Of a stretch of DNA of 46,351 bases, positions 1 to 46,351 are shown piece after piece (the stretch's first letter is position 1; each line of letters starts with the position of its first letter). The translations under genes and the position numbers were made by a program. The notes under the pieces were generated by a model that worked only from the letters and a program-made list of their open reading frames with translations, did not search any database and was not told the origin of the DNA. Origin of the DNA: Bacteroidota bacterium (lineage in GTDB: Bacteria > Bacteroidota > Bacteroidia > Palsa-965); the NCBI GenBank assembly GCA_016194975.1, contig JACQAM010000021.1, positions 1 to 46,351 on the forward strand, given 5' to 3'.

Positions 1-95
1 AACTCGTTTATATCTCCCATTCTTTGATCCATAATGTTCCAAATCCGGAAAGTATGTCTCATAAAATGAGTTATATCAAATTTAGTTTTTCGATG

Positions 96-1220
96 TCATA
101 TTTCCAACTCATCAAATGGACTTCTGATCTGCTGAATACTTTTGGTACTGACGTGAGTGTAAATTTCCGTTGTCTTGCTGCTTTTGTGGCCAAGAATTTC
201 CTGGATATAACGCAGGTCAGTGCCATTCTCGAGCAAATGTGTGGCGTAACTATGACGAAGCCAGTGTAAACTAACCGGTTTCTTTATGTTCGTTCTTGCC
301 AACGCCTGCTTCAGAACATTCGTCAGACTTTTTTCGCTGTATGTTTCACCTTTCTCCTGCCCTTCAAAAAGCCAGCGCTCCGGCTTGTAGGCCTTGTAAT
401 ATTCCCTGAGTAATAACAGGATCTTTTCCGAAAGGGGCGCAATCCTGTCCTTTTTGCCTTTCGCATTACGGATCAGAACAATTTTCCGGTGTGAATCAAT
501 GTCGGTCAATTTCAGATCAAGCAATTCACTTCTGCGCAATCCGCAACTGTAGATGAGCGCAAGCATCGCTTTGTGCTTGATGTTTCTCGGTGACGAAAGG
601 AGTTGCTGAATTTCTTCTTTGCTCAGCACATTCGGCAGAAGCTTTGGAACTTTAGGACGAAAAATAACCGTTACATCCATTGCAGATCCGTTCATTTCTC
701 TGAATAATAATTTCACCGCATTCACAACCTGGTTCTGGAACGCCGCCGAATAATTATTCGCCAGAATATAGTTGTCGTTGAATTCAATAAGATCTTCATT
801 CGTGATCTCCGCGATCTTTTTCTGCGAATAGTATTTCAGAAAAGTGGAAACAGCATCGCAGTACGTTTTGATCGTATTATCGCTATATCGCTTCGTGCGC
901 ATGTATCGCGCGAACTTTTCAAGCGCTTTAGAAATTTCGGGTGTCAGCGCGATCTCCTTCACCGAGGGTGGTTTCATCTTTTCGATTCTCTCAGATTCAA
1001 GGAATAGTTTTTCATCAAGTGTTGCGAATGACTTGAAATGTTCTTTCAATCTCTGAAATGAATCCTGCGCATACGCAACATACCACGCGCGCAATCCGCG
1101 GCTCCACGCAGCACCCGCAAGCAGGCATGTGCGTGCAATGAGATCTTTGTTGTAGGGAAATTGAAGGGTAATGACTTTTTTGCCTCTGTGAAATTTTAAA
1201 TCAAGAATAATAATTAGCAT
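96..1220 (-). CDS. Tyrosine recombinase / phage-type integrase (XerC/D-like)
   Basis: A 374-residue site-specific recombinase that would break and rejoin DNA through a 3'-phosphotyrosine. The C-terminal catalytic domain shows the family's residues in order: the first Arg in CGLRRSELLDL, a Lys in the beta-hairpin NAKGKKDRIAPL, the HxLRHSYATHLL box (His and second Arg), the downstream His of LGHKSS, and the Tyr nucleophile in EIYTH. A SAM-like core-binding domain covers about residues 85-185. The first ~75 residues, rich in aromatic and basic residues (AAWSRGLRAWYVAY), are an extra N-terminal module not found in classical XerC/D (about 300 residues). No phage, integron or transposon cargo lies next to it in the window, so it could be a chromosomal integrase or the edge of an element that extends to the left. 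Family certain; target site unknown. Confidence 0.92.
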   Translation of the reverse strand: MLIIILDLKFHRGKKVITLQFPYNKDLIARTCLLAGAAWSRGLRAWYVAYAQDSFQRLKEHFKSFATLDEKLFLESERIEKMKPPSVKEIALTPEISKALEKFARYMRTKRYSDNTIKTYCDAVSTFLKYYSQKKIAEITNEDLIEFNDNYILANNYSAAFQNQVVNAVKLLFREMNGSAMDVTVIFRPKVPKLLPNVLSKEEIQQLLSSPRNIKHKAMLALIYSCGLRRSELLDLKLTDIDSHRKIVLIRNAKGKKDRIAPLSEKILLLLREYYKAYKPERWLFEGQEKGETYSEKSLTNVLKQALARTNIKKPVSLHWLRHSYATHLLENGTDLRYIQEILGHKSSKTTEIYTHVSTKSIQQIRSPFDELEI

Positions 1221-1277
1221 ACATATAAAAATTTAACGTGAAAAATATGTGCAAAGGAAATAAAAAAATTGCCACAC

Positions 1278-1305
1278 CACATCTCTCAGTTCACATCTCT
1301 CAGTT
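1278..1305. repeat. 14-bp direct repeat (two copies) behind the PhnA-like gene
   Basis: CACATCTCTCAGTT occurs twice in perfect tandem, about 12 bases past the stop codon of the PhnA-like gene. No mirrored arm is visible. It resembles the other word-like intergenic repeats in the window, although the word itself is different. Confidence 0.8.
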
Positions 1306-1316
1306 CTCTATTCGCA

Positions 1317-1661
1317 CTACGCCTTCTTCACAAACTCCGATTTCAATCCCATCGCGCCGAATCCGTCTATCTTGCAACTGATGTTGTGATCGCCTTCTGC
1401 CAATTTAATATTTTTCACTTTGGTTCCTGCCTTTACCGGTTTAGATGCGCCTTTCACCGGAAGATCTTTTATCGTTACAACTGTATCTCCGTCGTGTAAT
1501 TCATTTCCGTTCGAGTCAAGAATTTTATTGGCATCCTCTTCAGGTGTTTTCACTGCTTCTTCCGGATTCCATTCGTGAAGACAGTCGGTGCAGACCTGCA
1601 TTGTTCCATTAAAATAGGTGTATTCGTAATTACATTTCGGGCATTTGGGAGAATCGGACAT
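1317..1661 (-). CDS. PhnA/YjdM-family zinc-ribbon protein
   Basis: A 114-residue protein matching the PhnA (YjdM) family. It has an N-terminal zinc ribbon (CPKC at about residues 7-10, CTDC at 25-28) followed by the compact C-terminal domain with the typical [13 protein letters not shown] and [10 protein letters not shown] segments. Despite the historical name, this family is not a proven phosphonate hydrolase; the E. coli gene was renamed yjdM, and its role is unclear. Length is normal for the family. A TAnnTTTG element at 1687-1694 on the same strand puts the expected transcript start about 20 bases before this ATG, which supports the chosen start. It appears to be monocistronic. Confidence 0.9.
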
Positions 1662-1686
1662 GACTAAAAGATTTAATTTATTTCCG

Positions 1687-1694
1687 CAAATGTA
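1687..1694 (-). promoter_or_regulatory. Candidate -7 element for the PhnA-like gene
   Basis: TACATTTG on the minus strand fits the Bacteroidota -7 consensus TAnnTTTG and ends 25 bases upstream of the ATG. No clear -33 TTG is seen at the expected spacing. Confidence 0.45.
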
Positions 1695-1763
1695 ACGGTT
1701 TCAGTCGACGATGAACTTCTCATGATGAGTTGATCTATGTGTTGAAAAATAAGAGCAACCTTT

Positions 1764-2780
1764 TCATCCTCCGAACAACCGTTTGAAGAAGGATGAATTC
1801 TTTTTGGTTTTCACTTGAGCATTTTCCTGAGACGTGATTTGAGCGGACACTACATCATTCATATTCTGTATGGAATAAAACACGCTTCCGCAAGAAGGAC
1901 ACTGCGCCTTGCCATTGGAAACAGCGAAGCGTGTTCCGCAATTGATACAATTGATCGTCTTTTCTTTTACATTATTACTGTTTCCGCACGTCTCACAGAT
2001 CACAGTGTTTGAATTTTCAGGAACATTGATTTCGGATTGGCAAACACAGCATTCCATTTTCGAAATATTCACCGGATCGATCTCGATATAATCGTAGTCG
2101 AGTTTGAAATGAGAAATTATTTTTTTTGCGGTCTCTTCATGATAGATCGACATCATATTGGCCATTGCATTTGAATACATCAGTCCTGTATTCTGAACAA
2201 CGGATCCCTCGGGATGAAGTTGCAACGAATTGTAAAACTTCGATTTCTCAATAGCATTACGGATCGTCTGTTCGGAGTATTCAATGTAAGCGATAAAGCG
2301 ATCGTCGAAGTTGTAATTCATTTTACCGTCCACCATGGTGAAATGCAGTCCCTGCGAAAGCGCGATCCCTTCACTGTTTGCGAAAGAAGAAAAGTAGTCG
2401 CCTTTCTCAAACATCTCTATCAAGTTTTGCCTGCGATAGTCCAGGTATTTTTTTCTGAAAACCTGTTGCTTGCCTTTGGGTCCATACCGGTGAGGGTAAA
2501 GATCGAACTCCAACTGTAGCATACGAAGATTGGCTTCAATACTTTTTTCTTTATCCTTCGCTTTAGCCGCTTCACCCAATTGCATTGCGGCTGCGAGGTA
2601 TTCCTGCTGTGATCTGTCCTGGTAATTGGAAACGGAAAATGCGTCAGTCGCTTCGATCATCGCATTCTTCATGTCAATACCCATCCATGTTGCACAGTAG
2701 TCGCAATAAATGTACATGGAGCGTGATTCCGTCACCTTATTACTGCCGCAGGTGGAACACTTTAATTTTCTTACGAGCAT
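1764..2780 (-). CDS. Protein with three zinc ribbons and an amphipathic C-terminal tail, function unknown
   Basis: I read this as 338 residues starting MLVRKLKCSTCG. A longer in-frame start at 2834 exists, but a good promoter (TATATTTG at 2832-2839) overlaps it, so the transcript would start downstream of the longer ATG. The N-terminus carries CSTCG...CDYC. A largely helical middle of about 200 residues follows. Near the C-terminus come two more ribbons, CCVCQ...CETCG and CINCG...CPSCG. The last residues, SSFFKRLFGG, form a basic/aromatic tail that could touch a membrane. Zinc-ribbon proteins of this kind may be adaptors or nucleic-acid binders; nothing here decides which. It shares the multi-ribbon style of the genes at 31757-33592 and 36425-37549. 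No enzyme motif is seen. Confidence 0.8.
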   Translation of the reverse strand: MLVRKLKCSTCGSNKVTESRSMYIYCDYCATWMGIDMKNAMIEATDAFSVSNYQDRSQQEYLAAAMQLGEAAKAKDKEKSIEANLRMLQLEFDLYPHRYGPKGKQQVFRKKYLDYRRQNLIEMFEKGDYFSSFANSEGIALSQGLHFTMVDGKMNYNFDDRFIAYIEYSEQTIRNAIEKSKFYNSLQLHPEGSVVQNTGLMYSNAMANMMSIYHEETAKKIISHFKLDYDYIEIDPVNISKMECCVCQSEINVPENSNTVICETCGNSNNVKEKTINCINCGTRFAVSNGKAQCPSCGSVFYSIQNMNDVVSAQITSQENAQVKTKKNSSFFKRLFGG

Positions 2781-2831
2781 AATGATCTGGATTGAGGATG
2801 ATTTCCTGAGTAAAATTGAAGAGGCAGCTAT

Positions 2832-2866
2832 CAAATATAGTGAACGGAATGACGACTGAACAAAAA
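2832..2866 (-). promoter_or_regulatory. Candidate promoter of the triple zinc-ribbon gene
   Basis: On the minus strand, TTTTTG (2861-2866), then a 21-base spacer, then TATATTTG (2832-2839). This fits the Bacteroidota -33/-7 pattern and decides between the two possible starts of the gene. Confidence 0.55.
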
Positions 2867-2990
2867 TGATAGAACGTGAGAATTTACATTTTCAATTTAT
2901 TCAACCTGTTCTCAAGATACAAACACGGTATTTCGCGGTTCGCCGCTTCCAGTATTCAGTACAACCCGAATTTACTGTTGCAGTTTCAAT

Positions 2991-3728
2991 TCATAACTTC
3001 CGTTCCTCCGTCATCTGGTTCCTCACAAATTCCTGCGTGGAAATCTGTTTTCCATTCTCATCATAAACTTTCCAGGAACCTTCTTTCATATAATCGTCGA
3101 TCTCTTTGTAATACTGCATCGTTCCTTCGTCCTGGATATTTCCATTCTCATAATATTCTTTGAGATAATATTTTCCTTTTTTCTTGTCGAGCAGTTGCAT
3201 GTCGTCCTGCATTTTCTCGTTGTCGTACCACGATGTGCGGTAAAGGAGATACTCCAGTTTTTTTGCATACTCCTCTGCGTAATCCGGTGTTCCGTCTTCG
3301 TGATATTCGTGCGTCACTTCTTCCTGCCCCTGGTAATAGGTAATGTCACTGCGCACTTTTCCGTTCATCCAGTAAAGGATCATTTGATTGCGGTAATAAT
3401 CTACATTGTGAAAATCGCGCTCCATTTGCCCGTTCGGATAAAAGTTTTTGTAAGAATGTAATTGCCCGTCCACATAATAACCCGTGTGCAGCACCGCACC
3501 GTTATCATAATAATCCTCCCACGTATTCTGCGCAGCGTATCCTTTGTCGGTGTAGCGAACGGAATCACCGCCCATAGCAAAATTCAGTTTTTCGTAAATG
3601 GCAATGCCGAGCGTGGAATCGTAGATCGCATCGAATTTATAATAGCGCGTAAGATTTTTCTGTTTGCCCAATTGAGCCTGAATGGGAACCGCAATTGCTA
3701 TTGACAGAAGTAAAAAAAGAGACCGCAT
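2991..3728 (-). CDS. Secreted MORN/YwqK-like repeat protein
   Basis: A 245-residue protein with a signal peptide (hydrophobic LFLLLSIAIAVPIQAQ) and no lipobox, so it is periplasmic or surface-exposed. The mature part has repeated MORN_2-type motifs in which a Tyr/Phe-rich strand is followed by NG: DYYDNGAV, NFYPNGQM, YWMNGKV, YHEDGTP, EYYENGNI and VYDENGKQ. Databases often label such proteins YwqK-family antitoxin, but a secreted Bacteroidota member with no toxin gene nearby is unlikely to be an antitoxin. The spacing between repeats is irregular, typical of this family. It stands alone between two intergenic gaps. Function unknown beyond a repeat scaffold. Confidence 0.8.
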   Translation of the reverse strand: MRSLFLLLSIAIAVPIQAQLGKQKNLTRYYKFDAIYDSTLGIAIYEKLNFAMGGDSVRYTDKGYAAQNTWEDYYDNGAVLHTGYYVDGQLHSYKNFYPNGQMERDFHNVDYYRNQMILYWMNGKVRSDITYYQGQEEVTHEYHEDGTPDYAEEYAKKLEYLLYRTSWYDNEKMQDDMQLLDKKKGKYYLKEYYENGNIQDEGTMQYYKEIDDYMKEGSWKVYDENGKQISTQEFVRNQMTEERKL

Positions 3729-3750
3729 TTTTTATTTTTACGAGGGTTGA

Positions 3751-3866
3751 GGTATTAAGTTATTGGGGTGTTAAGTTGTTAAGTTATTAAGTTATTGGGT
3801 TGTTAAGTTATTAAGGCATTGATGCATCAGCATATTTTTATTTCATAAATCTTATAACCCAATAAC
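3751..3866. repeat. AT-rich word repeat with a mirrored arm between two minus-strand genes
   Basis: Bases 3753-3815 are built from the words GTTAAGTTATTAAG and GTTATTGGG, repeated with about 8-bp period. A segment at 3791-3807 (GTTATTGGGTTGTTAAG) is mirrored by CTTATAACCCAATAAC at 3851-3866, with one mismatch and a one-base bulge. The mirrored arm lies 7 bases downstream of the trxB stop codon. It could act as an RNA hairpin, although the 43-base loop is long. Confidence 0.75.
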
Positions 3867-3873
3867 CATTTAT

Positions 3874-4833
3874 TCAATGTACGCCTCTCGACGCAAGATA
3901 TCTTTCGGCATCGAGCGCGCCCATGCAACCGCTGCCGGCCGCTGTCACCGCCTGGCGATAAACTTTATCCTGCGCATCGCCTACTGCAAACACGCCGGGA
4001 ATATTTGTTCTGCTCGAACCGGGAATGGTTTTGATGTAACCACTCTCATCCATATCAAGCCATCCGTTGAAAATATCGGTATTCGGTTTATGGCCGATGG
4101 CAACGAAAAATCCGAAAATATCGAGTCGTCTTTCTTCGCCTGTTTTTTTATTTACAACTACTGCGCCATTCACACCGCTCTCGTCTCCGAGCACTTCTTT
4201 TGTTTCCGATTCCCACAGCACTTCAATATTTTTTGTATTCATCACGCGGGTCTGCATGGCTTTCGAAGCACGCATTTCACCATTTGCTTTTCGCACGATC
4301 ATGTAAACCTGTTTGCAGAGTTTTGCGAGATACGTTGCTTCTTCGCACGCGGTGTCGCCCGCGCCCACAATGGCGACATCTTTTCCGCGATAAAAAAATC
4401 CGTCACACACTGCGCAAGCCGAAACTCCTCCAACTGTTCTGTATTTCTGTTCTGATTCAAGCCCGATCCATTTTGCAGAAGCGCCGGTGGCAATGATCAG
4501 TGTGTCGGTATGAATTTCAACTTTACCATCATCGATCCACACTTTGTGAACGGGCCCGGTAAGATCTACTTTCGTTGCAAAACCAAAACGTACATCGGTT
4601 TTAAAACGTTCTGCCTGCGCTTTGAAAAGTTCCATCATCTCCGGCCCCTGAATTCCTTTCGGATAACCCGGATAATTTTCCACTTCTGTAGTTGTGGTGA
4701 GTTGCCCTCCCGGCTCAGGCCCCATGTACATCATAGGTTTTAATTCTGCTCGTGCTGCGTAAATGGCGGCAGTGTATCCTGCAGGTCCCGATCCGACGAT
4801 GAGGCATTGTACACGTTCCGGATTTGTATTCAT
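3874..4833 (-). CDS. trxB: Thioredoxin-disulfide reductase
   Basis: A 319-residue flavoprotein of normal length for the low-molecular-weight bacterial thioredoxin reductase, which passes electrons from NADPH through FAD to thioredoxin in the cytoplasm. Visible motifs: the N-terminal FAD-binding GSGPAGYTAAIYAARA (residues 14-29), GGQLTTTTEVENYPG, the redox-active CAVC (140-143) followed by DGFFYRG, the NADPH-binding GAGDTACEEA (157-166), and the C-terminal FAD site GVFAVGDAQD. All catalytic residues are present. A candidate promoter element lies at 4860-4867. Bounded downstream by an intergenic repeat, it looks monocistronic. Thioredoxin itself is not in the window. Confidence 0.98.
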   Translation of the reverse strand: MNTNPERVQCLIVGSGPAGYTAAIYAARAELKPMMYMGPEPGGQLTTTTEVENYPGYPKGIQGPEMMELFKAQAERFKTDVRFGFATKVDLTGPVHKVWIDDGKVEIHTDTLIIATGASAKWIGLESEQKYRTVGGVSACAVCDGFFYRGKDVAIVGAGDTACEEATYLAKLCKQVYMIVRKANGEMRASKAMQTRVMNTKNIEVLWESETKEVLGDESGVNGAVVVNKKTGEERRLDIFGFFVAIGHKPNTDIFNGWLDMDESGYIKTIPGSSRTNIPGVFAVGDAQDKVYRQAVTAAGSGCMGALDAERYLASRGVH

Positions 4834-4859
4834 AAATGAAATTCAATTTTTGAGAGGAA

Positions 4860-4867
4860 CAAAAATA
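4860..4867 (-). promoter_or_regulatory. Candidate -7 element for trxB
   Basis: TATTTTTG on the minus strand, 26 bases before the trxB ATG, matches TAnnTTTG. No convincing -33 element. Confidence 0.4.
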
Positions 4868-4959
4868 ACTAATCGCGCTTAATATGTGTTCGGAATCGCC
4901 ACTTATATATTCATAGCGTACTTCTGAAATGATGGTCCGCCATTTGATGGAATTAACGG

Positions 4960-4967
4960 TAATTTTG
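4960..4967 (+). promoter_or_regulatory. Candidate -7 element for the 4982 gene
   Basis: TAATTTTG matches TAnnTTTG. The implied transcript start, about 4974, leaves a very short leader if translation starts at 4982. It would fit better with the in-frame ATG at 5003. Confidence 0.4.
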
Positions 4968-4981
4968 CTTCATTCCTAAAA

Positions 4982-6259
4982 ATGAAAATCTCTTTTATGT
5001 TTATGCGGACATCACGGATCAGCGCAAGGAAAATTCTTTTCATTTTCATAATATTATTCTGCCTTCGTTCTGAAGCGCAGAATCTTCCTCCGCACGAACA
5101 TTACATTACGGCCGGCTTCAATTTCGGAATGTTCGGTTGGTCGCCCACGAAAAGTTACCAGGCCGAGGGCAATGATAATTTCACAAGGATCTTTGGCGGT
5201 GGAATCGGTTTGCTGAGTGATGTGAATGGAAAAACACGTTTGGGTGTGGATGCGAATACTTCGATTGGTGTGAATGGCGGAATTCTTTTTCGTGACGGGA
5301 ATTCAAAAAATTTCACCGGGCTGCAATTGGATTTCCAGAGTAACCGCGCCTGTTATGAATTTCTTCCTCCATTCCGCTGGACCACTTCACCTGTTGATTC
5401 TTTTTCACGCTGGGTGATGACGGATAAATATTTGAAATATTCTTTTTCTGTTCAGCAGTGTTTTTTCAGGAATGATGTTTCGGTAATGGGAGGCGAATCT
5501 TTTTTTTACATCCGTGAAGGATTCGGGCAAACATTCTATCATCGCAATTTCGATCAGCTCATTCAGCAGGATCATTTTGAAGACTGGAGGTATAATCAAA
5601 ACGGAATGACGGCAACTACCATTGCCGCGAGTAAAACAAGTTACATGCTGAGCTCCGAAATCGGGTTGCGGAGTTTCGCAGGTGATCACAGCCGGACGTT
5701 CGATATTGGAATTGTTTTTTACGCGCCGTTCTCAGCAACGTACACCGATCAGTATGAGTTTTTCCGCAATGGAGTTTCGAGCGGGAAAAATAATATTACC
5801 TATGAAGGATCGACCGTGATGTGCAACATTCGTTATTCCTGGGATTTTAAAATGAAAGAACATGTGCGCGATACCACCGAACATCATCACAAAGATCTTT
5901 TTGTTCAGCAGCCCGATACGGCAAGCCGGGTGGTGGAAGTACAGAGTACGATGCGCGTTCATCACGATAAAGTGACTGTGAAACTGTGGGACAATGATGA
6001 AATTGACGGCGACAGCATTACGTTAACGCTCAATGGAAAAACGGTGAAAGAACACATCGATCTCAAGCGCAGAAAAAAATCTTTCCGCATTGAACTCGAT
6101 CCCGGCGATAATTATCTTGTGATGTATGCCGAGAATCTCGGAACTGTTCCGCCGAATACTGCTGCTGTTATTATAAAAGATGGCTGGAGAAAAAGAAGAA
6201 TGGCGCTCGAATCTGATAAGGGGAAAAGCGGTGCGGTGAAAATCGTGAATGGAAATTAG
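4982..6259 (+). CDS. Predicted exported beta-rich protein, unknown function
   Basis: Up to 425 residues, with an N-terminal signal segment (RKILFIFIILFCLRSEAQ). The start is uncertain: in-frame Met codons at 4982, 4997 and 5003 all precede the signal, and the candidate promoter favours 5003. Residues ~40-300 alternate polar and aromatic residues and are Gly/Asn-rich, like an outer-membrane beta-barrel (GGIGLLSDVNGKTRLGVDAN). The last ~100 residues form a separate beta-sandwich-like module (VKLWDNDEIDGDSITLTLNGK, then FRIELDPGDNYLVMYAENLG), a motif seen at the C-terminus of assorted Bacteroidota envelope proteins. No T9SS tail is recognised. The TAG stop codon shares its G with the first base of a REP-like palindrome. 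Confidence 0.75.
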   Translation: MKISFMFMRTSRISARKILFIFIILFCLRSEAQNLPPHEHYITAGFNFGMFGWSPTKSYQAEGNDNFTRIFGGGIGLLSDVNGKTRLGVDANTSIGVNGGILFRDGNSKNFTGLQLDFQSNRACYEFLPPFRWTTSPVDSFSRWVMTDKYLKYSFSVQQCFFRNDVSVMGGESFFYIREGFGQTFYHRNFDQLIQQDHFEDWRYNQNGMTATTIAASKTSYMLSSEIGLRSFAGDHSRTFDIGIVFYAPFSATYTDQYEFFRNGVSSGKNNITYEGSTVMCNIRYSWDFKMKEHVRDTTEHHHKDLFVQQPDTASRVVEVQSTMRVHHDKVTVKLWDNDEIDGDSITLTLNGKTVKEHIDLKRRKKSFRIELDPGDNYLVMYAENLGTVPPNTAAVIIKDGWRKRRMALESDKGKSGAVKIVNGN

Positions 6260-6302
6260 TCAGCCTTCGACCCATTCGGCATGCTCAGGGCTCAGTCTGA
6301 CA
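6259..6302 (+). repeat. REP-like palindrome, copy 1
   Basis: It begins GTCAGCCTTCGAC and ends GCTCAGTCTGAC, so the ends are complementary. Its first G is the last base of the upstream gene's TAG stop. It is an expanded variant of copy 2 at 6661-6687, in the opposite orientation. Confidence 0.75.
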
Positions 6303-6307
6303 ATCTC

Positions 6308-6625
6308 TCAATCGGTGGTATTCTTTTGACGTTTCTTTTCAGTATTCATTGCAAGTTGGGGAAGATCAAACTCCCGTCTCTTAATTAATGCTTCTTTCTT
6401 TGCTCGTGACCAACCTTTGATTTGCTTTTCTCTTGCAATCGCTTTGTCAACATACTTATGCTCTTCGAACCAAACCAATTTCACCGGCCTTCTTGAAGAT
6501 GTGTAAGAATTCTCTGTTTCATCATTTTCATGTTCAGCCAATCTTCTCTGAAGTTTATTTGTAATTCCGACATAATAGGAATCATCAGAACACAGCAAAA
6601 TGTAGGTATAGAATATTGGGTACAT
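6308..6625 (-). CDS. GIY-YIG nuclease-superfamily small protein
   Basis: A 105-residue protein with a complete, minimal GIY-YIG domain: YTYIL (the GIY position) and YYVG (the YIG position, residues 17-20), the conserved Arg in LQRRLAEH, and the Glu in AREKQIKGWSRAKK (about 66). This fold cuts DNA with a metal ion, as in UvrC and some homing endonucleases. Stand-alone ~90-residue members are common in Bacteroidota, often in several copies per genome, with no settled function. The gene is wedged between two genes and bracketed by inverted copies of a REP-like palindrome, each touching a neighbour's stop codon. That suggests it and its flanks may have arrived as a unit. The C-terminal ~15 residues are a charged tail. 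Confidence 0.9.
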   Translation of the reverse strand: MYPIFYTYILLCSDDSYYVGITNKLQRRLAEHENDETENSYTSSRRPVKLVWFEEHKYVDKAIAREKQIKGWSRAKKEALIKRREFDLPQLAMNTEKKRQKNTTD

Positions 6626-6660
6626 TATTATCTTGTTAATAAAATTTTGTTGAAGTATTT

Positions 6661-6687
6661 GTCAGACTGAGCTTGTCGAAGTCTGAC
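6661..6687 (-). repeat. REP-like palindrome, copy 2
   Basis: A 27-bp element with perfect 8-bp arms, GTCAGACT and AGTCTGAC, around GAGCTTGTCGA. On the minus strand its first G is the last base of the TAG stop of the DUF4249 gene. It is related to copy 1 at 6259-6302 and to the core of the hairpin at 35703-35789. Confidence 0.85.
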
Positions 6688-7550
6688 TAATGACAAATAA
6701 TTGTATCGTAACTCGGATTATATCCGCACCAGATTCCGAGTCCGCCGTGTACATTGGTTTCAATAGTTCCCGGCGCTGCAAATGGATTTCCGTTATTCTC
6801 CACATCCACTTCGTAAGAGCGGAAAAAATTTACTTCGGCCTGACCAATCGTGCAGAATTTTACAGCAATGGTATCTCCGGTCTTGAAAAATCCGGCTTGC
6901 GGTCCATTATCTTCCGGTGCAGTTGATCCCGGATCACTCGGGCGATTGTAAGCGAAATCAAAATTTTTTCCTTCTACAAAACGATCATCGAAAGCAGAAC
7001 CGAAAGGTGCCCGGAAACGATCATCAACTCCAACACGTTTTGTAAACCAGCGATATCCGTTTCCAATTCCAACCGGATCTGTCATGTGCGCCCACGCAAA
7101 ACCGAGACTGTCTTCATTCGGTTCTATTTTGAACCAAACACTGTCGAGCGGAATTGCAGTATGAATCATTGTTGATGCGGTAGCGGTTTTTCCATCGGCA
7201 ACAACTTTCAATAAATAAGTGTGCCCTTCCTGCCCGTACACATGCGTGCCCACCCACACAATAGGAATTGGTTTCAGCGGATCGAATGAAGTGTGAAGCG
7301 TGTCAATATTATTTCCGTCGGTTACGGTAACAAATGCATTTGTGATGAGATAATTTGCGAGCGAAGCAGAATCGACCGGGTCAAAATAACCGGTACTCCA
7401 GGTGAGATTGATCTCTGTGAGTTGCCCGGTTTCAATTCCACCATCGACCACAATTTTTTTCTCCACTTCAGGAAGTGTGATCTGGATTTCTTTTTCGCAG
7501 GAAAAAAGAAGCAGCGTGAAGACAAGTGGAATGATGAATTTATTTTTCAT
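6687..7550 (-). CDS. DUF4249-type lipoprotein, partner of the TonB receptor
   Basis: A 287-residue lipoprotein. The N-terminus MKNKFIIPLVFTLLLFSC ends in a lipobox, with the acylated Cys at residue 18. The rest matches the DUF4249 pattern: KKIVVDGGIETGQLTEINLTW, a second strand block around AFVTVTDGNN, GHTYLLKV, and a C-terminal part with FCTIGQAEVNFFRSYE. DUF4249 proteins are regularly encoded next to TonB-dependent receptors in Bacteroidota and probably cap or assist them at the outer membrane, as SusD does for SusC, though they are unrelated to SusD. Here it lies 60 bases downstream of the receptor gene in the same direction, so they are probably co-transcribed. The substrate is unknown. 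Confidence 0.88.
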   Translation of the reverse strand: MKNKFIIPLVFTLLLFSCEKEIQITLPEVEKKIVVDGGIETGQLTEINLTWSTGYFDPVDSASLANYLITNAFVTVTDGNNIDTLHTSFDPLKPIPIVWVGTHVYGQEGHTYLLKVVADGKTATASTMIHTAIPLDSVWFKIEPNEDSLGFAWAHMTDPVGIGNGYRWFTKRVGVDDRFRAPFGSAFDDRFVEGKNFDFAYNRPSDPGSTAPEDNGPQAGFFKTGDTIAVKFCTIGQAEVNFFRSYEVDVENNGNPFAAPGTIETNVHGGLGIWCGYNPSYDTIICH

Positions 7551-7610
7551 TGTGAAAAGTGCTTTCGTAACTCATTTCGTTTTTAGTAAAGTTTTCGTAA
7601 TTCGTACTCA

Positions 7611-9995
7611 TCAGAATTTAAAGTTCCACGTTATCGAAGGAAGTATCGGGAAAAGTGAAACCTGTTTTGCAGTTACTTTCAGTGTTCCGTCGGCCACGCT
7701 TCCTTCATTGTCGAAGAAAATAAAATAAGGATTGTGGCGGTTGTACACATTGTAAACTGAAAAATTCCAGTTGTTCTCGTAAGGAATTTTCTTGAAAAGT
7801 TTTTTTGGCCTGCACGTGTAGGTGATGGAAATATCGAGGCGGTGATAAGGGATCATCCGGTAACCATTTCGCGGACCATAATCGGAAACAATATTTCCTT
7901 CAATGATGTAACGCTGTATCGGAAGCGTGATCGCATTGCCGGTTCCATAAACGAAAACACTTCCGAACGTCCAGTGATCATTCAGATTGTAAATTAAAAC
8001 AAGGGAAACATCGTGACGCCGGTCGTAGCGCGCGTAAAAAGTTTTTCCGCTGTCTATGTCGGGAAAATTTCTTGTCGTCCAGGAAAGTGTGTAACCTGCC
8101 CATCCGTTCAGCTTGCCGGTTCTCTTTTTGAAAAAGAATTCGGCGCCATAAGATTGTCCTTTGCCGAATACAAAATTATTATCGGTGTTGTTATTCACAT
8201 TGTCTTCGGGCAATGCGCCGGGAGCAAATTCCACCTGGTTGTACATTTTTTTATAATACACTTCAACCGATGATTCATATTTGTTGTGATAGAAATTCCT
8301 GAAGTATCCTGTAGCCACCTGCCACCCTTTCTGTGGCTTTACTACATCGGAACACGGAACCCAGATGTCAGTAGGAAGTGAGATCGGAGAGAGCGTTGCG
8401 AGATGAACGTATTGCAGATTGTAAGTGTAAGATGCTTTGATGGACGACTGATCATCGAGAATGAAACGCATGGAAACTCGCGGCTCCGGCCCACCGTAAT
8501 CTTTTACTTTTTTGAATTTATTATAATGGATCGTGTCCACCGTTCTTCCCGTTACATCCTGAATAAAACGATCGAAAGGGCCAACCATGATAAAATAAGA
8601 ATAACGCATACCAACGGTAAGCCGCAAACGATCTGTGATGTCCCAGTCATCATTCACATACACGCCCACCTCGTGTGCGTATTGTTTTTTCAGTCCGCCG
8701 AGATCGAACACGGTGTCGCCCGATTTTGCAGAAACATTATTGGGTGTGAAAATGTGCCAGCAGTAATTCGTTCCGAAGCGGATGTAATGTTTGCTGTTCG
8801 GAAGAAAACTGAAATCTATCTTATTATTGAAATCGCGTATGCCGGAAAATAACTTGAATTCAAATCCATCCTGTTCTGCGCCGAAAGAAAATTTATAATC
8901 ACTGAAAACAGCCGTGGAATTCACGAAAATTCTCGGGTTAATGAGATGGTTCCACCTCAGCGAAGTAGTTGCATTTCCCCAGGGAATGTTCACTTTGAAA
9001 TCCGATTTATTGTCGTTATAGGTAAATACATCGCGGCCAAAATATCCACTGAGGAAAACGGTATTTTTCTGGTTGATCCTCCAATTCAATTTAGCATTGA
9101 GGTCATAGAAATAATATCCCGATCCGTAGAATGGAGAAGTTGTTTTGATGAAAGGTTTCATCAGCACATCGATGTAAGTTCTTCTTGCGGAAACAATGAA
9201 TGATGCCGTATCTTTTTTGATCGGCCCCTGCACGGTCATGCGCGAAGAGATCACACCAATGCCGCCGTCCACCTGGAATTTCTGGTTGTTGCCTTCGTTC
9301 ATGGTAATGTCCAGTACAGAAGAAAGCCGTCCGCCATATTGCGCCGGCATTCCTCCCTTGATGAGGTTCACATCTTTGATCGCATCACCATTGAAGACGG
9401 AAAAAAATCCGAACAGGTGTCCTGCATTGTAAACGGTGGCTTCATCCAGCAAAACAAGATTCTGATCGGGCCCGCCACCACGCACATAAAAACCTGCATT
9501 TCCTTCGGCGCCGCCCTTCACTCCGGGAAGCAACTGAATTGTTTTGAGAACATCCACTTCACCGAGAAAAGCAGGAATCTGTTTCACCTGTTTCATCTCG
9601 AGACGATTGGTACTCATTTGCCCGTCGGTCACATTCTCATCTTCTTTTTTATCGGTGATCACTACTTCCTGATTTTTGTGTTCTTCTAGTTTAATATCAA
9701 GATGAATATCGGATGTGAGAACAAGTTGTTGCGTGTAATCATCAAGTCCCACAAATTGGGCAGTAAGCGTGTACGTGCCGGAATCTGCAGTGATGGAATA
9801 AAATCCATAGGTATTCGTACTCGCCACTTTCAGCGGATCTTTCAGCGTCACCACCGCACCGATGATCGCTTCTCCACTGGAAGCTTCACGCACAAATCCG
9901 CTCACGGTGAATTTTTTTGAAGACTGCGCCTGCAGCGAAAAAAAATCCAAAAGAAGAAAAGGAATAAGAAAAAGAAAATATTTTGACCGATTCAT
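7611..9995 (-). CDS. TonB-dependent outer-membrane receptor with N-terminal carboxypeptidase-regulatory-like domain
   Basis: A 794-residue receptor. Signal peptide (residues 1-24), then a CarboxypepD_reg-like domain (about 28-105: FTVSGFVREASSGEAIIGAVV, and TYGFYSI), then a TonB plug (about 125-235) with GFYVRGGGPDQNLVLLDEATVYN, then a ~550-residue 22-strand-type barrel ending in Phe (TWNFKF), as expected for BAM-assembled barrels. It imports a ligand across the outer membrane using energy from TonB-ExbBD. It is shorter than SusC (about 1000 residues) and its partner is DUF4249 rather than SusD, which argues against a classic polysaccharide-utilisation locus. No carbohydrate-active enzymes are nearby. 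Promoter candidate at 10013-10020. Confidence 0.95.
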   Translation of the reverse strand: MNRSKYFLFLIPFLLLDFFSLQAQSSKKFTVSGFVREASSGEAIIGAVVTLKDPLKVASTNTYGFYSITADSGTYTLTAQFVGLDDYTQQLVLTSDIHLDIKLEEHKNQEVVITDKKEDENVTDGQMSTNRLEMKQVKQIPAFLGEVDVLKTIQLLPGVKGGAEGNAGFYVRGGGPDQNLVLLDEATVYNAGHLFGFFSVFNGDAIKDVNLIKGGMPAQYGGRLSSVLDITMNEGNNQKFQVDGGIGVISSRMTVQGPIKKDTASFIVSARRTYIDVLMKPFIKTTSPFYGSGYYFYDLNAKLNWRINQKNTVFLSGYFGRDVFTYNDNKSDFKVNIPWGNATTSLRWNHLINPRIFVNSTAVFSDYKFSFGAEQDGFEFKLFSGIRDFNNKIDFSFLPNSKHYIRFGTNYCWHIFTPNNVSAKSGDTVFDLGGLKKQYAHEVGVYVNDDWDITDRLRLTVGMRYSYFIMVGPFDRFIQDVTGRTVDTIHYNKFKKVKDYGGPEPRVSMRFILDDQSSIKASYTYNLQYVHLATLSPISLPTDIWVPCSDVVKPQKGWQVATGYFRNFYHNKYESSVEVYYKKMYNQVEFAPGALPEDNVNNNTDNNFVFGKGQSYGAEFFFKKRTGKLNGWAGYTLSWTTRNFPDIDSGKTFYARYDRRHDVSLVLIYNLNDHWTFGSVFVYGTGNAITLPIQRYIIEGNIVSDYGPRNGYRMIPYHRLDISITYTCRPKKLFKKIPYENNWNFSVYNVYNRHNPYFIFFDNEGSVADGTLKVTAKQVSLFPILPSITWNFKF

Positions 9996-10012
9996 GTTTT
10001 TCAGAACGGAAA

Positions 10013-10044
10013 CAAAATTAGATAAACAAAATGCGCGGATGGCA
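10013..10044 (-). promoter_or_regulatory. Candidate promoter of the TonB receptor/DUF4249 operon
   Basis: On the minus strand, TTG (10042-10044), a 21-22 base spacer, then TAATTTTG (10013-10020), 17 bases before the ATG. It fits the Bacteroidota TTG/TAnnTTTG pattern. Confidence 0.45.
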
Positions 10045-10071
10045 ATAAATTGAGCGCGGTAAACAAAATAA

Positions 10072-10097
10072 AAGAGGATTCATTTCTGAATCCTCTT
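10072..10097 (-). terminator. Rho-independent terminator of tRNA-Pro
   Basis: A perfect 10-bp stem, AGAGGATTCA/TGAATCCTCT, extended by one A-T pair, with a 4-base loop. It is followed on the minus strand by TTTATTTTGTTT. It lies 3 bases past the 3' end of the tRNA. Confidence 0.9.
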
Positions 10098-10100
10098 CTG

Positions 10101-10173
10101 TCGGGGTGGCGGGACTCGAACCCACGACCCCCAACACCCCATGCTGGTACACTACCAACTGTGCTACACCCCG
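10101..10173 (-). tRNA. tRNA-Pro (anticodon GGG)
   Basis: Read on the minus strand, the acceptor arm CGGGGTG pairs with CACCCCG, with discriminator A at 10101. The D arm is GCAC/GTGT, the anticodon stem CCAGC/GTTGG encloses the loop ATGGGGT with anticodon GGG, and the T arm GTGGG/CCCGC carries the TTCGAGT loop. CCA is not encoded. It reads CCC and CCU proline codons. A strong terminator follows directly. Confidence 0.96.
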
Positions 10174-10594
10174 ATTTCGTTTTTTGCAATTGACGATCCG
10201 CCTGAAAAAGAATGCGTTCTCCTTGTTTCAATAATGAAATGTCAAATGCAAATGGACTGCAAATGTAAAAACTTTCCATGCTCACCAATCATGTTTCGCT
10301 TGTTTCCACTCCGCGGATTTTCAAGCCGTAAAGTTCATCGGGCCTGATAAAACAAATAGAATTCAACATTTAATCAGCACCGTTCATTAATTTTGATGTG
10401 GTAGAATGAAAAATATTCTCGTGGAAAAAGAAAATAGTTTGAGTCAACATTGTGCATGAAATCCAAAGCGACCTATTCTCTAGAATCGAAATAACTATAT
10501 CTGAAAAAATAGCTGGGCTGGTAATGGAAAAAATGTACCCCGGCAGGAGAATGTTTTTCCAACGCAAAAAAGAAATAACTGGCAGAAGGACTAT
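10174..10594. other. Intergenic gap upstream of tRNA-Pro
   Basis: About 420 bases between the tRNA and the 3' end of the 10595 gene. It must hold the tRNA promoter, but I find no TAnnTTTG match. Small open frames here lack codon bias or any recognisable motif. Nothing else is supported. Confidence 0.5.
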
Positions 10595-11170
10595 TTATCC
10601 TGCACTTCTCTTCGGAAATCGGATCGCGGCGTCTACTGGCACGGAAATAATTTTCCAGTTACTATTTTTGATACGGCGTTTTTCCTTCATCGCAATTTTT
10701 CCGCTCCTGTACGAAAGATAACCGACCACTGCGAGTGCCACGAGTGTAATTCCGCCAATAATATAAACGCCAATGAGCGATCCTGTTCCATGCGCAAACT
10801 GGTAAAAAGCAAATAGTGTGCTGGCAAGTCCGCTCACCACGATTCCTGCTCCGTGGTATTTATTTCTTCCGTCTTTCGGACCCCAGCGGATCTCCGTTAT
10901 TCTGGAAATAACCACAGTGTGTATGCTGCTGAGTTCAATCGTGGAATCTGTAATTGCGGTAATGGTTCCGGTCTGCAGGTGATGATCAGTGGTTGTTCTC
11001 ACCATCACGGCGTCGCCTGTTTTCAATTGCACCAAGCCGTAAGCAGAATCAACCTTTCCGTTTATCATTCGTTCGATCACCAGGCAGCGCGTGGTATTCT
11101 GTGCAAATGAAAAAGTGAACGCACCACTAAGAAAAAATAACAAGAAGATTAAACGGAGGGTTTGAATCAT
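10595..11170 (-). CDS. Putative envelope protein with two C-terminal membrane segments
   Basis: A 191-residue protein that I do not recognise by family. A signal peptide (LRLIFLLFFLSGAFTFSFAQ) is followed by a small beta domain of about 70 residues (KTGDAVMVRTTTDHHLQTGTI, then SSIHTVVISRITEIRW) that resembles the SH3-like/RNA-helper folds of many Bacteroidota periplasmic proteins. Two hydrophobic helices follow (GAGIVVSGLASTLFAFYQF and GVYIIGGITLVALAVVGYL) and then a basic cytoplasmic-type tail (KEKRRIKNSNWK). It is transcribed away from the Kelch operon across a 220-base shared upstream region. Function unknown. Confidence 0.7.
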   Translation of the reverse strand: MIQTLRLIFLLFFLSGAFTFSFAQNTTRCLVIERMINGKVDSAYGLVQLKTGDAVMVRTTTDHHLQTGTITAITDSTIELSSIHTVVISRITEIRWGPKDGRNKYHGAGIVVSGLASTLFAFYQFAHGTGSLIGVYIIGGITLVALAVVGYLSYRSGKIAMKEKRRIKNSNWKIISVPVDAAIRFPKRSAG

Positions 11171-11390
11171 GCCGGCAAAATGAAATTCACAACATTGGAA
11201 TTGCCAGGAAGCATCAAGAATTCTGCCACAGGTTAAAACATTCTGGAGAATTTCTGTGCACCGGTAGTTATGCTTGTATTGGAATTAAAAAAAAATCCGG
11301 TGCATGAATGCGTAATAATTTTCTCAAATTCTACTTTGCCTTACCATTAATTTTTCGTAAAGTTGTAAGAAGTAATTGTTCACTTTTTCT

Positions 11391-11894
11391 ATGAAAAAAA
11401 TTCTTTTCCCGGTCTTCTTATTCTTTTCCGGGTCGTGTTTGATTTCCTGCGGAAATGATGAGAAAAAAACAACTCCATCCGATAGTAACAGCGCTATGAA
11501 TCTTCATAATTCCGATACGCCGAATAATTCATTGCATCCGCCTTTAATGGATTCGGGTGCGCAGATCACGGTGAAAACTTACGAGGTGACGGATAGTGCC
11601 GGAAGAATTTCGCAGGGTTGGGGCTATGATCTTTTTCTCAATGGCAAGCGTGTCATTCATCAACCGATCATTCCCGGCCTTCCCGGTAATAATGGTTTCA
11701 AAACACAGGCACTCGCAGAATCTGTTGGCGAACTCGCTGCAAAAAAAATGCGTGAACAGGGATCACTGCCATCGATCAGCATTCACGATCTCGACAGTCT
11801 CGGTGCTATCTCTCATCACCTGGCTGACAGTCTCAATGAATTAAGCAAGAAAAATTCGCACAACAATTCTGTTCCGGTCAGCAAAGACAAATGA
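11391..11894 (+). CDS. DUF4907-like lipoprotein, first gene of the Kelch operon
   Basis: I start it at MKKILFPVFLFFSGSCLISC (167 residues); an in-frame ATG at 11376 would add five residues before the signal. Cys20 is the lipidated residue. After a low-complexity Ser/Asn/Pro linker, the C-terminal ~85 residues fit the DUF4907 pattern: YEVTDSAGRISQGWGYDLFLNGK, VIHQPIIPGLPGNNGF, then ALAESVGELAAKKM and LDSLGAI. From general knowledge of the family, DUF4907 genes tend to lie beside Kelch-repeat genes; here the stop overlaps the start of the first Kelch gene by four bases (ATGA), implying translational coupling. It probably docks with the secreted propellers at the cell surface. That role is inference. 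Confidence 0.82.
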   Translation: MKKILFPVFLFFSGSCLISCGNDEKKTTPSDSNSAMNLHNSDTPNNSLHPPLMDSGAQITVKTYEVTDSAGRISQGWGYDLFLNGKRVIHQPIIPGLPGNNGFKTQALAESVGELAAKKMREQGSLPSISIHDLDSLGAISHHLADSLNELSKKNSHNNSVPVSKDK

Positions 11895-13081
11895 AAAATT
11901 ATTTATTTATTTTTCTTTTTTCAATATCGCTTTGTGATGTTGCACGCGCACAGGGGTGCTGGATTCAACGTGCGAATTTTGCCGGCCCGGCCCGGCATCG
12001 CACTGCTGCTGCTGCGGTTGGAAATCACGGCTATATTGGACTCGGTCACATCAATGCTATTGTGGATGTACTTTTTGATGACTGGTTTGAGTATGATCCT
12101 TCTTCTGATTCGTGGACACAAAAAGCAAATTACGGTGGAGGCCCCCGCATGCATCCTGCCACTTTTGTGATCGATGGAAAAATTTATGTAGGAACCGGCC
12201 GCGACACCAGTCAAACACTTCACCAGGATTTCTGGTGTTATGATCCGGTCACAAATATGTGGACTTCCATTGCTGATTTTCCCGGCGCTGCACGTCGCGG
12301 AGCAGTTGCTTTTACCATCAACGGACTCGGTTATGTTGGAACAGGATCCTATCATTCGAATTTTTTCAAATACGATCCTGCCTCTGATTCGTGGTCGAAT
12401 GTGGCTCCGCTTCCCGGGCCCGGAAGAATTTCCTGCGTGGCGTGCGCTATAAACGGGAAAGGATATTTGTCGACGGGTGATAATGGAAGTGGAGCAACAG
12501 GAGATATCTGGGAATATGATCCGGCATTTGATAATTGGACCATGAAAGCAAATCTTCCCGGTTTGCCGAGAATGGAAGCAGGTGGATTTGCGCTCAATGG
12601 AAAATTTTATGTGGGATGCGGTGATGATATGCCGAGTGGAACCAACTATGGCGATTTCTGGTGTTACGATCCGCCAACCGATTCATGGAGCCAGGTGTGT
12701 GATTTTACCGGAATTGCAAGACGGTACCCGGCTTCATTCGTGATTGGCACTCATGCTTATCTTGGTCTCGGTACCAATGGAACTAATTTCAGCGATCTCT
12801 GGGAAACCGGGATTCTCATTGGTGTAAATGAAATTCAACCCGAAATTTCTTTCAGCATTTCACCGAATCCGGTGATTGATAATGCTGTCATCAGTTTCGG
12901 AAAAAATATTCCGGATGGAACTTTTGAGATTCTCGATGAACAGGGAAAACTCATCCGAGCCGTGAAATTTTCAGGGAATGAATTCGATTTCTCGCGTGAG
13001 GGTATCTCTTCCGGAAATTATTTCATCCGCATCCGCGAATCTCAGAAAACATCCGTCACAAAAAAGATCATCATCAATTGA
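11891..13081 (+). CDS. Secreted Kelch propeller with T9SS type A tail, paralogue 1
   Basis: A 396-residue protein. A signal peptide (YLFIFLFSISLCDVARAQ) precedes six Kelch-like repeats of about 48 residues. Each repeat runs from a basic/aromatic start (FPGAAR), through a strand pair (FTINGLGYVGTG), to YDPASDSW. Six repeats fit a six-bladed beta-propeller. The last ~75 residues (SISPNPVIDNAVISF...GKLIRAVKF...GNYFIRI...TKKIIIN) are a T9SS type A sorting domain, so the protein crosses the outer membrane through T9SS and is probably anchored or released at the surface. It overlaps the lipoprotein gene by four bases and is followed 17 bases later by paralogue 2. Confidence 0.93.
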   Translation: MKNYLFIFLFSISLCDVARAQGCWIQRANFAGPARHRTAAAAVGNHGYIGLGHINAIVDVLFDDWFEYDPSSDSWTQKANYGGGPRMHPATFVIDGKIYVGTGRDTSQTLHQDFWCYDPVTNMWTSIADFPGAARRGAVAFTINGLGYVGTGSYHSNFFKYDPASDSWSNVAPLPGPGRISCVACAINGKGYLSTGDNGSGATGDIWEYDPAFDNWTMKANLPGLPRMEAGGFALNGKFYVGCGDDMPSGTNYGDFWCYDPPTDSWSQVCDFTGIARRYPASFVIGTHAYLGLGTNGTNFSDLWETGILIGVNEIQPEISFSISPNPVIDNAVISFGKNIPDGTFEILDEQGKLIRAVKFSGNEFDFSREGISSGNYFIRIRESQKTSVTKKIIIN

Positions 13082-13098
13082 ATAACTGAAAAATTAAC

Positions 13099-14280
13099 AT
13101 GAAAAAATTATTGATCATTGCGTTGTGTTATAGTACAACTACTGTTTTTTCGCAGGGTTACTGGACGCGCCTTACCGATTATGGCGGTGCGGCAAAAAGA
13201 TATGCTGCCTGTTTCGCAATAGGAGCGAAAGCGTATGTGGGAACCGGCAATGGCCCGGCGCTCAGCCAGGAATTCTGGGCATGGGACCAGGCCTCTGATA
13301 CCTGGACACAGATCGCCGATTTCATTGGAAGCGCACGACAGCATGCAGTAGGATTTACGATCGGAAGCAAGGGCTACGTAGGAACCGGCGAAGACGGAAG
13401 CGGATTCACGAAAGATTTTTACGTGTACGATACTACTGCGAATGCGTGGACACAGCGCGCCGATTTTGGCGGATCGCCACGTTCGGGAACGGTAGGATTC
13501 TCCATCGGAAATTATGGTTACATCGGTACAGGAGAAGATACGAGTGGTAATGTCCAGGATTTCTGGCAATATGATGCAGCTGGCGATTCATGGTCTCCCA
13601 TCACAAGTTTTCCCGGTGCAGGACGCCGTTATGCTTCCTGCTTCGTCATTGGAACAAATGCTTATGTGGGAACCGGCAAAGATAATTCCGGAGGTGGTAA
13701 TGTAGATCTCTGGATGTGGAGCCAGTCGTCTGGAATGTGGACGCAAAAGTCAAACTATACTGGTACTCCTCGCTGGGGCTGTTTTGCATTTGCTATTGGT
13801 GATAAAGGATATTTCGGAACTGGTTTCGATGGCGCTGCCGGAACAAACGATCTGCGTCAATATGATACACTTTCCGATTCCTGGTCGGTACGTTCACCAT
13901 TCACAGGAACTTCAAGAGAATTCGCGGTAGGATTTTCCATCGGAACAATAGGATATATGGCTACCGGCGACGATCCTTTTTCCAAAAAAGACCTATGGGA
14001 ATATGATCCGAATTCTACAGCCGGGTTAGAAGTTAATAATGAAACGGAAAATTTTATTTCTGTCGGCCCTAATCCTTCCGATAGATTGTTTAACTTCACT
14101 ACGCATAACCCAGAGGGAGAACTGAAAATTTTTGATGCGGCCGGCCAAAAGATTTTTCAAATGAAAATTACATCCGTCAATACAAACATTGATATGGCCG
14201 GAAAAGTTCCCGGAATTTATTTTTATCAGTTTACCGATGGCATCACAATCCGTGCAAGCGGAAAATTGTTGCTCCAATAA
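13099..14280 (+). CDS. Secreted Kelch propeller with T9SS type A tail, paralogue 2
   Basis: A 393-residue paralogue with the same plan: signal peptide (LLIIALCYSTTTVFSQ), six Kelch repeats, and a C-terminal sorting domain (SVGPNPSDRLFNFTT...LKIFDAAGQKIFQMKI...GIYFYQFTDG). The propeller repeats are the most regular of the set; YVGTGEDGSG-type turns in repeats 2-4 are acidic and could bind a metal ion or a polar ligand. The tail ends in SGKLLLQ rather than a basic TKK motif, but the overall pattern holds. The tail sequence differs more from its neighbours than the propeller does. Confidence 0.93.
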   Translation: MKKLLIIALCYSTTTVFSQGYWTRLTDYGGAAKRYAACFAIGAKAYVGTGNGPALSQEFWAWDQASDTWTQIADFIGSARQHAVGFTIGSKGYVGTGEDGSGFTKDFYVYDTTANAWTQRADFGGSPRSGTVGFSIGNYGYIGTGEDTSGNVQDFWQYDAAGDSWSPITSFPGAGRRYASCFVIGTNAYVGTGKDNSGGGNVDLWMWSQSSGMWTQKSNYTGTPRWGCFAFAIGDKGYFGTGFDGAAGTNDLRQYDTLSDSWSVRSPFTGTSREFAVGFSIGTIGYMATGDDPFSKKDLWEYDPNSTAGLEVNNETENFISVGPNPSDRLFNFTTHNPEGELKIFDAAGQKIFQMKITSVNTNIDMAGKVPGIYFYQFTDGITIRASGKLLLQ

Positions 14281-14332
14281 AAAAATCAATCACCTTTCAT
14301 CCGCTTGAAAAATGAACCTAAAAAATATTCCA

Positions 14333-15490
14333 ATGAAAAAATCGATACTTAGAACAACACTCATCCTGTTGTTGGTTCTTGCTTCATTCACAGGAACGCG
14401 CGCACAGGGAAGTTACGCCTGGGTACAACGCGCAACTTTTATGGGACCCGCGCGACATCATTGCGCTGCATTTTCAGTAGGTAGCCGTGGTTATGTCGGA
14501 ACAGGATGGAATGGTATGGCAACGTACGACGACATGTACTCTTATGATCCGGGAACAGATACGTGGGAACAGATCGCTAATTTTCCTGGCGGACAATCGG
14601 AGGATGTACAGGGATTTGGCATTGGTGTAAAAGGATATGCAGGTACGTGGAATAATATGTGGTCGTACAATCCTGCAACAAATACCTGGGCGCCCATTGC
14701 AAGTTGCCCTCTCCAGATCAGTAATTATGGATCCGTTGCATTTGCAATTGGAACAAAAGGATATATCTGCGACGGATATAATCTTGTGGAATATAATTCC
14801 GGAAATAATTCCTGGTCATACAAACCAAATTATCCGGGCAGTTCATTTTTCTATTCTACCGCCACAACTTACAATGGAAAAGGATATGTATTTCCCGGCG
14901 GCGGAGATTTTTGGGAATATGATCCTTCAATAAATAACTGGATCCCCAGAGCAATGTTTCCCGGTCTCACACGCATAGGGCCTATCAGTTTTTCTTTCAA
15001 TGGTGATGTGTATGTTGGTTTGGGCGCTGAGGCGTGGACGAATATGTTATCTGATTTCTGGCGCTTTGATCCCGTTGGAAATACGTGGACTGAAGTGGAT
15101 GATTTTCCCGGACTGGGAAGAAGATTTTCAATCGGTTTTTCCATTGGTGCGCGCTGTTATGCCTGCAATGGAACGAATGGAACAAACATGCATGATTTCT
15201 GGGAATTCGGATCGCTCTCCGGAATAGAAAACCAAGATGCAAATTCAAATTCTATCAGCATTTATCCGAATCCCGTACAAACTTCTTCGGTCATTTCTGT
15301 AAATGAAAATATTCCGGGTGCAGAATATTCACTCGTCGTTTTCGATCTCAACGGAAATATTATTCGCAGCGAAAAATTCACCGGGCATTCTTACACCTTT
15401 GAAAAAATGGATCTCAGTTCCGGTGTTTATCTCGTGGAATTACGCAACAATGAAAATGTAGCCGCAAGAACTAAACTGATCGTCGAATAA
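14333..15490 (+). CDS. Secreted Kelch propeller with T9SS type A tail, paralogue 3
   Basis: I choose the ATG at 14333 (MKKSILRTTLILLLVLASF), because the seven extra residues of the upstream ATG at 14312 would lengthen the n-region of the signal peptide. 385 residues. Six Kelch repeats, of which repeats 2-4 are shorter (40-42 residues) and lack the acidic GEDGSG turns. One face of the propeller therefore differs from that of paralogues 1 and 2. The tail SIYPNPVQTSSVISV...YSLVVFDLNGNIIRSEKF...GVYLVELRNN...TKLIVE is a textbook type A sorting domain. Confidence 0.92.
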   Translation: MKKSILRTTLILLLVLASFTGTRAQGSYAWVQRATFMGPARHHCAAFSVGSRGYVGTGWNGMATYDDMYSYDPGTDTWEQIANFPGGQSEDVQGFGIGVKGYAGTWNNMWSYNPATNTWAPIASCPLQISNYGSVAFAIGTKGYICDGYNLVEYNSGNNSWSYKPNYPGSSFFYSTATTYNGKGYVFPGGGDFWEYDPSINNWIPRAMFPGLTRIGPISFSFNGDVYVGLGAEAWTNMLSDFWRFDPVGNTWTEVDDFPGLGRRFSIGFSIGARCYACNGTNGTNMHDFWEFGSLSGIENQDANSNSISIYPNPVQTSSVISVNENIPGAEYSLVVFDLNGNIIRSEKFTGHSYTFEKMDLSSGVYLVELRNNENVAARTKLIVE

Positions 15491-15520
15491 AAAAAACCGG
15501 AAATTTCAAACGAATTCATC

Positions 15521-16747
15521 ATGAAAAAAAATAATCTCGCAATAATTTTACTATTGCTTCCGCTCGCAATTTTTTCCCAGAATTCCTGGACGAAAAAAGC
15601 ATCACTCTCCGCAAGTAAACGCATGCGCTCGGTCGCATTCGCCATTGGAGGAAGAGGATATCTCTGCTGTGGCGAAGATTCCAACAGCATCGAACTCAAC
15701 GATTGCTGGGAATATGATCCGGGCTCCGATTCATGGATGCAGAAATCAAGTATTCCCGGGCCGGGCCGCCGCGATGCAGTTGGTTTTGCAATCGGGATGA
15801 AAGGTTATGTTGGAACCGGCATGGATAACACGGACGCATCAGTTGGAAATACGCTTAGTGATTTTTATGAATATAATTCGGTCACGAATGCATGGACAGC
15901 GCGCGCCGCTTATCCCGGTGGATTCGGATGGGGCGTTTATTCTGCAGCAGGATTTGCAACCTCAACCAGGGGTTATATCTGTTGCGGAAAAATAGGGCCG
16001 GCCAATTATGCAAATGATCTTTGGGAATATAATCCTTCGAATAATTCGTGGATACAGAAACCGAATTTTCCAGGCGGGCCTCGTCTCGGACAAATGAGTT
16101 TCGTGATCGGAACCAAAGCTTATGTTGCTTGCGGAACAGATCCTAATTGGTTCACACATGATTTCTGGGAATATAATACTTCAAGTAATTCATGGTCACA
16201 GAAAGCAGATTTTCCGGGATCGGATCGTGCGTTTGGAAGCGCATTCGCACTCGGACAAAAAGGTTATATGGGTATGGGAGAAGACGGTGGTTATAGCGCA
16301 GATTGGTTTGAGTATGATGTAGCTTCCAATTCGTGGAATGTGATCGCCGCATTCGGAAGTGAAGGAAGAAGATCGGCTCCAACATTTGTAATTGCAGGCG
16401 CCGCTTATGTGACAACTGGAAAAGGTGTAAGCGGAAAACACCGCGACACGTGGCAGTACCAACCTTACGTAACCGGAATAAATGAAAATTCCATTGGAGA
16501 AATGTCGGTTTACCCGAATCCTGCAAGCGACGTTCTCAAATTCGATCTTGATCCGCAATTCGTTTCACAACACGATCAACTCTTCATCCAGCTTATTTCT
16601 ATTGATGGAAAAATAATTTCAAAAGAAACTGTCAATGGAAATTCACATATTGAATTGCAGAATCAGAATTGGCCGGCCGGAACTTATCTCTATTCACTCA
16701 CAGACGGCAACAAAAATTTCAGCAGCGGTAAAGTAATCATCTATTAA
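15521..16747 (+). CDS. Secreted Kelch propeller with T9SS type A tail, paralogue 4
   Basis: A 408-residue paralogue: signal peptide (NLAIILLLLPLAIFSQ), six Kelch repeats, and a type A tail (SVYPNPASDVLKFDL...QLISIDGKIISKETV...GTYLYSLTDG). It has extra cysteines in repeats 1, 3 and 4 (YLCCGEDS, YICCGKIG, YVACGTD) that could form disulfides outside the cell; these are absent from paralogue 2. Thirty bases separate it from the gene before and eleven from the gene after. Confidence 0.92.
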   Translation: MKKNNLAIILLLLPLAIFSQNSWTKKASLSASKRMRSVAFAIGGRGYLCCGEDSNSIELNDCWEYDPGSDSWMQKSSIPGPGRRDAVGFAIGMKGYVGTGMDNTDASVGNTLSDFYEYNSVTNAWTARAAYPGGFGWGVYSAAGFATSTRGYICCGKIGPANYANDLWEYNPSNNSWIQKPNFPGGPRLGQMSFVIGTKAYVACGTDPNWFTHDFWEYNTSSNSWSQKADFPGSDRAFGSAFALGQKGYMGMGEDGGYSADWFEYDVASNSWNVIAAFGSEGRRSAPTFVIAGAAYVTTGKGVSGKHRDTWQYQPYVTGINENSIGEMSVYPNPASDVLKFDLDPQFVSQHDQLFIQLISIDGKIISKETVNGNSHIELQNQNWPAGTYLYSLTDGNKNFSSGKVIIY

Positions 16748-16758
16748 AAAAATTTTTT

Positions 16759-17982
16759 ATGAAAAAATATTTTCTCTTTTCCTCAGCGTCGCTTTTCGTT
16801 TTTTCAGTAACAGGTTTCGCACAGATCATGGGCGGATGGCTGCCGAAAGCAGATTTTCCTACCAATGGAAGATCGGCTGCCGTTGGTTTCAATGTCGGAA
16901 CAGCAGCTTACGTTTGCACCGGCGTTGATAGCGGCGGATATAAACGCAGCACTTATCTTTTCAATCCTGCTGTGAATACATGGACACAAGTGGCATCATT
17001 GGGCGGAGTTACCGGCAGCGGGCTCGGTCGCGATGTGGCCATGTCTTTCGCTATTGGAACAAATGCTTACGTTGTAGGCGGACAAGGAACCATTTCTTAC
17101 ATGAGCGATACGTGGAAGTACGATGCAGTGGGAGATGTGTGGACGCAGGTGCAGGCGTTCAATGGAGGAGGACGCCGCGCTGCAGTGGGAATCACGATCA
17201 ATGGAAAAGGTTATATCATTTGCGGACAAGCATCAACCGGTTTGAAAAATGACACGTGGGAATATAATCCAACAAATAATCTTTGGGTGCAGAAAGCGTT
17301 GTATCCCGGAACTGCACGCCGTCTCGCTGTTGGTTTTGTGATCAACAACATTGGTTACGTGGGTACGGGAGATGACGGAATCGCGAAAGGAGATTTTTTT
17401 GCATTCGATCCTACAGCAAATTCCTGGACACCGAAAGCTCCATTTCCCGGAACGCCGCGTTACGGTTCAGTAGGATTTGCACTCAATAACAAAGGATATG
17501 TTGGTTTCGGTTATGACAATACACTGAACAACAGGAAAGATTTTTTCGAATATGATCCTACTTCCAATACGTGGTTGCCGATGCACGATTTTCCGGGAAC
17601 TGCACGCTCCAATTCAGTTGCAGTTTCGTGTCCGAATAACAAAGCGTATGTAGGGCTCGGTTATGATTCACTTTACCGCACCGACTGGTGGGAATTCGAT
17701 CCGCTTTCCACCGGAATAAATGAAAATGTAATTCCGGAAAACGCAGTAAATATTTTCCCGAACCCGATGACGGATGCAGCAACAATTTCCATTGATGCAC
17801 AATATTTGAATTCAGCAACACAAATCTGCATTTATGATCTCAATGGAAAAATGGTGCGTGAGTTGAGTACAAAAAATAATTCTCAACTGAAAATTACACG
17901 CGAAGATCTTTCCCCGGGAATTTATCTCCTGAATGTCCGCTCACAAAATAAACAAGTGACGAAGAAGCTGATCGTAGAATAA
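16759..17982 (+). CDS. Secreted Kelch propeller with T9SS type A tail, paralogue 5
   Basis: A 407-residue last member of the tandem set. Signal peptide (FLFSSASLFVFSVTGFAQ), six Kelch repeats, tail NIFPNPMTDAATISI...QICIYDLNGKMVREL...GIYLLNVRSQ...TKKLIVE. A strong terminator follows 20 bases after the stop, so this is the 3' end of the six-gene operon that begins at 11391. Confidence 0.93.
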   Translation: MKKYFLFSSASLFVFSVTGFAQIMGGWLPKADFPTNGRSAAVGFNVGTAAYVCTGVDSGGYKRSTYLFNPAVNTWTQVASLGGVTGSGLGRDVAMSFAIGTNAYVVGGQGTISYMSDTWKYDAVGDVWTQVQAFNGGGRRAAVGITINGKGYIICGQASTGLKNDTWEYNPTNNLWVQKALYPGTARRLAVGFVINNIGYVGTGDDGIAKGDFFAFDPTANSWTPKAPFPGTPRYGSVGFALNNKGYVGFGYDNTLNNRKDFFEYDPTSNTWLPMHDFPGTARSNSVAVSCPNNKAYVGLGYDSLYRTDWWEFDPLSTGINENVIPENAVNIFPNPMTDAATISIDAQYLNSATQICIYDLNGKMVRELSTKNNSQLKITREDLSPGIYLLNVRSQNKQVTKKLIVE

Positions 17983-18002
17983 TATTTTCATCACAAAAGT
18001 AT

Positions 18003-18034
18003 AACGGGAAGAAGAAACAGCTTCCCGTTTTTTT
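18003..18034 (+). terminator. Rho-independent terminator of the Kelch operon
   Basis: A perfect 9-bp stem, AACGGGAAG/CTTCCCGTT, with a 9-base loop, runs into an uninterrupted T tract. Outer bases TCACAAAA (17991-17998) and TTTTGTGA (18031-18038) extend the pairing. Confidence 0.93.
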
Positions 18035-18068
18035 GTGATTCAGATATCCAAGTGAGATAGTTTTTCCC

Positions 18069-18093
18069 AATCTGCAAATCCGCAATTTCCGCA
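18069..18093. repeat. Short word repeat downstream of the Kelch operon
   Basis: AATCTGCA, AATCCGCA and ATTTCCGCA follow each other directly. It is the same architecture as other word-like repeats in the window, with a different word and no mirrored arm. Confidence 0.55.
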
Positions 18094-18159
18094 CTTTGGT
18101 GGCGCCTACTCAGACAAAATAAACCGTTTCGTGATGACTACCCGTGAAAATTCGTGCTT

Positions 18160-18264
18160 CTGTGACGCGTATTTATGGTCTTGTGATGGCTAAATTTATT
18201 TTTGTGATTCCTATTTCAAATGTTGTGATCGCTAAATTCATTTATGTGATACTTACTCACGGTG
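18160..18264 (+). repeat. Five TGTGA(T/C) motifs at exact 21-bp spacing
   Basis: TGTGAC starts at 18160, and TGTGAT starts at 18181, 18202, 18223 and 18244. Between the motifs, copies 2 and 4 share (C/G)GCTAAATT(T/C)ATTT; the rest is degenerate. The array lies in the 390-base convergent gap (17983-18372) between the Kelch operon and the PorP-like gene. Looser CGTGA words occur just upstream at 18129 and 18142. Confidence 0.85.
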
Positions 18265-18372
18265 GATTGCTGTCAGGATGGTAAGAAAAATAAACCTTCC
18301 GAGAAAAAATCCGACGAAATCATTGGGTGCGGGCTGTAATTATTCCGGGAGAAAGTATTTTCAAAAAAATTC

Positions 18373-19377
18373 TCAGAACATCGGCTTGAACAACGGCTGA
18401 TCACGGAACCCGACAAGTATCAGGGAAAATTCCCAGGCACCCCTTCCGCCGGTATAATTATTCAGCGATGAAGTATTGATATCATAACTGAAACGGAAAT
18501 AATGCTGATCCTGGCGGAAACCAATGTGCGCAACGATTGCATCTTTCCAGCGATAATCAACACCTGCAAGCGCATCGAGCGAAGAATTTTTGATCTTGTA
18601 AAAAACAAGGCAACCTAAATTCGCATCGTACGCTTTTGCCTGATTCATGTAAATAAAATGGGGGCGAAGTGAAAATTGGTCATTGATGGTTATATCACAT
18701 CCTGTTTGCACCACAAAACGCATTGGTAAACGGCTTTTGTAATCTGTGAATGCGTCATTCGGTTTTGTTACGTGATAAATCGAAAAACCTCCGTAAGGGT
18801 GATATTTTTTTTGTTCGTCAATGTATTTATAAAATACACCCAGGTTAGCATCAAATTTCAGAAGGCTTGTATTCGCCCAGGATTCCTGCGGATCAATCGT
18901 GTTGTCGAATGTTCCGGAAGAAGGAGAATATTGAACATCGTAAGTATAAGATGCAGGATCAAAACTTTTATACAAAATTCCCATTTGCAAACCAACCGTT
19001 AAATAATGTTTGTCCGTTCCGTCCATAATATTGTAAGCGCCGGAAGCCATTAAATTAAGTGTGTTGAATTTTCCAGAGCCAGCGTGATTATCTATAAGAT
19101 ATCCGCCCACTCCCCATTTTTTATCTCCCTTGCGAAGTGGCATGTCGTAGGAAAGAAATGCTGTTGAAAACGGTTTTGCAAGAACACTCCATTGAGAACG
19201 GTAATCGCTAACAATACGGTAATCTCCTTTTTCACCGCAGTACATTCCGGTTAATCCGGGATTCATATAAAGAGAAGCGGCTTCACCGTGCGAAAGATGG
19301 AAATCCTCCTGCGCAACTACGAGTTGTGTTGAAATACAACTTGCACAAATCGCGATAAGAAGTTTAATATTTTTCAT
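18373..19377 (-). CDS. PorP/SprF-family T9SS outer-membrane protein
   Basis: A 334-residue protein with a signal peptide (LLIAICASCISTQLVVAQ) followed by the family hallmark: HLSHGEAASLYMNPGLTGMY, then YRSQWSVLAKPFSTAFLSYD, RKGDKKWGVGGYLIDNHAG and a Gly/aromatic-rich beta-barrel ending in F. PorP/SprF proteins sit in the outer membrane, and each seems dedicated to the secretion or attachment of a specific large T9SS type B cargo, as SprF is for SprB in Flavobacterium johnsoniae. It starts 10 bases after the stop of the 3478-residue adhesin gene on the same strand, so the two form an operon and very likely a cargo/partner pair. Confidence 0.95.
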   Translation of the reverse strand: MKNIKLLIAICASCISTQLVVAQEDFHLSHGEAASLYMNPGLTGMYCGEKGDYRIVSDYRSQWSVLAKPFSTAFLSYDMPLRKGDKKWGVGGYLIDNHAGSGKFNTLNLMASGAYNIMDGTDKHYLTVGLQMGILYKSFDPASYTYDVQYSPSSGTFDNTIDPQESWANTSLLKFDANLGVFYKYIDEQKKYHPYGGFSIYHVTKPNDAFTDYKSRLPMRFVVQTGCDITINDQFSLRPHFIYMNQAKAYDANLGCLVFYKIKNSSLDALAGVDYRWKDAIVAHIGFRQDQHYFRFSYDINTSSLNNYTGGRGAWEFSLILVGFRDQPLFKPMF

Positions 19378-19387
19378 AGCTATTTTT

Positions 19388-22300
19388 TTAACGGATAAGG
19401 GTTACGTCGCCGGAAATTTTATAGTCCACACCGTCAAGCGTGGTGCATGAAACCGTCCATACATAAGTTCCTTCCGGTTGCACTTTTCCTTTATAGGTAC
19501 CATCCCATCCGATACTTTGTGATTCAGAATGGAAAATCAGATTGCCCCACTCATTGTAAATTCTGAAGTCAAGCGTTTTGAATGGCCCGCCTTTGACGTA
19601 CAGAATATCATTATGCCCGTCTCCGTTTGGCGTGAAGGCAGAAGGAACAACAGGCGGATTAGTTTCACCATTCACACATGGAACAAATGTTAATGTATCA
19701 GAAGCAGCGGAAACACAACCTGAATCGCTCATCACAGTCAATGTCACAATGTATATGCCCGTATCAGCATAAATGTAGTTCGGGCTTTGCAAAGTGCTTA
19801 CCGCTGAAGAATCGCCAAAGTTCCAACTCCATGAAACAATTGTTCCGGAAAAAATTAATGAACTGTCAGTGAGGGCAACATCAGTCGGACAAGTTATTAC
19901 TGAAGTATAATTTGCTTGCGGTGCAGGATTTACAAACAATGTTCTAGTAATTGTATCCGAACATCCCGCTGCAGTTGCAACTACAAGTGTAACAGTTTGT
20001 ATTCCCGTTGATGTAAAAGTAAAATTCGGATTTTGCTGAGTAGAAGTATCTGTACCTGAAGTCCAGTTCCACGAAACAATATTTCCGTTCGTATTCGTTG
20101 ATTGATCAGTAAATCCAACAGGAGTATTCACGCATGCAGGCCCGCTCGCAAACAATGCATTTGGTTTCGAATTAATCGTAATCACCATTGAATCGGCAAC
20201 AGGATTACAGAATGCATTTCCTGAAGAAGTAAAGAGGATCGTCACAGTGCCATTTGCAGTATCAAGCGGGCCGGGAGTGTAAACCGGATTTACAATTGAA
20301 TTTGTCGGAGTAAATGTTCCATCTCCATTTGTTGTCCAAAGCATTCCGGTTGAATTGCTGACACTTCCATTGAGAGCAACAAGATCGCCTGCGCAAATCA
20401 AAACATCAGGCCCTGATGCAACCATCGGAGCCGGAGCAAATGTCAATACAACCGTATCCGAAGAAGGAAGACATGCGTTTGTCGCTGCGAGAATTAATGT
20501 GACAGAACCATTTGCAGTATCTGCGCTCGAAGGAATATAAGTTGCATTCAATAAAGAACTATCAGGAGCAAAAATTCCACTTCCGCTGGTTGTCCAATAA
20601 CCGGTTCCCGATCCGCCTTGCACTTGACCGTTCAAAACAATTCCTGCCGTGTTTGCACAAACGGCTGTATCGTTTCCTGCAATCGCGAAAGGAATTGGCG
20701 TAATTGAAATTGTAATTGTATCGGCAGAAGAATTACAGTTTCCATTATTTGTTGAAGTAAGAATCAGTAAAACATTTCCCGTTGTTGTGTCTGCTGAACT
20801 TAAATTATAAGTTGCATTGAGTGTGCTGTCATTCGGAGTGAAAGTTCCGCTGCCGGTTGTTGCCCATATTCCTGATGTTGCTCCACCGGAAATATTTCCA
20901 CTGAGATTTACATTCATTGTTCCGGAACAAATTATTTGTGAATTACCGGCGGAAACAAGCGGAGAAGGGGTGAAGATAATGGTCATACTGTCGCTTACTG
21001 ATTGACATAAACCATTTCCTGTCGATGTGAGAATCAGGATTACACTTCCATTATTTATTTCGGATGTATCAGGAATATAAGTCGCGTTGAATGTGGTGTT
21101 ATTCGGATTGAATGTTCCATTTCCTGCTGTTGTCCATATTCCGCCACTCGCAACAGTTACACTTCCATTTAGAATTACATCGGGATTATTCGAGCAAACC
21201 GATTGATCAGTTCCTGCAAAAACAACAGGCCCCGGATTTACTGTAATCAAAACTGTGTCGGATGATGCAAAGCAACCGCCATTTCCAGTCGAAGTGAGAA
21301 TAAGAATTACGACACCGGTTAATGTATCTGCGTTACTTGGCGTGTAGGTTGCATTTAAATTTGAATTCGATGGAGAGAAAATTCCTGTTCCATTTAGTGT
21401 CGACCAAATTCCAGTTCCGCTTCCTCCTGTAATTGTTCCAGAAAGCTGTGCCGCATTATTCGCACAAGCTGTGATATCATTTCCTGCATCTGCAAATGGC
21501 TGATGAGTAATAGTGAGAATTATAGTATCATTAACCGCAAGACAATTTCCATTTCCTGTTGAGGTGAGAATGAGTGTAACAGATCCTGCAATCGTATCCG
21601 CAGCACTCGGAACATAAGTTGTATTCAGATTTGCATTTGATGGAGAGAAAATTCCTGTTCCGTTTGATGTTGACCATTGTCCAGTATTAGTTGCACCACC
21701 AACATATCCGGAAAGATTTGCATTTGGATTATTTGCGCACGTAGAAATGTCTGCTCCTGCAAGAACATAAGGCGCCGGAGTAATGGTAATCGTAAGACTT
21801 GAAGCAATCGGAGAGCAACCATTTGTTGCAGTATAGGTCAGCACAATATTTCCTGCACTTGTATCTGTAGCGCTTGGTGTGTAAGCCGGATTTGAAACTG
21901 CTACCGACGGAGAGAAAATTCCACTGCCATTTGTCGTCCACGTTCCACTTCCTGTTGACGAGTTTCCACTTACAGAAACCAAATCATTATTGGCACAAAC
22001 AGTTTGATCTGAACTTACACTTACAATCGGAACAGGCTGGAAAAATACAACTACGGTATCATTCACCGGATTGCATAATCCGTTGTTGGTGGAAGTTAAA
22101 ATCAATGTTACACTTCCTGCAGTTGTATCTGCGTTGGATGGAACGTAAGTTGGATTGAGAATATTTGCGTTCGGAGAAAATATTCCGCTGCCAAGTGTTG
22201 TCCATGTTCCCGAACCTGTTGCTGAATTTCCGTTAAGCGGTGTATTCGGACTTGAAATACATGAAATAATATTTGCACCCGCATTTACATTCGGCGCAGT

Positions 22301-25300
22301 GCTGATTGTAATAATCATTGTATCTGTAACACTTAGACAAATTCCGTTTCCGGTTGTGGTAAGAATAATTTGTACAACACCTGCTGCAGTATCTGCGGCG
22401 CTTGGTTGATACGTTGCATTCATGTCGGTAGTGGAAGGAGAGAATGTTCCGCTTCCCATTGTTGACCAAACTCCACCTGTCGCAATTGTAAATGATCCGT
22501 TCAGCACCACCACCGAATTATTTGAACAGACAATCTGGTTAGGTCCCGCATCTGCAACTGGTGCGTCAGAATAAGTGATGACGATTTGATCGGAGACCGC
22601 AAGACATCCACCGTTATGGGTTGAAGTCAATGTAAGTGTAACAGATCCCGCCGCTGTATCCGCAGCACTCGGAATATAGGTTGCATTAATCGTGCTGTCG
22701 TTTGGAGAGAAAGTTCCGCTTCCACTGGTGGTCCATATTCCAAATCCCGTCGAAGAGGTTGCCTGGAAAAGTAAATAAGCACCATTGTTTCCGCATACAA
22801 CAACATCTTCACCAGCATAAACGGATGGTGGAGCAGAATAAATAATTGTGATCGTATCTTGATCAGCAAAACAATTTCCATTTCCAGTTGATGTCAGGTA
22901 TATCGTTACAAAACCCGCTGTTGTGTCGGCAGTGCTTGGAATGTAAGTGACGTTGAGCGTGTTTGTATTCGGAGAAAAAATACCGCTTCCGCTTGATGTC
23001 CATGTACCACTTCCGGTATTTGAAGTTCCCGTAATAGTTGCATTCGGATTATTCTTACAAACAGAAATATTATTTCCGGCATTTACAAACGGTGCATTTG
23101 TAATTGTAATAACCATCGAATCAATTACAGAAATGCATTGTCCGTTTCCGGTTGTGTTAAGATACAACGTCACAGTTCCCGCCGAAGTATCAGCACTACT
23201 TGGTGTGTAAGTTGCGTTCAAAGCGGAATTGGAAGGAGAGAATATTCCGGTGCCCGAACTTGTCCATGTGCCGCCACTCGCGACAGTAACAGATCCATTC
23301 AAAGTAACCACATCATTATTCGCGCAAACTGTTTGATCAGCTCCGGCATTTGAAGTAGGCGCATTTGTAATTGTAACAATCATTTGATCATTCACAGAAG
23401 AACAAGCTCCATTGCCGGTCGAAGTAAGAGTAAGCGTAATTGTTCCGGCGGCAGTATCGGCATTGCTTGGATTATAAGTTCCATTCAACGCGGAATTACT
23501 TGGTGTAAAAGTTCCCGACCCGCTTGTTGTCCAAACACCGCTTCCCGTAGTTGAACTTCCTGCTAAAATAACTGCGGCATTATTCGCACAAACAGTTTGA
23601 TCGGTGCCTGCATTTACAATTGCAGGAATATTTATTACAACATTCACAGTCGCTGCATTACTTGTACAACCATTGACATTCACGGTAACCGAATAAGTTC
23701 CTGCATTTGCCGACGTTACATTTGGAATTGAATTATTCTGAGTGGAAGAGGTAAATCCACCTGGCCCGGACCAGGAATAAGTTGCGCCTGCGACAAGAGT
23801 AGAATTGAGATTAAGAGTTGATCCCTGGCAAAGCGGACTGTTGCTCGAAGCTACCGGCGGATTCGGAGTTGGATTAATGACAACTGAAATTGTTGTTGGA
23901 ACACTTGAGCAACCATTATTTGCAGTCACAGTATAAGTTCCTGCTCCGGCAAGTGTAATATTTGAAATTGTTGGATTCTGCAAAGCAGAGGAAAATCCAT
24001 TCGGCCCGCTCCAGGAATAGGTTGCTCCTGGAATTGTATCAACCGAAAGCTGGAGGGTTGTACCAGAACACAACGGGCTATTGCTGCTTGCAACAGGAGT
24101 CACCGGTGTCGAATTGACCGTGGCAACAGTAATGCTGTCCACACTTGTACACCCATTAACAGTAACAGTGACAGAATAAGTTCCTGTTGCCGCTGTGGTT
24201 GCGTTCGTGATCGAAGGATTTTGCAAAGCAGAAGAAAATCCATTCGGCCCGTTCCATGAATAAGTTGCCCCGATAACATTTGTTGCGAAAAGATTCAATG
24301 TGTTGGTCGTACAAATCGGACTGTTGCTGGAAGCGGAGGGAGCAGTAGGAATTGGATTAATAATAACGTTTGTTGTTGCAGATGAACTTGAACAACCATT
24401 AACCGTTACAGTAACAGAGTAGGTTCCTGTATCCGCAAGCGTAACATTTAGAAGATTTGGATTCTGTAATGAAGAACTGAATCCGTTTGGCCCTGTCCAG
24501 GAATAAGTTGCGCCTGCAATAGTACTTGCCGATAAATTCAGGGTTGTGCCAGAACACAACGGACTGTTACTTGAAGCAACCGGAGGAGCCGGGGTAGGAT
24601 TTACGATTACGGTTATTGTTGCGGCAGAACTGCTTGTACAACCAAGTACAGTTACTGTTACAGAATAAGTTCCTGCACCGGCAAGAGTAATGTTTGTAAT
24701 GTTCGGATTCTGTACACCGGAGGAAAAACTATTCGGTCCAGTCCATGAATAAGTTGCCCCGGCAATATTATTTGCGGTCAAATTAAGTGTGTTGCCTGTA
24801 CATACCGGACTATTGCTTGATGCAACAGGAGGATTTGGAATAGGATGAATAACAACATTAGTTGTAGCATTATTACTCGTACATCCATTAACAGTAACTG
24901 TTACAGTATAAGTTCCTCCATTTGCTAACGTTACATTCGCAATTGTATTATTTTGAGTTGATGAACTGAAACTACTAGGGCCTGTCCAGGAATATGTTGC
25001 TCCTGCCACATTGCTTGCGCTGAGATTTAAAGTCGAACCCACACACAATGGGCTATTGCTGGATGCAGTTGGTGGTGCCGGTGTTGCATTTATTGTTACG
25101 GTGGTTGTCGCTGCTGAACTGCTGGAACAACCGGCAACGGTTACAGTAACAGAATAAGTTCCATTCGCGAGAAGAGTTACGTTGGAAATAGTTGGATTCT
25201 GCGATGATGAAGAAAACCCATTTGGCCCCGTCCACAAATAAGTCGCACCAGCAATCGTAGTTGCAAAAAGATTTAATGCATTGCCTGAACAAACGGGGCT

Positions 25301-28300
25301 GTTGCTGGAAGCTGTTGGCGGAGCAGGAATTGGATTTACAATAACATTTGTTGTTGCATCCGAACTCGTACATCCTGAAACAGTAATGCTCACCGAATAA
25401 GTTCCGCTCGCTGCAACTGTTGCATTTACAATATTCGGATTTTGCGAAGCGGATGAAAATGAATTCGGACCCGTCCACGAATAAGTTGCTCCCGCAATAT
25501 TACTTGCAGTTAAATTCAACGTACTTCCTGCACAAATCGAGCTGTTACTTGATGCTGTTGGAGGAGAAGGAATAGGATTAACGGTAACATTCGTAGTCGC
25601 AGCAGAACTGCTTGTACAGCCAAGTACGGTAACCGTAACAGAATAAGTTCCGCTCGCCGCTACTGTTGCATTTACAATATTCGGATTTTGCGATGATGAC
25701 GAAAAACTATTTGGCCCTGTCCACGAATAAGTTGCTCCGGCAATATTACTTGCAGTTAAATTTAAGGTTGTGCCAGAACACAACGGACTGTTGCTCGATG
25801 CAGTTGGTGCAGATGGAATCGGATTGATCGTTACAACAACTGTTCCTGCCGATCCTGTACATCCTGCTACCGTTGCAGTAACAGAATAATTCCCGCTTGC
25901 AGCAACTGTTGCATTAATAATATTCGGATTTTGTGACGCAGATGAAAATGAATTCGGTCCTGTCCAGGAATACGTTGCTCCTGCAATATTGCTTGCGGTT
26001 AAATTTAAAGTTGAACCTGCGCAAATCGGACTGTTGCTTGATGCGGTTGGCGCGGCAGGAATCGGATTCACAGTAACTACAACTGTTCCCGCCGTTCCTG
26101 TACATCCGCCAACCGTTGCGGTTACAGAATAAGTTCCGCTTGCCGCAACTGTTGCATTTACAATATTCGGATTTTGCGATGCAGATGAAAATGAATTAGG
26201 TCCTGTCCACGAATAAGTTGCTCCCGCAATATTACTTGCAGTTAAATTCAATGTGCTTCCTGCACAAATCGGGCTGTTGCTTGAAGCAGTTGGCGCTGCC
26301 GGTGTTGGATTTACAGTTACTACAACTGTTCCTGCAGGCCCTGTACATCCGCCAACGGTTGCGGTAACAGAATAAGTTCCGCTCGCTGCAACAGTTGCAT
26401 TTATTATTGATGGATTTTGCGATCCAGATGAAAAACTATTTGGCCCCGTCCACGAATAAGTCGCACCTGCAATATTACTTGCCGTTAAATTAAGAGTTGT
26501 GCCAGAACACAACGGGCTGTTGCTTGAGGCAGTTGGTGCCACAGGAATTGGATTTACGGTTACAACAACCGTTCCGGCTGATCCTGTACATCCTGCCACT
26601 GTTGCGGTCACAGAATAAGTTCCGCTTGCTGCAACTGTTGCATTTACAATATTGGGATTCTGTGACGAGGATGAAAAAGAATTCGGTCCCGTCCAGGAAT
26701 AAGTTGCTCCCGCAATACTACTTGCAGTTAAATTCAATGTACTTCCCGCGCAAATCGGGCTGTTGCTTGATGCTGTTGGTGTGGCGGGTGGCGGGCTTAC
26801 GATTACTGAAACGGTTCCTGCCGGACCTGTGCATCCTCCAACTGTTGCAGTTACAGAATAAGTTCCGCTTGCAGCAGTTGTTGCATTTACAATTGAAGGA
26901 TTTTGCGAGGAAGAAGAAAAACCATTCGGTCCTGTCCAGGAATAAGTTGCGCCGGCAATATTGCTTGCAGTTAAATTTAAGGTTGTGCCAGAACACAACG
27001 GGCTGTTGCTCGACGCAGTTGGTGCAGCCGGTGTTGGATTAACAGTCACACTTGTTATTCCTGCCGGCCCGGTACATCCGCCAACCGTGGCAGTTACAGA
27101 ATAAGTTCCACTTGCAGCAACAGTAGCATTTACAATATTCGGATTTTGTGAGGAAGATGAAAATAAATTCGGGCCAACCCAAGAATATGTTGCACCGGCA
27201 ATATTGCTCGCAGAAAGATTTAATGTTGACCCTTCACAAATCGGGCTGTTGCTCGATGCTGTTGGTGCAACGGGAGCTGGCGTTATAGTTACAATAGTTG
27301 TTCCTGCCGGCCCCGTGCATCCGCCAACTGTAACTGTTACAGAATAAGTTCCCGCAGCTGCAACAGTAGCATTTGTAATAGTTGGATTTTGAGATCCGGA
27401 TGAAAATGAATTCGGACCTGTCCATGAATAAGTTGCTCCGACAATATTGCTTGCAGTTAAATTCAAACTACTTCCTGCGCAAATCGGGCTGTTGCTCGAA
27501 GCAGTTGGAGCAACAGGAGTTGGATTTACTGTAATAGTAACGTAAGATGGCCCGCCCGGACATCCGCCATTATCTGCAACGACAGTATAGGTAGTTGTTA
27601 CCGTTGGTGTCGCAATCGGATTTGCAGAAGTCGAATTATTTAAACTTGAACTTGGCGACCAATTATAAGTTGCACCCGGAGGCCCTGTTGGAGAACCACC
27701 TAAGGTTACAGATTGTCCCTGGCAAATTGTTGTGTTATTGCCCGGATTTAAAGTAAAAGCAGTTGGCCTGTGCGCGGGAATGAGCGCAGCATTCAGATAC
27801 ATGCGTTGCGCATTAATGTAGGTAAGCGTACTCCAATTTGTTGCGTAAGTGTGTCCTCCTAAATAAAAAACATTGCTTCCAACAGAATCAGGTGATGTAA
27901 GATGAGCGCCTCCTGTAAAAACATTATCTATGTTTGTTGAACTGCTGATTGCATAATAAAAATTTGGCACCCAAGATCCTCCGTTCAACACCCAGTTTAC
28001 TTCCGATCCTCCTGGATTTGCAATAACAGTTCCTTCAAATTGCTGGTAAGCCAGATCAGGATTATAATATGCGTTCGTAATTGAATTATTTACGATTGTA
28101 ACTCCATTCGTTGATTCAAAATGATAGGGACCCTGATTATTTTCGTAAGTATCAACGCCTTTGCATTCTGCTAAAAAATTTCCTCCTTCATTTACAAACG
28201 TTCTGACACTCGCAGTAATTCCTGTATCGGCAACGGTTCCTGCCCAATGCGCTTCAGAACAAAAAGTATAACATTGAGCAAGCCCGGTAAAAAGCCCGGT

Positions 28301-29824
28301 GTTAATGGCAACGTAATTTGTAACCTTCGCAGAATCTAAAATGGTTGTATGAAGATTTGCATTTCCGCCATTATTAAAACATGCAATCTTCGGCCGCTGA
28401 TTCAAAGTATATCTTACATCCACCGATACGTTTGTTGACAATTGATAAACGGCAACTTTCCATTGTACGGCAAATGCTGAAATTACTTGTAATGCAGTTT
28501 GTCCGCCGGAATAAAACGGATGGTTCAGCCAGGTCGTATCAATAATAAATTCCCCTGCTCGGAAATCCTGATTGGCCGCAGCGACTGCAGTTGGATAAAT
28601 TCTTGCTGCCACAGCAGAAAAATCTATCGCATCTTTTATTTTGCCGGAACGAATCACCCATTTAACAGGAATATCATTCATCAAAAGTGCATTCACCAAC
28701 CCATAAGATTTTATATTAAATGGATAACTCAACCAGAGATTCTGATGTGCATTATCCATTGGGATTACCAATGAACCTGCAGTTACAGTTTGAATATTTG
28801 CAGGAGGATTTGGCAAATCGGGAGCAGGTGCGCACGTCCCGGTAACAATGGTGCGAATGCCCGCAGGATTCGGCGTTGACATATTATTAATTGTTCCTGC
28901 ATTAAAAAGAAAAGAAATCATTGAAGCGTCAAGTCCATCTCCGACATTAGCAGTAAGAGGAACATCGTATGACAAATAAAAATAATAAGTACCCGAGCCG
29001 AGGGATAATGATTGTGATCCGTTTATGGTGAATGCCCCATTCGGATTATTTACCGATCCGAAAAAATGTGTGTAACTGAATCCCGGAATTAATCCAGTAT
29101 AATAAACGTCAGCCCGGGTTATGTTTGTCAATGGGTTCTGGGAATAACCGACATCTCCGAGTGTGCTGAAATTAAATTGTGTTATGGTTGCAGGACAATC
29201 TGAATTTCCAATCACATCTATTCTTATTTCCAAAATCGGATTGGAAGTTGATGTGCAATTTTTTGTAATGTTAGCAGTTGTGTATTGCACCACGCTGCTA
29301 GAAACATAAGTTGTTGGCGGGCCTGCGAAGAGATGTCCGAAAGATTCGGCAGGGCCGGGAAGATTTACACTTCCTTCAACGGTGAAAGTTCCGCCTGTTC
29401 TTACCAGGTCTCCGCTTCCTGCAGCAATGGCTCTTACCTGGAAATTATTAAACTGAATAGCATTAAGCTGAGCAGTATTAGAAGTGGTGGACAGCGTTAC
29501 CGTAATTGCGGTAGTTGTCCATGTGAATGAATTGATGGTAAGCTGATTTCCGGTTCTTGTTACCGTAGGGCCGGCAACGGTGTTAAATTCAAAACCTGCT
29601 GGCAACGTTACAATCAAAGTTTTGCTTGCCTGGCTTGGATTAAAATCAGTTGCTACTCCTTCGTCGAGAGTAAAGAGTACTGTATTTTGGTAAGTTGTCG
29701 GATAGGTGGTGGTACAAAAATTCAGGGTTGGAAAAGCAGTAATTGTGTGTGCTGCATTTGCCAAGAATGTCAAACCGAAAAAAAACAGAAAAAAGAAAGA
29801 GGAAAGCTTGTAGAGTTTTGACAT
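19388..29824 (-). CDS. Giant repeat adhesin with gliding-associated (T9SS type B) C-terminus, SprB-like
   Basis: A 3478-residue surface protein. Signal peptide (residues 1-24). The N-terminal ~680 residues include a beta-rich region and, at about 470-680, a region that may be a glutamine-amidotransferase-like fold (PKIACFNNGGNANLH, then FVNEGGNFLAECKGVDTYEN). One Ig/PKD-like domain follows at about 685-765. Then come 16 copies of an ~81-residue module (about 765-2060), 13 copies of an ~88-residue module (about 2062-3215) and two PKD domains (WNWTSGTD, WSWNFGDSS; about 3215-3385). The C-terminus (about 3390-3478) is the CHU_C/type B domain: PSAFTPNGDGHNDILYVKG, FRIYNEWGNLIFH, GWDGTYKGK, PEGTYVW. 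Both modules carry two cysteines at fixed positions. It probably acts in adhesion or gliding and is exported with the PorP/SprF protein encoded next to it. Confidence 0.95.
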   Translation of the reverse strand: MSKLYKLSSFFFLFFFGLTFLANAAHTITAFPTLNFCTTTYPTTYQNTVLFTLDEGVATDFNPSQASKTLIVTLPAGFEFNTVAGPTVTRTGNQLTINSFTWTTTAITVTLSTTSNTAQLNAIQFNNFQVRAIAAGSGDLVRTGGTFTVEGSVNLPGPAESFGHLFAGPPTTYVSSSVVQYTTANITKNCTSTSNPILEIRIDVIGNSDCPATITQFNFSTLGDVGYSQNPLTNITRADVYYTGLIPGFSYTHFFGSVNNPNGAFTINGSQSLSLGSGTYYFYLSYDVPLTANVGDGLDASMISFLFNAGTINNMSTPNPAGIRTIVTGTCAPAPDLPNPPANIQTVTAGSLVIPMDNAHQNLWLSYPFNIKSYGLVNALLMNDIPVKWVIRSGKIKDAIDFSAVAARIYPTAVAAANQDFRAGEFIIDTTWLNHPFYSGGQTALQVISAFAVQWKVAVYQLSTNVSVDVRYTLNQRPKIACFNNGGNANLHTTILDSAKVTNYVAINTGLFTGLAQCYTFCSEAHWAGTVADTGITASVRTFVNEGGNFLAECKGVDTYENNQGPYHFESTNGVTIVNNSITNAYYNPDLAYQQFEGTVIANPGGSEVNWVLNGGSWVPNFYYAISSSTNIDNVFTGGAHLTSPDSVGSNVFYLGGHTYATNWSTLTYINAQRMYLNAALIPAHRPTAFTLNPGNNTTICQGQSVTLGGSPTGPPGATYNWSPSSSLNNSTSANPIATPTVTTTYTVVADNGGCPGGPSYVTITVNPTPVAPTASSNSPICAGSSLNLTASNIVGATYSWTGPNSFSSGSQNPTITNATVAAAGTYSVTVTVGGCTGPAGTTIVTITPAPVAPTASSNSPICEGSTLNLSASNIAGATYSWVGPNLFSSSSQNPNIVNATVAASGTYSVTATVGGCTGPAGITSVTVNPTPAAPTASSNSPLCSGTTLNLTASNIAGATYSWTGPNGFSSSSQNPSIVNATTAASGTYSVTATVGGCTGPAGTVSVIVSPPPATPTASSNSPICAGSTLNLTASSIAGATYSWTGPNSFSSSSQNPNIVNATVAASGTYSVTATVAGCTGSAGTVVVTVNPIPVAPTASSNSPLCSGTTLNLTASNIAGATYSWTGPNSFSSGSQNPSIINATVAASGTYSVTATVGGCTGPAGTVVVTVNPTPAAPTASSNSPICAGSTLNLTASNIAGATYSWTGPNSFSSASQNPNIVNATVAASGTYSVTATVGGCTGTAGTVVVTVNPIPAAPTASSNSPICAGSTLNLTASNIAGATYSWTGPNSFSSASQNPNIINATVAASGNYSVTATVAGCTGSAGTVVVTINPIPSAPTASSNSPLCSGTTLNLTASNIAGATYSWTGPNSFSSSSQNPNIVNATVAASGTYSVTVTVLGCTSSSAATTNVTVNPIPSPPTASSNSSICAGSTLNLTASNIAGATYSWTGPNSFSSASQNPNIVNATVAASGTYSVSITVSGCTSSDATTNVIVNPIPAPPTASSNSPVCSGNALNLFATTIAGATYLWTGPNGFSSSSQNPTISNVTLLANGTYSVTVTVAGCSSSSAATTTVTINATPAPPTASSNSPLCVGSTLNLSASNVAGATYSWTGPSSFSSSTQNNTIANVTLANGGTYTVTVTVNGCTSNNATTNVVIHPIPNPPVASSNSPVCTGNTLNLTANNIAGATYSWTGPNSFSSGVQNPNITNITLAGAGTYSVTVTVLGCTSSSAATITVIVNPTPAPPVASSNSPLCSGTTLNLSASTIAGATYSWTGPNGFSSSLQNPNLLNVTLADTGTYSVTVTVNGCSSSSATTNVIINPIPTAPSASSNSPICTTNTLNLFATNVIGATYSWNGPNGFSSALQNPSITNATTAATGTYSVTVTVNGCTSVDSITVATVNSTPVTPVASSNSPLCSGTTLQLSVDTIPGATYSWSGPNGFSSALQNPTISNITLAGAGTYTVTANNGCSSVPTTISVVINPTPNPPVASSNSPLCQGSTLNLNSTLVAGATYSWSGPGGFTSSTQNNSIPNVTSANAGTYSVTVNVNGCTSNAATVNVVINIPAIVNAGTDQTVCANNAAVILAGSSTTGSGVWTTSGSGTFTPSNSALNGTYNPSNADTAAGTITLTLTSTGNGACSSVNDQMIVTITNAPTSNAGADQTVCANNDVVTLNGSVTVASGGTWTSSGTGIFSPSNSALNATYTPSSADTSAGTVTLYLNTTGNGQCISVIDSMVITITNAPFVNAGNNISVCKNNPNATITGTSNTGSGTWTSSGSGIFSPNTNTLNVTYIPSTADTTAGFVTIYLTSTGNGNCFADQDTITIIYSAPPSVYAGEDVVVCGNNGAYLLFQATSSTGFGIWTTSGSGTFSPNDSTINATYIPSAADTAAGSVTLTLTSTHNGGCLAVSDQIVITYSDAPVADAGPNQIVCSNNSVVVLNGSFTIATGGVWSTMGSGTFSPSTTDMNATYQPSAADTAAGVVQIILTTTGNGICLSVTDTMIITISTAPNVNAGANIISCISSPNTPLNGNSATGSGTWTTLGSGIFSPNANILNPTYVPSNADTTAGSVTLILTSTNNGLCNPVNDTVVVFFQPVPIVSVSSDQTVCANNDLVSVSGNSSTGSGTWTTNGSGIFSPSVAVSNPAYTPSATDTSAGNIVLTYTATNGCSPIASSLTITITPAPYVLAGADISTCANNPNANLSGYVGGATNTGQWSTSNGTGIFSPSNANLNTTYVPSAADTIAGSVTLILTSTGNGNCLAVNDTIILTITHQPFADAGNDITACANNAAQLSGTITGGSGTGIWSTLNGTGIFSPSNSNLNATYTPSNADTLTGVVILILTSTGNGGCFASSDTVLITVNPGPVVFAGTDQSVCSNNPDVILNGSVTVASGGIWTTAGNGTFNPNNTTFNATYIPDTSEINNGSVILILTSTGNGLCQSVSDSMTIIFTPSPLVSAGNSQIICSGTMNVNLSGNISGGATSGIWATTGSGTFTPNDSTLNATYNLSSADTTTGNVLLILTSTNNGNCNSSADTITISITPIPFAIAGNDTAVCANTAGIVLNGQVQGGSGTGYWTTSGSGIFAPDSSLLNATYIPSSADTANGSVTLILAATNACLPSSDTVVLTFAPAPMVASGPDVLICAGDLVALNGSVSNSTGMLWTTNGDGTFTPTNSIVNPVYTPGPLDTANGTVTILFTSSGNAFCNPVADSMVITINSKPNALFASGPACVNTPVGFTDQSTNTNGNIVSWNWTSGTDTSTQQNPNFTFTSTGIQTVTLVVATAAGCSDTITRTLFVNPAPQANYTSVITCPTDVALTDSSLIFSGTIVSWSWNFGDSSAVSTLQSPNYIYADTGIYIVTLTVMSDSGCVSAASDTLTFVPCVNGETNPPVVPSAFTPNGDGHNDILYVKGGPFKTLDFRIYNEWGNLIFHSESQSIGWDGTYKGKVQPEGTYVWTVSCTTLDGVDYKISGDVTLIR
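20180..23640 (-). repeat. Protein-coding array of 13 modules (type 2)
   Basis: Thirteen ~88-residue units beginning with variants of AGTDQTVCANN, then GSGxWTTSGSGTFSPSN, NATYxPSxADTAAGxVTLxLTSTGNG and a second Cys. The units are clearly diverged, unlike the type 1 units next to them. Boundaries are approximate. Confidence 0.88.
23640..27530 (-). repeat. Protein-coding array of 16 modules (type 1)
   Basis: Sixteen units of about 243 bases (81 residues). Each has PxAPTASSNSPxC, LNLxASNIAGATYSWTGP, SSxSQNPxI, GTYSVTVTV and a second Cys in GCTG or GCTS. Units 3-9 are nearly identical in protein and close in DNA, which points to recent unequal exchange and is a risk for assembly collapse. Confidence 0.9.
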
Positions 29825-29853
29825 AAAATATCTGCTTTATGTGAATAGAAAAG

Positions 29854-29878
29854 CGAGTTGCAACTGATTGCAATCTCG
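29854..29878 (-). promoter_or_regulatory. Hairpin in the leader of the adhesin gene
   Basis: CGAG-TTGCAA-CTGA-TTGCAA-T-CTCG forms a 10-bp stem with a one-base bulge and a 4-base loop, 30 bases before the adhesin ATG. On the minus strand it is followed by CTTTTCTATT. It might be a leader attenuator or an operator. Confidence 0.45.
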
Positions 29879-30160
29879 TTTTCATATGGGTACCCCTATA
29901 ACTTCGAACTGCTGCGTTGGGCTGCGTCCTCAAAATCCTCATTTACGAATGGTAAATCCCGCCTTGCATTTCTGTGTTTTTAGAGATGTCCATAAACAAA
30001 CAGAGGATTTGGTGTAGCCTTAATTGATTAAATTATACGGCTAAATTGTCTTAAAGTTTCCTTAGCTCCGGTTCTGATACTTTCCTTAATATCCAACAAT
30101 TCTGAAGAAGAGGTCAGCAAGACCATAGGGATTTCTTTTGTTTGATGATTTTATTTTAAG

Positions 30161-30181
30161 AATGAATTTTAAACAGCCTCT
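30161..30181 (-). repeat. Terminal-repeat-like 21-mer, copy A
   Basis: Reads GAGGCTGTTTAAAATTCATT on the minus strand, preceded by A. The same 21 bases occur on the plus strand at 46212-46232. Confidence 0.7.
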
Positions 30182-30231
30182 TAGAAGAAAAAAAACGCTT
30201 CTGCGCAATTTCGAAAACATATTATTTTATC

Positions 30232-31596
30232 ATGGTATATTCGTACCATTCGCAATTCGTTTCCCATTTGAAACTACCGCTCCTTGTAAAAATTTCCTTC
30301 GCTGCCGGAATGGGCGGATGGAGTATTCTCGTCAATATCATCGGCGTGATGCTTCCGTATTTTTATTTGCCGCCGAAAGATGAAGGATTGCCGGTACTCA
30401 TTTCTCAATTCGCTTTATTCGGAATTTTCAATTTACTCGCAATGATCACTACCGCAGGCCGGCTTACAGATGCATTTTATGATCCGTTCATCGGGCAGCT
30501 CAGCGACCGCAGCGGCCACAAAAGAGGAAGAAGAATTCCGTTCATGCAGTGGAGTTTTATTCCGGCCATCATCCTGTGCGCGCTCGTATTCTGTCCGCCC
30601 ATGCAAGCGGTGGCGCGCAACAATGCCTACTGGCTGGTGATCACGCTCTCACTTTTTTTTGTTGCTGCCACCACTTACATCATTCCGTGCAATGCATTGC
30701 TGCCCGAAATGTCGCGCAGTGCAGAAGACCGTGTTTCACTGGCAACATTGCAGCAAGTGGGATTTGTTATCGGAATAGTGATCGCTTCTTCCACCAATAA
30801 TCTTGCACATCTTCTGAAAGATATTTTTCACCTGGAAACAAAATTTTTATCGGTGCAGTACGCGATCGGAGTGTTGTGTTTCATCGCAGGAATTTTTATG
30901 TTGCTGCCGGTGATCTTCATTGATGAAAAAAAATACTGCGAAGGAAAACCCTCGCACATGCCCTTGTTCAAAGCAATACGCGCAACGTTGAAAAATAAAA
31001 AATTTCTTCTCTATGCTTCCGCCGATTTTTCCTGGTACATGGCGCTGTACATCATTACCAGCGGCTTGTTGTATTACGTTACCGTGCTCGCCGGGCTGAA
31101 TGAAAAACTCGGCGTGGTGCTCATGGGGACCATGGTAGCTGCTTCACTTATTTTTTACCCGGCAATGAATACGTTGGCGAAACGTTTCGGAAAAAAGAAA
31201 ATAGTAATCCTCGCATTTTTTGTTCTCGCGGCGGTGAGCGCGTGCGTGTACGGGATCGGGCATTACCCGATAGGCACGAAGGCGCAACTTTTTATTTTCG
31301 TGATTATCGCTTCGTTTCCATTGGCGGCGCTTGGAATTCTTCCGCCTGCCATTCTCGCCGATATTGCTGTTGAAGATGCGAAAGCTACCGGGGAAAATCG
31401 CGAAGGATTATTTTTTGCGGTGAAATTTTTTGTTGTAAAATTAGGACAGACATTAGGCATTGCAGTTTTTGCGATGCTCACACTATTCGGAAAAGACACA
31501 GGGCACGATCACGGTTTGCGTTTGTCGGGAATTGTGGTAGCGGTGTTATGCGTTGTTGCCGCGTTTGTTTTTTCTTTTTTCAGGGAGACAAAATAA
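30232..31596 (+). CDS. MFS transporter of the GPH (MelB-like) cation symporter family
   Basis: A 454-residue inner-membrane protein with about 12 hydrophobic helices. The GPH/MFS_2 signatures are present: AGRLTDAFYDPFIGQLSDRSGHKRGRRIPFM (helix 2 and loop 2-3, with the Asp that binds the coupling cation in family members), and PCNALLPEMSRSAEDRVSLAT in the helix 4/5 region. The C-terminal half has PPAILADIAVEDAKATGENREGLFFA, the mirrored loop. Family members import sugars or other small solutes with H+ or Na+. No sugar-metabolism genes are adjacent, so the substrate is unknown. It appears to be monocistronic. Confidence 0.93.
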   Translation: MVYSYHSQFVSHLKLPLLVKISFAAGMGGWSILVNIIGVMLPYFYLPPKDEGLPVLISQFALFGIFNLLAMITTAGRLTDAFYDPFIGQLSDRSGHKRGRRIPFMQWSFIPAIILCALVFCPPMQAVARNNAYWLVITLSLFFVAATTYIIPCNALLPEMSRSAEDRVSLATLQQVGFVIGIVIASSTNNLAHLLKDIFHLETKFLSVQYAIGVLCFIAGIFMLLPVIFIDEKKYCEGKPSHMPLFKAIRATLKNKKFLLYASADFSWYMALYIITSGLLYYVTVLAGLNEKLGVVLMGTMVAASLIFYPAMNTLAKRFGKKKIVILAFFVLAAVSACVYGIGHYPIGTKAQLFIFVIIASFPLAALGILPPAILADIAVEDAKATGENREGLFFAVKFFVVKLGQTLGIAVFAMLTLFGKDTGHDHGLRLSGIVVAVLCVVAAFVFSFFRETK

Positions 31597-31756
31597 TTTT
31601 TTTCGGTGAATATTTTGATAATGATATACAGAAGCTGGCCAGTGGTCAGCCCGCATTATTTCGCGGATCAAAACATTCATCGTGAAAAAATTATTGCAAA
31701 TGCCATATCCTGTTTCTATATTGCAGTGATGCGCCCTCTCACTAAAAATTACAGTT

Positions 31757-33592
31757 ATGAAAATATTTTATCGAAACGAAATTGAGCGTCGATTCGCCAA
31801 TGATAAACGTTGGTTGCTCTCCGCCATTCTCATTCTTACAACAATCTCTGCTATCGCAAGCGCCGGTGGCGGCGGTGGTGGTGGCGGTGGCGGATCGGAC
31901 AGCGGTGGTGGCGGCGGATTAGGATTTATTATTTACCTGCTGCTCTCCATTCCGTTTCCGTGGAATATTATTGCTATTGCTGTTCTCATTCTCATCATTT
32001 ATCTCACTCGGAAAAAAGTGCGTTCGTTCTCGGGGCTCAACCAGATTCCGCAATTTGAAAATGTAGCGCAGAAACAAAATATGATCCCTGCTGATTTTTT
32101 TACGAGGAATCCGGCTTTCAACGAACAGGTTTTTCTCGGAAAAGTGAATACCGCTTTCATGGGAATTCAGGAAGCGTGGATGAATAAAGATCTCAGTAAA
32201 GTGCGCAAGTGGATTTCCGATGGAGTGTGGCAGCGTTTCAATACGCAATTCATCATGATGAACGAACTCGGCCAGAAAAACACAATGTCGGATATTAAAA
32301 TTTCCAAAATGTATATCGACAACGTGGACCGCGACGGAAATTTCGACATCATGGATGTGGGAATTCATTTTACAATGATGGACAATTTTGTAACTGAAAA
32401 ATTTTCATCGCTGAATCAGGAAGGATTTCTTGAGAATCTCGAATACTGGACGTTCATCCGCAAGAGCGGCGTTCAGGAAAAAGATATGTACCACAGCGAA
32501 AATTGTCCGAACTGCGGAAGCCCGCTGCCGAAAAATTCAGGCGAAGTAAGTAAATGTGAAAGTTGCGGAACCATCACCACGCTCGGCGATTACGATTGGG
32601 TGCTTTCCGAAATTACGCAGGCGAATGATTATGTGAATGAAAATAAAAAACTGGAAAAAGAAGGAACGCTCACCGGCCGCATTCGTGAAGCGATGAAGTA
32701 TGACAAAGAATTTTCGGTGCAGATGACCGAGGACAAAGCATCGAATGCTTATATGCAGATCATGTCGGCGACGGTGCTTAAGAAACCGGAACGCATGCGC
32801 CGTTTCGTGAGCAATGAATTATTCGATTCGCTCTCGCAGAAAATTTCCACCGAACCAAAATTTGTTTTCAATCGTCTTTACCTGAACAATGTGACGCTGA
32901 TGGATTTTTACCAGCAGCAGGGAAAAGACAATATGGTGATCGCTTTCAAACGCACTTCACAGAAAGTGGACATCAGTACGGGAAAACTGAATCTCCTTGA
33001 GGGAACAACTTACACCAGCAGCGAGATCATGATCATGTCGCGCGATACGGGCGCGGGTAATGCGAAGGGATCGCTGCTTGCACACAGTTGTCCGAATTGC
33101 GGCGGGCCCATTGCCGATACGCTCGATATCAAATGCCAGTATTGCAGCGCGGAACTGAACAGCACGAAAACTGAATGGATCATTTCGAAACTGATGAATG
33201 CAAATGAATACAATGTTTTTGCAAATGAATCGCAGGTGCCGCTCGTAACGCACGCAGGTGTGAGCGATCTTGATCCGCTTTTCAAAGTGCGCGATTATGC
33301 TTTCAACAATGTGATGATGGTCATTTGCGCCGATGGAAAGATCAACCAGCAGGAACTGGAATTCTGCATGAAGTTTGCGCGCAAACTCGGTTACGACAAT
33401 TCGAAGATCGCGGGTATGTTTGATCTCACGAAAGGCCGTGCGCTCACTTTGCGGTTGCCGGAAAATCGCAAGCAGGCCGAAAAAGTTTTCGCCATCATGC
33501 AGAAAGCCGCTGCAGCCGACGGGCATATAGCGCCGGAAGAGCAGGCCATTCTCAATGATGTGCAGAACCGCATTAACCAGATGGCGGCGTGA
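31757..33592 (+). CDS. TIM44-like / zinc-ribbon / TerB-like membrane protein
   Basis: A 611-residue multidomain protein. N-terminal signal or TM segment (LLSAILILTTISAIASA), then a ten-Gly run and a second Gly-rich stretch (36-55), then a TM helix (about 57-83). Two TIM44-like modules (about 120-245 and 315-440) each precede a four-Cys zinc ribbon (Cys250/253/267/270 and Cys445/448/460/463). The C-terminal ~100 residues form a TerB-like helical domain with paired acidic loops (CADGKINQQELEF and AADGHIAPEEQAIL). TIM44-like domains bind membranes or partner proteins; TerB occurs in tellurite- and stress-response systems. Its GTGA overlap with the next gene indicates coupling. Architecture is clear; function is inferred. 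Confidence 0.85.
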   Translation: MKIFYRNEIERRFANDKRWLLSAILILTTISAIASAGGGGGGGGGGSDSGGGGGLGFIIYLLLSIPFPWNIIAIAVLILIIYLTRKKVRSFSGLNQIPQFENVAQKQNMIPADFFTRNPAFNEQVFLGKVNTAFMGIQEAWMNKDLSKVRKWISDGVWQRFNTQFIMMNELGQKNTMSDIKISKMYIDNVDRDGNFDIMDVGIHFTMMDNFVTEKFSSLNQEGFLENLEYWTFIRKSGVQEKDMYHSENCPNCGSPLPKNSGEVSKCESCGTITTLGDYDWVLSEITQANDYVNENKKLEKEGTLTGRIREAMKYDKEFSVQMTEDKASNAYMQIMSATVLKKPERMRRFVSNELFDSLSQKISTEPKFVFNRLYLNNVTLMDFYQQQGKDNMVIAFKRTSQKVDISTGKLNLLEGTTYTSSEIMIMSRDTGAGNAKGSLLAHSCPNCGGPIADTLDIKCQYCSAELNSTKTEWIISKLMNANEYNVFANESQVPLVTHAGVSDLDPLFKVRDYAFNNVMMVICADGKINQQELEFCMKFARKLGYDNSKIAGMFDLTKGRALTLRLPENRKQAEKVFAIMQKAAAADGHIAPEEQAILNDVQNRINQMAA

Positions 33593-34503
33593 GAAAAGAT
33601 GTTCTGAAAGTAATTTTAGCCGCTCCATTATTTTATGCGGGTTGTGTTTCTGCACAACCGTATATTGACATCGTGAATTTCAATTCGCAGGCAATTTATT
33701 CTACTTACAAAGATTCTGCGGCTTCAGGTTTCAAGGCATTCGACCAGAACTTTGGTTTTTTTGCCCCGGTCAATATTGATTCTAACTCAACAGTTCTGCT
33801 GAAGTTCACTGCCGAAGAACTCTCATCGACAAGGTTAGATTGCGGCGTGGAACGGAACAGATTGTATTCATTCGCTTTACCGGCCGGGTACCAGTTGACA
33901 TCAAAGAACAGGAAATGGAAGATGATGGGAATGATCATTCCCCGCCTCAGTTCTGACCTGCGCGGAAAAATTGCCGATGACCTGCAACTTGGTGGAACAT
34001 TTCTTCTGACGTGGCAGCCCAATGAAAAATTTTCTGTGAAAGCGGGATTGTATTACAACAAAGAATTCTTCGGAAATTTTTTCGTTCCATTGCTCGGTGT
34101 CGACTGGAGGCCGGCCGATCGCTGGAGAATTTTCGGGCTTCTTCCGAATAATATGCGCGTGGAATATAAACTGGGACAGAAAGTTTATTGCGGCGTCGCG
34201 TATAAAAATTACCAGCGTTCCTACCAGATGCAAACTAATTTATTTATGGATTCTGTCCATGCTAAAGAAAGTGAAGCGAAATTCTTTCTGGATTTTTATG
34301 TGAAGCAAAAACTGGTTCTTTTTATTGACGCAGGATATTCGTTGAAATATTCATTTGTGGATCGGGTCGAAGGTGGTCATTACTGTTCCCCGAATCCTTA
34401 CGGCAGTTCTTACGATGGAATTTACGATCGCGTAAATAATAATTTCGTTTTCACAATCGGGTTAGCTTACCGCATTCGCCTCGATGAACCTAAAATTGAA
34501 TAA
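33589..34503 (+). CDS. DUF6268-like outer-membrane beta-barrel protein
   Basis: A 304-residue protein starting at GTG, which overlaps the stop of the preceding gene (GTGA). N-terminal signal sequence (VILAAPLFYAGCVSAQ). The mature part fits the DUF6268 pattern: SLPAGY-type strand pairs, GGTFLLTWQPNEKFSVKAGLYYNKEFFGNFFVPLLGVDW, RIFGLLPNNMRVEYKL and a C-terminal barrel strand (NFVFTIGLAYRIRL). These are presumed outer-membrane barrels of unknown function. Translational coupling to a TIM44/TerB membrane protein is unusual and links this barrel to that system. Confidence 0.8.
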   Translation: MRKDVLKVILAAPLFYAGCVSAQPYIDIVNFNSQAIYSTYKDSAASGFKAFDQNFGFFAPVNIDSNSTVLLKFTAEELSSTRLDCGVERNRLYSFALPAGYQLTSKNRKWKMMGMIIPRLSSDLRGKIADDLQLGGTFLLTWQPNEKFSVKAGLYYNKEFFGNFFVPLLGVDWRPADRWRIFGLLPNNMRVEYKLGQKVYCGVAYKNYQRSYQMQTNLFMDSVHAKESEAKFFLDFYVKQKLVLFIDAGYSLKYSFVDRVEGGHYCSPNPYGSSYDGIYDRVNNNFVFTIGLAYRIRLDEPKIE

Positions 34504-34539
34504 AATATTTTTTAATTTGCATTCCTAAATCCTCGCACC

Positions 34540-35439
34540 ATGCCCTACTTCCAGTTTAAATACATGACCAACACCTGCACGGCGAACATCGATGATTTCA
34601 CTGTTGCAACCACCACCGGCCCTTTCGTGAAAAAGAATTTCGCTTTTAACGACATTCTCAATTTTTATTACCAGCAGAAATCCACGTTGCATTCCATCAT
34701 CATCACCTACAATGATGCGAATGGGAAAAAGAAAAAAACGATGATGTATGCTAATCCCGGTGAGCCCGGTATTCAGCAGTTGAATGCATATCTCATGGAA
34801 AAAATTCCGGGCAAAAGTGTGAATGGACTTTCTGAAAAAGAAGCGTACCGTGCAATGGCGATCTCCAATCCGGCTAAATTGGCAATGGTGCTGGTGTTCG
34901 TGATCATGACGGCAATACTCGGAGTTGTTTTATTTCCGGGACTCACACATTATTTCGATTACGGATTCCAGCAGGTGCAGGTGAACGATGTGGCGCTCGG
35001 AAAAATTTCAGGAAGTAGAAATGTGGTGATACAGGGCGGACTCGTGAATGCAGGGGAAGAAGAAACGGTAACATCTACCAATCGCGGATCGACAACGGTT
35101 ACGCATACTACTTACGTTCCTATTGTAGGCGATGAATGGAAAGAAGGAGATCCGGTAGCGGTGGTTCTGAAATTCAATGAACTTTCAGATGCGGATTATA
35201 ACGCTGCACTTGCACAACATAGTTTTGTGGGAGTGATCCGCAATGTGTGGTGGGAAGGAATCGGAAGCGATAAAGTAAATTACCTGAAAGAACATTTTCA
35301 ATTGAATATTCCTTCGAAGCCGGTGCTGATAGAAGTGACCAACCAGGAACACAATGATGCTTACGCGATCTGGGTTTTCGGCGGAATAGAAGCGGTGGTG
35401 CTCATCATTCTTGTTATAGCGGCGGTGAAGAATAAATGA
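34540..35439 (+). CDS. Unrecognised membrane protein with two transmembrane helices
   Basis: A 299-residue protein. About 115 cytoplasmic residues come first, with a strand-rich start (MPYFQFKYMTNTCTANIDDF) that resembles a small PH-like or lipid-binding fold. A TM helix (LAMVLVFVIMTAILGVVLF) is followed by a ~130-residue outside domain (QVQVNDVALGKISGSRNVVIQGG, THTTYVPIVGDEW) and a second TM helix close to the C-terminus (AIWVFGGIEAVVLIILVIAA). The middle domain loosely recalls the GIDE-like module of the 45499-46179 gene, but I cannot establish homology. It follows the barrel gene by 36 bases and is probably part of the same transcript. Confidence 0.72.
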   Translation: MPYFQFKYMTNTCTANIDDFTVATTTGPFVKKNFAFNDILNFYYQQKSTLHSIIITYNDANGKKKKTMMYANPGEPGIQQLNAYLMEKIPGKSVNGLSEKEAYRAMAISNPAKLAMVLVFVIMTAILGVVLFPGLTHYFDYGFQQVQVNDVALGKISGSRNVVIQGGLVNAGEEETVTSTNRGSTTVTHTTYVPIVGDEWKEGDPVAVVLKFNELSDADYNAALAQHSFVGVIRNVWWEGIGSDKVNYLKEHFQLNIPSKPVLIEVTNQEHNDAYAIWVFGGIEAVVLIILVIAAVKNK

Positions 35440-35594
35440 TTACTTCGAAGAAAATTAATTATTGGGAAAGCAGAAAAAAGTTTACATGAAATGTTTTCAG
35501 TTTGTTGTTCTGCTTCGCGAGAATTATTCGGAGTGAAGTTTATATAAGAGTTGCAATGGAATGTTTGTTGTTTTCGGTCTTTGGCCAGAAAAAA

Positions 35595-35626
35595 GTAATC
35601 AGTGTTAATCAGTGAAAACCTGTGGC
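35595..35626. repeat. Ten-bp word repeat (AATCAGTG type)
   Basis: GTAATCAGTG, TTAATCAGTG and AAAACCTGTG lie in tandem, followed by GC. I believe similar AATC(C/A)GTG...TGTGGC strings occur between genes in other Bacteroidota. Confidence 0.65.
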
Positions 35627-35702
35627 AATATTATTCGGGCTTCAACTGATTTTTTTCTCAAAGTTGTGAGTGAATTAAATGCTACAGGCGGAATGATCCT
35701 AG

Positions 35703-35789
35703 CCCCGACATGCCGCTTTTACCCCGCGCGTTCTTACCTTCGACTGGCGCTCAGGCTGACAAGCGCGCGCGTAATGCGGCGTGGCGGGA
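35703..35789. repeat. Long GC-rich imperfect hairpin with a REP-like core
   Basis: The left arm 35703-35730 and right arm 35763-35789 are complementary over roughly 27 bases with a few mismatches and bulges (left CCCCGACATGCCGC, right GCGGCGTGGCGGGA). The loop region carries CCTTCGACTGGCGCTCAG followed by GCTGAC, a relative of the REP-like palindromes at 6259 and 6661. Base composition is much richer in GC than the surrounding DNA. Confidence 0.75.
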
Positions 35790-35865
35790 CAAGAGTTGTT
35801 TTATAGCACAACAGCTGCCGCTCCTGAAAAAAATTCCAAAAAAATGTTTCGCTGAATCTTCGAAT

Positions 35866-36240
35866 TTATTCCTCCGCTAAAACTTTCTTCACAGCAGCGG
35901 CAAGATTCTGCCACGCTTTCAATCCGTGTTTGTGTAAATAGTCGATCGCTTTCTGATCGCCGAGCACCATCCCTGCGCACATAGCGAGGCGCGAATGTTT
36001 CGCATCGAAGAGCGCCTGCACAGCATGCGGATCTCCGTCGACCGCGGTAATGAAAAGCGCCCAGTCGTCGTGATCATAATCGTGCAACCATTCCATGGCG
36101 CCATCGTCGTTGAAACGCAGGGCATCGTGCACCATGATCAATTCCTGTTTGCCTTGTCGCTGCAGCCATTCCTGTGCACGCTCATTTCCGCTGAGCGCAT
36201 CGGCGAGTTGCTGGATGGTTTGATCGTTTGTGAAAGACAT
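35866..36240 (-). CDS. Small helical protein, unknown function
   Basis: A 124-residue acidic, Ala/His-rich protein that I do not recognise. It reads as a string of short helices (NERAQEWLQRQGKQELIMVHDALRF...MEWLHDYDHDDWALFITAVDGD...AVQALFDAKHSRLAMCAGMVLGDQKAIDYLHKHG), reminiscent of a small helical-repeat fold (ankyrin- or HEAT-like), ending in a Lys-rich helix. It has no signal peptide, so it is probably cytoplasmic. Codon use matches its neighbours. It lies downstream of the zinc-ribbon/SPFH genes on the same strand, separated by a word-repeat hairpin. Confidence 0.75.
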   Translation of the reverse strand: MSFTNDQTIQQLADALSGNERAQEWLQRQGKQELIMVHDALRFNDDGAMEWLHDYDHDDWALFITAVDGDPHAVQALFDAKHSRLAMCAGMVLGDQKAIDYLHKHGLKAWQNLAAAVKKVLAEE

Positions 36241-36243
36241 GGT

Positions 36244-36262
36244 AGAATGGAGAATGGAAGGA
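36244..36262. repeat. GAATGGA word repeat upstream of the small helical gene
   Basis: AGAATGGAGAATGGAAGGA lies next to the gene start at 36240. It uses the same word as the hairpin arm at 36359-36375. Confidence 0.6.
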
Positions 36263-36358
36263 GAAGAGGGAGAAAATGTTTTTTTGTTTCCTGATTATAC
36301 GATTACAAAAATGAGTTGTTTCAAACGTCCGCCGAAATTAATGGAATGTTTTATAAAT

Positions 36359-36424
36359 GAGAATGGAGAATGGAGGGCGGGAAATAAAAAAATCTCCGAA
36401 CTCCACTCTCCGCTCTCCATTTTC
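36359..36424. repeat. GAATGGA word-repeat hairpin abutting a stop codon
   Basis: The arm GAGAATGGAGAATGGAG (36359-36375) is mirrored by CTCCACTCTCCGCTCTCCAT plus TTTC (36401-36424), with a few mismatches. The right arm touches the TAA stop (36425-36427) of the zinc-ribbon gene. On the minus strand it would form an RNA hairpin right after the coding sequence. Confidence 0.75.
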
Positions 36425-37549
36425 TTAAGCGCCATGTTTGTAGCGATAGTAGAAATAAATTGCTCCACCGATAACGGCAACTGCGCCGGCAATGGTTCCG
36501 AAAATTTTCCAGAAACTGTACGGGCGTTCGCCCTGTACTTCGCCGGTGCGTGCGTTGATCATGAAGCGATAAACTTTGTTGCTGTACTTGAAAGCGCTCA
36601 GCCAGATCGGGAGCAGGAGGTGTTTGAAAGTAGTTTTGTTGTAATTCGTATTCAGCGTGAGGATCTGCTGTTCATCGCCGCCGATATGTTTTTTCACGGT
36701 CGAGCGGATTATTTCTTCCATTCTCTTTTTTGCTTTTTCAAATCCCTGCTTCACATCTGTCTGATAACGCTCGGCAACAAATCCTGTGAGTAATTGTTCG
36801 TTGAATGCAGCCAGTTCTTTCAGATCCCAGGGCTCGAGTTCCTGCGCGAGTTTTTCCGGAAGAGATGCGCTCGCCATCACAAGAATGTCGTCGAACTTGT
36901 CATTCACATTTCCACTGGTGGGCGTCCATCGTGTTTTGCGCACTTGCCGCGTTTGTGTTTTTCCATCCACGGTGTAAGATTCACTCACGTAATAATGGTC
37001 GCCGCGCATTCCGGAATATTTTGAAGCGGTGTCACTGTCGTAAGTCCAGTAAGGAATGTAAAGCCCTTTCAGTTTATCATTCTGCGCTGCATTTTTAAGA
37101 TCGCCGGGAGCGAACCACAAACCACTCAGCCATTTTTTAAAAGCTTCCATGCCTTTATTCTTGTCGATCCTGAAAGGCAATAAATATTTCGGTTTGATAA
37201 AACTTGCAGTGGTTCCTCCTTTGAGCACAAGCGCAGTTCCGCAGAACGGACAATTATCGGCAGTAACATTTGGCCGCAGCGTAGTGGAAGATCCGCAACT
37301 ATCGCATTTCACAATGGTCGCTTCCATTTTCTCCGCCGAATTTTCTGCATTCGCAAGAAAAGATTCGAAATCGATCTCTTCGGTTGCAACTGCTTTCAGT
37401 TGTTCACCAAGATCATTCTGCGTTCCGCAGTAAATGCATTTCATGCTTTGTACGCCGGGACTGAATTCAAGAATTCCGCCGCAGTCTTTGCATTTTACTT
37501 TTCCCTGTTCGGCTACGTCCTGTGTTTTTTCGGAGAAATCGTTACTCAT
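36425..37549 (-). CDS. Membrane-anchored double zinc-ribbon protein
   Basis: A 374-residue protein. Two four-Cys ribbons come first (Cys20/23/38/41 and Cys82/85/100/103), the second ending in CPFCGTALVLK. A conserved core follows, typical of bacterial proteins often mislabelled as helicase or TFIIB-like (GLYIPYWTYDSDTASKYSGMRGDHYYV, TRQVRKTRWTPTSGNV, FDDILVMAS), then FKHLLLPIWLSAFKY and the motif MINARTGEVQGERPYS just before a TM helix (FWKIFGTIAGAVAVIGGAIYFYY). The TM places it at the cytoplasmic face of the inner membrane. Related proteins are known from operons with SPFH proteins, and here the SPFH gene is 157 bases upstream on the same strand. Confidence 0.85.
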   Translation of the reverse strand: MSNDFSEKTQDVAEQGKVKCKDCGGILEFSPGVQSMKCIYCGTQNDLGEQLKAVATEEIDFESFLANAENSAEKMEATIVKCDSCGSSTTLRPNVTADNCPFCGTALVLKGGTTASFIKPKYLLPFRIDKNKGMEAFKKWLSGLWFAPGDLKNAAQNDKLKGLYIPYWTYDSDTASKYSGMRGDHYYVSESYTVDGKTQTRQVRKTRWTPTSGNVNDKFDDILVMASASLPEKLAQELEPWDLKELAAFNEQLLTGFVAERYQTDVKQGFEKAKKRMEEIIRSTVKKHIGGDEQQILTLNTNYNKTTFKHLLLPIWLSAFKYSNKVYRFMINARTGEVQGERPYSFWKIFGTIAGAVAVIGGAIYFYYRYKHGA

Positions 37550-37603
37550 TGGATTTTTTTATGGATGGTTGGAAAAAATTCTGATTGATAGTATCACAAA
37601 AAA

Positions 37604-37689
37604 GTTGGTGGTTGGTTGGTTGGTCGTTGGTGGTTTAATCCTAAAAGAATTTGAAACCACAAACAACCAACCAACTGCCAACCACCAAC
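37604..37689. repeat. GTTGGT word-repeat hairpin, about 33-bp arms
   Basis: The left arm 37604-37636 (GTTGGTGGTTGGTTGGTTGG, then TCGTTGGTGGTTT) and right arm 37654-37689 are inverted copies with about three differences, enclosing a 17-base loop. It lies between the SPFH and zinc-ribbon genes. In RNA it would be one of the strongest hairpins in the window. Confidence 0.85.
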
Positions 37690-37706
37690 GAGCGATGGCA
37701 AGTGCG

Positions 37707-38837
37707 TTAGCCAGCTGGTGGCGGAGGCGGCATTGGAGGAGGAACTGCGGTGAACAGTGCAGCGAGTTCTGCAACTTGTCCTGCCGGTAACCATCCTGCC
37801 ATTCCGTTTTTCCAAACGTTTGATTCTTTTTTGAGAGCACCGCTTGCTACCATTCCTTGTAACGCGGCCATATCGAATGGACCTTGTTGCGCACCATTCA
37901 CAGCGACGAAGAATTGCATCATCGGTGGTGGAGGCGGAGGAGTATTCTGCTGGCCCTGCATTCCGGTTTGCGGATTGAATTGATTCTGCGCATACATATT
38001 TCCCATCTGGTTTCCCATTCCCATTCCCATTCCCATTCCCATTCCTGCTCCCATCATTCCGCCGCCATTCGGATTCTGCGCTGCCTGTTCCATTGCATTC
38101 GCTGCCTGGAATTGAGAATATGCACCGAGATTTCCGACGATTCCCATGCTGCTGCGTTTGTCGAGCATTGCTTCCACTTCGGGCGGAAGAGAAATATTTT
38201 CTACGAGCAATTTTGTAAGTGTAATTCCGTATTCGAGAAATTCAGGAGCGATCTTTTTTTGGATCGTCTCGGAGAATTCATCATAGTTCGATGCCATATC
38301 GAGCACCGGAATTTTTGCTGAAGCCACCGCATCGGTGAAACGTGTCATCACGATGTTGCGGAGATTTTCGGTGATCTCTTCGGTGGTAACGTGTTCATCG
38401 GTACCGGCAATCTCTTTGATGAAAGCTTTTGCGTCCGTAATGCGCATGGCGTATGATCCGAACGCACGTATGCGCACGGGGCCGAATTCTGCATCGCGGA
38501 TCATGATCGGATTTTTAGTTCCGTATTTGAGATTCGTGAATTGTTTGGTGTTAACGAAATAAACTTCCGCTTTGTACGGAGAATTGAATCCGTATTTCCA
38601 TCCTTTGAGTGTGGAAAGGATCGGTAAGTTTTGTGTTGACAAGGTGTACATTCCCGGCTGAAAAACATCGGCGAACTGACCTTCATTTACAAAAACGGCT
38701 ACCTGCGATTCGCGAACGGTGAGTTTTGCATTGTTCTTGATCTCGTTCTGAAAACGAGGGAAACGCCAAACCATCGTATCATTCGAACTGTCTGTCCATT
38801 CGATAATGTCGATGAACTCATTTTTAAATAGTCCCAT
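37707..38837 (-). CDS. SPFH-domain protein with Met/Gly linker and GYF_2-like domain (YdjI type)
   Basis: A 376-residue protein in three parts. An SPFH/band-7-like domain (about 30-235) has VRESQVAVFVNEGQFADVFQPGMYTL near its start and EFLEYGITLTKLLVENISLPPEV near its end, as in the 'virion core' YdjI-type SPFH proteins. A linker (about 240-305) has repeated Gly-Met pairs, coded by a CCCATT hexamer array, and a run of Pro. A GYF_2-like domain (about 310-360) has FFVAVNGAQQGPFDMAALQGMV and NVWKNGMAGWLPAGQV. In Bacillus subtilis, YdjI helps bring the phage-shock protein PspA to the membrane. No PspA gene is visible here. It probably acts as a membrane-scaffold protein. Confidence 0.9.
   Translation of the reverse strand: MGLFKNEFIDIIEWTDSSNDTMVWRFPRFQNEIKNNAKLTVRESQVAVFVNEGQFADVFQPGMYTLSTQNLPILSTLKGWKYGFNSPYKAEVYFVNTKQFTNLKYGTKNPIMIRDAEFGPVRIRAFGSYAMRITDAKAFIKEIAGTDEHVTTEEITENLRNIVMTRFTDAVASAKIPVLDMASNYDEFSETIQKKIAPEFLEYGITLTKLLVENISLPPEVEAMLDKRSSMGIVGNLGAYSQFQAANAMEQAAQNPNGGGMMGAGMGMGMGMGMGNQMGNMYAQNQFNPQTGMQGQQNTPPPPPPMMQFFVAVNGAQQGPFDMAALQGMVASGALKKESNVWKNGMAGWLPAGQVAELAALFTAVPPPMPPPPPAG
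38012..38046. repeat. In-frame CCCATT hexamer repeat inside the SPFH gene
   Basis: About five copies of CCCATT encode the Gly-Met dipeptides of the linker. A change of one unit keeps the reading frame. Confidence 0.8.
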
Positions 38838-38903
38838 GGGTAAGTGTATTGTGTGTTAGTTGTGTGAAAAAAAGCCCTCGCGAACATTCGGGATGGCTAT
38901 GTT

Positions 38904-38911
38904 CAAATATA
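38904..38911 (-). promoter_or_regulatory. Candidate -7 element of the SPFH gene
   Basis: TATATTTG on the minus strand, 66 bases before the ATG, is identical to the element at 2832-2839. No clear -33 element. Confidence 0.4.
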
Positions 38912-38957
38912 TCTCTTTTTTCGAATGAATAAATGGAAAAAGTTCAAAATAATTACA

Positions 38958-38989
38958 GGAATAATTGCAAACCATGGGCCAATTATTCC
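38958..38989. promoter_or_regulatory. Perfect 10-bp inverted repeat in a divergent promoter region
   Basis: GGAATAATTG and CAATTATTCC are perfect inverses around a 12-base loop. It is placed between the SPFH gene (minus) and the flavoprotein gene (plus), so it is a candidate operator or leader hairpin. Confidence 0.55.
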
Positions 38990-39070
38990 GGGACAATTCA
39001 GAAGGAGTATTCAGCAGATAATGAAGGCCTCCGTTGAAGCCATCGTCTTATTTCTCCGTAAACTTGTATC

Positions 39071-40324
39071 GTGTCCGGTAAAAATCCTGTTTCAGATATT
39101 CTAATTCTCGGCGGCGGCGCTGCCGGATTTTTTGCTGCTGTGAATGCAGCAGAACTCGATCCTTCACTGAAAATCGCCATTATTGAGCGGTCGGAAAAAT
39201 TACTTTCCAAGGTGCGCATTTCGGGTGGCGGAAGGTGCAACGTAACGCACGCGTGTTTCGATAACAACCTTCTTTCTGAATTTTATCCGAGAGGAAACAA
39301 AGAATTGCCCGGTCCGTTTTCCAGGTTTTCCGTCAAGGAAACGATCGCCTGGTTTGAAAAGCGAAAAGTGAAATTGAAAACAGAAGAGGACGGGCGGATG
39401 TTTCCTGTTACGAATGATTCTGCTACGATCGTGAATTGTCTTCTCGATGAAGCGCGTAAACGGAAAATCCAGATCCATCTTTCGAAAAGTATTAATTCCA
39501 TTCTCAAAAAAAAGGACTATTGGGAAGTGACGGCGAATGAAGAAGAAGTTTTCACGGCAAAAAAATTACTCATCGCCACGGGAGGTTCTCCTAAAATCGG
39601 AAATTACAGTTTGATCGCTTCATTGGGACATTCCATTCTTCCACCACTTCCTTCGCTGTTCACTTTCAATCTTCCGGAGAATAAGATTACCGAACTGATG
39701 GGTGTGAGCGTGGAAAATGCAGAAGTGAAAATTGGCGGAACAAAAATTATAACCCATGGCCCGCTCCTCATCACCCATTGGGGAATGAGCGGACCTGCCG
39801 TGTTGAAAGCGTCGGCATTCGGCGCAACAGAACTCGCAAAATGTAATTACAACTTCACCGCGATCATCAACTGGACCGGAAAAACAGCAAATGAGATCCG
39901 TGATGAGATCATCCATGCGAGAAAAAAAACCGGAAGCGTAACTGTTTTTTCTTCGAATAATTTTCATCTTCCCAAACGCCTCTGGCATTTTCTGCTGGTA
40001 AAATGCGGCATTCATGAAGAACACAAGTGGGCCGATCTCGCTTCTTCCCAAATGGAAAAACTGGGAATGACCATGCTCGGTGACCAGTATGAAGTGAAAG
40101 GGAAAACCACTTTCAAAGACGAATTCGTAACCTGCGGTGGTGTTGAATTAAAAGAAATAGATTTCCGCACGATGGAAAGTAAATTGAGAAAAGATCTTTT
40201 TTTCGCCGGCGAAGTGGTCAACATCGATGCCCTCACCGGCGGATTCAATTTCCAGGCCGCCTGGACCACCGGTTTCATTGCTGCAAATGGCATGGTACCG
40301 GGTGGTTTATCTAAAGGGAAATAA
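39071..40324 (+). CDS. HI0933/BaiN-like FAD-dependent oxidoreductase
   Basis: A 417-residue flavoprotein starting with GTG; no ATG lies upstream in frame near the motif. It has the N-terminal dinucleotide-binding loop ILGGGAAGFFAA (12-23), the family signature VRISGGGRCNVTHA (48-61), a second nucleotide-contact block LIATGGSPKIGNY, and the C-terminal FFAGEVVNIDALTGGFNFQAAWTTG. This fits the HI0933 family. Members include BaiN, reported to reduce bile-acid derivatives, and YhiN; the physiological substrate of most is unknown. Length is standard. It is transcribed away from the SPFH gene, 233 bases apart. Confidence 0.93.
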   Translation: MSGKNPVSDILILGGGAAGFFAAVNAAELDPSLKIAIIERSEKLLSKVRISGGGRCNVTHACFDNNLLSEFYPRGNKELPGPFSRFSVKETIAWFEKRKVKLKTEEDGRMFPVTNDSATIVNCLLDEARKRKIQIHLSKSINSILKKKDYWEVTANEEEVFTAKKLLIATGGSPKIGNYSLIASLGHSILPPLPSLFTFNLPENKITELMGVSVENAEVKIGGTKIITHGPLLITHWGMSGPAVLKASAFGATELAKCNYNFTAIINWTGKTANEIRDEIIHARKKTGSVTVFSSNNFHLPKRLWHFLLVKCGIHEEHKWADLASSQMEKLGMTMLGDQYEVKGKTTFKDEFVTCGGVELKEIDFRTMESKLRKDLFFAGEVVNIDALTGGFNFQAAWTTGFIAANGMVPGGLSKGK

Positions 40325-40357
40325 TGTAAATTGCATCCTCGCAAAATTCCCTGCACT

Positions 40358-42391
40358 ATGCGACTCCGCTTTTTTTATTTGTCTGCGCTGCTTCTTTTCA
40401 TTGGCGCATTTGCGCATGCGCAGGATATCAATCTTGGAAAAGGATTCCGAAAAGATCAGAAGGGAATGGAGGCGTTCAAGGAAGCGCAGGAATATTACGA
40501 TGCAGGAAATTATCTCCAGGCACTTCCGCTTTATCGTTCACTGGAACCCCAGTATGGAACGAATGATTATCTCACTTACAAAATCGGGATATGTCTCCTC
40601 TACAAAAGTGATGAGTTGGATGAGTCGCTCGATTATCTGCTGAAAACAAAAGAGAAGAATTCAAAAGCGGCCGACATTGATCTTTACATTGCGCGCGCGT
40701 ATCATCTCAATGAAAAATATGATGAAGCCATTGCGAGTATTGATGAATATGAAAAGAAAAAAATTACGCCGGAGAAACAGGCAGAAGCAGAACAACTCCG
40801 GCAGTATTGCATCAATGCAAAGGAACTTACTTCGCACCGGGTAGAAGCGCGTATCACCAATATAGAACAACCGGTGAACACGGAAAATTCGGAATATGTT
40901 CCGGTGGTCACTTCCGACGATTCCGTTTTGCTTTACACGTATCGTGGTGAAAGCAGTATGGGCGGATTGCAGAAATATCCCGGAGTTCCCGATTCTTCCG
41001 GAACTTATTTTGAAGATGTTTTTATTTCTCATCGCGAAAACGGAAAGTGGGGGCCTCCTCATGCACTCGACACTACGATCAACACCGATGGACATGATGC
41101 GGCTATAGGAATTTCCAACGACGGACAAACACTTCTCATTTACAAAGACGAAGAAGGAAATGGCGACATCTGTGTTTCCGCGCTCGAAGGAACTGAATGG
41201 ACAAAACCAACTCCGCTAATGGGAGAGATCAATTCGCTGGCGTGGGAAGGAAGTGCAACATTTTCTGTGGACATGAACACAATTTATTTTGCAAGCGAAC
41301 GTGAAGGCGGATACGGTGGGAGAGATATATGGATGGCTACCAAATTAGAGAACGGTACGTGGGGAAATATTAAAAATCTTGGACCGATCATTAACACGCA
41401 GTATGATGAAGATGCTCCTTTTCTTCACCCGAACGGAACAACACTCATCTTCAGTTCGCAGGGACATAACAGCATGGGCGGGTATGATATTTTCAAAACA
41501 GAACTCACCTACATTGACAGCATAACAGTTTCTCCTTCCGATCCGGTGAATCTTGGTTACCCGATAAACACGCCCGGCGACGATAAATATTTTGTGCTCG
41601 GTACCGATGGCCATCACGGATATTATTCATCGGGAAAAGCAGGAGGAGAAGGACAACAGGATATTTATCTCGTGGAAACGGATTTCAACATGAACACTAC
41701 AAACGTGTTGTTACTGAGCGGAAATATCACACTCGATGGCCAGCCGATAAGTGCTTCCATCAACATTCAGGATCAGAGCGGAAAATTCCGGCCGTTCACG
41801 TTGAACAGTAATGCTGCCAGTGGAAAATATCTTACTTCATTGCCACAGGGACGGACTTATAAAGTTTCTTATTCACTCAACGGATTTCAGTCGCAGGATA
41901 CTGTTGTGAATGCAACACAGATCGGTGAAATGCAGCGCAGCAATATTGATATTGCTTTTTACACAACTGGCTATCTCGTGAAGCAACAACGGATCAAGAG
42001 TATCGACACGGTGATGTTTCACCATGTTCCGCTTGATTCTTCCAATCTTCTCCTTACGGATCCTATTGATTACGCTTTGTTGTTGCGTCTTTATGGTGAT
42101 GCAAAAGCGCCCGGACTTTATTTCCGCGTGCAGGTGGCTGCGTATAATTTTCCGGAGAATTATAAATACCAACGACTCAAAAATTTAGGCAGCATCGACC
42201 GCATTGTGCTAGATGATCATGTGACACGTTTCACTATGGGGAAATTCGAAACGTTGCGTGAGGCCGAAGCGTACAAACAGAAAATAATCGCCACCGGTCA
42301 GACTGATGCTTTCATTACGGCTGAGAAAGACGGGAAGCGTTATTATCTCAGAGAACTCATCCGCCTGCATTTTTTCCAGGATACAAAATGA
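40358..42391 (+). CDS. PorE-like TPR/PD40 protein with a C-terminal SPOR-like domain
   Basis: I start at MRLRFFYLSALLLFIGAFAHAQ (677 residues); an upstream ATG at 40331 adds nine polar residues. A TPR region (about 35-150; AQEYYDAGNYLQALPLYRSL, AYHLNEKYDEAIASI) is followed by PD40 propeller motifs (VVTSDDSVLLYTYR, AIGISNDGQTLLIYKDEEGNGDI, SATFSVDMNTIYFASEREGGYGGRDIWMA, FLHPNGTTLIFSSQGHNSMGGYDIF). A beta-sandwich region comes next, then a SPOR-like domain (about 590-670; LYFRVQVAAYNFPE, FTMGKFETLREAEAYKQKI). PorE-type T9SS proteins share TPR plus PD40 but end in an OmpA domain. Here the SPOR-like domain, which in other proteins binds glycan strands, would replace it. Confidence 0.85.
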   Translation: MRLRFFYLSALLLFIGAFAHAQDINLGKGFRKDQKGMEAFKEAQEYYDAGNYLQALPLYRSLEPQYGTNDYLTYKIGICLLYKSDELDESLDYLLKTKEKNSKAADIDLYIARAYHLNEKYDEAIASIDEYEKKKITPEKQAEAEQLRQYCINAKELTSHRVEARITNIEQPVNTENSEYVPVVTSDDSVLLYTYRGESSMGGLQKYPGVPDSSGTYFEDVFISHRENGKWGPPHALDTTINTDGHDAAIGISNDGQTLLIYKDEEGNGDICVSALEGTEWTKPTPLMGEINSLAWEGSATFSVDMNTIYFASEREGGYGGRDIWMATKLENGTWGNIKNLGPIINTQYDEDAPFLHPNGTTLIFSSQGHNSMGGYDIFKTELTYIDSITVSPSDPVNLGYPINTPGDDKYFVLGTDGHHGYYSSGKAGGEGQQDIYLVETDFNMNTTNVLLLSGNITLDGQPISASINIQDQSGKFRPFTLNSNAASGKYLTSLPQGRTYKVSYSLNGFQSQDTVVNATQIGEMQRSNIDIAFYTTGYLVKQQRIKSIDTVMFHHVPLDSSNLLLTDPIDYALLLRLYGDAKAPGLYFRVQVAAYNFPENYKYQRLKNLGSIDRIVLDDHVTRFTMGKFETLREAEAYKQKIIATGQTDAFITAEKDGKRYYLRELIRLHFFQDTK

Positions 42392-42438
42392 AATTTATTT
42401 TTACCCGGCTTCTATAATTCAGATAAGTTTTTTCTCCT

Positions 42439-42888
42439 ATGAAACTTGAAGACGAGATCAAACAGAAAAATTTCGCCAGCGTTTATCATCGTACGGCGGT
42501 CAATATTATTTTCACTGCTTCCTGGATGCAATCGCGTTACACGCGCGAGTTGAAAAAATTCGGAATTACCACGCAACAATTCAATGTGCTCCGTATTTTG
42601 CGCGGACAGTTGCCGAATGCTGCATCGGTTGGGCTCATACAGGAACGCATGCTCGATAAAAATTCAAATGCATCGCGGCTCATCGATAAATTACTGGCCA
42701 AAAAACTCATTGACAGAAAAGCGTGCGAAGAAGACCGGCGCCAGATGGATGTGCGCATCACGCAAAAAGGACTTGATCTGCTCGATGAATTGCAACCATT
42801 GATGAACGAATGGAATAATTTACTGACCACACTTTCATCCGAAGAAGTGAAACTGCTCGGAGAATTATTGGATAAGTTGCGAGGGTGA
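42439..42888 (+). CDS. MarR-family transcriptional regulator
   Basis: A 149-residue winged-helix protein typical of MarR. A dimerisation helix (VNIIFTASWMQSRYTRELKKFG) leads into the helix-turn-helix (TTQQFNVLRILRG...VGLIQERMLDKNSNASRLIDKLLAKKLI), and the wing DRKACEEDRRQMDVRITQKGLDLL follows. MarR proteins usually repress neighbouring genes and let go on binding phenolic compounds or on oxidation. The next gene, a pirin, is a natural candidate target. The TGA stop overlaps the start of a GAGTTAT word-repeat hairpin. Confidence 0.92.
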   Translation: MKLEDEIKQKNFASVYHRTAVNIIFTASWMQSRYTRELKKFGITTQQFNVLRILRGQLPNAASVGLIQERMLDKNSNASRLIDKLLAKKLIDRKACEEDRRQMDVRITQKGLDLLDELQPLMNEWNNLLTTLSSEEVKLLGELLDKLRG

Positions 42889-42983
42889 TGAGTTATGAGT
42901 TATAAGTAAAGGAGATTTGTGGAATAAAAAGTAATCTTCAATATTCTGATACCTGTAATTCAAAACCCATAACTCATTACTCA
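42886..42983. repeat. GAGTTAT word-repeat hairpin between MarR and pirin
   Basis: The left arm 42889-42903 (TGAGTTATGAGTTAT) starts one base after the MarR stop. It is mirrored at 42969-42983 (ATAACTCATTACTCA), matching at 14 of 15 positions, with a 65-base loop. Confidence 0.8.
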
Positions 42984-43034
42984 CAACCTTGTGTAAATAG
43001 AAACGCTTTCCATCATCTAAAAAAGAATTTCCAA

Positions 43035-43745
43035 GTGAAAACAATATTTCATCCTTCATCAGAACGAGGCCATGCCGATCATGGCTGGCTCAACGCGTAT
43101 CACTCTTTCAGTTTTGCTTCGTGGTATGATCCTGCGAAAATGCATTTCGGATTGTTGCGCGTTCTCAATGACGATACAGTTGCACCCGGAATGGGTTTTG
43201 GAAAACACCCGCATGATAATATGGAGATCGTGACCATTCCAATGGAAGGCGCGCTTGCACACCAGGACAGCACGGGAGGAAACGGGATCATCCGTAAAGG
43301 AGAAGTGCAGATCATGTCGGCAGGCAAAGGAGTTTTTCATTCGGAATTCAATGCGTCGAAAACAGAACCGGTAAAACTTTTTCAAACCTGGGTTTTCCCG
43401 AAAGAAAAAAATATTGCACCGAGGTATGATCAGCGGATGTTCAGTGAAGAAATGCGCACGGATAAATTTTGCCTGGTTGTTTCTCCGGTGAAAGAAGATG
43501 CGGTTCTCTGGATCAATCAGGATGCATGGTATTCGCTCGGACATTTCACGAAAAAAAATTCAACCGAATATTCCATTCACAAATCAGGAAACGGAGTTTA
43601 TGTTTTTGTCATCGAAGGAAATATTTCCATTGGTGAAATGAACGCCGGAAGAAGAGATGCGATCGGCGTATGGGAAACAGAAAAATTTACATTGAGCGCG
43701 GAGAAAGGAACGGAGTTAATGTTGATAGAAGTACCTATGAAATAG
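43035..43745 (+). CDS. Pirin-family cupin
   Basis: A 236-residue bicupin starting with GTG. The N-terminal pirin domain carries the iron-binding set at positions expected for the family: His58 and His60 (KHPH), His102 and Glu104 (FHSEFN). The motifs FASWYDPAKMHFG, IPMEGALAHQDSTGG and QIMSAGKGVFHSEF are textbook. The C-terminal cupin is shorter. Bacterial pirins include YhhW, which has quercetin 2,3-dioxygenase activity in vitro; cellular roles vary. Its position after a MarR regulator fits a response to phenolic or redox stress, but no substrate can be named. Confidence 0.94.
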   Translation: MKTIFHPSSERGHADHGWLNAYHSFSFASWYDPAKMHFGLLRVLNDDTVAPGMGFGKHPHDNMEIVTIPMEGALAHQDSTGGNGIIRKGEVQIMSAGKGVFHSEFNASKTEPVKLFQTWVFPKEKNIAPRYDQRMFSEEMRTDKFCLVVSPVKEDAVLWINQDAWYSLGHFTKKNSTEYSIHKSGNGVYVFVIEGNISIGEMNAGRRDAIGVWETEKFTLSAEKGTELMLIEVPMK

Positions 43746-43778
43746 GGGACTGATTATCTGTAATTCGTACCCATATCG

Positions 43779-43786
43779 TACATTTG
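43779..43786 (+). promoter_or_regulatory. Candidate -7 element of the 43830 gene
   Basis: TACATTTG matches TAnnTTTG and leaves a leader of about 37 bases before the ATG. No -33 element is obvious. Confidence 0.45.
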
Positions 43787-43829
43787 CTGCCCGGTACAAT
43801 TTTCAATTTAACGATAACCGAATCAACCC

Positions 43830-45407
43830 ATGAAAGCCAGGTATTTTTTTATTCTCCTTTTCTCACTCGCCTTTTTTCAGCGTTCCATTGCGCAGGACAA
43901 AGCAGTTTCCGATCCGAAGATTGCCGAGGAGAAATTCAAAAACAAAAATTACGATGAAGCATTGCAGGATTATCTCGACCTGCTTGATGATGATTCGAAG
44001 AACGAGGAATACAATTACCGCATCGGTGTGTGCTATCTCAATACGTACATCAATAAAGCGAAAGCCATTCCTTACCTCGAAGTGGTGACACGACTGCCGA
44101 AGTATGATCCTAACGCGATGTACCTGCTCGGGCGCGCATATCATTTCGCTTATCGTTTTGATGATGCACTGAAATGTTATAACGATTTCAAAAAAAACGG
44201 AAAAGGAACAGAAGAAAATCTGGCCGATGCAGATCGTGAAATTCAGAATTGTTACAATGCAAAAGAGCTGATGAAGTACCCGCTGAATATCTCTTTCGAA
44301 AATCTCGGCAGCAGTGTGAATTCAGAGTACGCCGAATATTATCCGTTTGTTCCTTCCGATGAGTCGTTCATTGTTTACACTACAAAAAGATCGGATGGTG
44401 GAAATCTTCTCCAGCCCGATGGAAGTTATTTTTCCGAAGTGTACATTTCGCGCGAGAGTGAAGGCGGGTTTCTCAAGAGCAAGAACATAGGCGCACCGGT
44501 TGCAACGGCAGACGGAAATGTGGAAGTTGTGGGCATGAGTGCCAACGGAAATTATCTTCTGCTGTATTATGATAATGCACAGGGAAGCGGCGATATTTTT
44601 CTTTCAGAATATGACAAAACAAAAAACGTTTATAAAAAACCTGTTCGCCTCGACGAGAGCATCAATTCCACCAAAGGTTACGAGATCGCTGCAACCATCA
44701 GCAACGATGGCAGCACGATCTATTTCGCGAGCGATCGCGCGGGTGGAAGCGGGGGCATCGATCTTTTTGTAAGCAATCGCCTCCCGAATGGAAAATGGGG
44801 AATGCCGCAAAATCTCGGCGCTGAGATCAACACTTCTGCCGATGAAGATTTTCCAAGCCTTTCTCCCGATGGAAAAACACTTTATTTTTCTTCGAAAGGA
44901 CACACCAGCATGGGTGGATATGATATTTTCAAAGCAGACTGGGACGATGCAACAAAAAAATTCACCGGCGTGAAAAATCTCGGTTACCCGATCAACACAC
45001 CTGAAGACAACAGCAATTTCCGTATTTCCGATAACGGACGTTACGGGTATGTTGCGATGCACCGCGAAGATGCACTCGGAGATCTCGATATTTATCGTGT
45101 CGTGTTCAATGATGTGGAACCGAATTATTCTGTGGTGCGCGGCATGATCGTTTTTTCCGATCAGAATAAAAAACCCGGCTTCAGTGAAGTGTTCATCACA
45201 GTGACGGATAAAAAAACAAATGAGATCATTGGCAATTATGTGCCCAATGGAAATACGGGAAGATATGTGATGATACTTGCTCCCGGTGAATATGATGTGG
45301 AGATTGATGCGCCGGGATGTGCGCCTTACAATGAAACGATCAACATCGCCGACAAGAGTTCATTCAAGCCGGAGATTGATAAAGACATTGGTATTAAAGT
45401 GCAGTAA
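43830..45407 (+). CDS. PorE-like TPR/PD40 protein ending in a carboxypeptidase-regulatory-like domain
   Basis: A 525-residue secreted protein with a signal peptide (YFFILLFSLAFFQRSIAQ). TPR region (about 30-150; AEEKFKNKNYDEALQDYLDLL, MYLLGRAYHFAYRFDDALKCY), PD40 motifs (FVPSDESFIVYTTKR, GMSANGNYLLLYYDNAQGSGDIF, ATISNDGSTIYFASDRAGGSGGIDLFVS, SLSPDGKTLYFSSKGHTSMGGYDIF), then a CarboxypepD_reg-like domain (about 430-510; YSVVRGMIVFSDQNKKPGF, GRYVMILAPGEYDVEI). It ends there: the OmpA peptidoglycan-binding domain of PorE relatives is missing, and the stop is not followed by any frame-shifted OmpA sequence. It is a paralogue of the 40358 gene, two genes away. Confidence 0.85.
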   Translation: MKARYFFILLFSLAFFQRSIAQDKAVSDPKIAEEKFKNKNYDEALQDYLDLLDDDSKNEEYNYRIGVCYLNTYINKAKAIPYLEVVTRLPKYDPNAMYLLGRAYHFAYRFDDALKCYNDFKKNGKGTEENLADADREIQNCYNAKELMKYPLNISFENLGSSVNSEYAEYYPFVPSDESFIVYTTKRSDGGNLLQPDGSYFSEVYISRESEGGFLKSKNIGAPVATADGNVEVVGMSANGNYLLLYYDNAQGSGDIFLSEYDKTKNVYKKPVRLDESINSTKGYEIAATISNDGSTIYFASDRAGGSGGIDLFVSNRLPNGKWGMPQNLGAEINTSADEDFPSLSPDGKTLYFSSKGHTSMGGYDIFKADWDDATKKFTGVKNLGYPINTPEDNSNFRISDNGRYGYVAMHREDALGDLDIYRVVFNDVEPNYSVVRGMIVFSDQNKKPGFSEVFITVTDKKTNEIIGNYVPNGNTGRYVMILAPGEYDVEIDAPGCAPYNETINIADKSSFKPEIDKDIGIKVQ

Positions 45408-45426
45408 TCCCTGGATTACGAATTAC

Positions 45427-45444
45427 TCCCGATAGCTATCGGGA
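45427..45444. repeat. Perfect 18-bp palindrome
   Basis: TCCCGATAGCTATCGGGA reads the same on both strands. It lies 20 bases after the stop of the 43830 gene. Confidence 0.9.
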
Positions 45445-45498
45445 TCAACACGAATATACCAATCGCTTATTTTTCTTTCAGGAAATATATTTTGACGA

Positions 45499-46179
45499 AT
45501 GATCGCACTCGTTTTTCAATCTCTGAATTTGCTCATCGTTCTTGCCGTGATCATTGGAGCGATCTTTTTCGGTTGGTACTACGGCCGCAAACAAGTTGTA
45601 AATAGAAATCTACACCATCATCCTGAAAAACCCATCGCCGATTTCATGGAAGGAGAAATTGCGAGAACGAATGGAAATGTTGTCTTCGCCGGGCAAACTC
45701 TGAACGCTCCTCTTTCCGGACGGCAGTGTTCCTATTATTATTTACTCATTGAAGAAATGCAGCAGAGCGGAAAACATTCACATTGGGTAACTATCGTGGA
45801 AGAAGAAAAATCCGGCGATGTGGTGATCCATGACGGAATAAGTTATGCAGTTATTGAAACGAATCTTATTAAAACGTATGTGGTGCAGGATGAAAAATTA
45901 TCTTCCGGATTTTTGAATGATGCGAATGAAGGAATGGAAAAATTACTGAACGCTCACGGAATTCAGAGTACAAATTTTTTCGGTTTGAATAAATCGATCC
46001 GATATAAAGAAGGAATACTTGAGTCGGGAGAATTGCTCACCGTATCCGGGAAAGGAAACTGGATGATGAAAGACCGCGTGAGCATTTCAGTTCCCGTACA
46101 AAAAATTCTAATGATTTCTTCCCCGGAAAGTGAACCGGTTTATCTCAGTGACGATCCCGGTTTGATAGATACGAAATGA
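45499..46179 (+). CDS. Membrane protein with a GIDE-like domain
   Basis: A 226-residue protein. An N-terminal TM helix (LIVLAVIIGAIFFGWYYG) is followed by a basic, His-rich stretch and a domain with the pattern of the GIDE/BAM module of mitochondrial ubiquitin ligase MUL1: MEGEIARTNGNVVFAGQTLNAPLSGRQCSYYYLLIEE, then HWVTIVEEEKSGDVVIHDG. A second beta region follows (RYKEGILESGELLTVSGKGNW). There is no RING finger and no second TM, so it cannot be a ubiquitin ligase. Prokaryotic GIDE-type proteins have unknown functions, probably at the membrane. It is transcribed after the PorE-like gene with an 18-bp palindrome between them. Confidence 0.72.
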   Translation: MIALVFQSLNLLIVLAVIIGAIFFGWYYGRKQVVNRNLHHHPEKPIADFMEGEIARTNGNVVFAGQTLNAPLSGRQCSYYYLLIEEMQQSGKHSHWVTIVEEEKSGDVVIHDGISYAVIETNLIKTYVVQDEKLSSGFLNDANEGMEKLLNAHGIQSTNFFGLNKSIRYKEGILESGELLTVSGKGNWMMKDRVSISVPVQKILMISSPESEPVYLSDDPGLIDTK

Positions 46180-46184
46180 GTTGC

Positions 46185-46205
46185 GGGTTATGAGTTATGA
46201 GTGAG
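46185..46205. repeat. GAGTTAT word repeat near the window end
   Basis: GGGTTATGAGTTATGAGTGA, followed by G, starts six bases after the stop of the GIDE gene. It matches the right arm of the MarR/pirin hairpin on the opposite strand. Confidence 0.75.
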
Positions 46206-46211
46206 ATTTGT

Positions 46212-46232
46212 AGAGGCTGTTTAAAATTCATT
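46212..46232 (+). repeat. Terminal-repeat-like 21-mer, copy B
   Basis: The same 21 bases as 30161-30181 in inverse orientation. The DNA that follows (46233-46351) is non-coding as far as the window goes and contains TTGCATTTCT on its minus strand, a string also near copy A (29963-29972). Confidence 0.7.
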
Positions 46233-46351
46233 TTTTGGAATTGTTATGATGCCATTTTTGTTCAGCCGAGACGCATTTTGCAGGCCATAGTGGAGCGACT
46301 ACGGCCAAGAAATGCAACCCCGCCTGCTAAAGGAAAATGGGTCGTGCGTGG

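What the first reader, a model, noticed from the sequence alone, without database searches (positions are those of the whole stretch)
11391..17982. Six-gene operon of one lipoprotein and five tandem T9SS-secreted Kelch propellers
Five paralogues of 385-408 residues, each with a signal peptide, six Kelch-like repeats and a type A sorting tail, follow a DUF4907-like lipoprotein with overlaps or short gaps and share one terminator. Their acidic turns and cysteines differ between paralogues. That pattern suits a family of surface binders with different specificities sharing one lipoprotein dock. The system-level role appears undescribed; that is inference.
Basis: partly seen in the sequence, partly recalled or inferred. 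Interest (0 to 1): 0.72.

Follow-up and report, generated by a model that had tools for sequence, protein, structure and literature searches.

The report
Three-type Kelch propeller cassette with lipoprotein
A run of genes in an uncultured Bacteroidota bacterium makes a small lipoprotein and five donut-shaped proteins marked for secretion; three of these are distinct types that recur in the same order in other genomes, which suggests the parts of one surface assembly whose job is not yet known.

Summary
In detail: a DUF4907 lipoprotein and five Kelch proteins with type IX tails lie head to tail before a strong terminator hairpin. The model of Kelch 1 closes as a six-bladed propeller.

The reading changes. 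The five are not a recent family of diversifying binders. Kelch 1, 4 and 5 are three old types, A, B and C. They recur in the order A-B-C at 19 of 20 cassette loci, including 10 of 11 type-B loci fetched afterwards as a test and one tandem A-B-C-A-B-C. Kelch 2 and 3 are extras. Of 35 residues fixed in one type and rare in the others, 31 lie in the loops of one face. That fits three non-interchangeable subunits of one assembly.

DUF4907 abuts a Kelch gene at 28 of 29 loci. Where the Kelch is single and untailed, 20 of 22 loci also carry a BamH-like and 18 a BamG-like gene, and 16 a LytS/LytTR pair. This resembles BamG2-BamH2, for which no role has been shown. DUF4907 probably faces the periplasm, so 'surface dock' is not supported. 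Function is inferred throughout.

The parts
11391..11894 (+). DUF4907 lipoprotein, 167 aa; lipobox Cys20 followed by GNDEKK; predicted fold three strands then helices
   Evidence: PF16250 53.8 bits; mean pLDDT 77.3
11891..13081 (+). Kelch 1 = type A: signal peptide, six-bladed propeller, type IX tail, 396 aa
13099..14280 (+). Kelch 2, 393 aa, with type IX tail; extra, outside the A, B and C clades
14312..15490 (+). Kelch 3, 392 aa, with type IX tail; extra, falls in the wider type A clade on a long branch; L052 has an extra of its own at the same place
15521..16747 (+). Kelch 4 = type B, 408 aa, with type IX tail
16759..17982 (+). Kelch 5 = type C, 407 aa, with type IX tail
18003..18034 (+). 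Terminator-like hairpin (9 bp stem, 9-base loop) and T run

Best explanation
The operon encodes the parts of one surface assembly. Shown: three Kelch propeller types (A, B, C) that stay together in fixed order, each with a type IX tail in the window, and a DUF4907 protein attached to Kelch genes. Inferred: A, B and C are exported through the type IX system, anchored at the cell surface and bind one another or three fixed partners through the BC/DA loop face. Inferred: DUF4907 is a dedicated envelope partner, most likely on the periplasmic side, that helps the propellers fold or pass through the envelope, or joins them to the outer membrane. Kelch 2 and 3 are added propellers. The propellers look like binding or scaffold modules, not enzymes. 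In other Bacteroidota the same pair (a single untailed Kelch, often with a surface-lipoprotein signal, plus DUF4907) sits with BamG/BamH-like genes and often a two-component system, so its other setting may be an outer-membrane assembly or sensing complex.
For: Tree of 86 rows: wider A clade 23 rows, B 21, C 21, SH-aLRT 94, 99, 100; each cassette gene falls in the clade its position predicts. Careful tree with bootstraps: B 100/100 (9 rows), type A orthologues 100/97 (5 rows), type C orthologues 99/96 (5 rows). Order A-B-C at 19 of 20 cassette loci, 10 of 11 among type-B loci fetched after the prediction; L141 holds A-B-C-A-B-C. Two cassettes per genome in G002, G005 and G006, both ordered A-B-C. 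DUF4907 abuts a Kelch gene on the same strand at 28 of 29 loci; one further Kelch gene lies 6 kb or more away in those stretches. DUF4907 sits before A at 6 cassette loci and after C at 8, so the link survives rearrangement. 31 of 35 type-specific residues lie in loops of one face, 4 in strands, none in loops of the other. A Cytophagaceae genome has five propeller units fused in one chain beside DUF4907 (L089). G003, rated 100% complete, has no DUF4907, no type-B match and only a tail as best match to Kelch 4.
Against: No interaction was predicted or measured; complexes could not be modelled. Loci share ancestry, so 19 of 20 is not 19 independent events, and B is present by selection at the 11 test loci. 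L139 has B-C without A. Six cassette loci have no DUF4907 in the stretch read: L095-L097 (their genomes have it elsewhere), L137 (a 7.3 kb contig), L140 and L141. DUF4907 occurs without a nearby Kelch at L054, L084 and L085. Window Kelch 2 has no fixed place. In the careful tree the join of the two C groups is 95/76 and the deep joins are weak. The wider A clade also takes in Kelch 3, L052's extra and a lone Kelch, L103. The BC/DA face as a whole is not more conserved than the opposite face in type A (0.415 against 0.46), and the face test on the first orthologues was clear in only 2 of 6 sets.
Confidence: 0.5

Rival explanations
1. One reading: an array of adhesins or glycan binders with different specificities that share a surface lipoprotein dock.
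For: Types differ mostly on the loop face; the window lipoprotein has two acids after the Cys, as in surface export signals (read; signal described in PMC5080379, passages); the number of Kelch genes at cassette loci varies from 2 to 6.
Against: Numbers above three come from extras or a whole-trio duplication; A, B and C are fixed types. DUF4907 relatives mostly lack a surface signal, and 9 of 29 lack a lipobox.
Confidence: 0.2
2. The propellers are independent type IX cargo that only share a transcript, and DUF4907 is an unrelated neighbour.
For: No interaction is shown; the window genome has six other Kelch genes of this kind in 5 other places on 4 contigs, without DUF4907, which is single copy.
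Against: Type B seen in seven families of the class sample with fixed flanks, block duplication, and DUF4907 switching ends yet staying attached.
Confidence: 0.2
3. The propellers are carbohydrate enzymes of the NanM mutarotase or galactose oxidase kind.
For: Three of five pass the Pfam NANM cut-off (70.7, 51.9 and 57.3 against 45; the other two score 30.3 and 44.5).
Against: Matches are partial and repeated; the NCBIfam mutarotase models are missed by a wide margin (best 72.9 against 256 for TIGR03547, 83.6 against 416 for NF010730, 70.4 against 243 for TIGR03548). Different loop faces in five copies argue against one enzyme. Catalytic residues were not examined.
Confidence: 0.07

Closest known systems
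BamG2-BamH2 of Bacteroides thetaiotaomicron (Bt1785-Bt1786) and Flavobacterium johnsoniae
   Same: Single-Kelch DUF4907 loci carry a BamG-like barrel and a DUF4270 (BamH-like) gene next door; Bt1785-Bt1786 are listed elsewhere as a hypothetical protein and a DUF4270 protein (PMC10434189, passage). In 15 of the 20 genomes whose DUF4907 locus carries DUF4270 there is a second DUF4270 gene elsewhere. In the passages I read BamG2 and BamH2 are second homologues with no role shown (PMC12578637; PMC12611786).
   Different: The window locus has no such genes; 10 of 12 family genomes have one DUF4270 gene each and 2 incomplete ones none, and where a cassette is present it is on another contig. In 5 of the 20 genomes the Kelch-linked DUF4270 is the only one found. 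Kelch is not mentioned in the text of either paper. That the loci here are BamG2-BamH2 themselves is inferred from neighbourhood and copy number.
BamI of the Bacteroidota BAM complex
   Same: A six-bladed propeller on a surface lipoprotein that contacts BamH (PMC12578637, passage).
   Different: BamI is described with blades of three to four strands and an extra N-terminal domain. It is not named among the 60 of 115 sequence hits shown for our single-Kelch profile, so kinship is not shown.
Keap1, NS1-BP and LZTR1 Kelch domains
   Same: Fold of six blades. Partner binding through the BC/DA face is recalled for Keap1, not tested.
   Different: Eukaryotic adaptor domains; 19-26% identity.
Type IX secreted cargo with type A tail
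   Same: Signal peptide and tail model.
   Different: An ordered trio of propeller types with a DUF4907 partner was not found described in our searches of one open-access library.

Membership tests
DUF4907 (PF16250) | Score above the curated cut-off | tested here: met
   53.8 bits against 25; the six columns invariant in 29 sequences (Gly, Gln, Pro, Phe, Ala, Pro) are by construction kept
Kelch six-bladed propeller | Six blades that close into a ring | tested here: met
   Model of Kelch 1 only, pLDDT 87.9; Z 36.1-38.8 to Kelch domains. Kelch 2-5 by family matches only
Type IX cargo, type A tail | C-terminal sorting domain above cut-off and signal peptide | tested here: met
   TIGR04183 passed by 5 of 5; Gln after the signal peptide in 5 of 5 (read; rule in PMC10653852, abstract)
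Type IX cargo, type A tail | Actual export and surface anchoring | not testable with these tools
   Needs cells
Surface-exposed lipoprotein (LES) for DUF4907 | Polar residue then two acids near the +1 Cys | tested here: inconclusive
   Present in the window protein (CGNDEK) but rare in relatives: two adjacent acids in 2 of 20 with a lipobox, two acids in six in 4 of 20; 9 of 29 have no lipobox (read by eye)
NanM/YjhT mutarotase | NCBIfam subfamily cut-off | tested here: not met
   Best 72.9 against 256 and 83.6 against 416; the Pfam NANM cut-off is passed by 3 of 5 in partial stretches
Galactose oxidase | Copper ligands and Cys-Tyr link | not tested
   Not examined
BamG2-BamH2-linked Kelch module | BamG-like and BamH-like genes beside Kelch-DUF4907 | tested here: not met
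   None found beside the window operon; the one DUF4270 gene is on contig C8. For comparison: BamG-like at 18 and BamH-like at 20 of 22 single-Kelch loci

The most novel reading that the evidence does not exclude
Kelch-DUF4907 is the propeller part of an alternative, inducible Bacteroidota outer-membrane complex built on BamG2 and BamH2 and, in many genomes, controlled by an adjacent LytS/LytTR pair. In the window's lineage this part stands free of BamG2-BamH2, has split into three fixed propeller types and uses the type IX route in place of the lipoprotein export route.
Probability: 0.3. Interest if true: 0.82.

Novelty: new variant of a known kind. Interest (0 to 1): 0.62.

Why it matters
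Two 2025 papers report that BamG and BamH belong to an unusual Bacteroidota BAM complex and that second copies (BamG2, BamH2) exist, with no role shown in the passages I read. The link found here gives those copies candidate partners, a Kelch protein, DUF4907 and a two-component system, that can be tested by deletion and pull-down in F. johnsoniae. For the type IX field it offers cargo that appears to work as a fixed set of three propellers, and for DUF4907 a first testable role.

Tried and rejected
Enzyme reading (NanM mutarotase): rejected on NCBIfam cut-offs. Link with the TonB receptor and DUF4249 next door: rejected as part of the system, because a receptor of 61-77% identity is present in 10 of the 11 other family genomes with or without the cassette (the exception, G001, is 66% complete) and the pair is known (BT2172/BT2173; PMC11003636, passage). 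DUF4907 fold: no convincing relative among solved structures (best Foldseek E 0.73, best Z 5.6; no sequence match), which does not show that the fold is new. Sigma-70 promoters: at chance level (14 found, 14.3 expected). The Bacteroidota-type promoter pattern (recalled) has one match in the window, on the other strand at 2832-2864, none before the operon. A first guess that DUF4907 was PF16248 was wrong. The BamG-like protein had no Pfam match and was recognised only through solved structures. The lipobox pattern picked the wrong Cys for the window, L056, L066 and L067; I corrected these by eye. The first ORF caller did not show the DUF4907 gene of L050 and L067 in the right frame; the frames were recovered. 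Five long-branch rows (both L098 rows, L099, L109, L111) were left out of the second tree; they are in the first. Of the 12 stretches fetched, L143 (a type-B score of 395, one Kelch that fits the type C profile best) was fetched as a below-threshold comparison and is not counted among the 11. In the class scan only four candidates per genome were scored.
Full report
WHAT IS THERE. Gene 1 is a DUF4907 lipoprotein. Genes 2-6 are Kelch proteins with a signal peptide ending before Gln and a type IX type A tail. A strong hairpin with a T run follows (18003-18034). The predicted structure of Kelch 1 closes as a six-bladed propeller and superposes on solved Kelch domains with Z 36.1-38.8. The DUF4907 model has three strands followed by helices, with no convincing solved relative.

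NEIGHBOURHOOD TEST. DUF4907 was found in 6 of 12 genomes of the family and 24 of 296 genomes sampled over the phylum, the window's own genome counted in both. That gives 29 loci. At 28 of 29 a Kelch gene abuts DUF4907 on the same strand; the exception is L054. In those stretches, about 19 kb each beside the window, only one other Kelch gene lies 6 kb or more away, so adjacency is not chance. A scan of named genomes gave 8 loci. Five look like contigs already seen (equal contig lengths: L083, L086, L087, L088, L090). Of the three new ones L089 has a Kelch gene beside DUF4907 and L084 and L085 do not. So the link is strong but not universal: 29 of 32 in all.

THREE FIXED TYPES. A tree of 56 Kelch proteins put window Kelch 1, 4 and 5 into three groups with the first, the second-last and the last Kelch of the DUF4907-linked cassettes L050-L053. 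A second cassette, led by a tailed protein of 376-414 aa (a GEVED protein in L069), exists in G002, G005 and G006 and, in another family, in L069; its three Kelch genes fall, in the same order, beside A, B and C, though the join for C has support 95/76 only. I then used a profile of type B to scan 395 genomes of the class at E 1e-90. 17 genomes in seven families score 417 bits or more, and every other listed match 395 or less (50 matches in 28 genomes; four candidates scored per genome). Six of the 17 were known; I fetched the type-B loci of the other 11 as a test. Ten have A-B-C in order, one (L139) has B-C only; in L141 the whole trio is doubled as A-B-C-A-B-C. By profile scores alone the first gene of L140 was unclear (type C 529, type A 490 bits); the tree puts it in the A clade. 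In the tree of 86 rows every cassette gene falls into the clade its position predicts. In total the order holds at 19 of 20 cassette loci. B is present by selection at the 11 test loci, so the test is that A and C flank it. The loci are related by descent, so the numbers are not independent events. Window Kelch 3 falls in the wider A clade on a long branch and Kelch 2 in none of the three; L052 has one extra at the same place.

DUF4907 AND THE CASSETTE. Of the 20 cassette loci 14 have DUF4907 adjacent: before A at 6 (window, L050-L053, L136) and after C at 8 (L069, L132-L135, L138, L139, L142). Six have none in the stretch read: L095-L097, whose genomes carry it at their other cassette, and L137, L140 and L141. 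Change of end without loss of contact suggests a working link. In L089 five propeller units lie in one tailed chain of 2375 aa, 17 bases before DUF4907.

THE SINGLE-KELCH FORM. At 22 of the 29 loci there is one Kelch of 330-364 aa (one called at 271 aa) without a detected tail. There the common gene order is BamG-like and BamH-like (DUF4270), divergent from Kelch, DUF4907, histidine kinase, LytTR regulator. DUF4270 is present at 20 of 22, the BamG-like barrel at 18 of 22, kinase and regulator at 16 of 22, within about 5.5 kb (neighbours found by iterated profiles from L057 genes, named by Pfam). The barrel profile matches solved outer membrane protein chains, best 9hiv_F at 2.2e-81 and the chain named Bam G (9n2d_B) at 1.1e-62, and FadL-type channels more weakly. 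The DUF4270 profile matches one chain, 9hjm_G, named DUF4270, at 1.9e-20; the same entry holds a barrel hit, 9hjm_F. Of the 20 genomes with DUF4270 at this locus, 15 have a second one elsewhere and 5 do not. This fits BamG2 and BamH2, which two 2025 papers describe as second homologues (PMC12578637 and PMC12611786, passages). In B. thetaiotaomicron BamG2 could be deleted readily, neither was seen in the proteome, and a double deletion argued against a rescuing alternative BAM complex; in F. johnsoniae neither is expressed at an appreciable level on rich medium. The B. thetaiotaomicron result counts against a general back-up BAM, not against a special-purpose complex. The BAM complex itself contains BamI, a six-bladed propeller lipoprotein that touches BamH (PMC12578637). 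A Kelch propeller beside BamH2 could play a similar part; this is inference. In the window's family 10 of 12 genomes have one DUF4270 gene each and two incomplete ones none, so no second pair was found there.

WHERE THE PARTS SIT. Of the 22 single Kelch proteins 13 have two adjacent acids within eight residues of the lipobox Cys (read), as surface lipoproteins do (PMC5080379, passages); the rest do not, or their start is unclear. Of 29 DUF4907 proteins 9 have no lipobox by our pattern; of the 20 that do, two adjacent acids follow only in the window's and L053's, and two acids within six residues in four (these, L050 and L060). So the Kelch proteins are likely outside and DUF4907 mostly inside. 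For the window protein the signal is ambiguous.

FACES. Strands from the model define two faces. With 20, 21 and 21 sequences of types A, B and C, 35 residues are fixed in one type (80% or more) and rare in the others (20% or less): 31 in BC/DA loops (134 of 284 columns), 4 in strands, 0 in AB/CD loops (Fisher p 2.7e-7 on columns taken as independent, which they are not). Overall conservation of that face is higher than the other in B and C (0.498 against 0.387, 0.501 against 0.282), not in A (0.415 against 0.46). With the first orthologues alone the difference was clear in 2 of 6 sets. The types are thus told apart by residues of one face, which orthologues keep.

PRESENCE AND ABSENCE. G003, same genus and rated 100% complete, has no DUF4907, no type B match, and its best match to Kelch 4 is a tail. 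A TonB receptor like the one next to the window operon is present at 61-77% identity in 10 of the 11 other family genomes, with or without the cassette, so the operon comes and goes beside a stable neighbour.

LITERATURE. In the held library no paper contains DUF4907. One paper holds DUF4270, in a table (passage). No paper holds Kelch with T9SS and sorting domain, or Kelch with Flavobacterium, outer membrane and lipoprotein; one holds Kelch with type IX secretion and Bacteroidetes, a Burkholderia review (listing only). Kelch has 0 occurrences in PMC12578637 (listing) and in PMC12611786. Subscription papers and preprints were not searched.

VERDICT. The locus is real and conserved. The most likely mechanism is a surface assembly of three fixed propeller types exported by the type IX route with a periplasm-side partner, DUF4907. 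The wider link with BamG2-BamH2 and a two-component system is the most consequential lead, and it rests on gene neighbourhood and homology alone.

Noticed in passing
L055-L077 except L069 (22 single-Kelch loci): Common neighbourhood BamG-like, BamH-like, Kelch, DUF4907, LytS kinase, LytTR regulator, with a DUF6268 gene at 9 of 22.
   Followed up: partly
L089:2559-9686: A 2375-aa tailed protein with five Kelch propeller units directly before a DUF4907 gene in a Cytophagaceae MAG.
   Followed up: partly
L141:5958-13294: Tandem duplication of the whole A-B-C Kelch trio in one genome, without DUF4907 in the 19 kb read.
   Followed up: partly
L084:9917-11365 and L085:9848-11288: DUF4907 genes without Kelch, each followed by a gene of 320-342 aa that looks by eye like a small-molecule phosphotransferase (not searched); same arrangement in both.
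   Followed up: no
window 19388-29824 (-) and 18373-19377 (-): A 3478-aa repetitive protein beside a PorP/SprF gene; recalled as a usual adhesin-partner arrangement.
   Followed up: no
window 6687-9995 (-): DUF4249 and TonB-dependent receptor pair, kept in the family with or without the Kelch operon; a known kind of pair.
   Followed up: yes
L069, L095, L096, L097, L132-L135, L142: A tailed protein of 376-414 aa (GEVED domain in L069) leads the second kind of A-B-C cassette; the proteins were not compared with each other.
   Followed up: no
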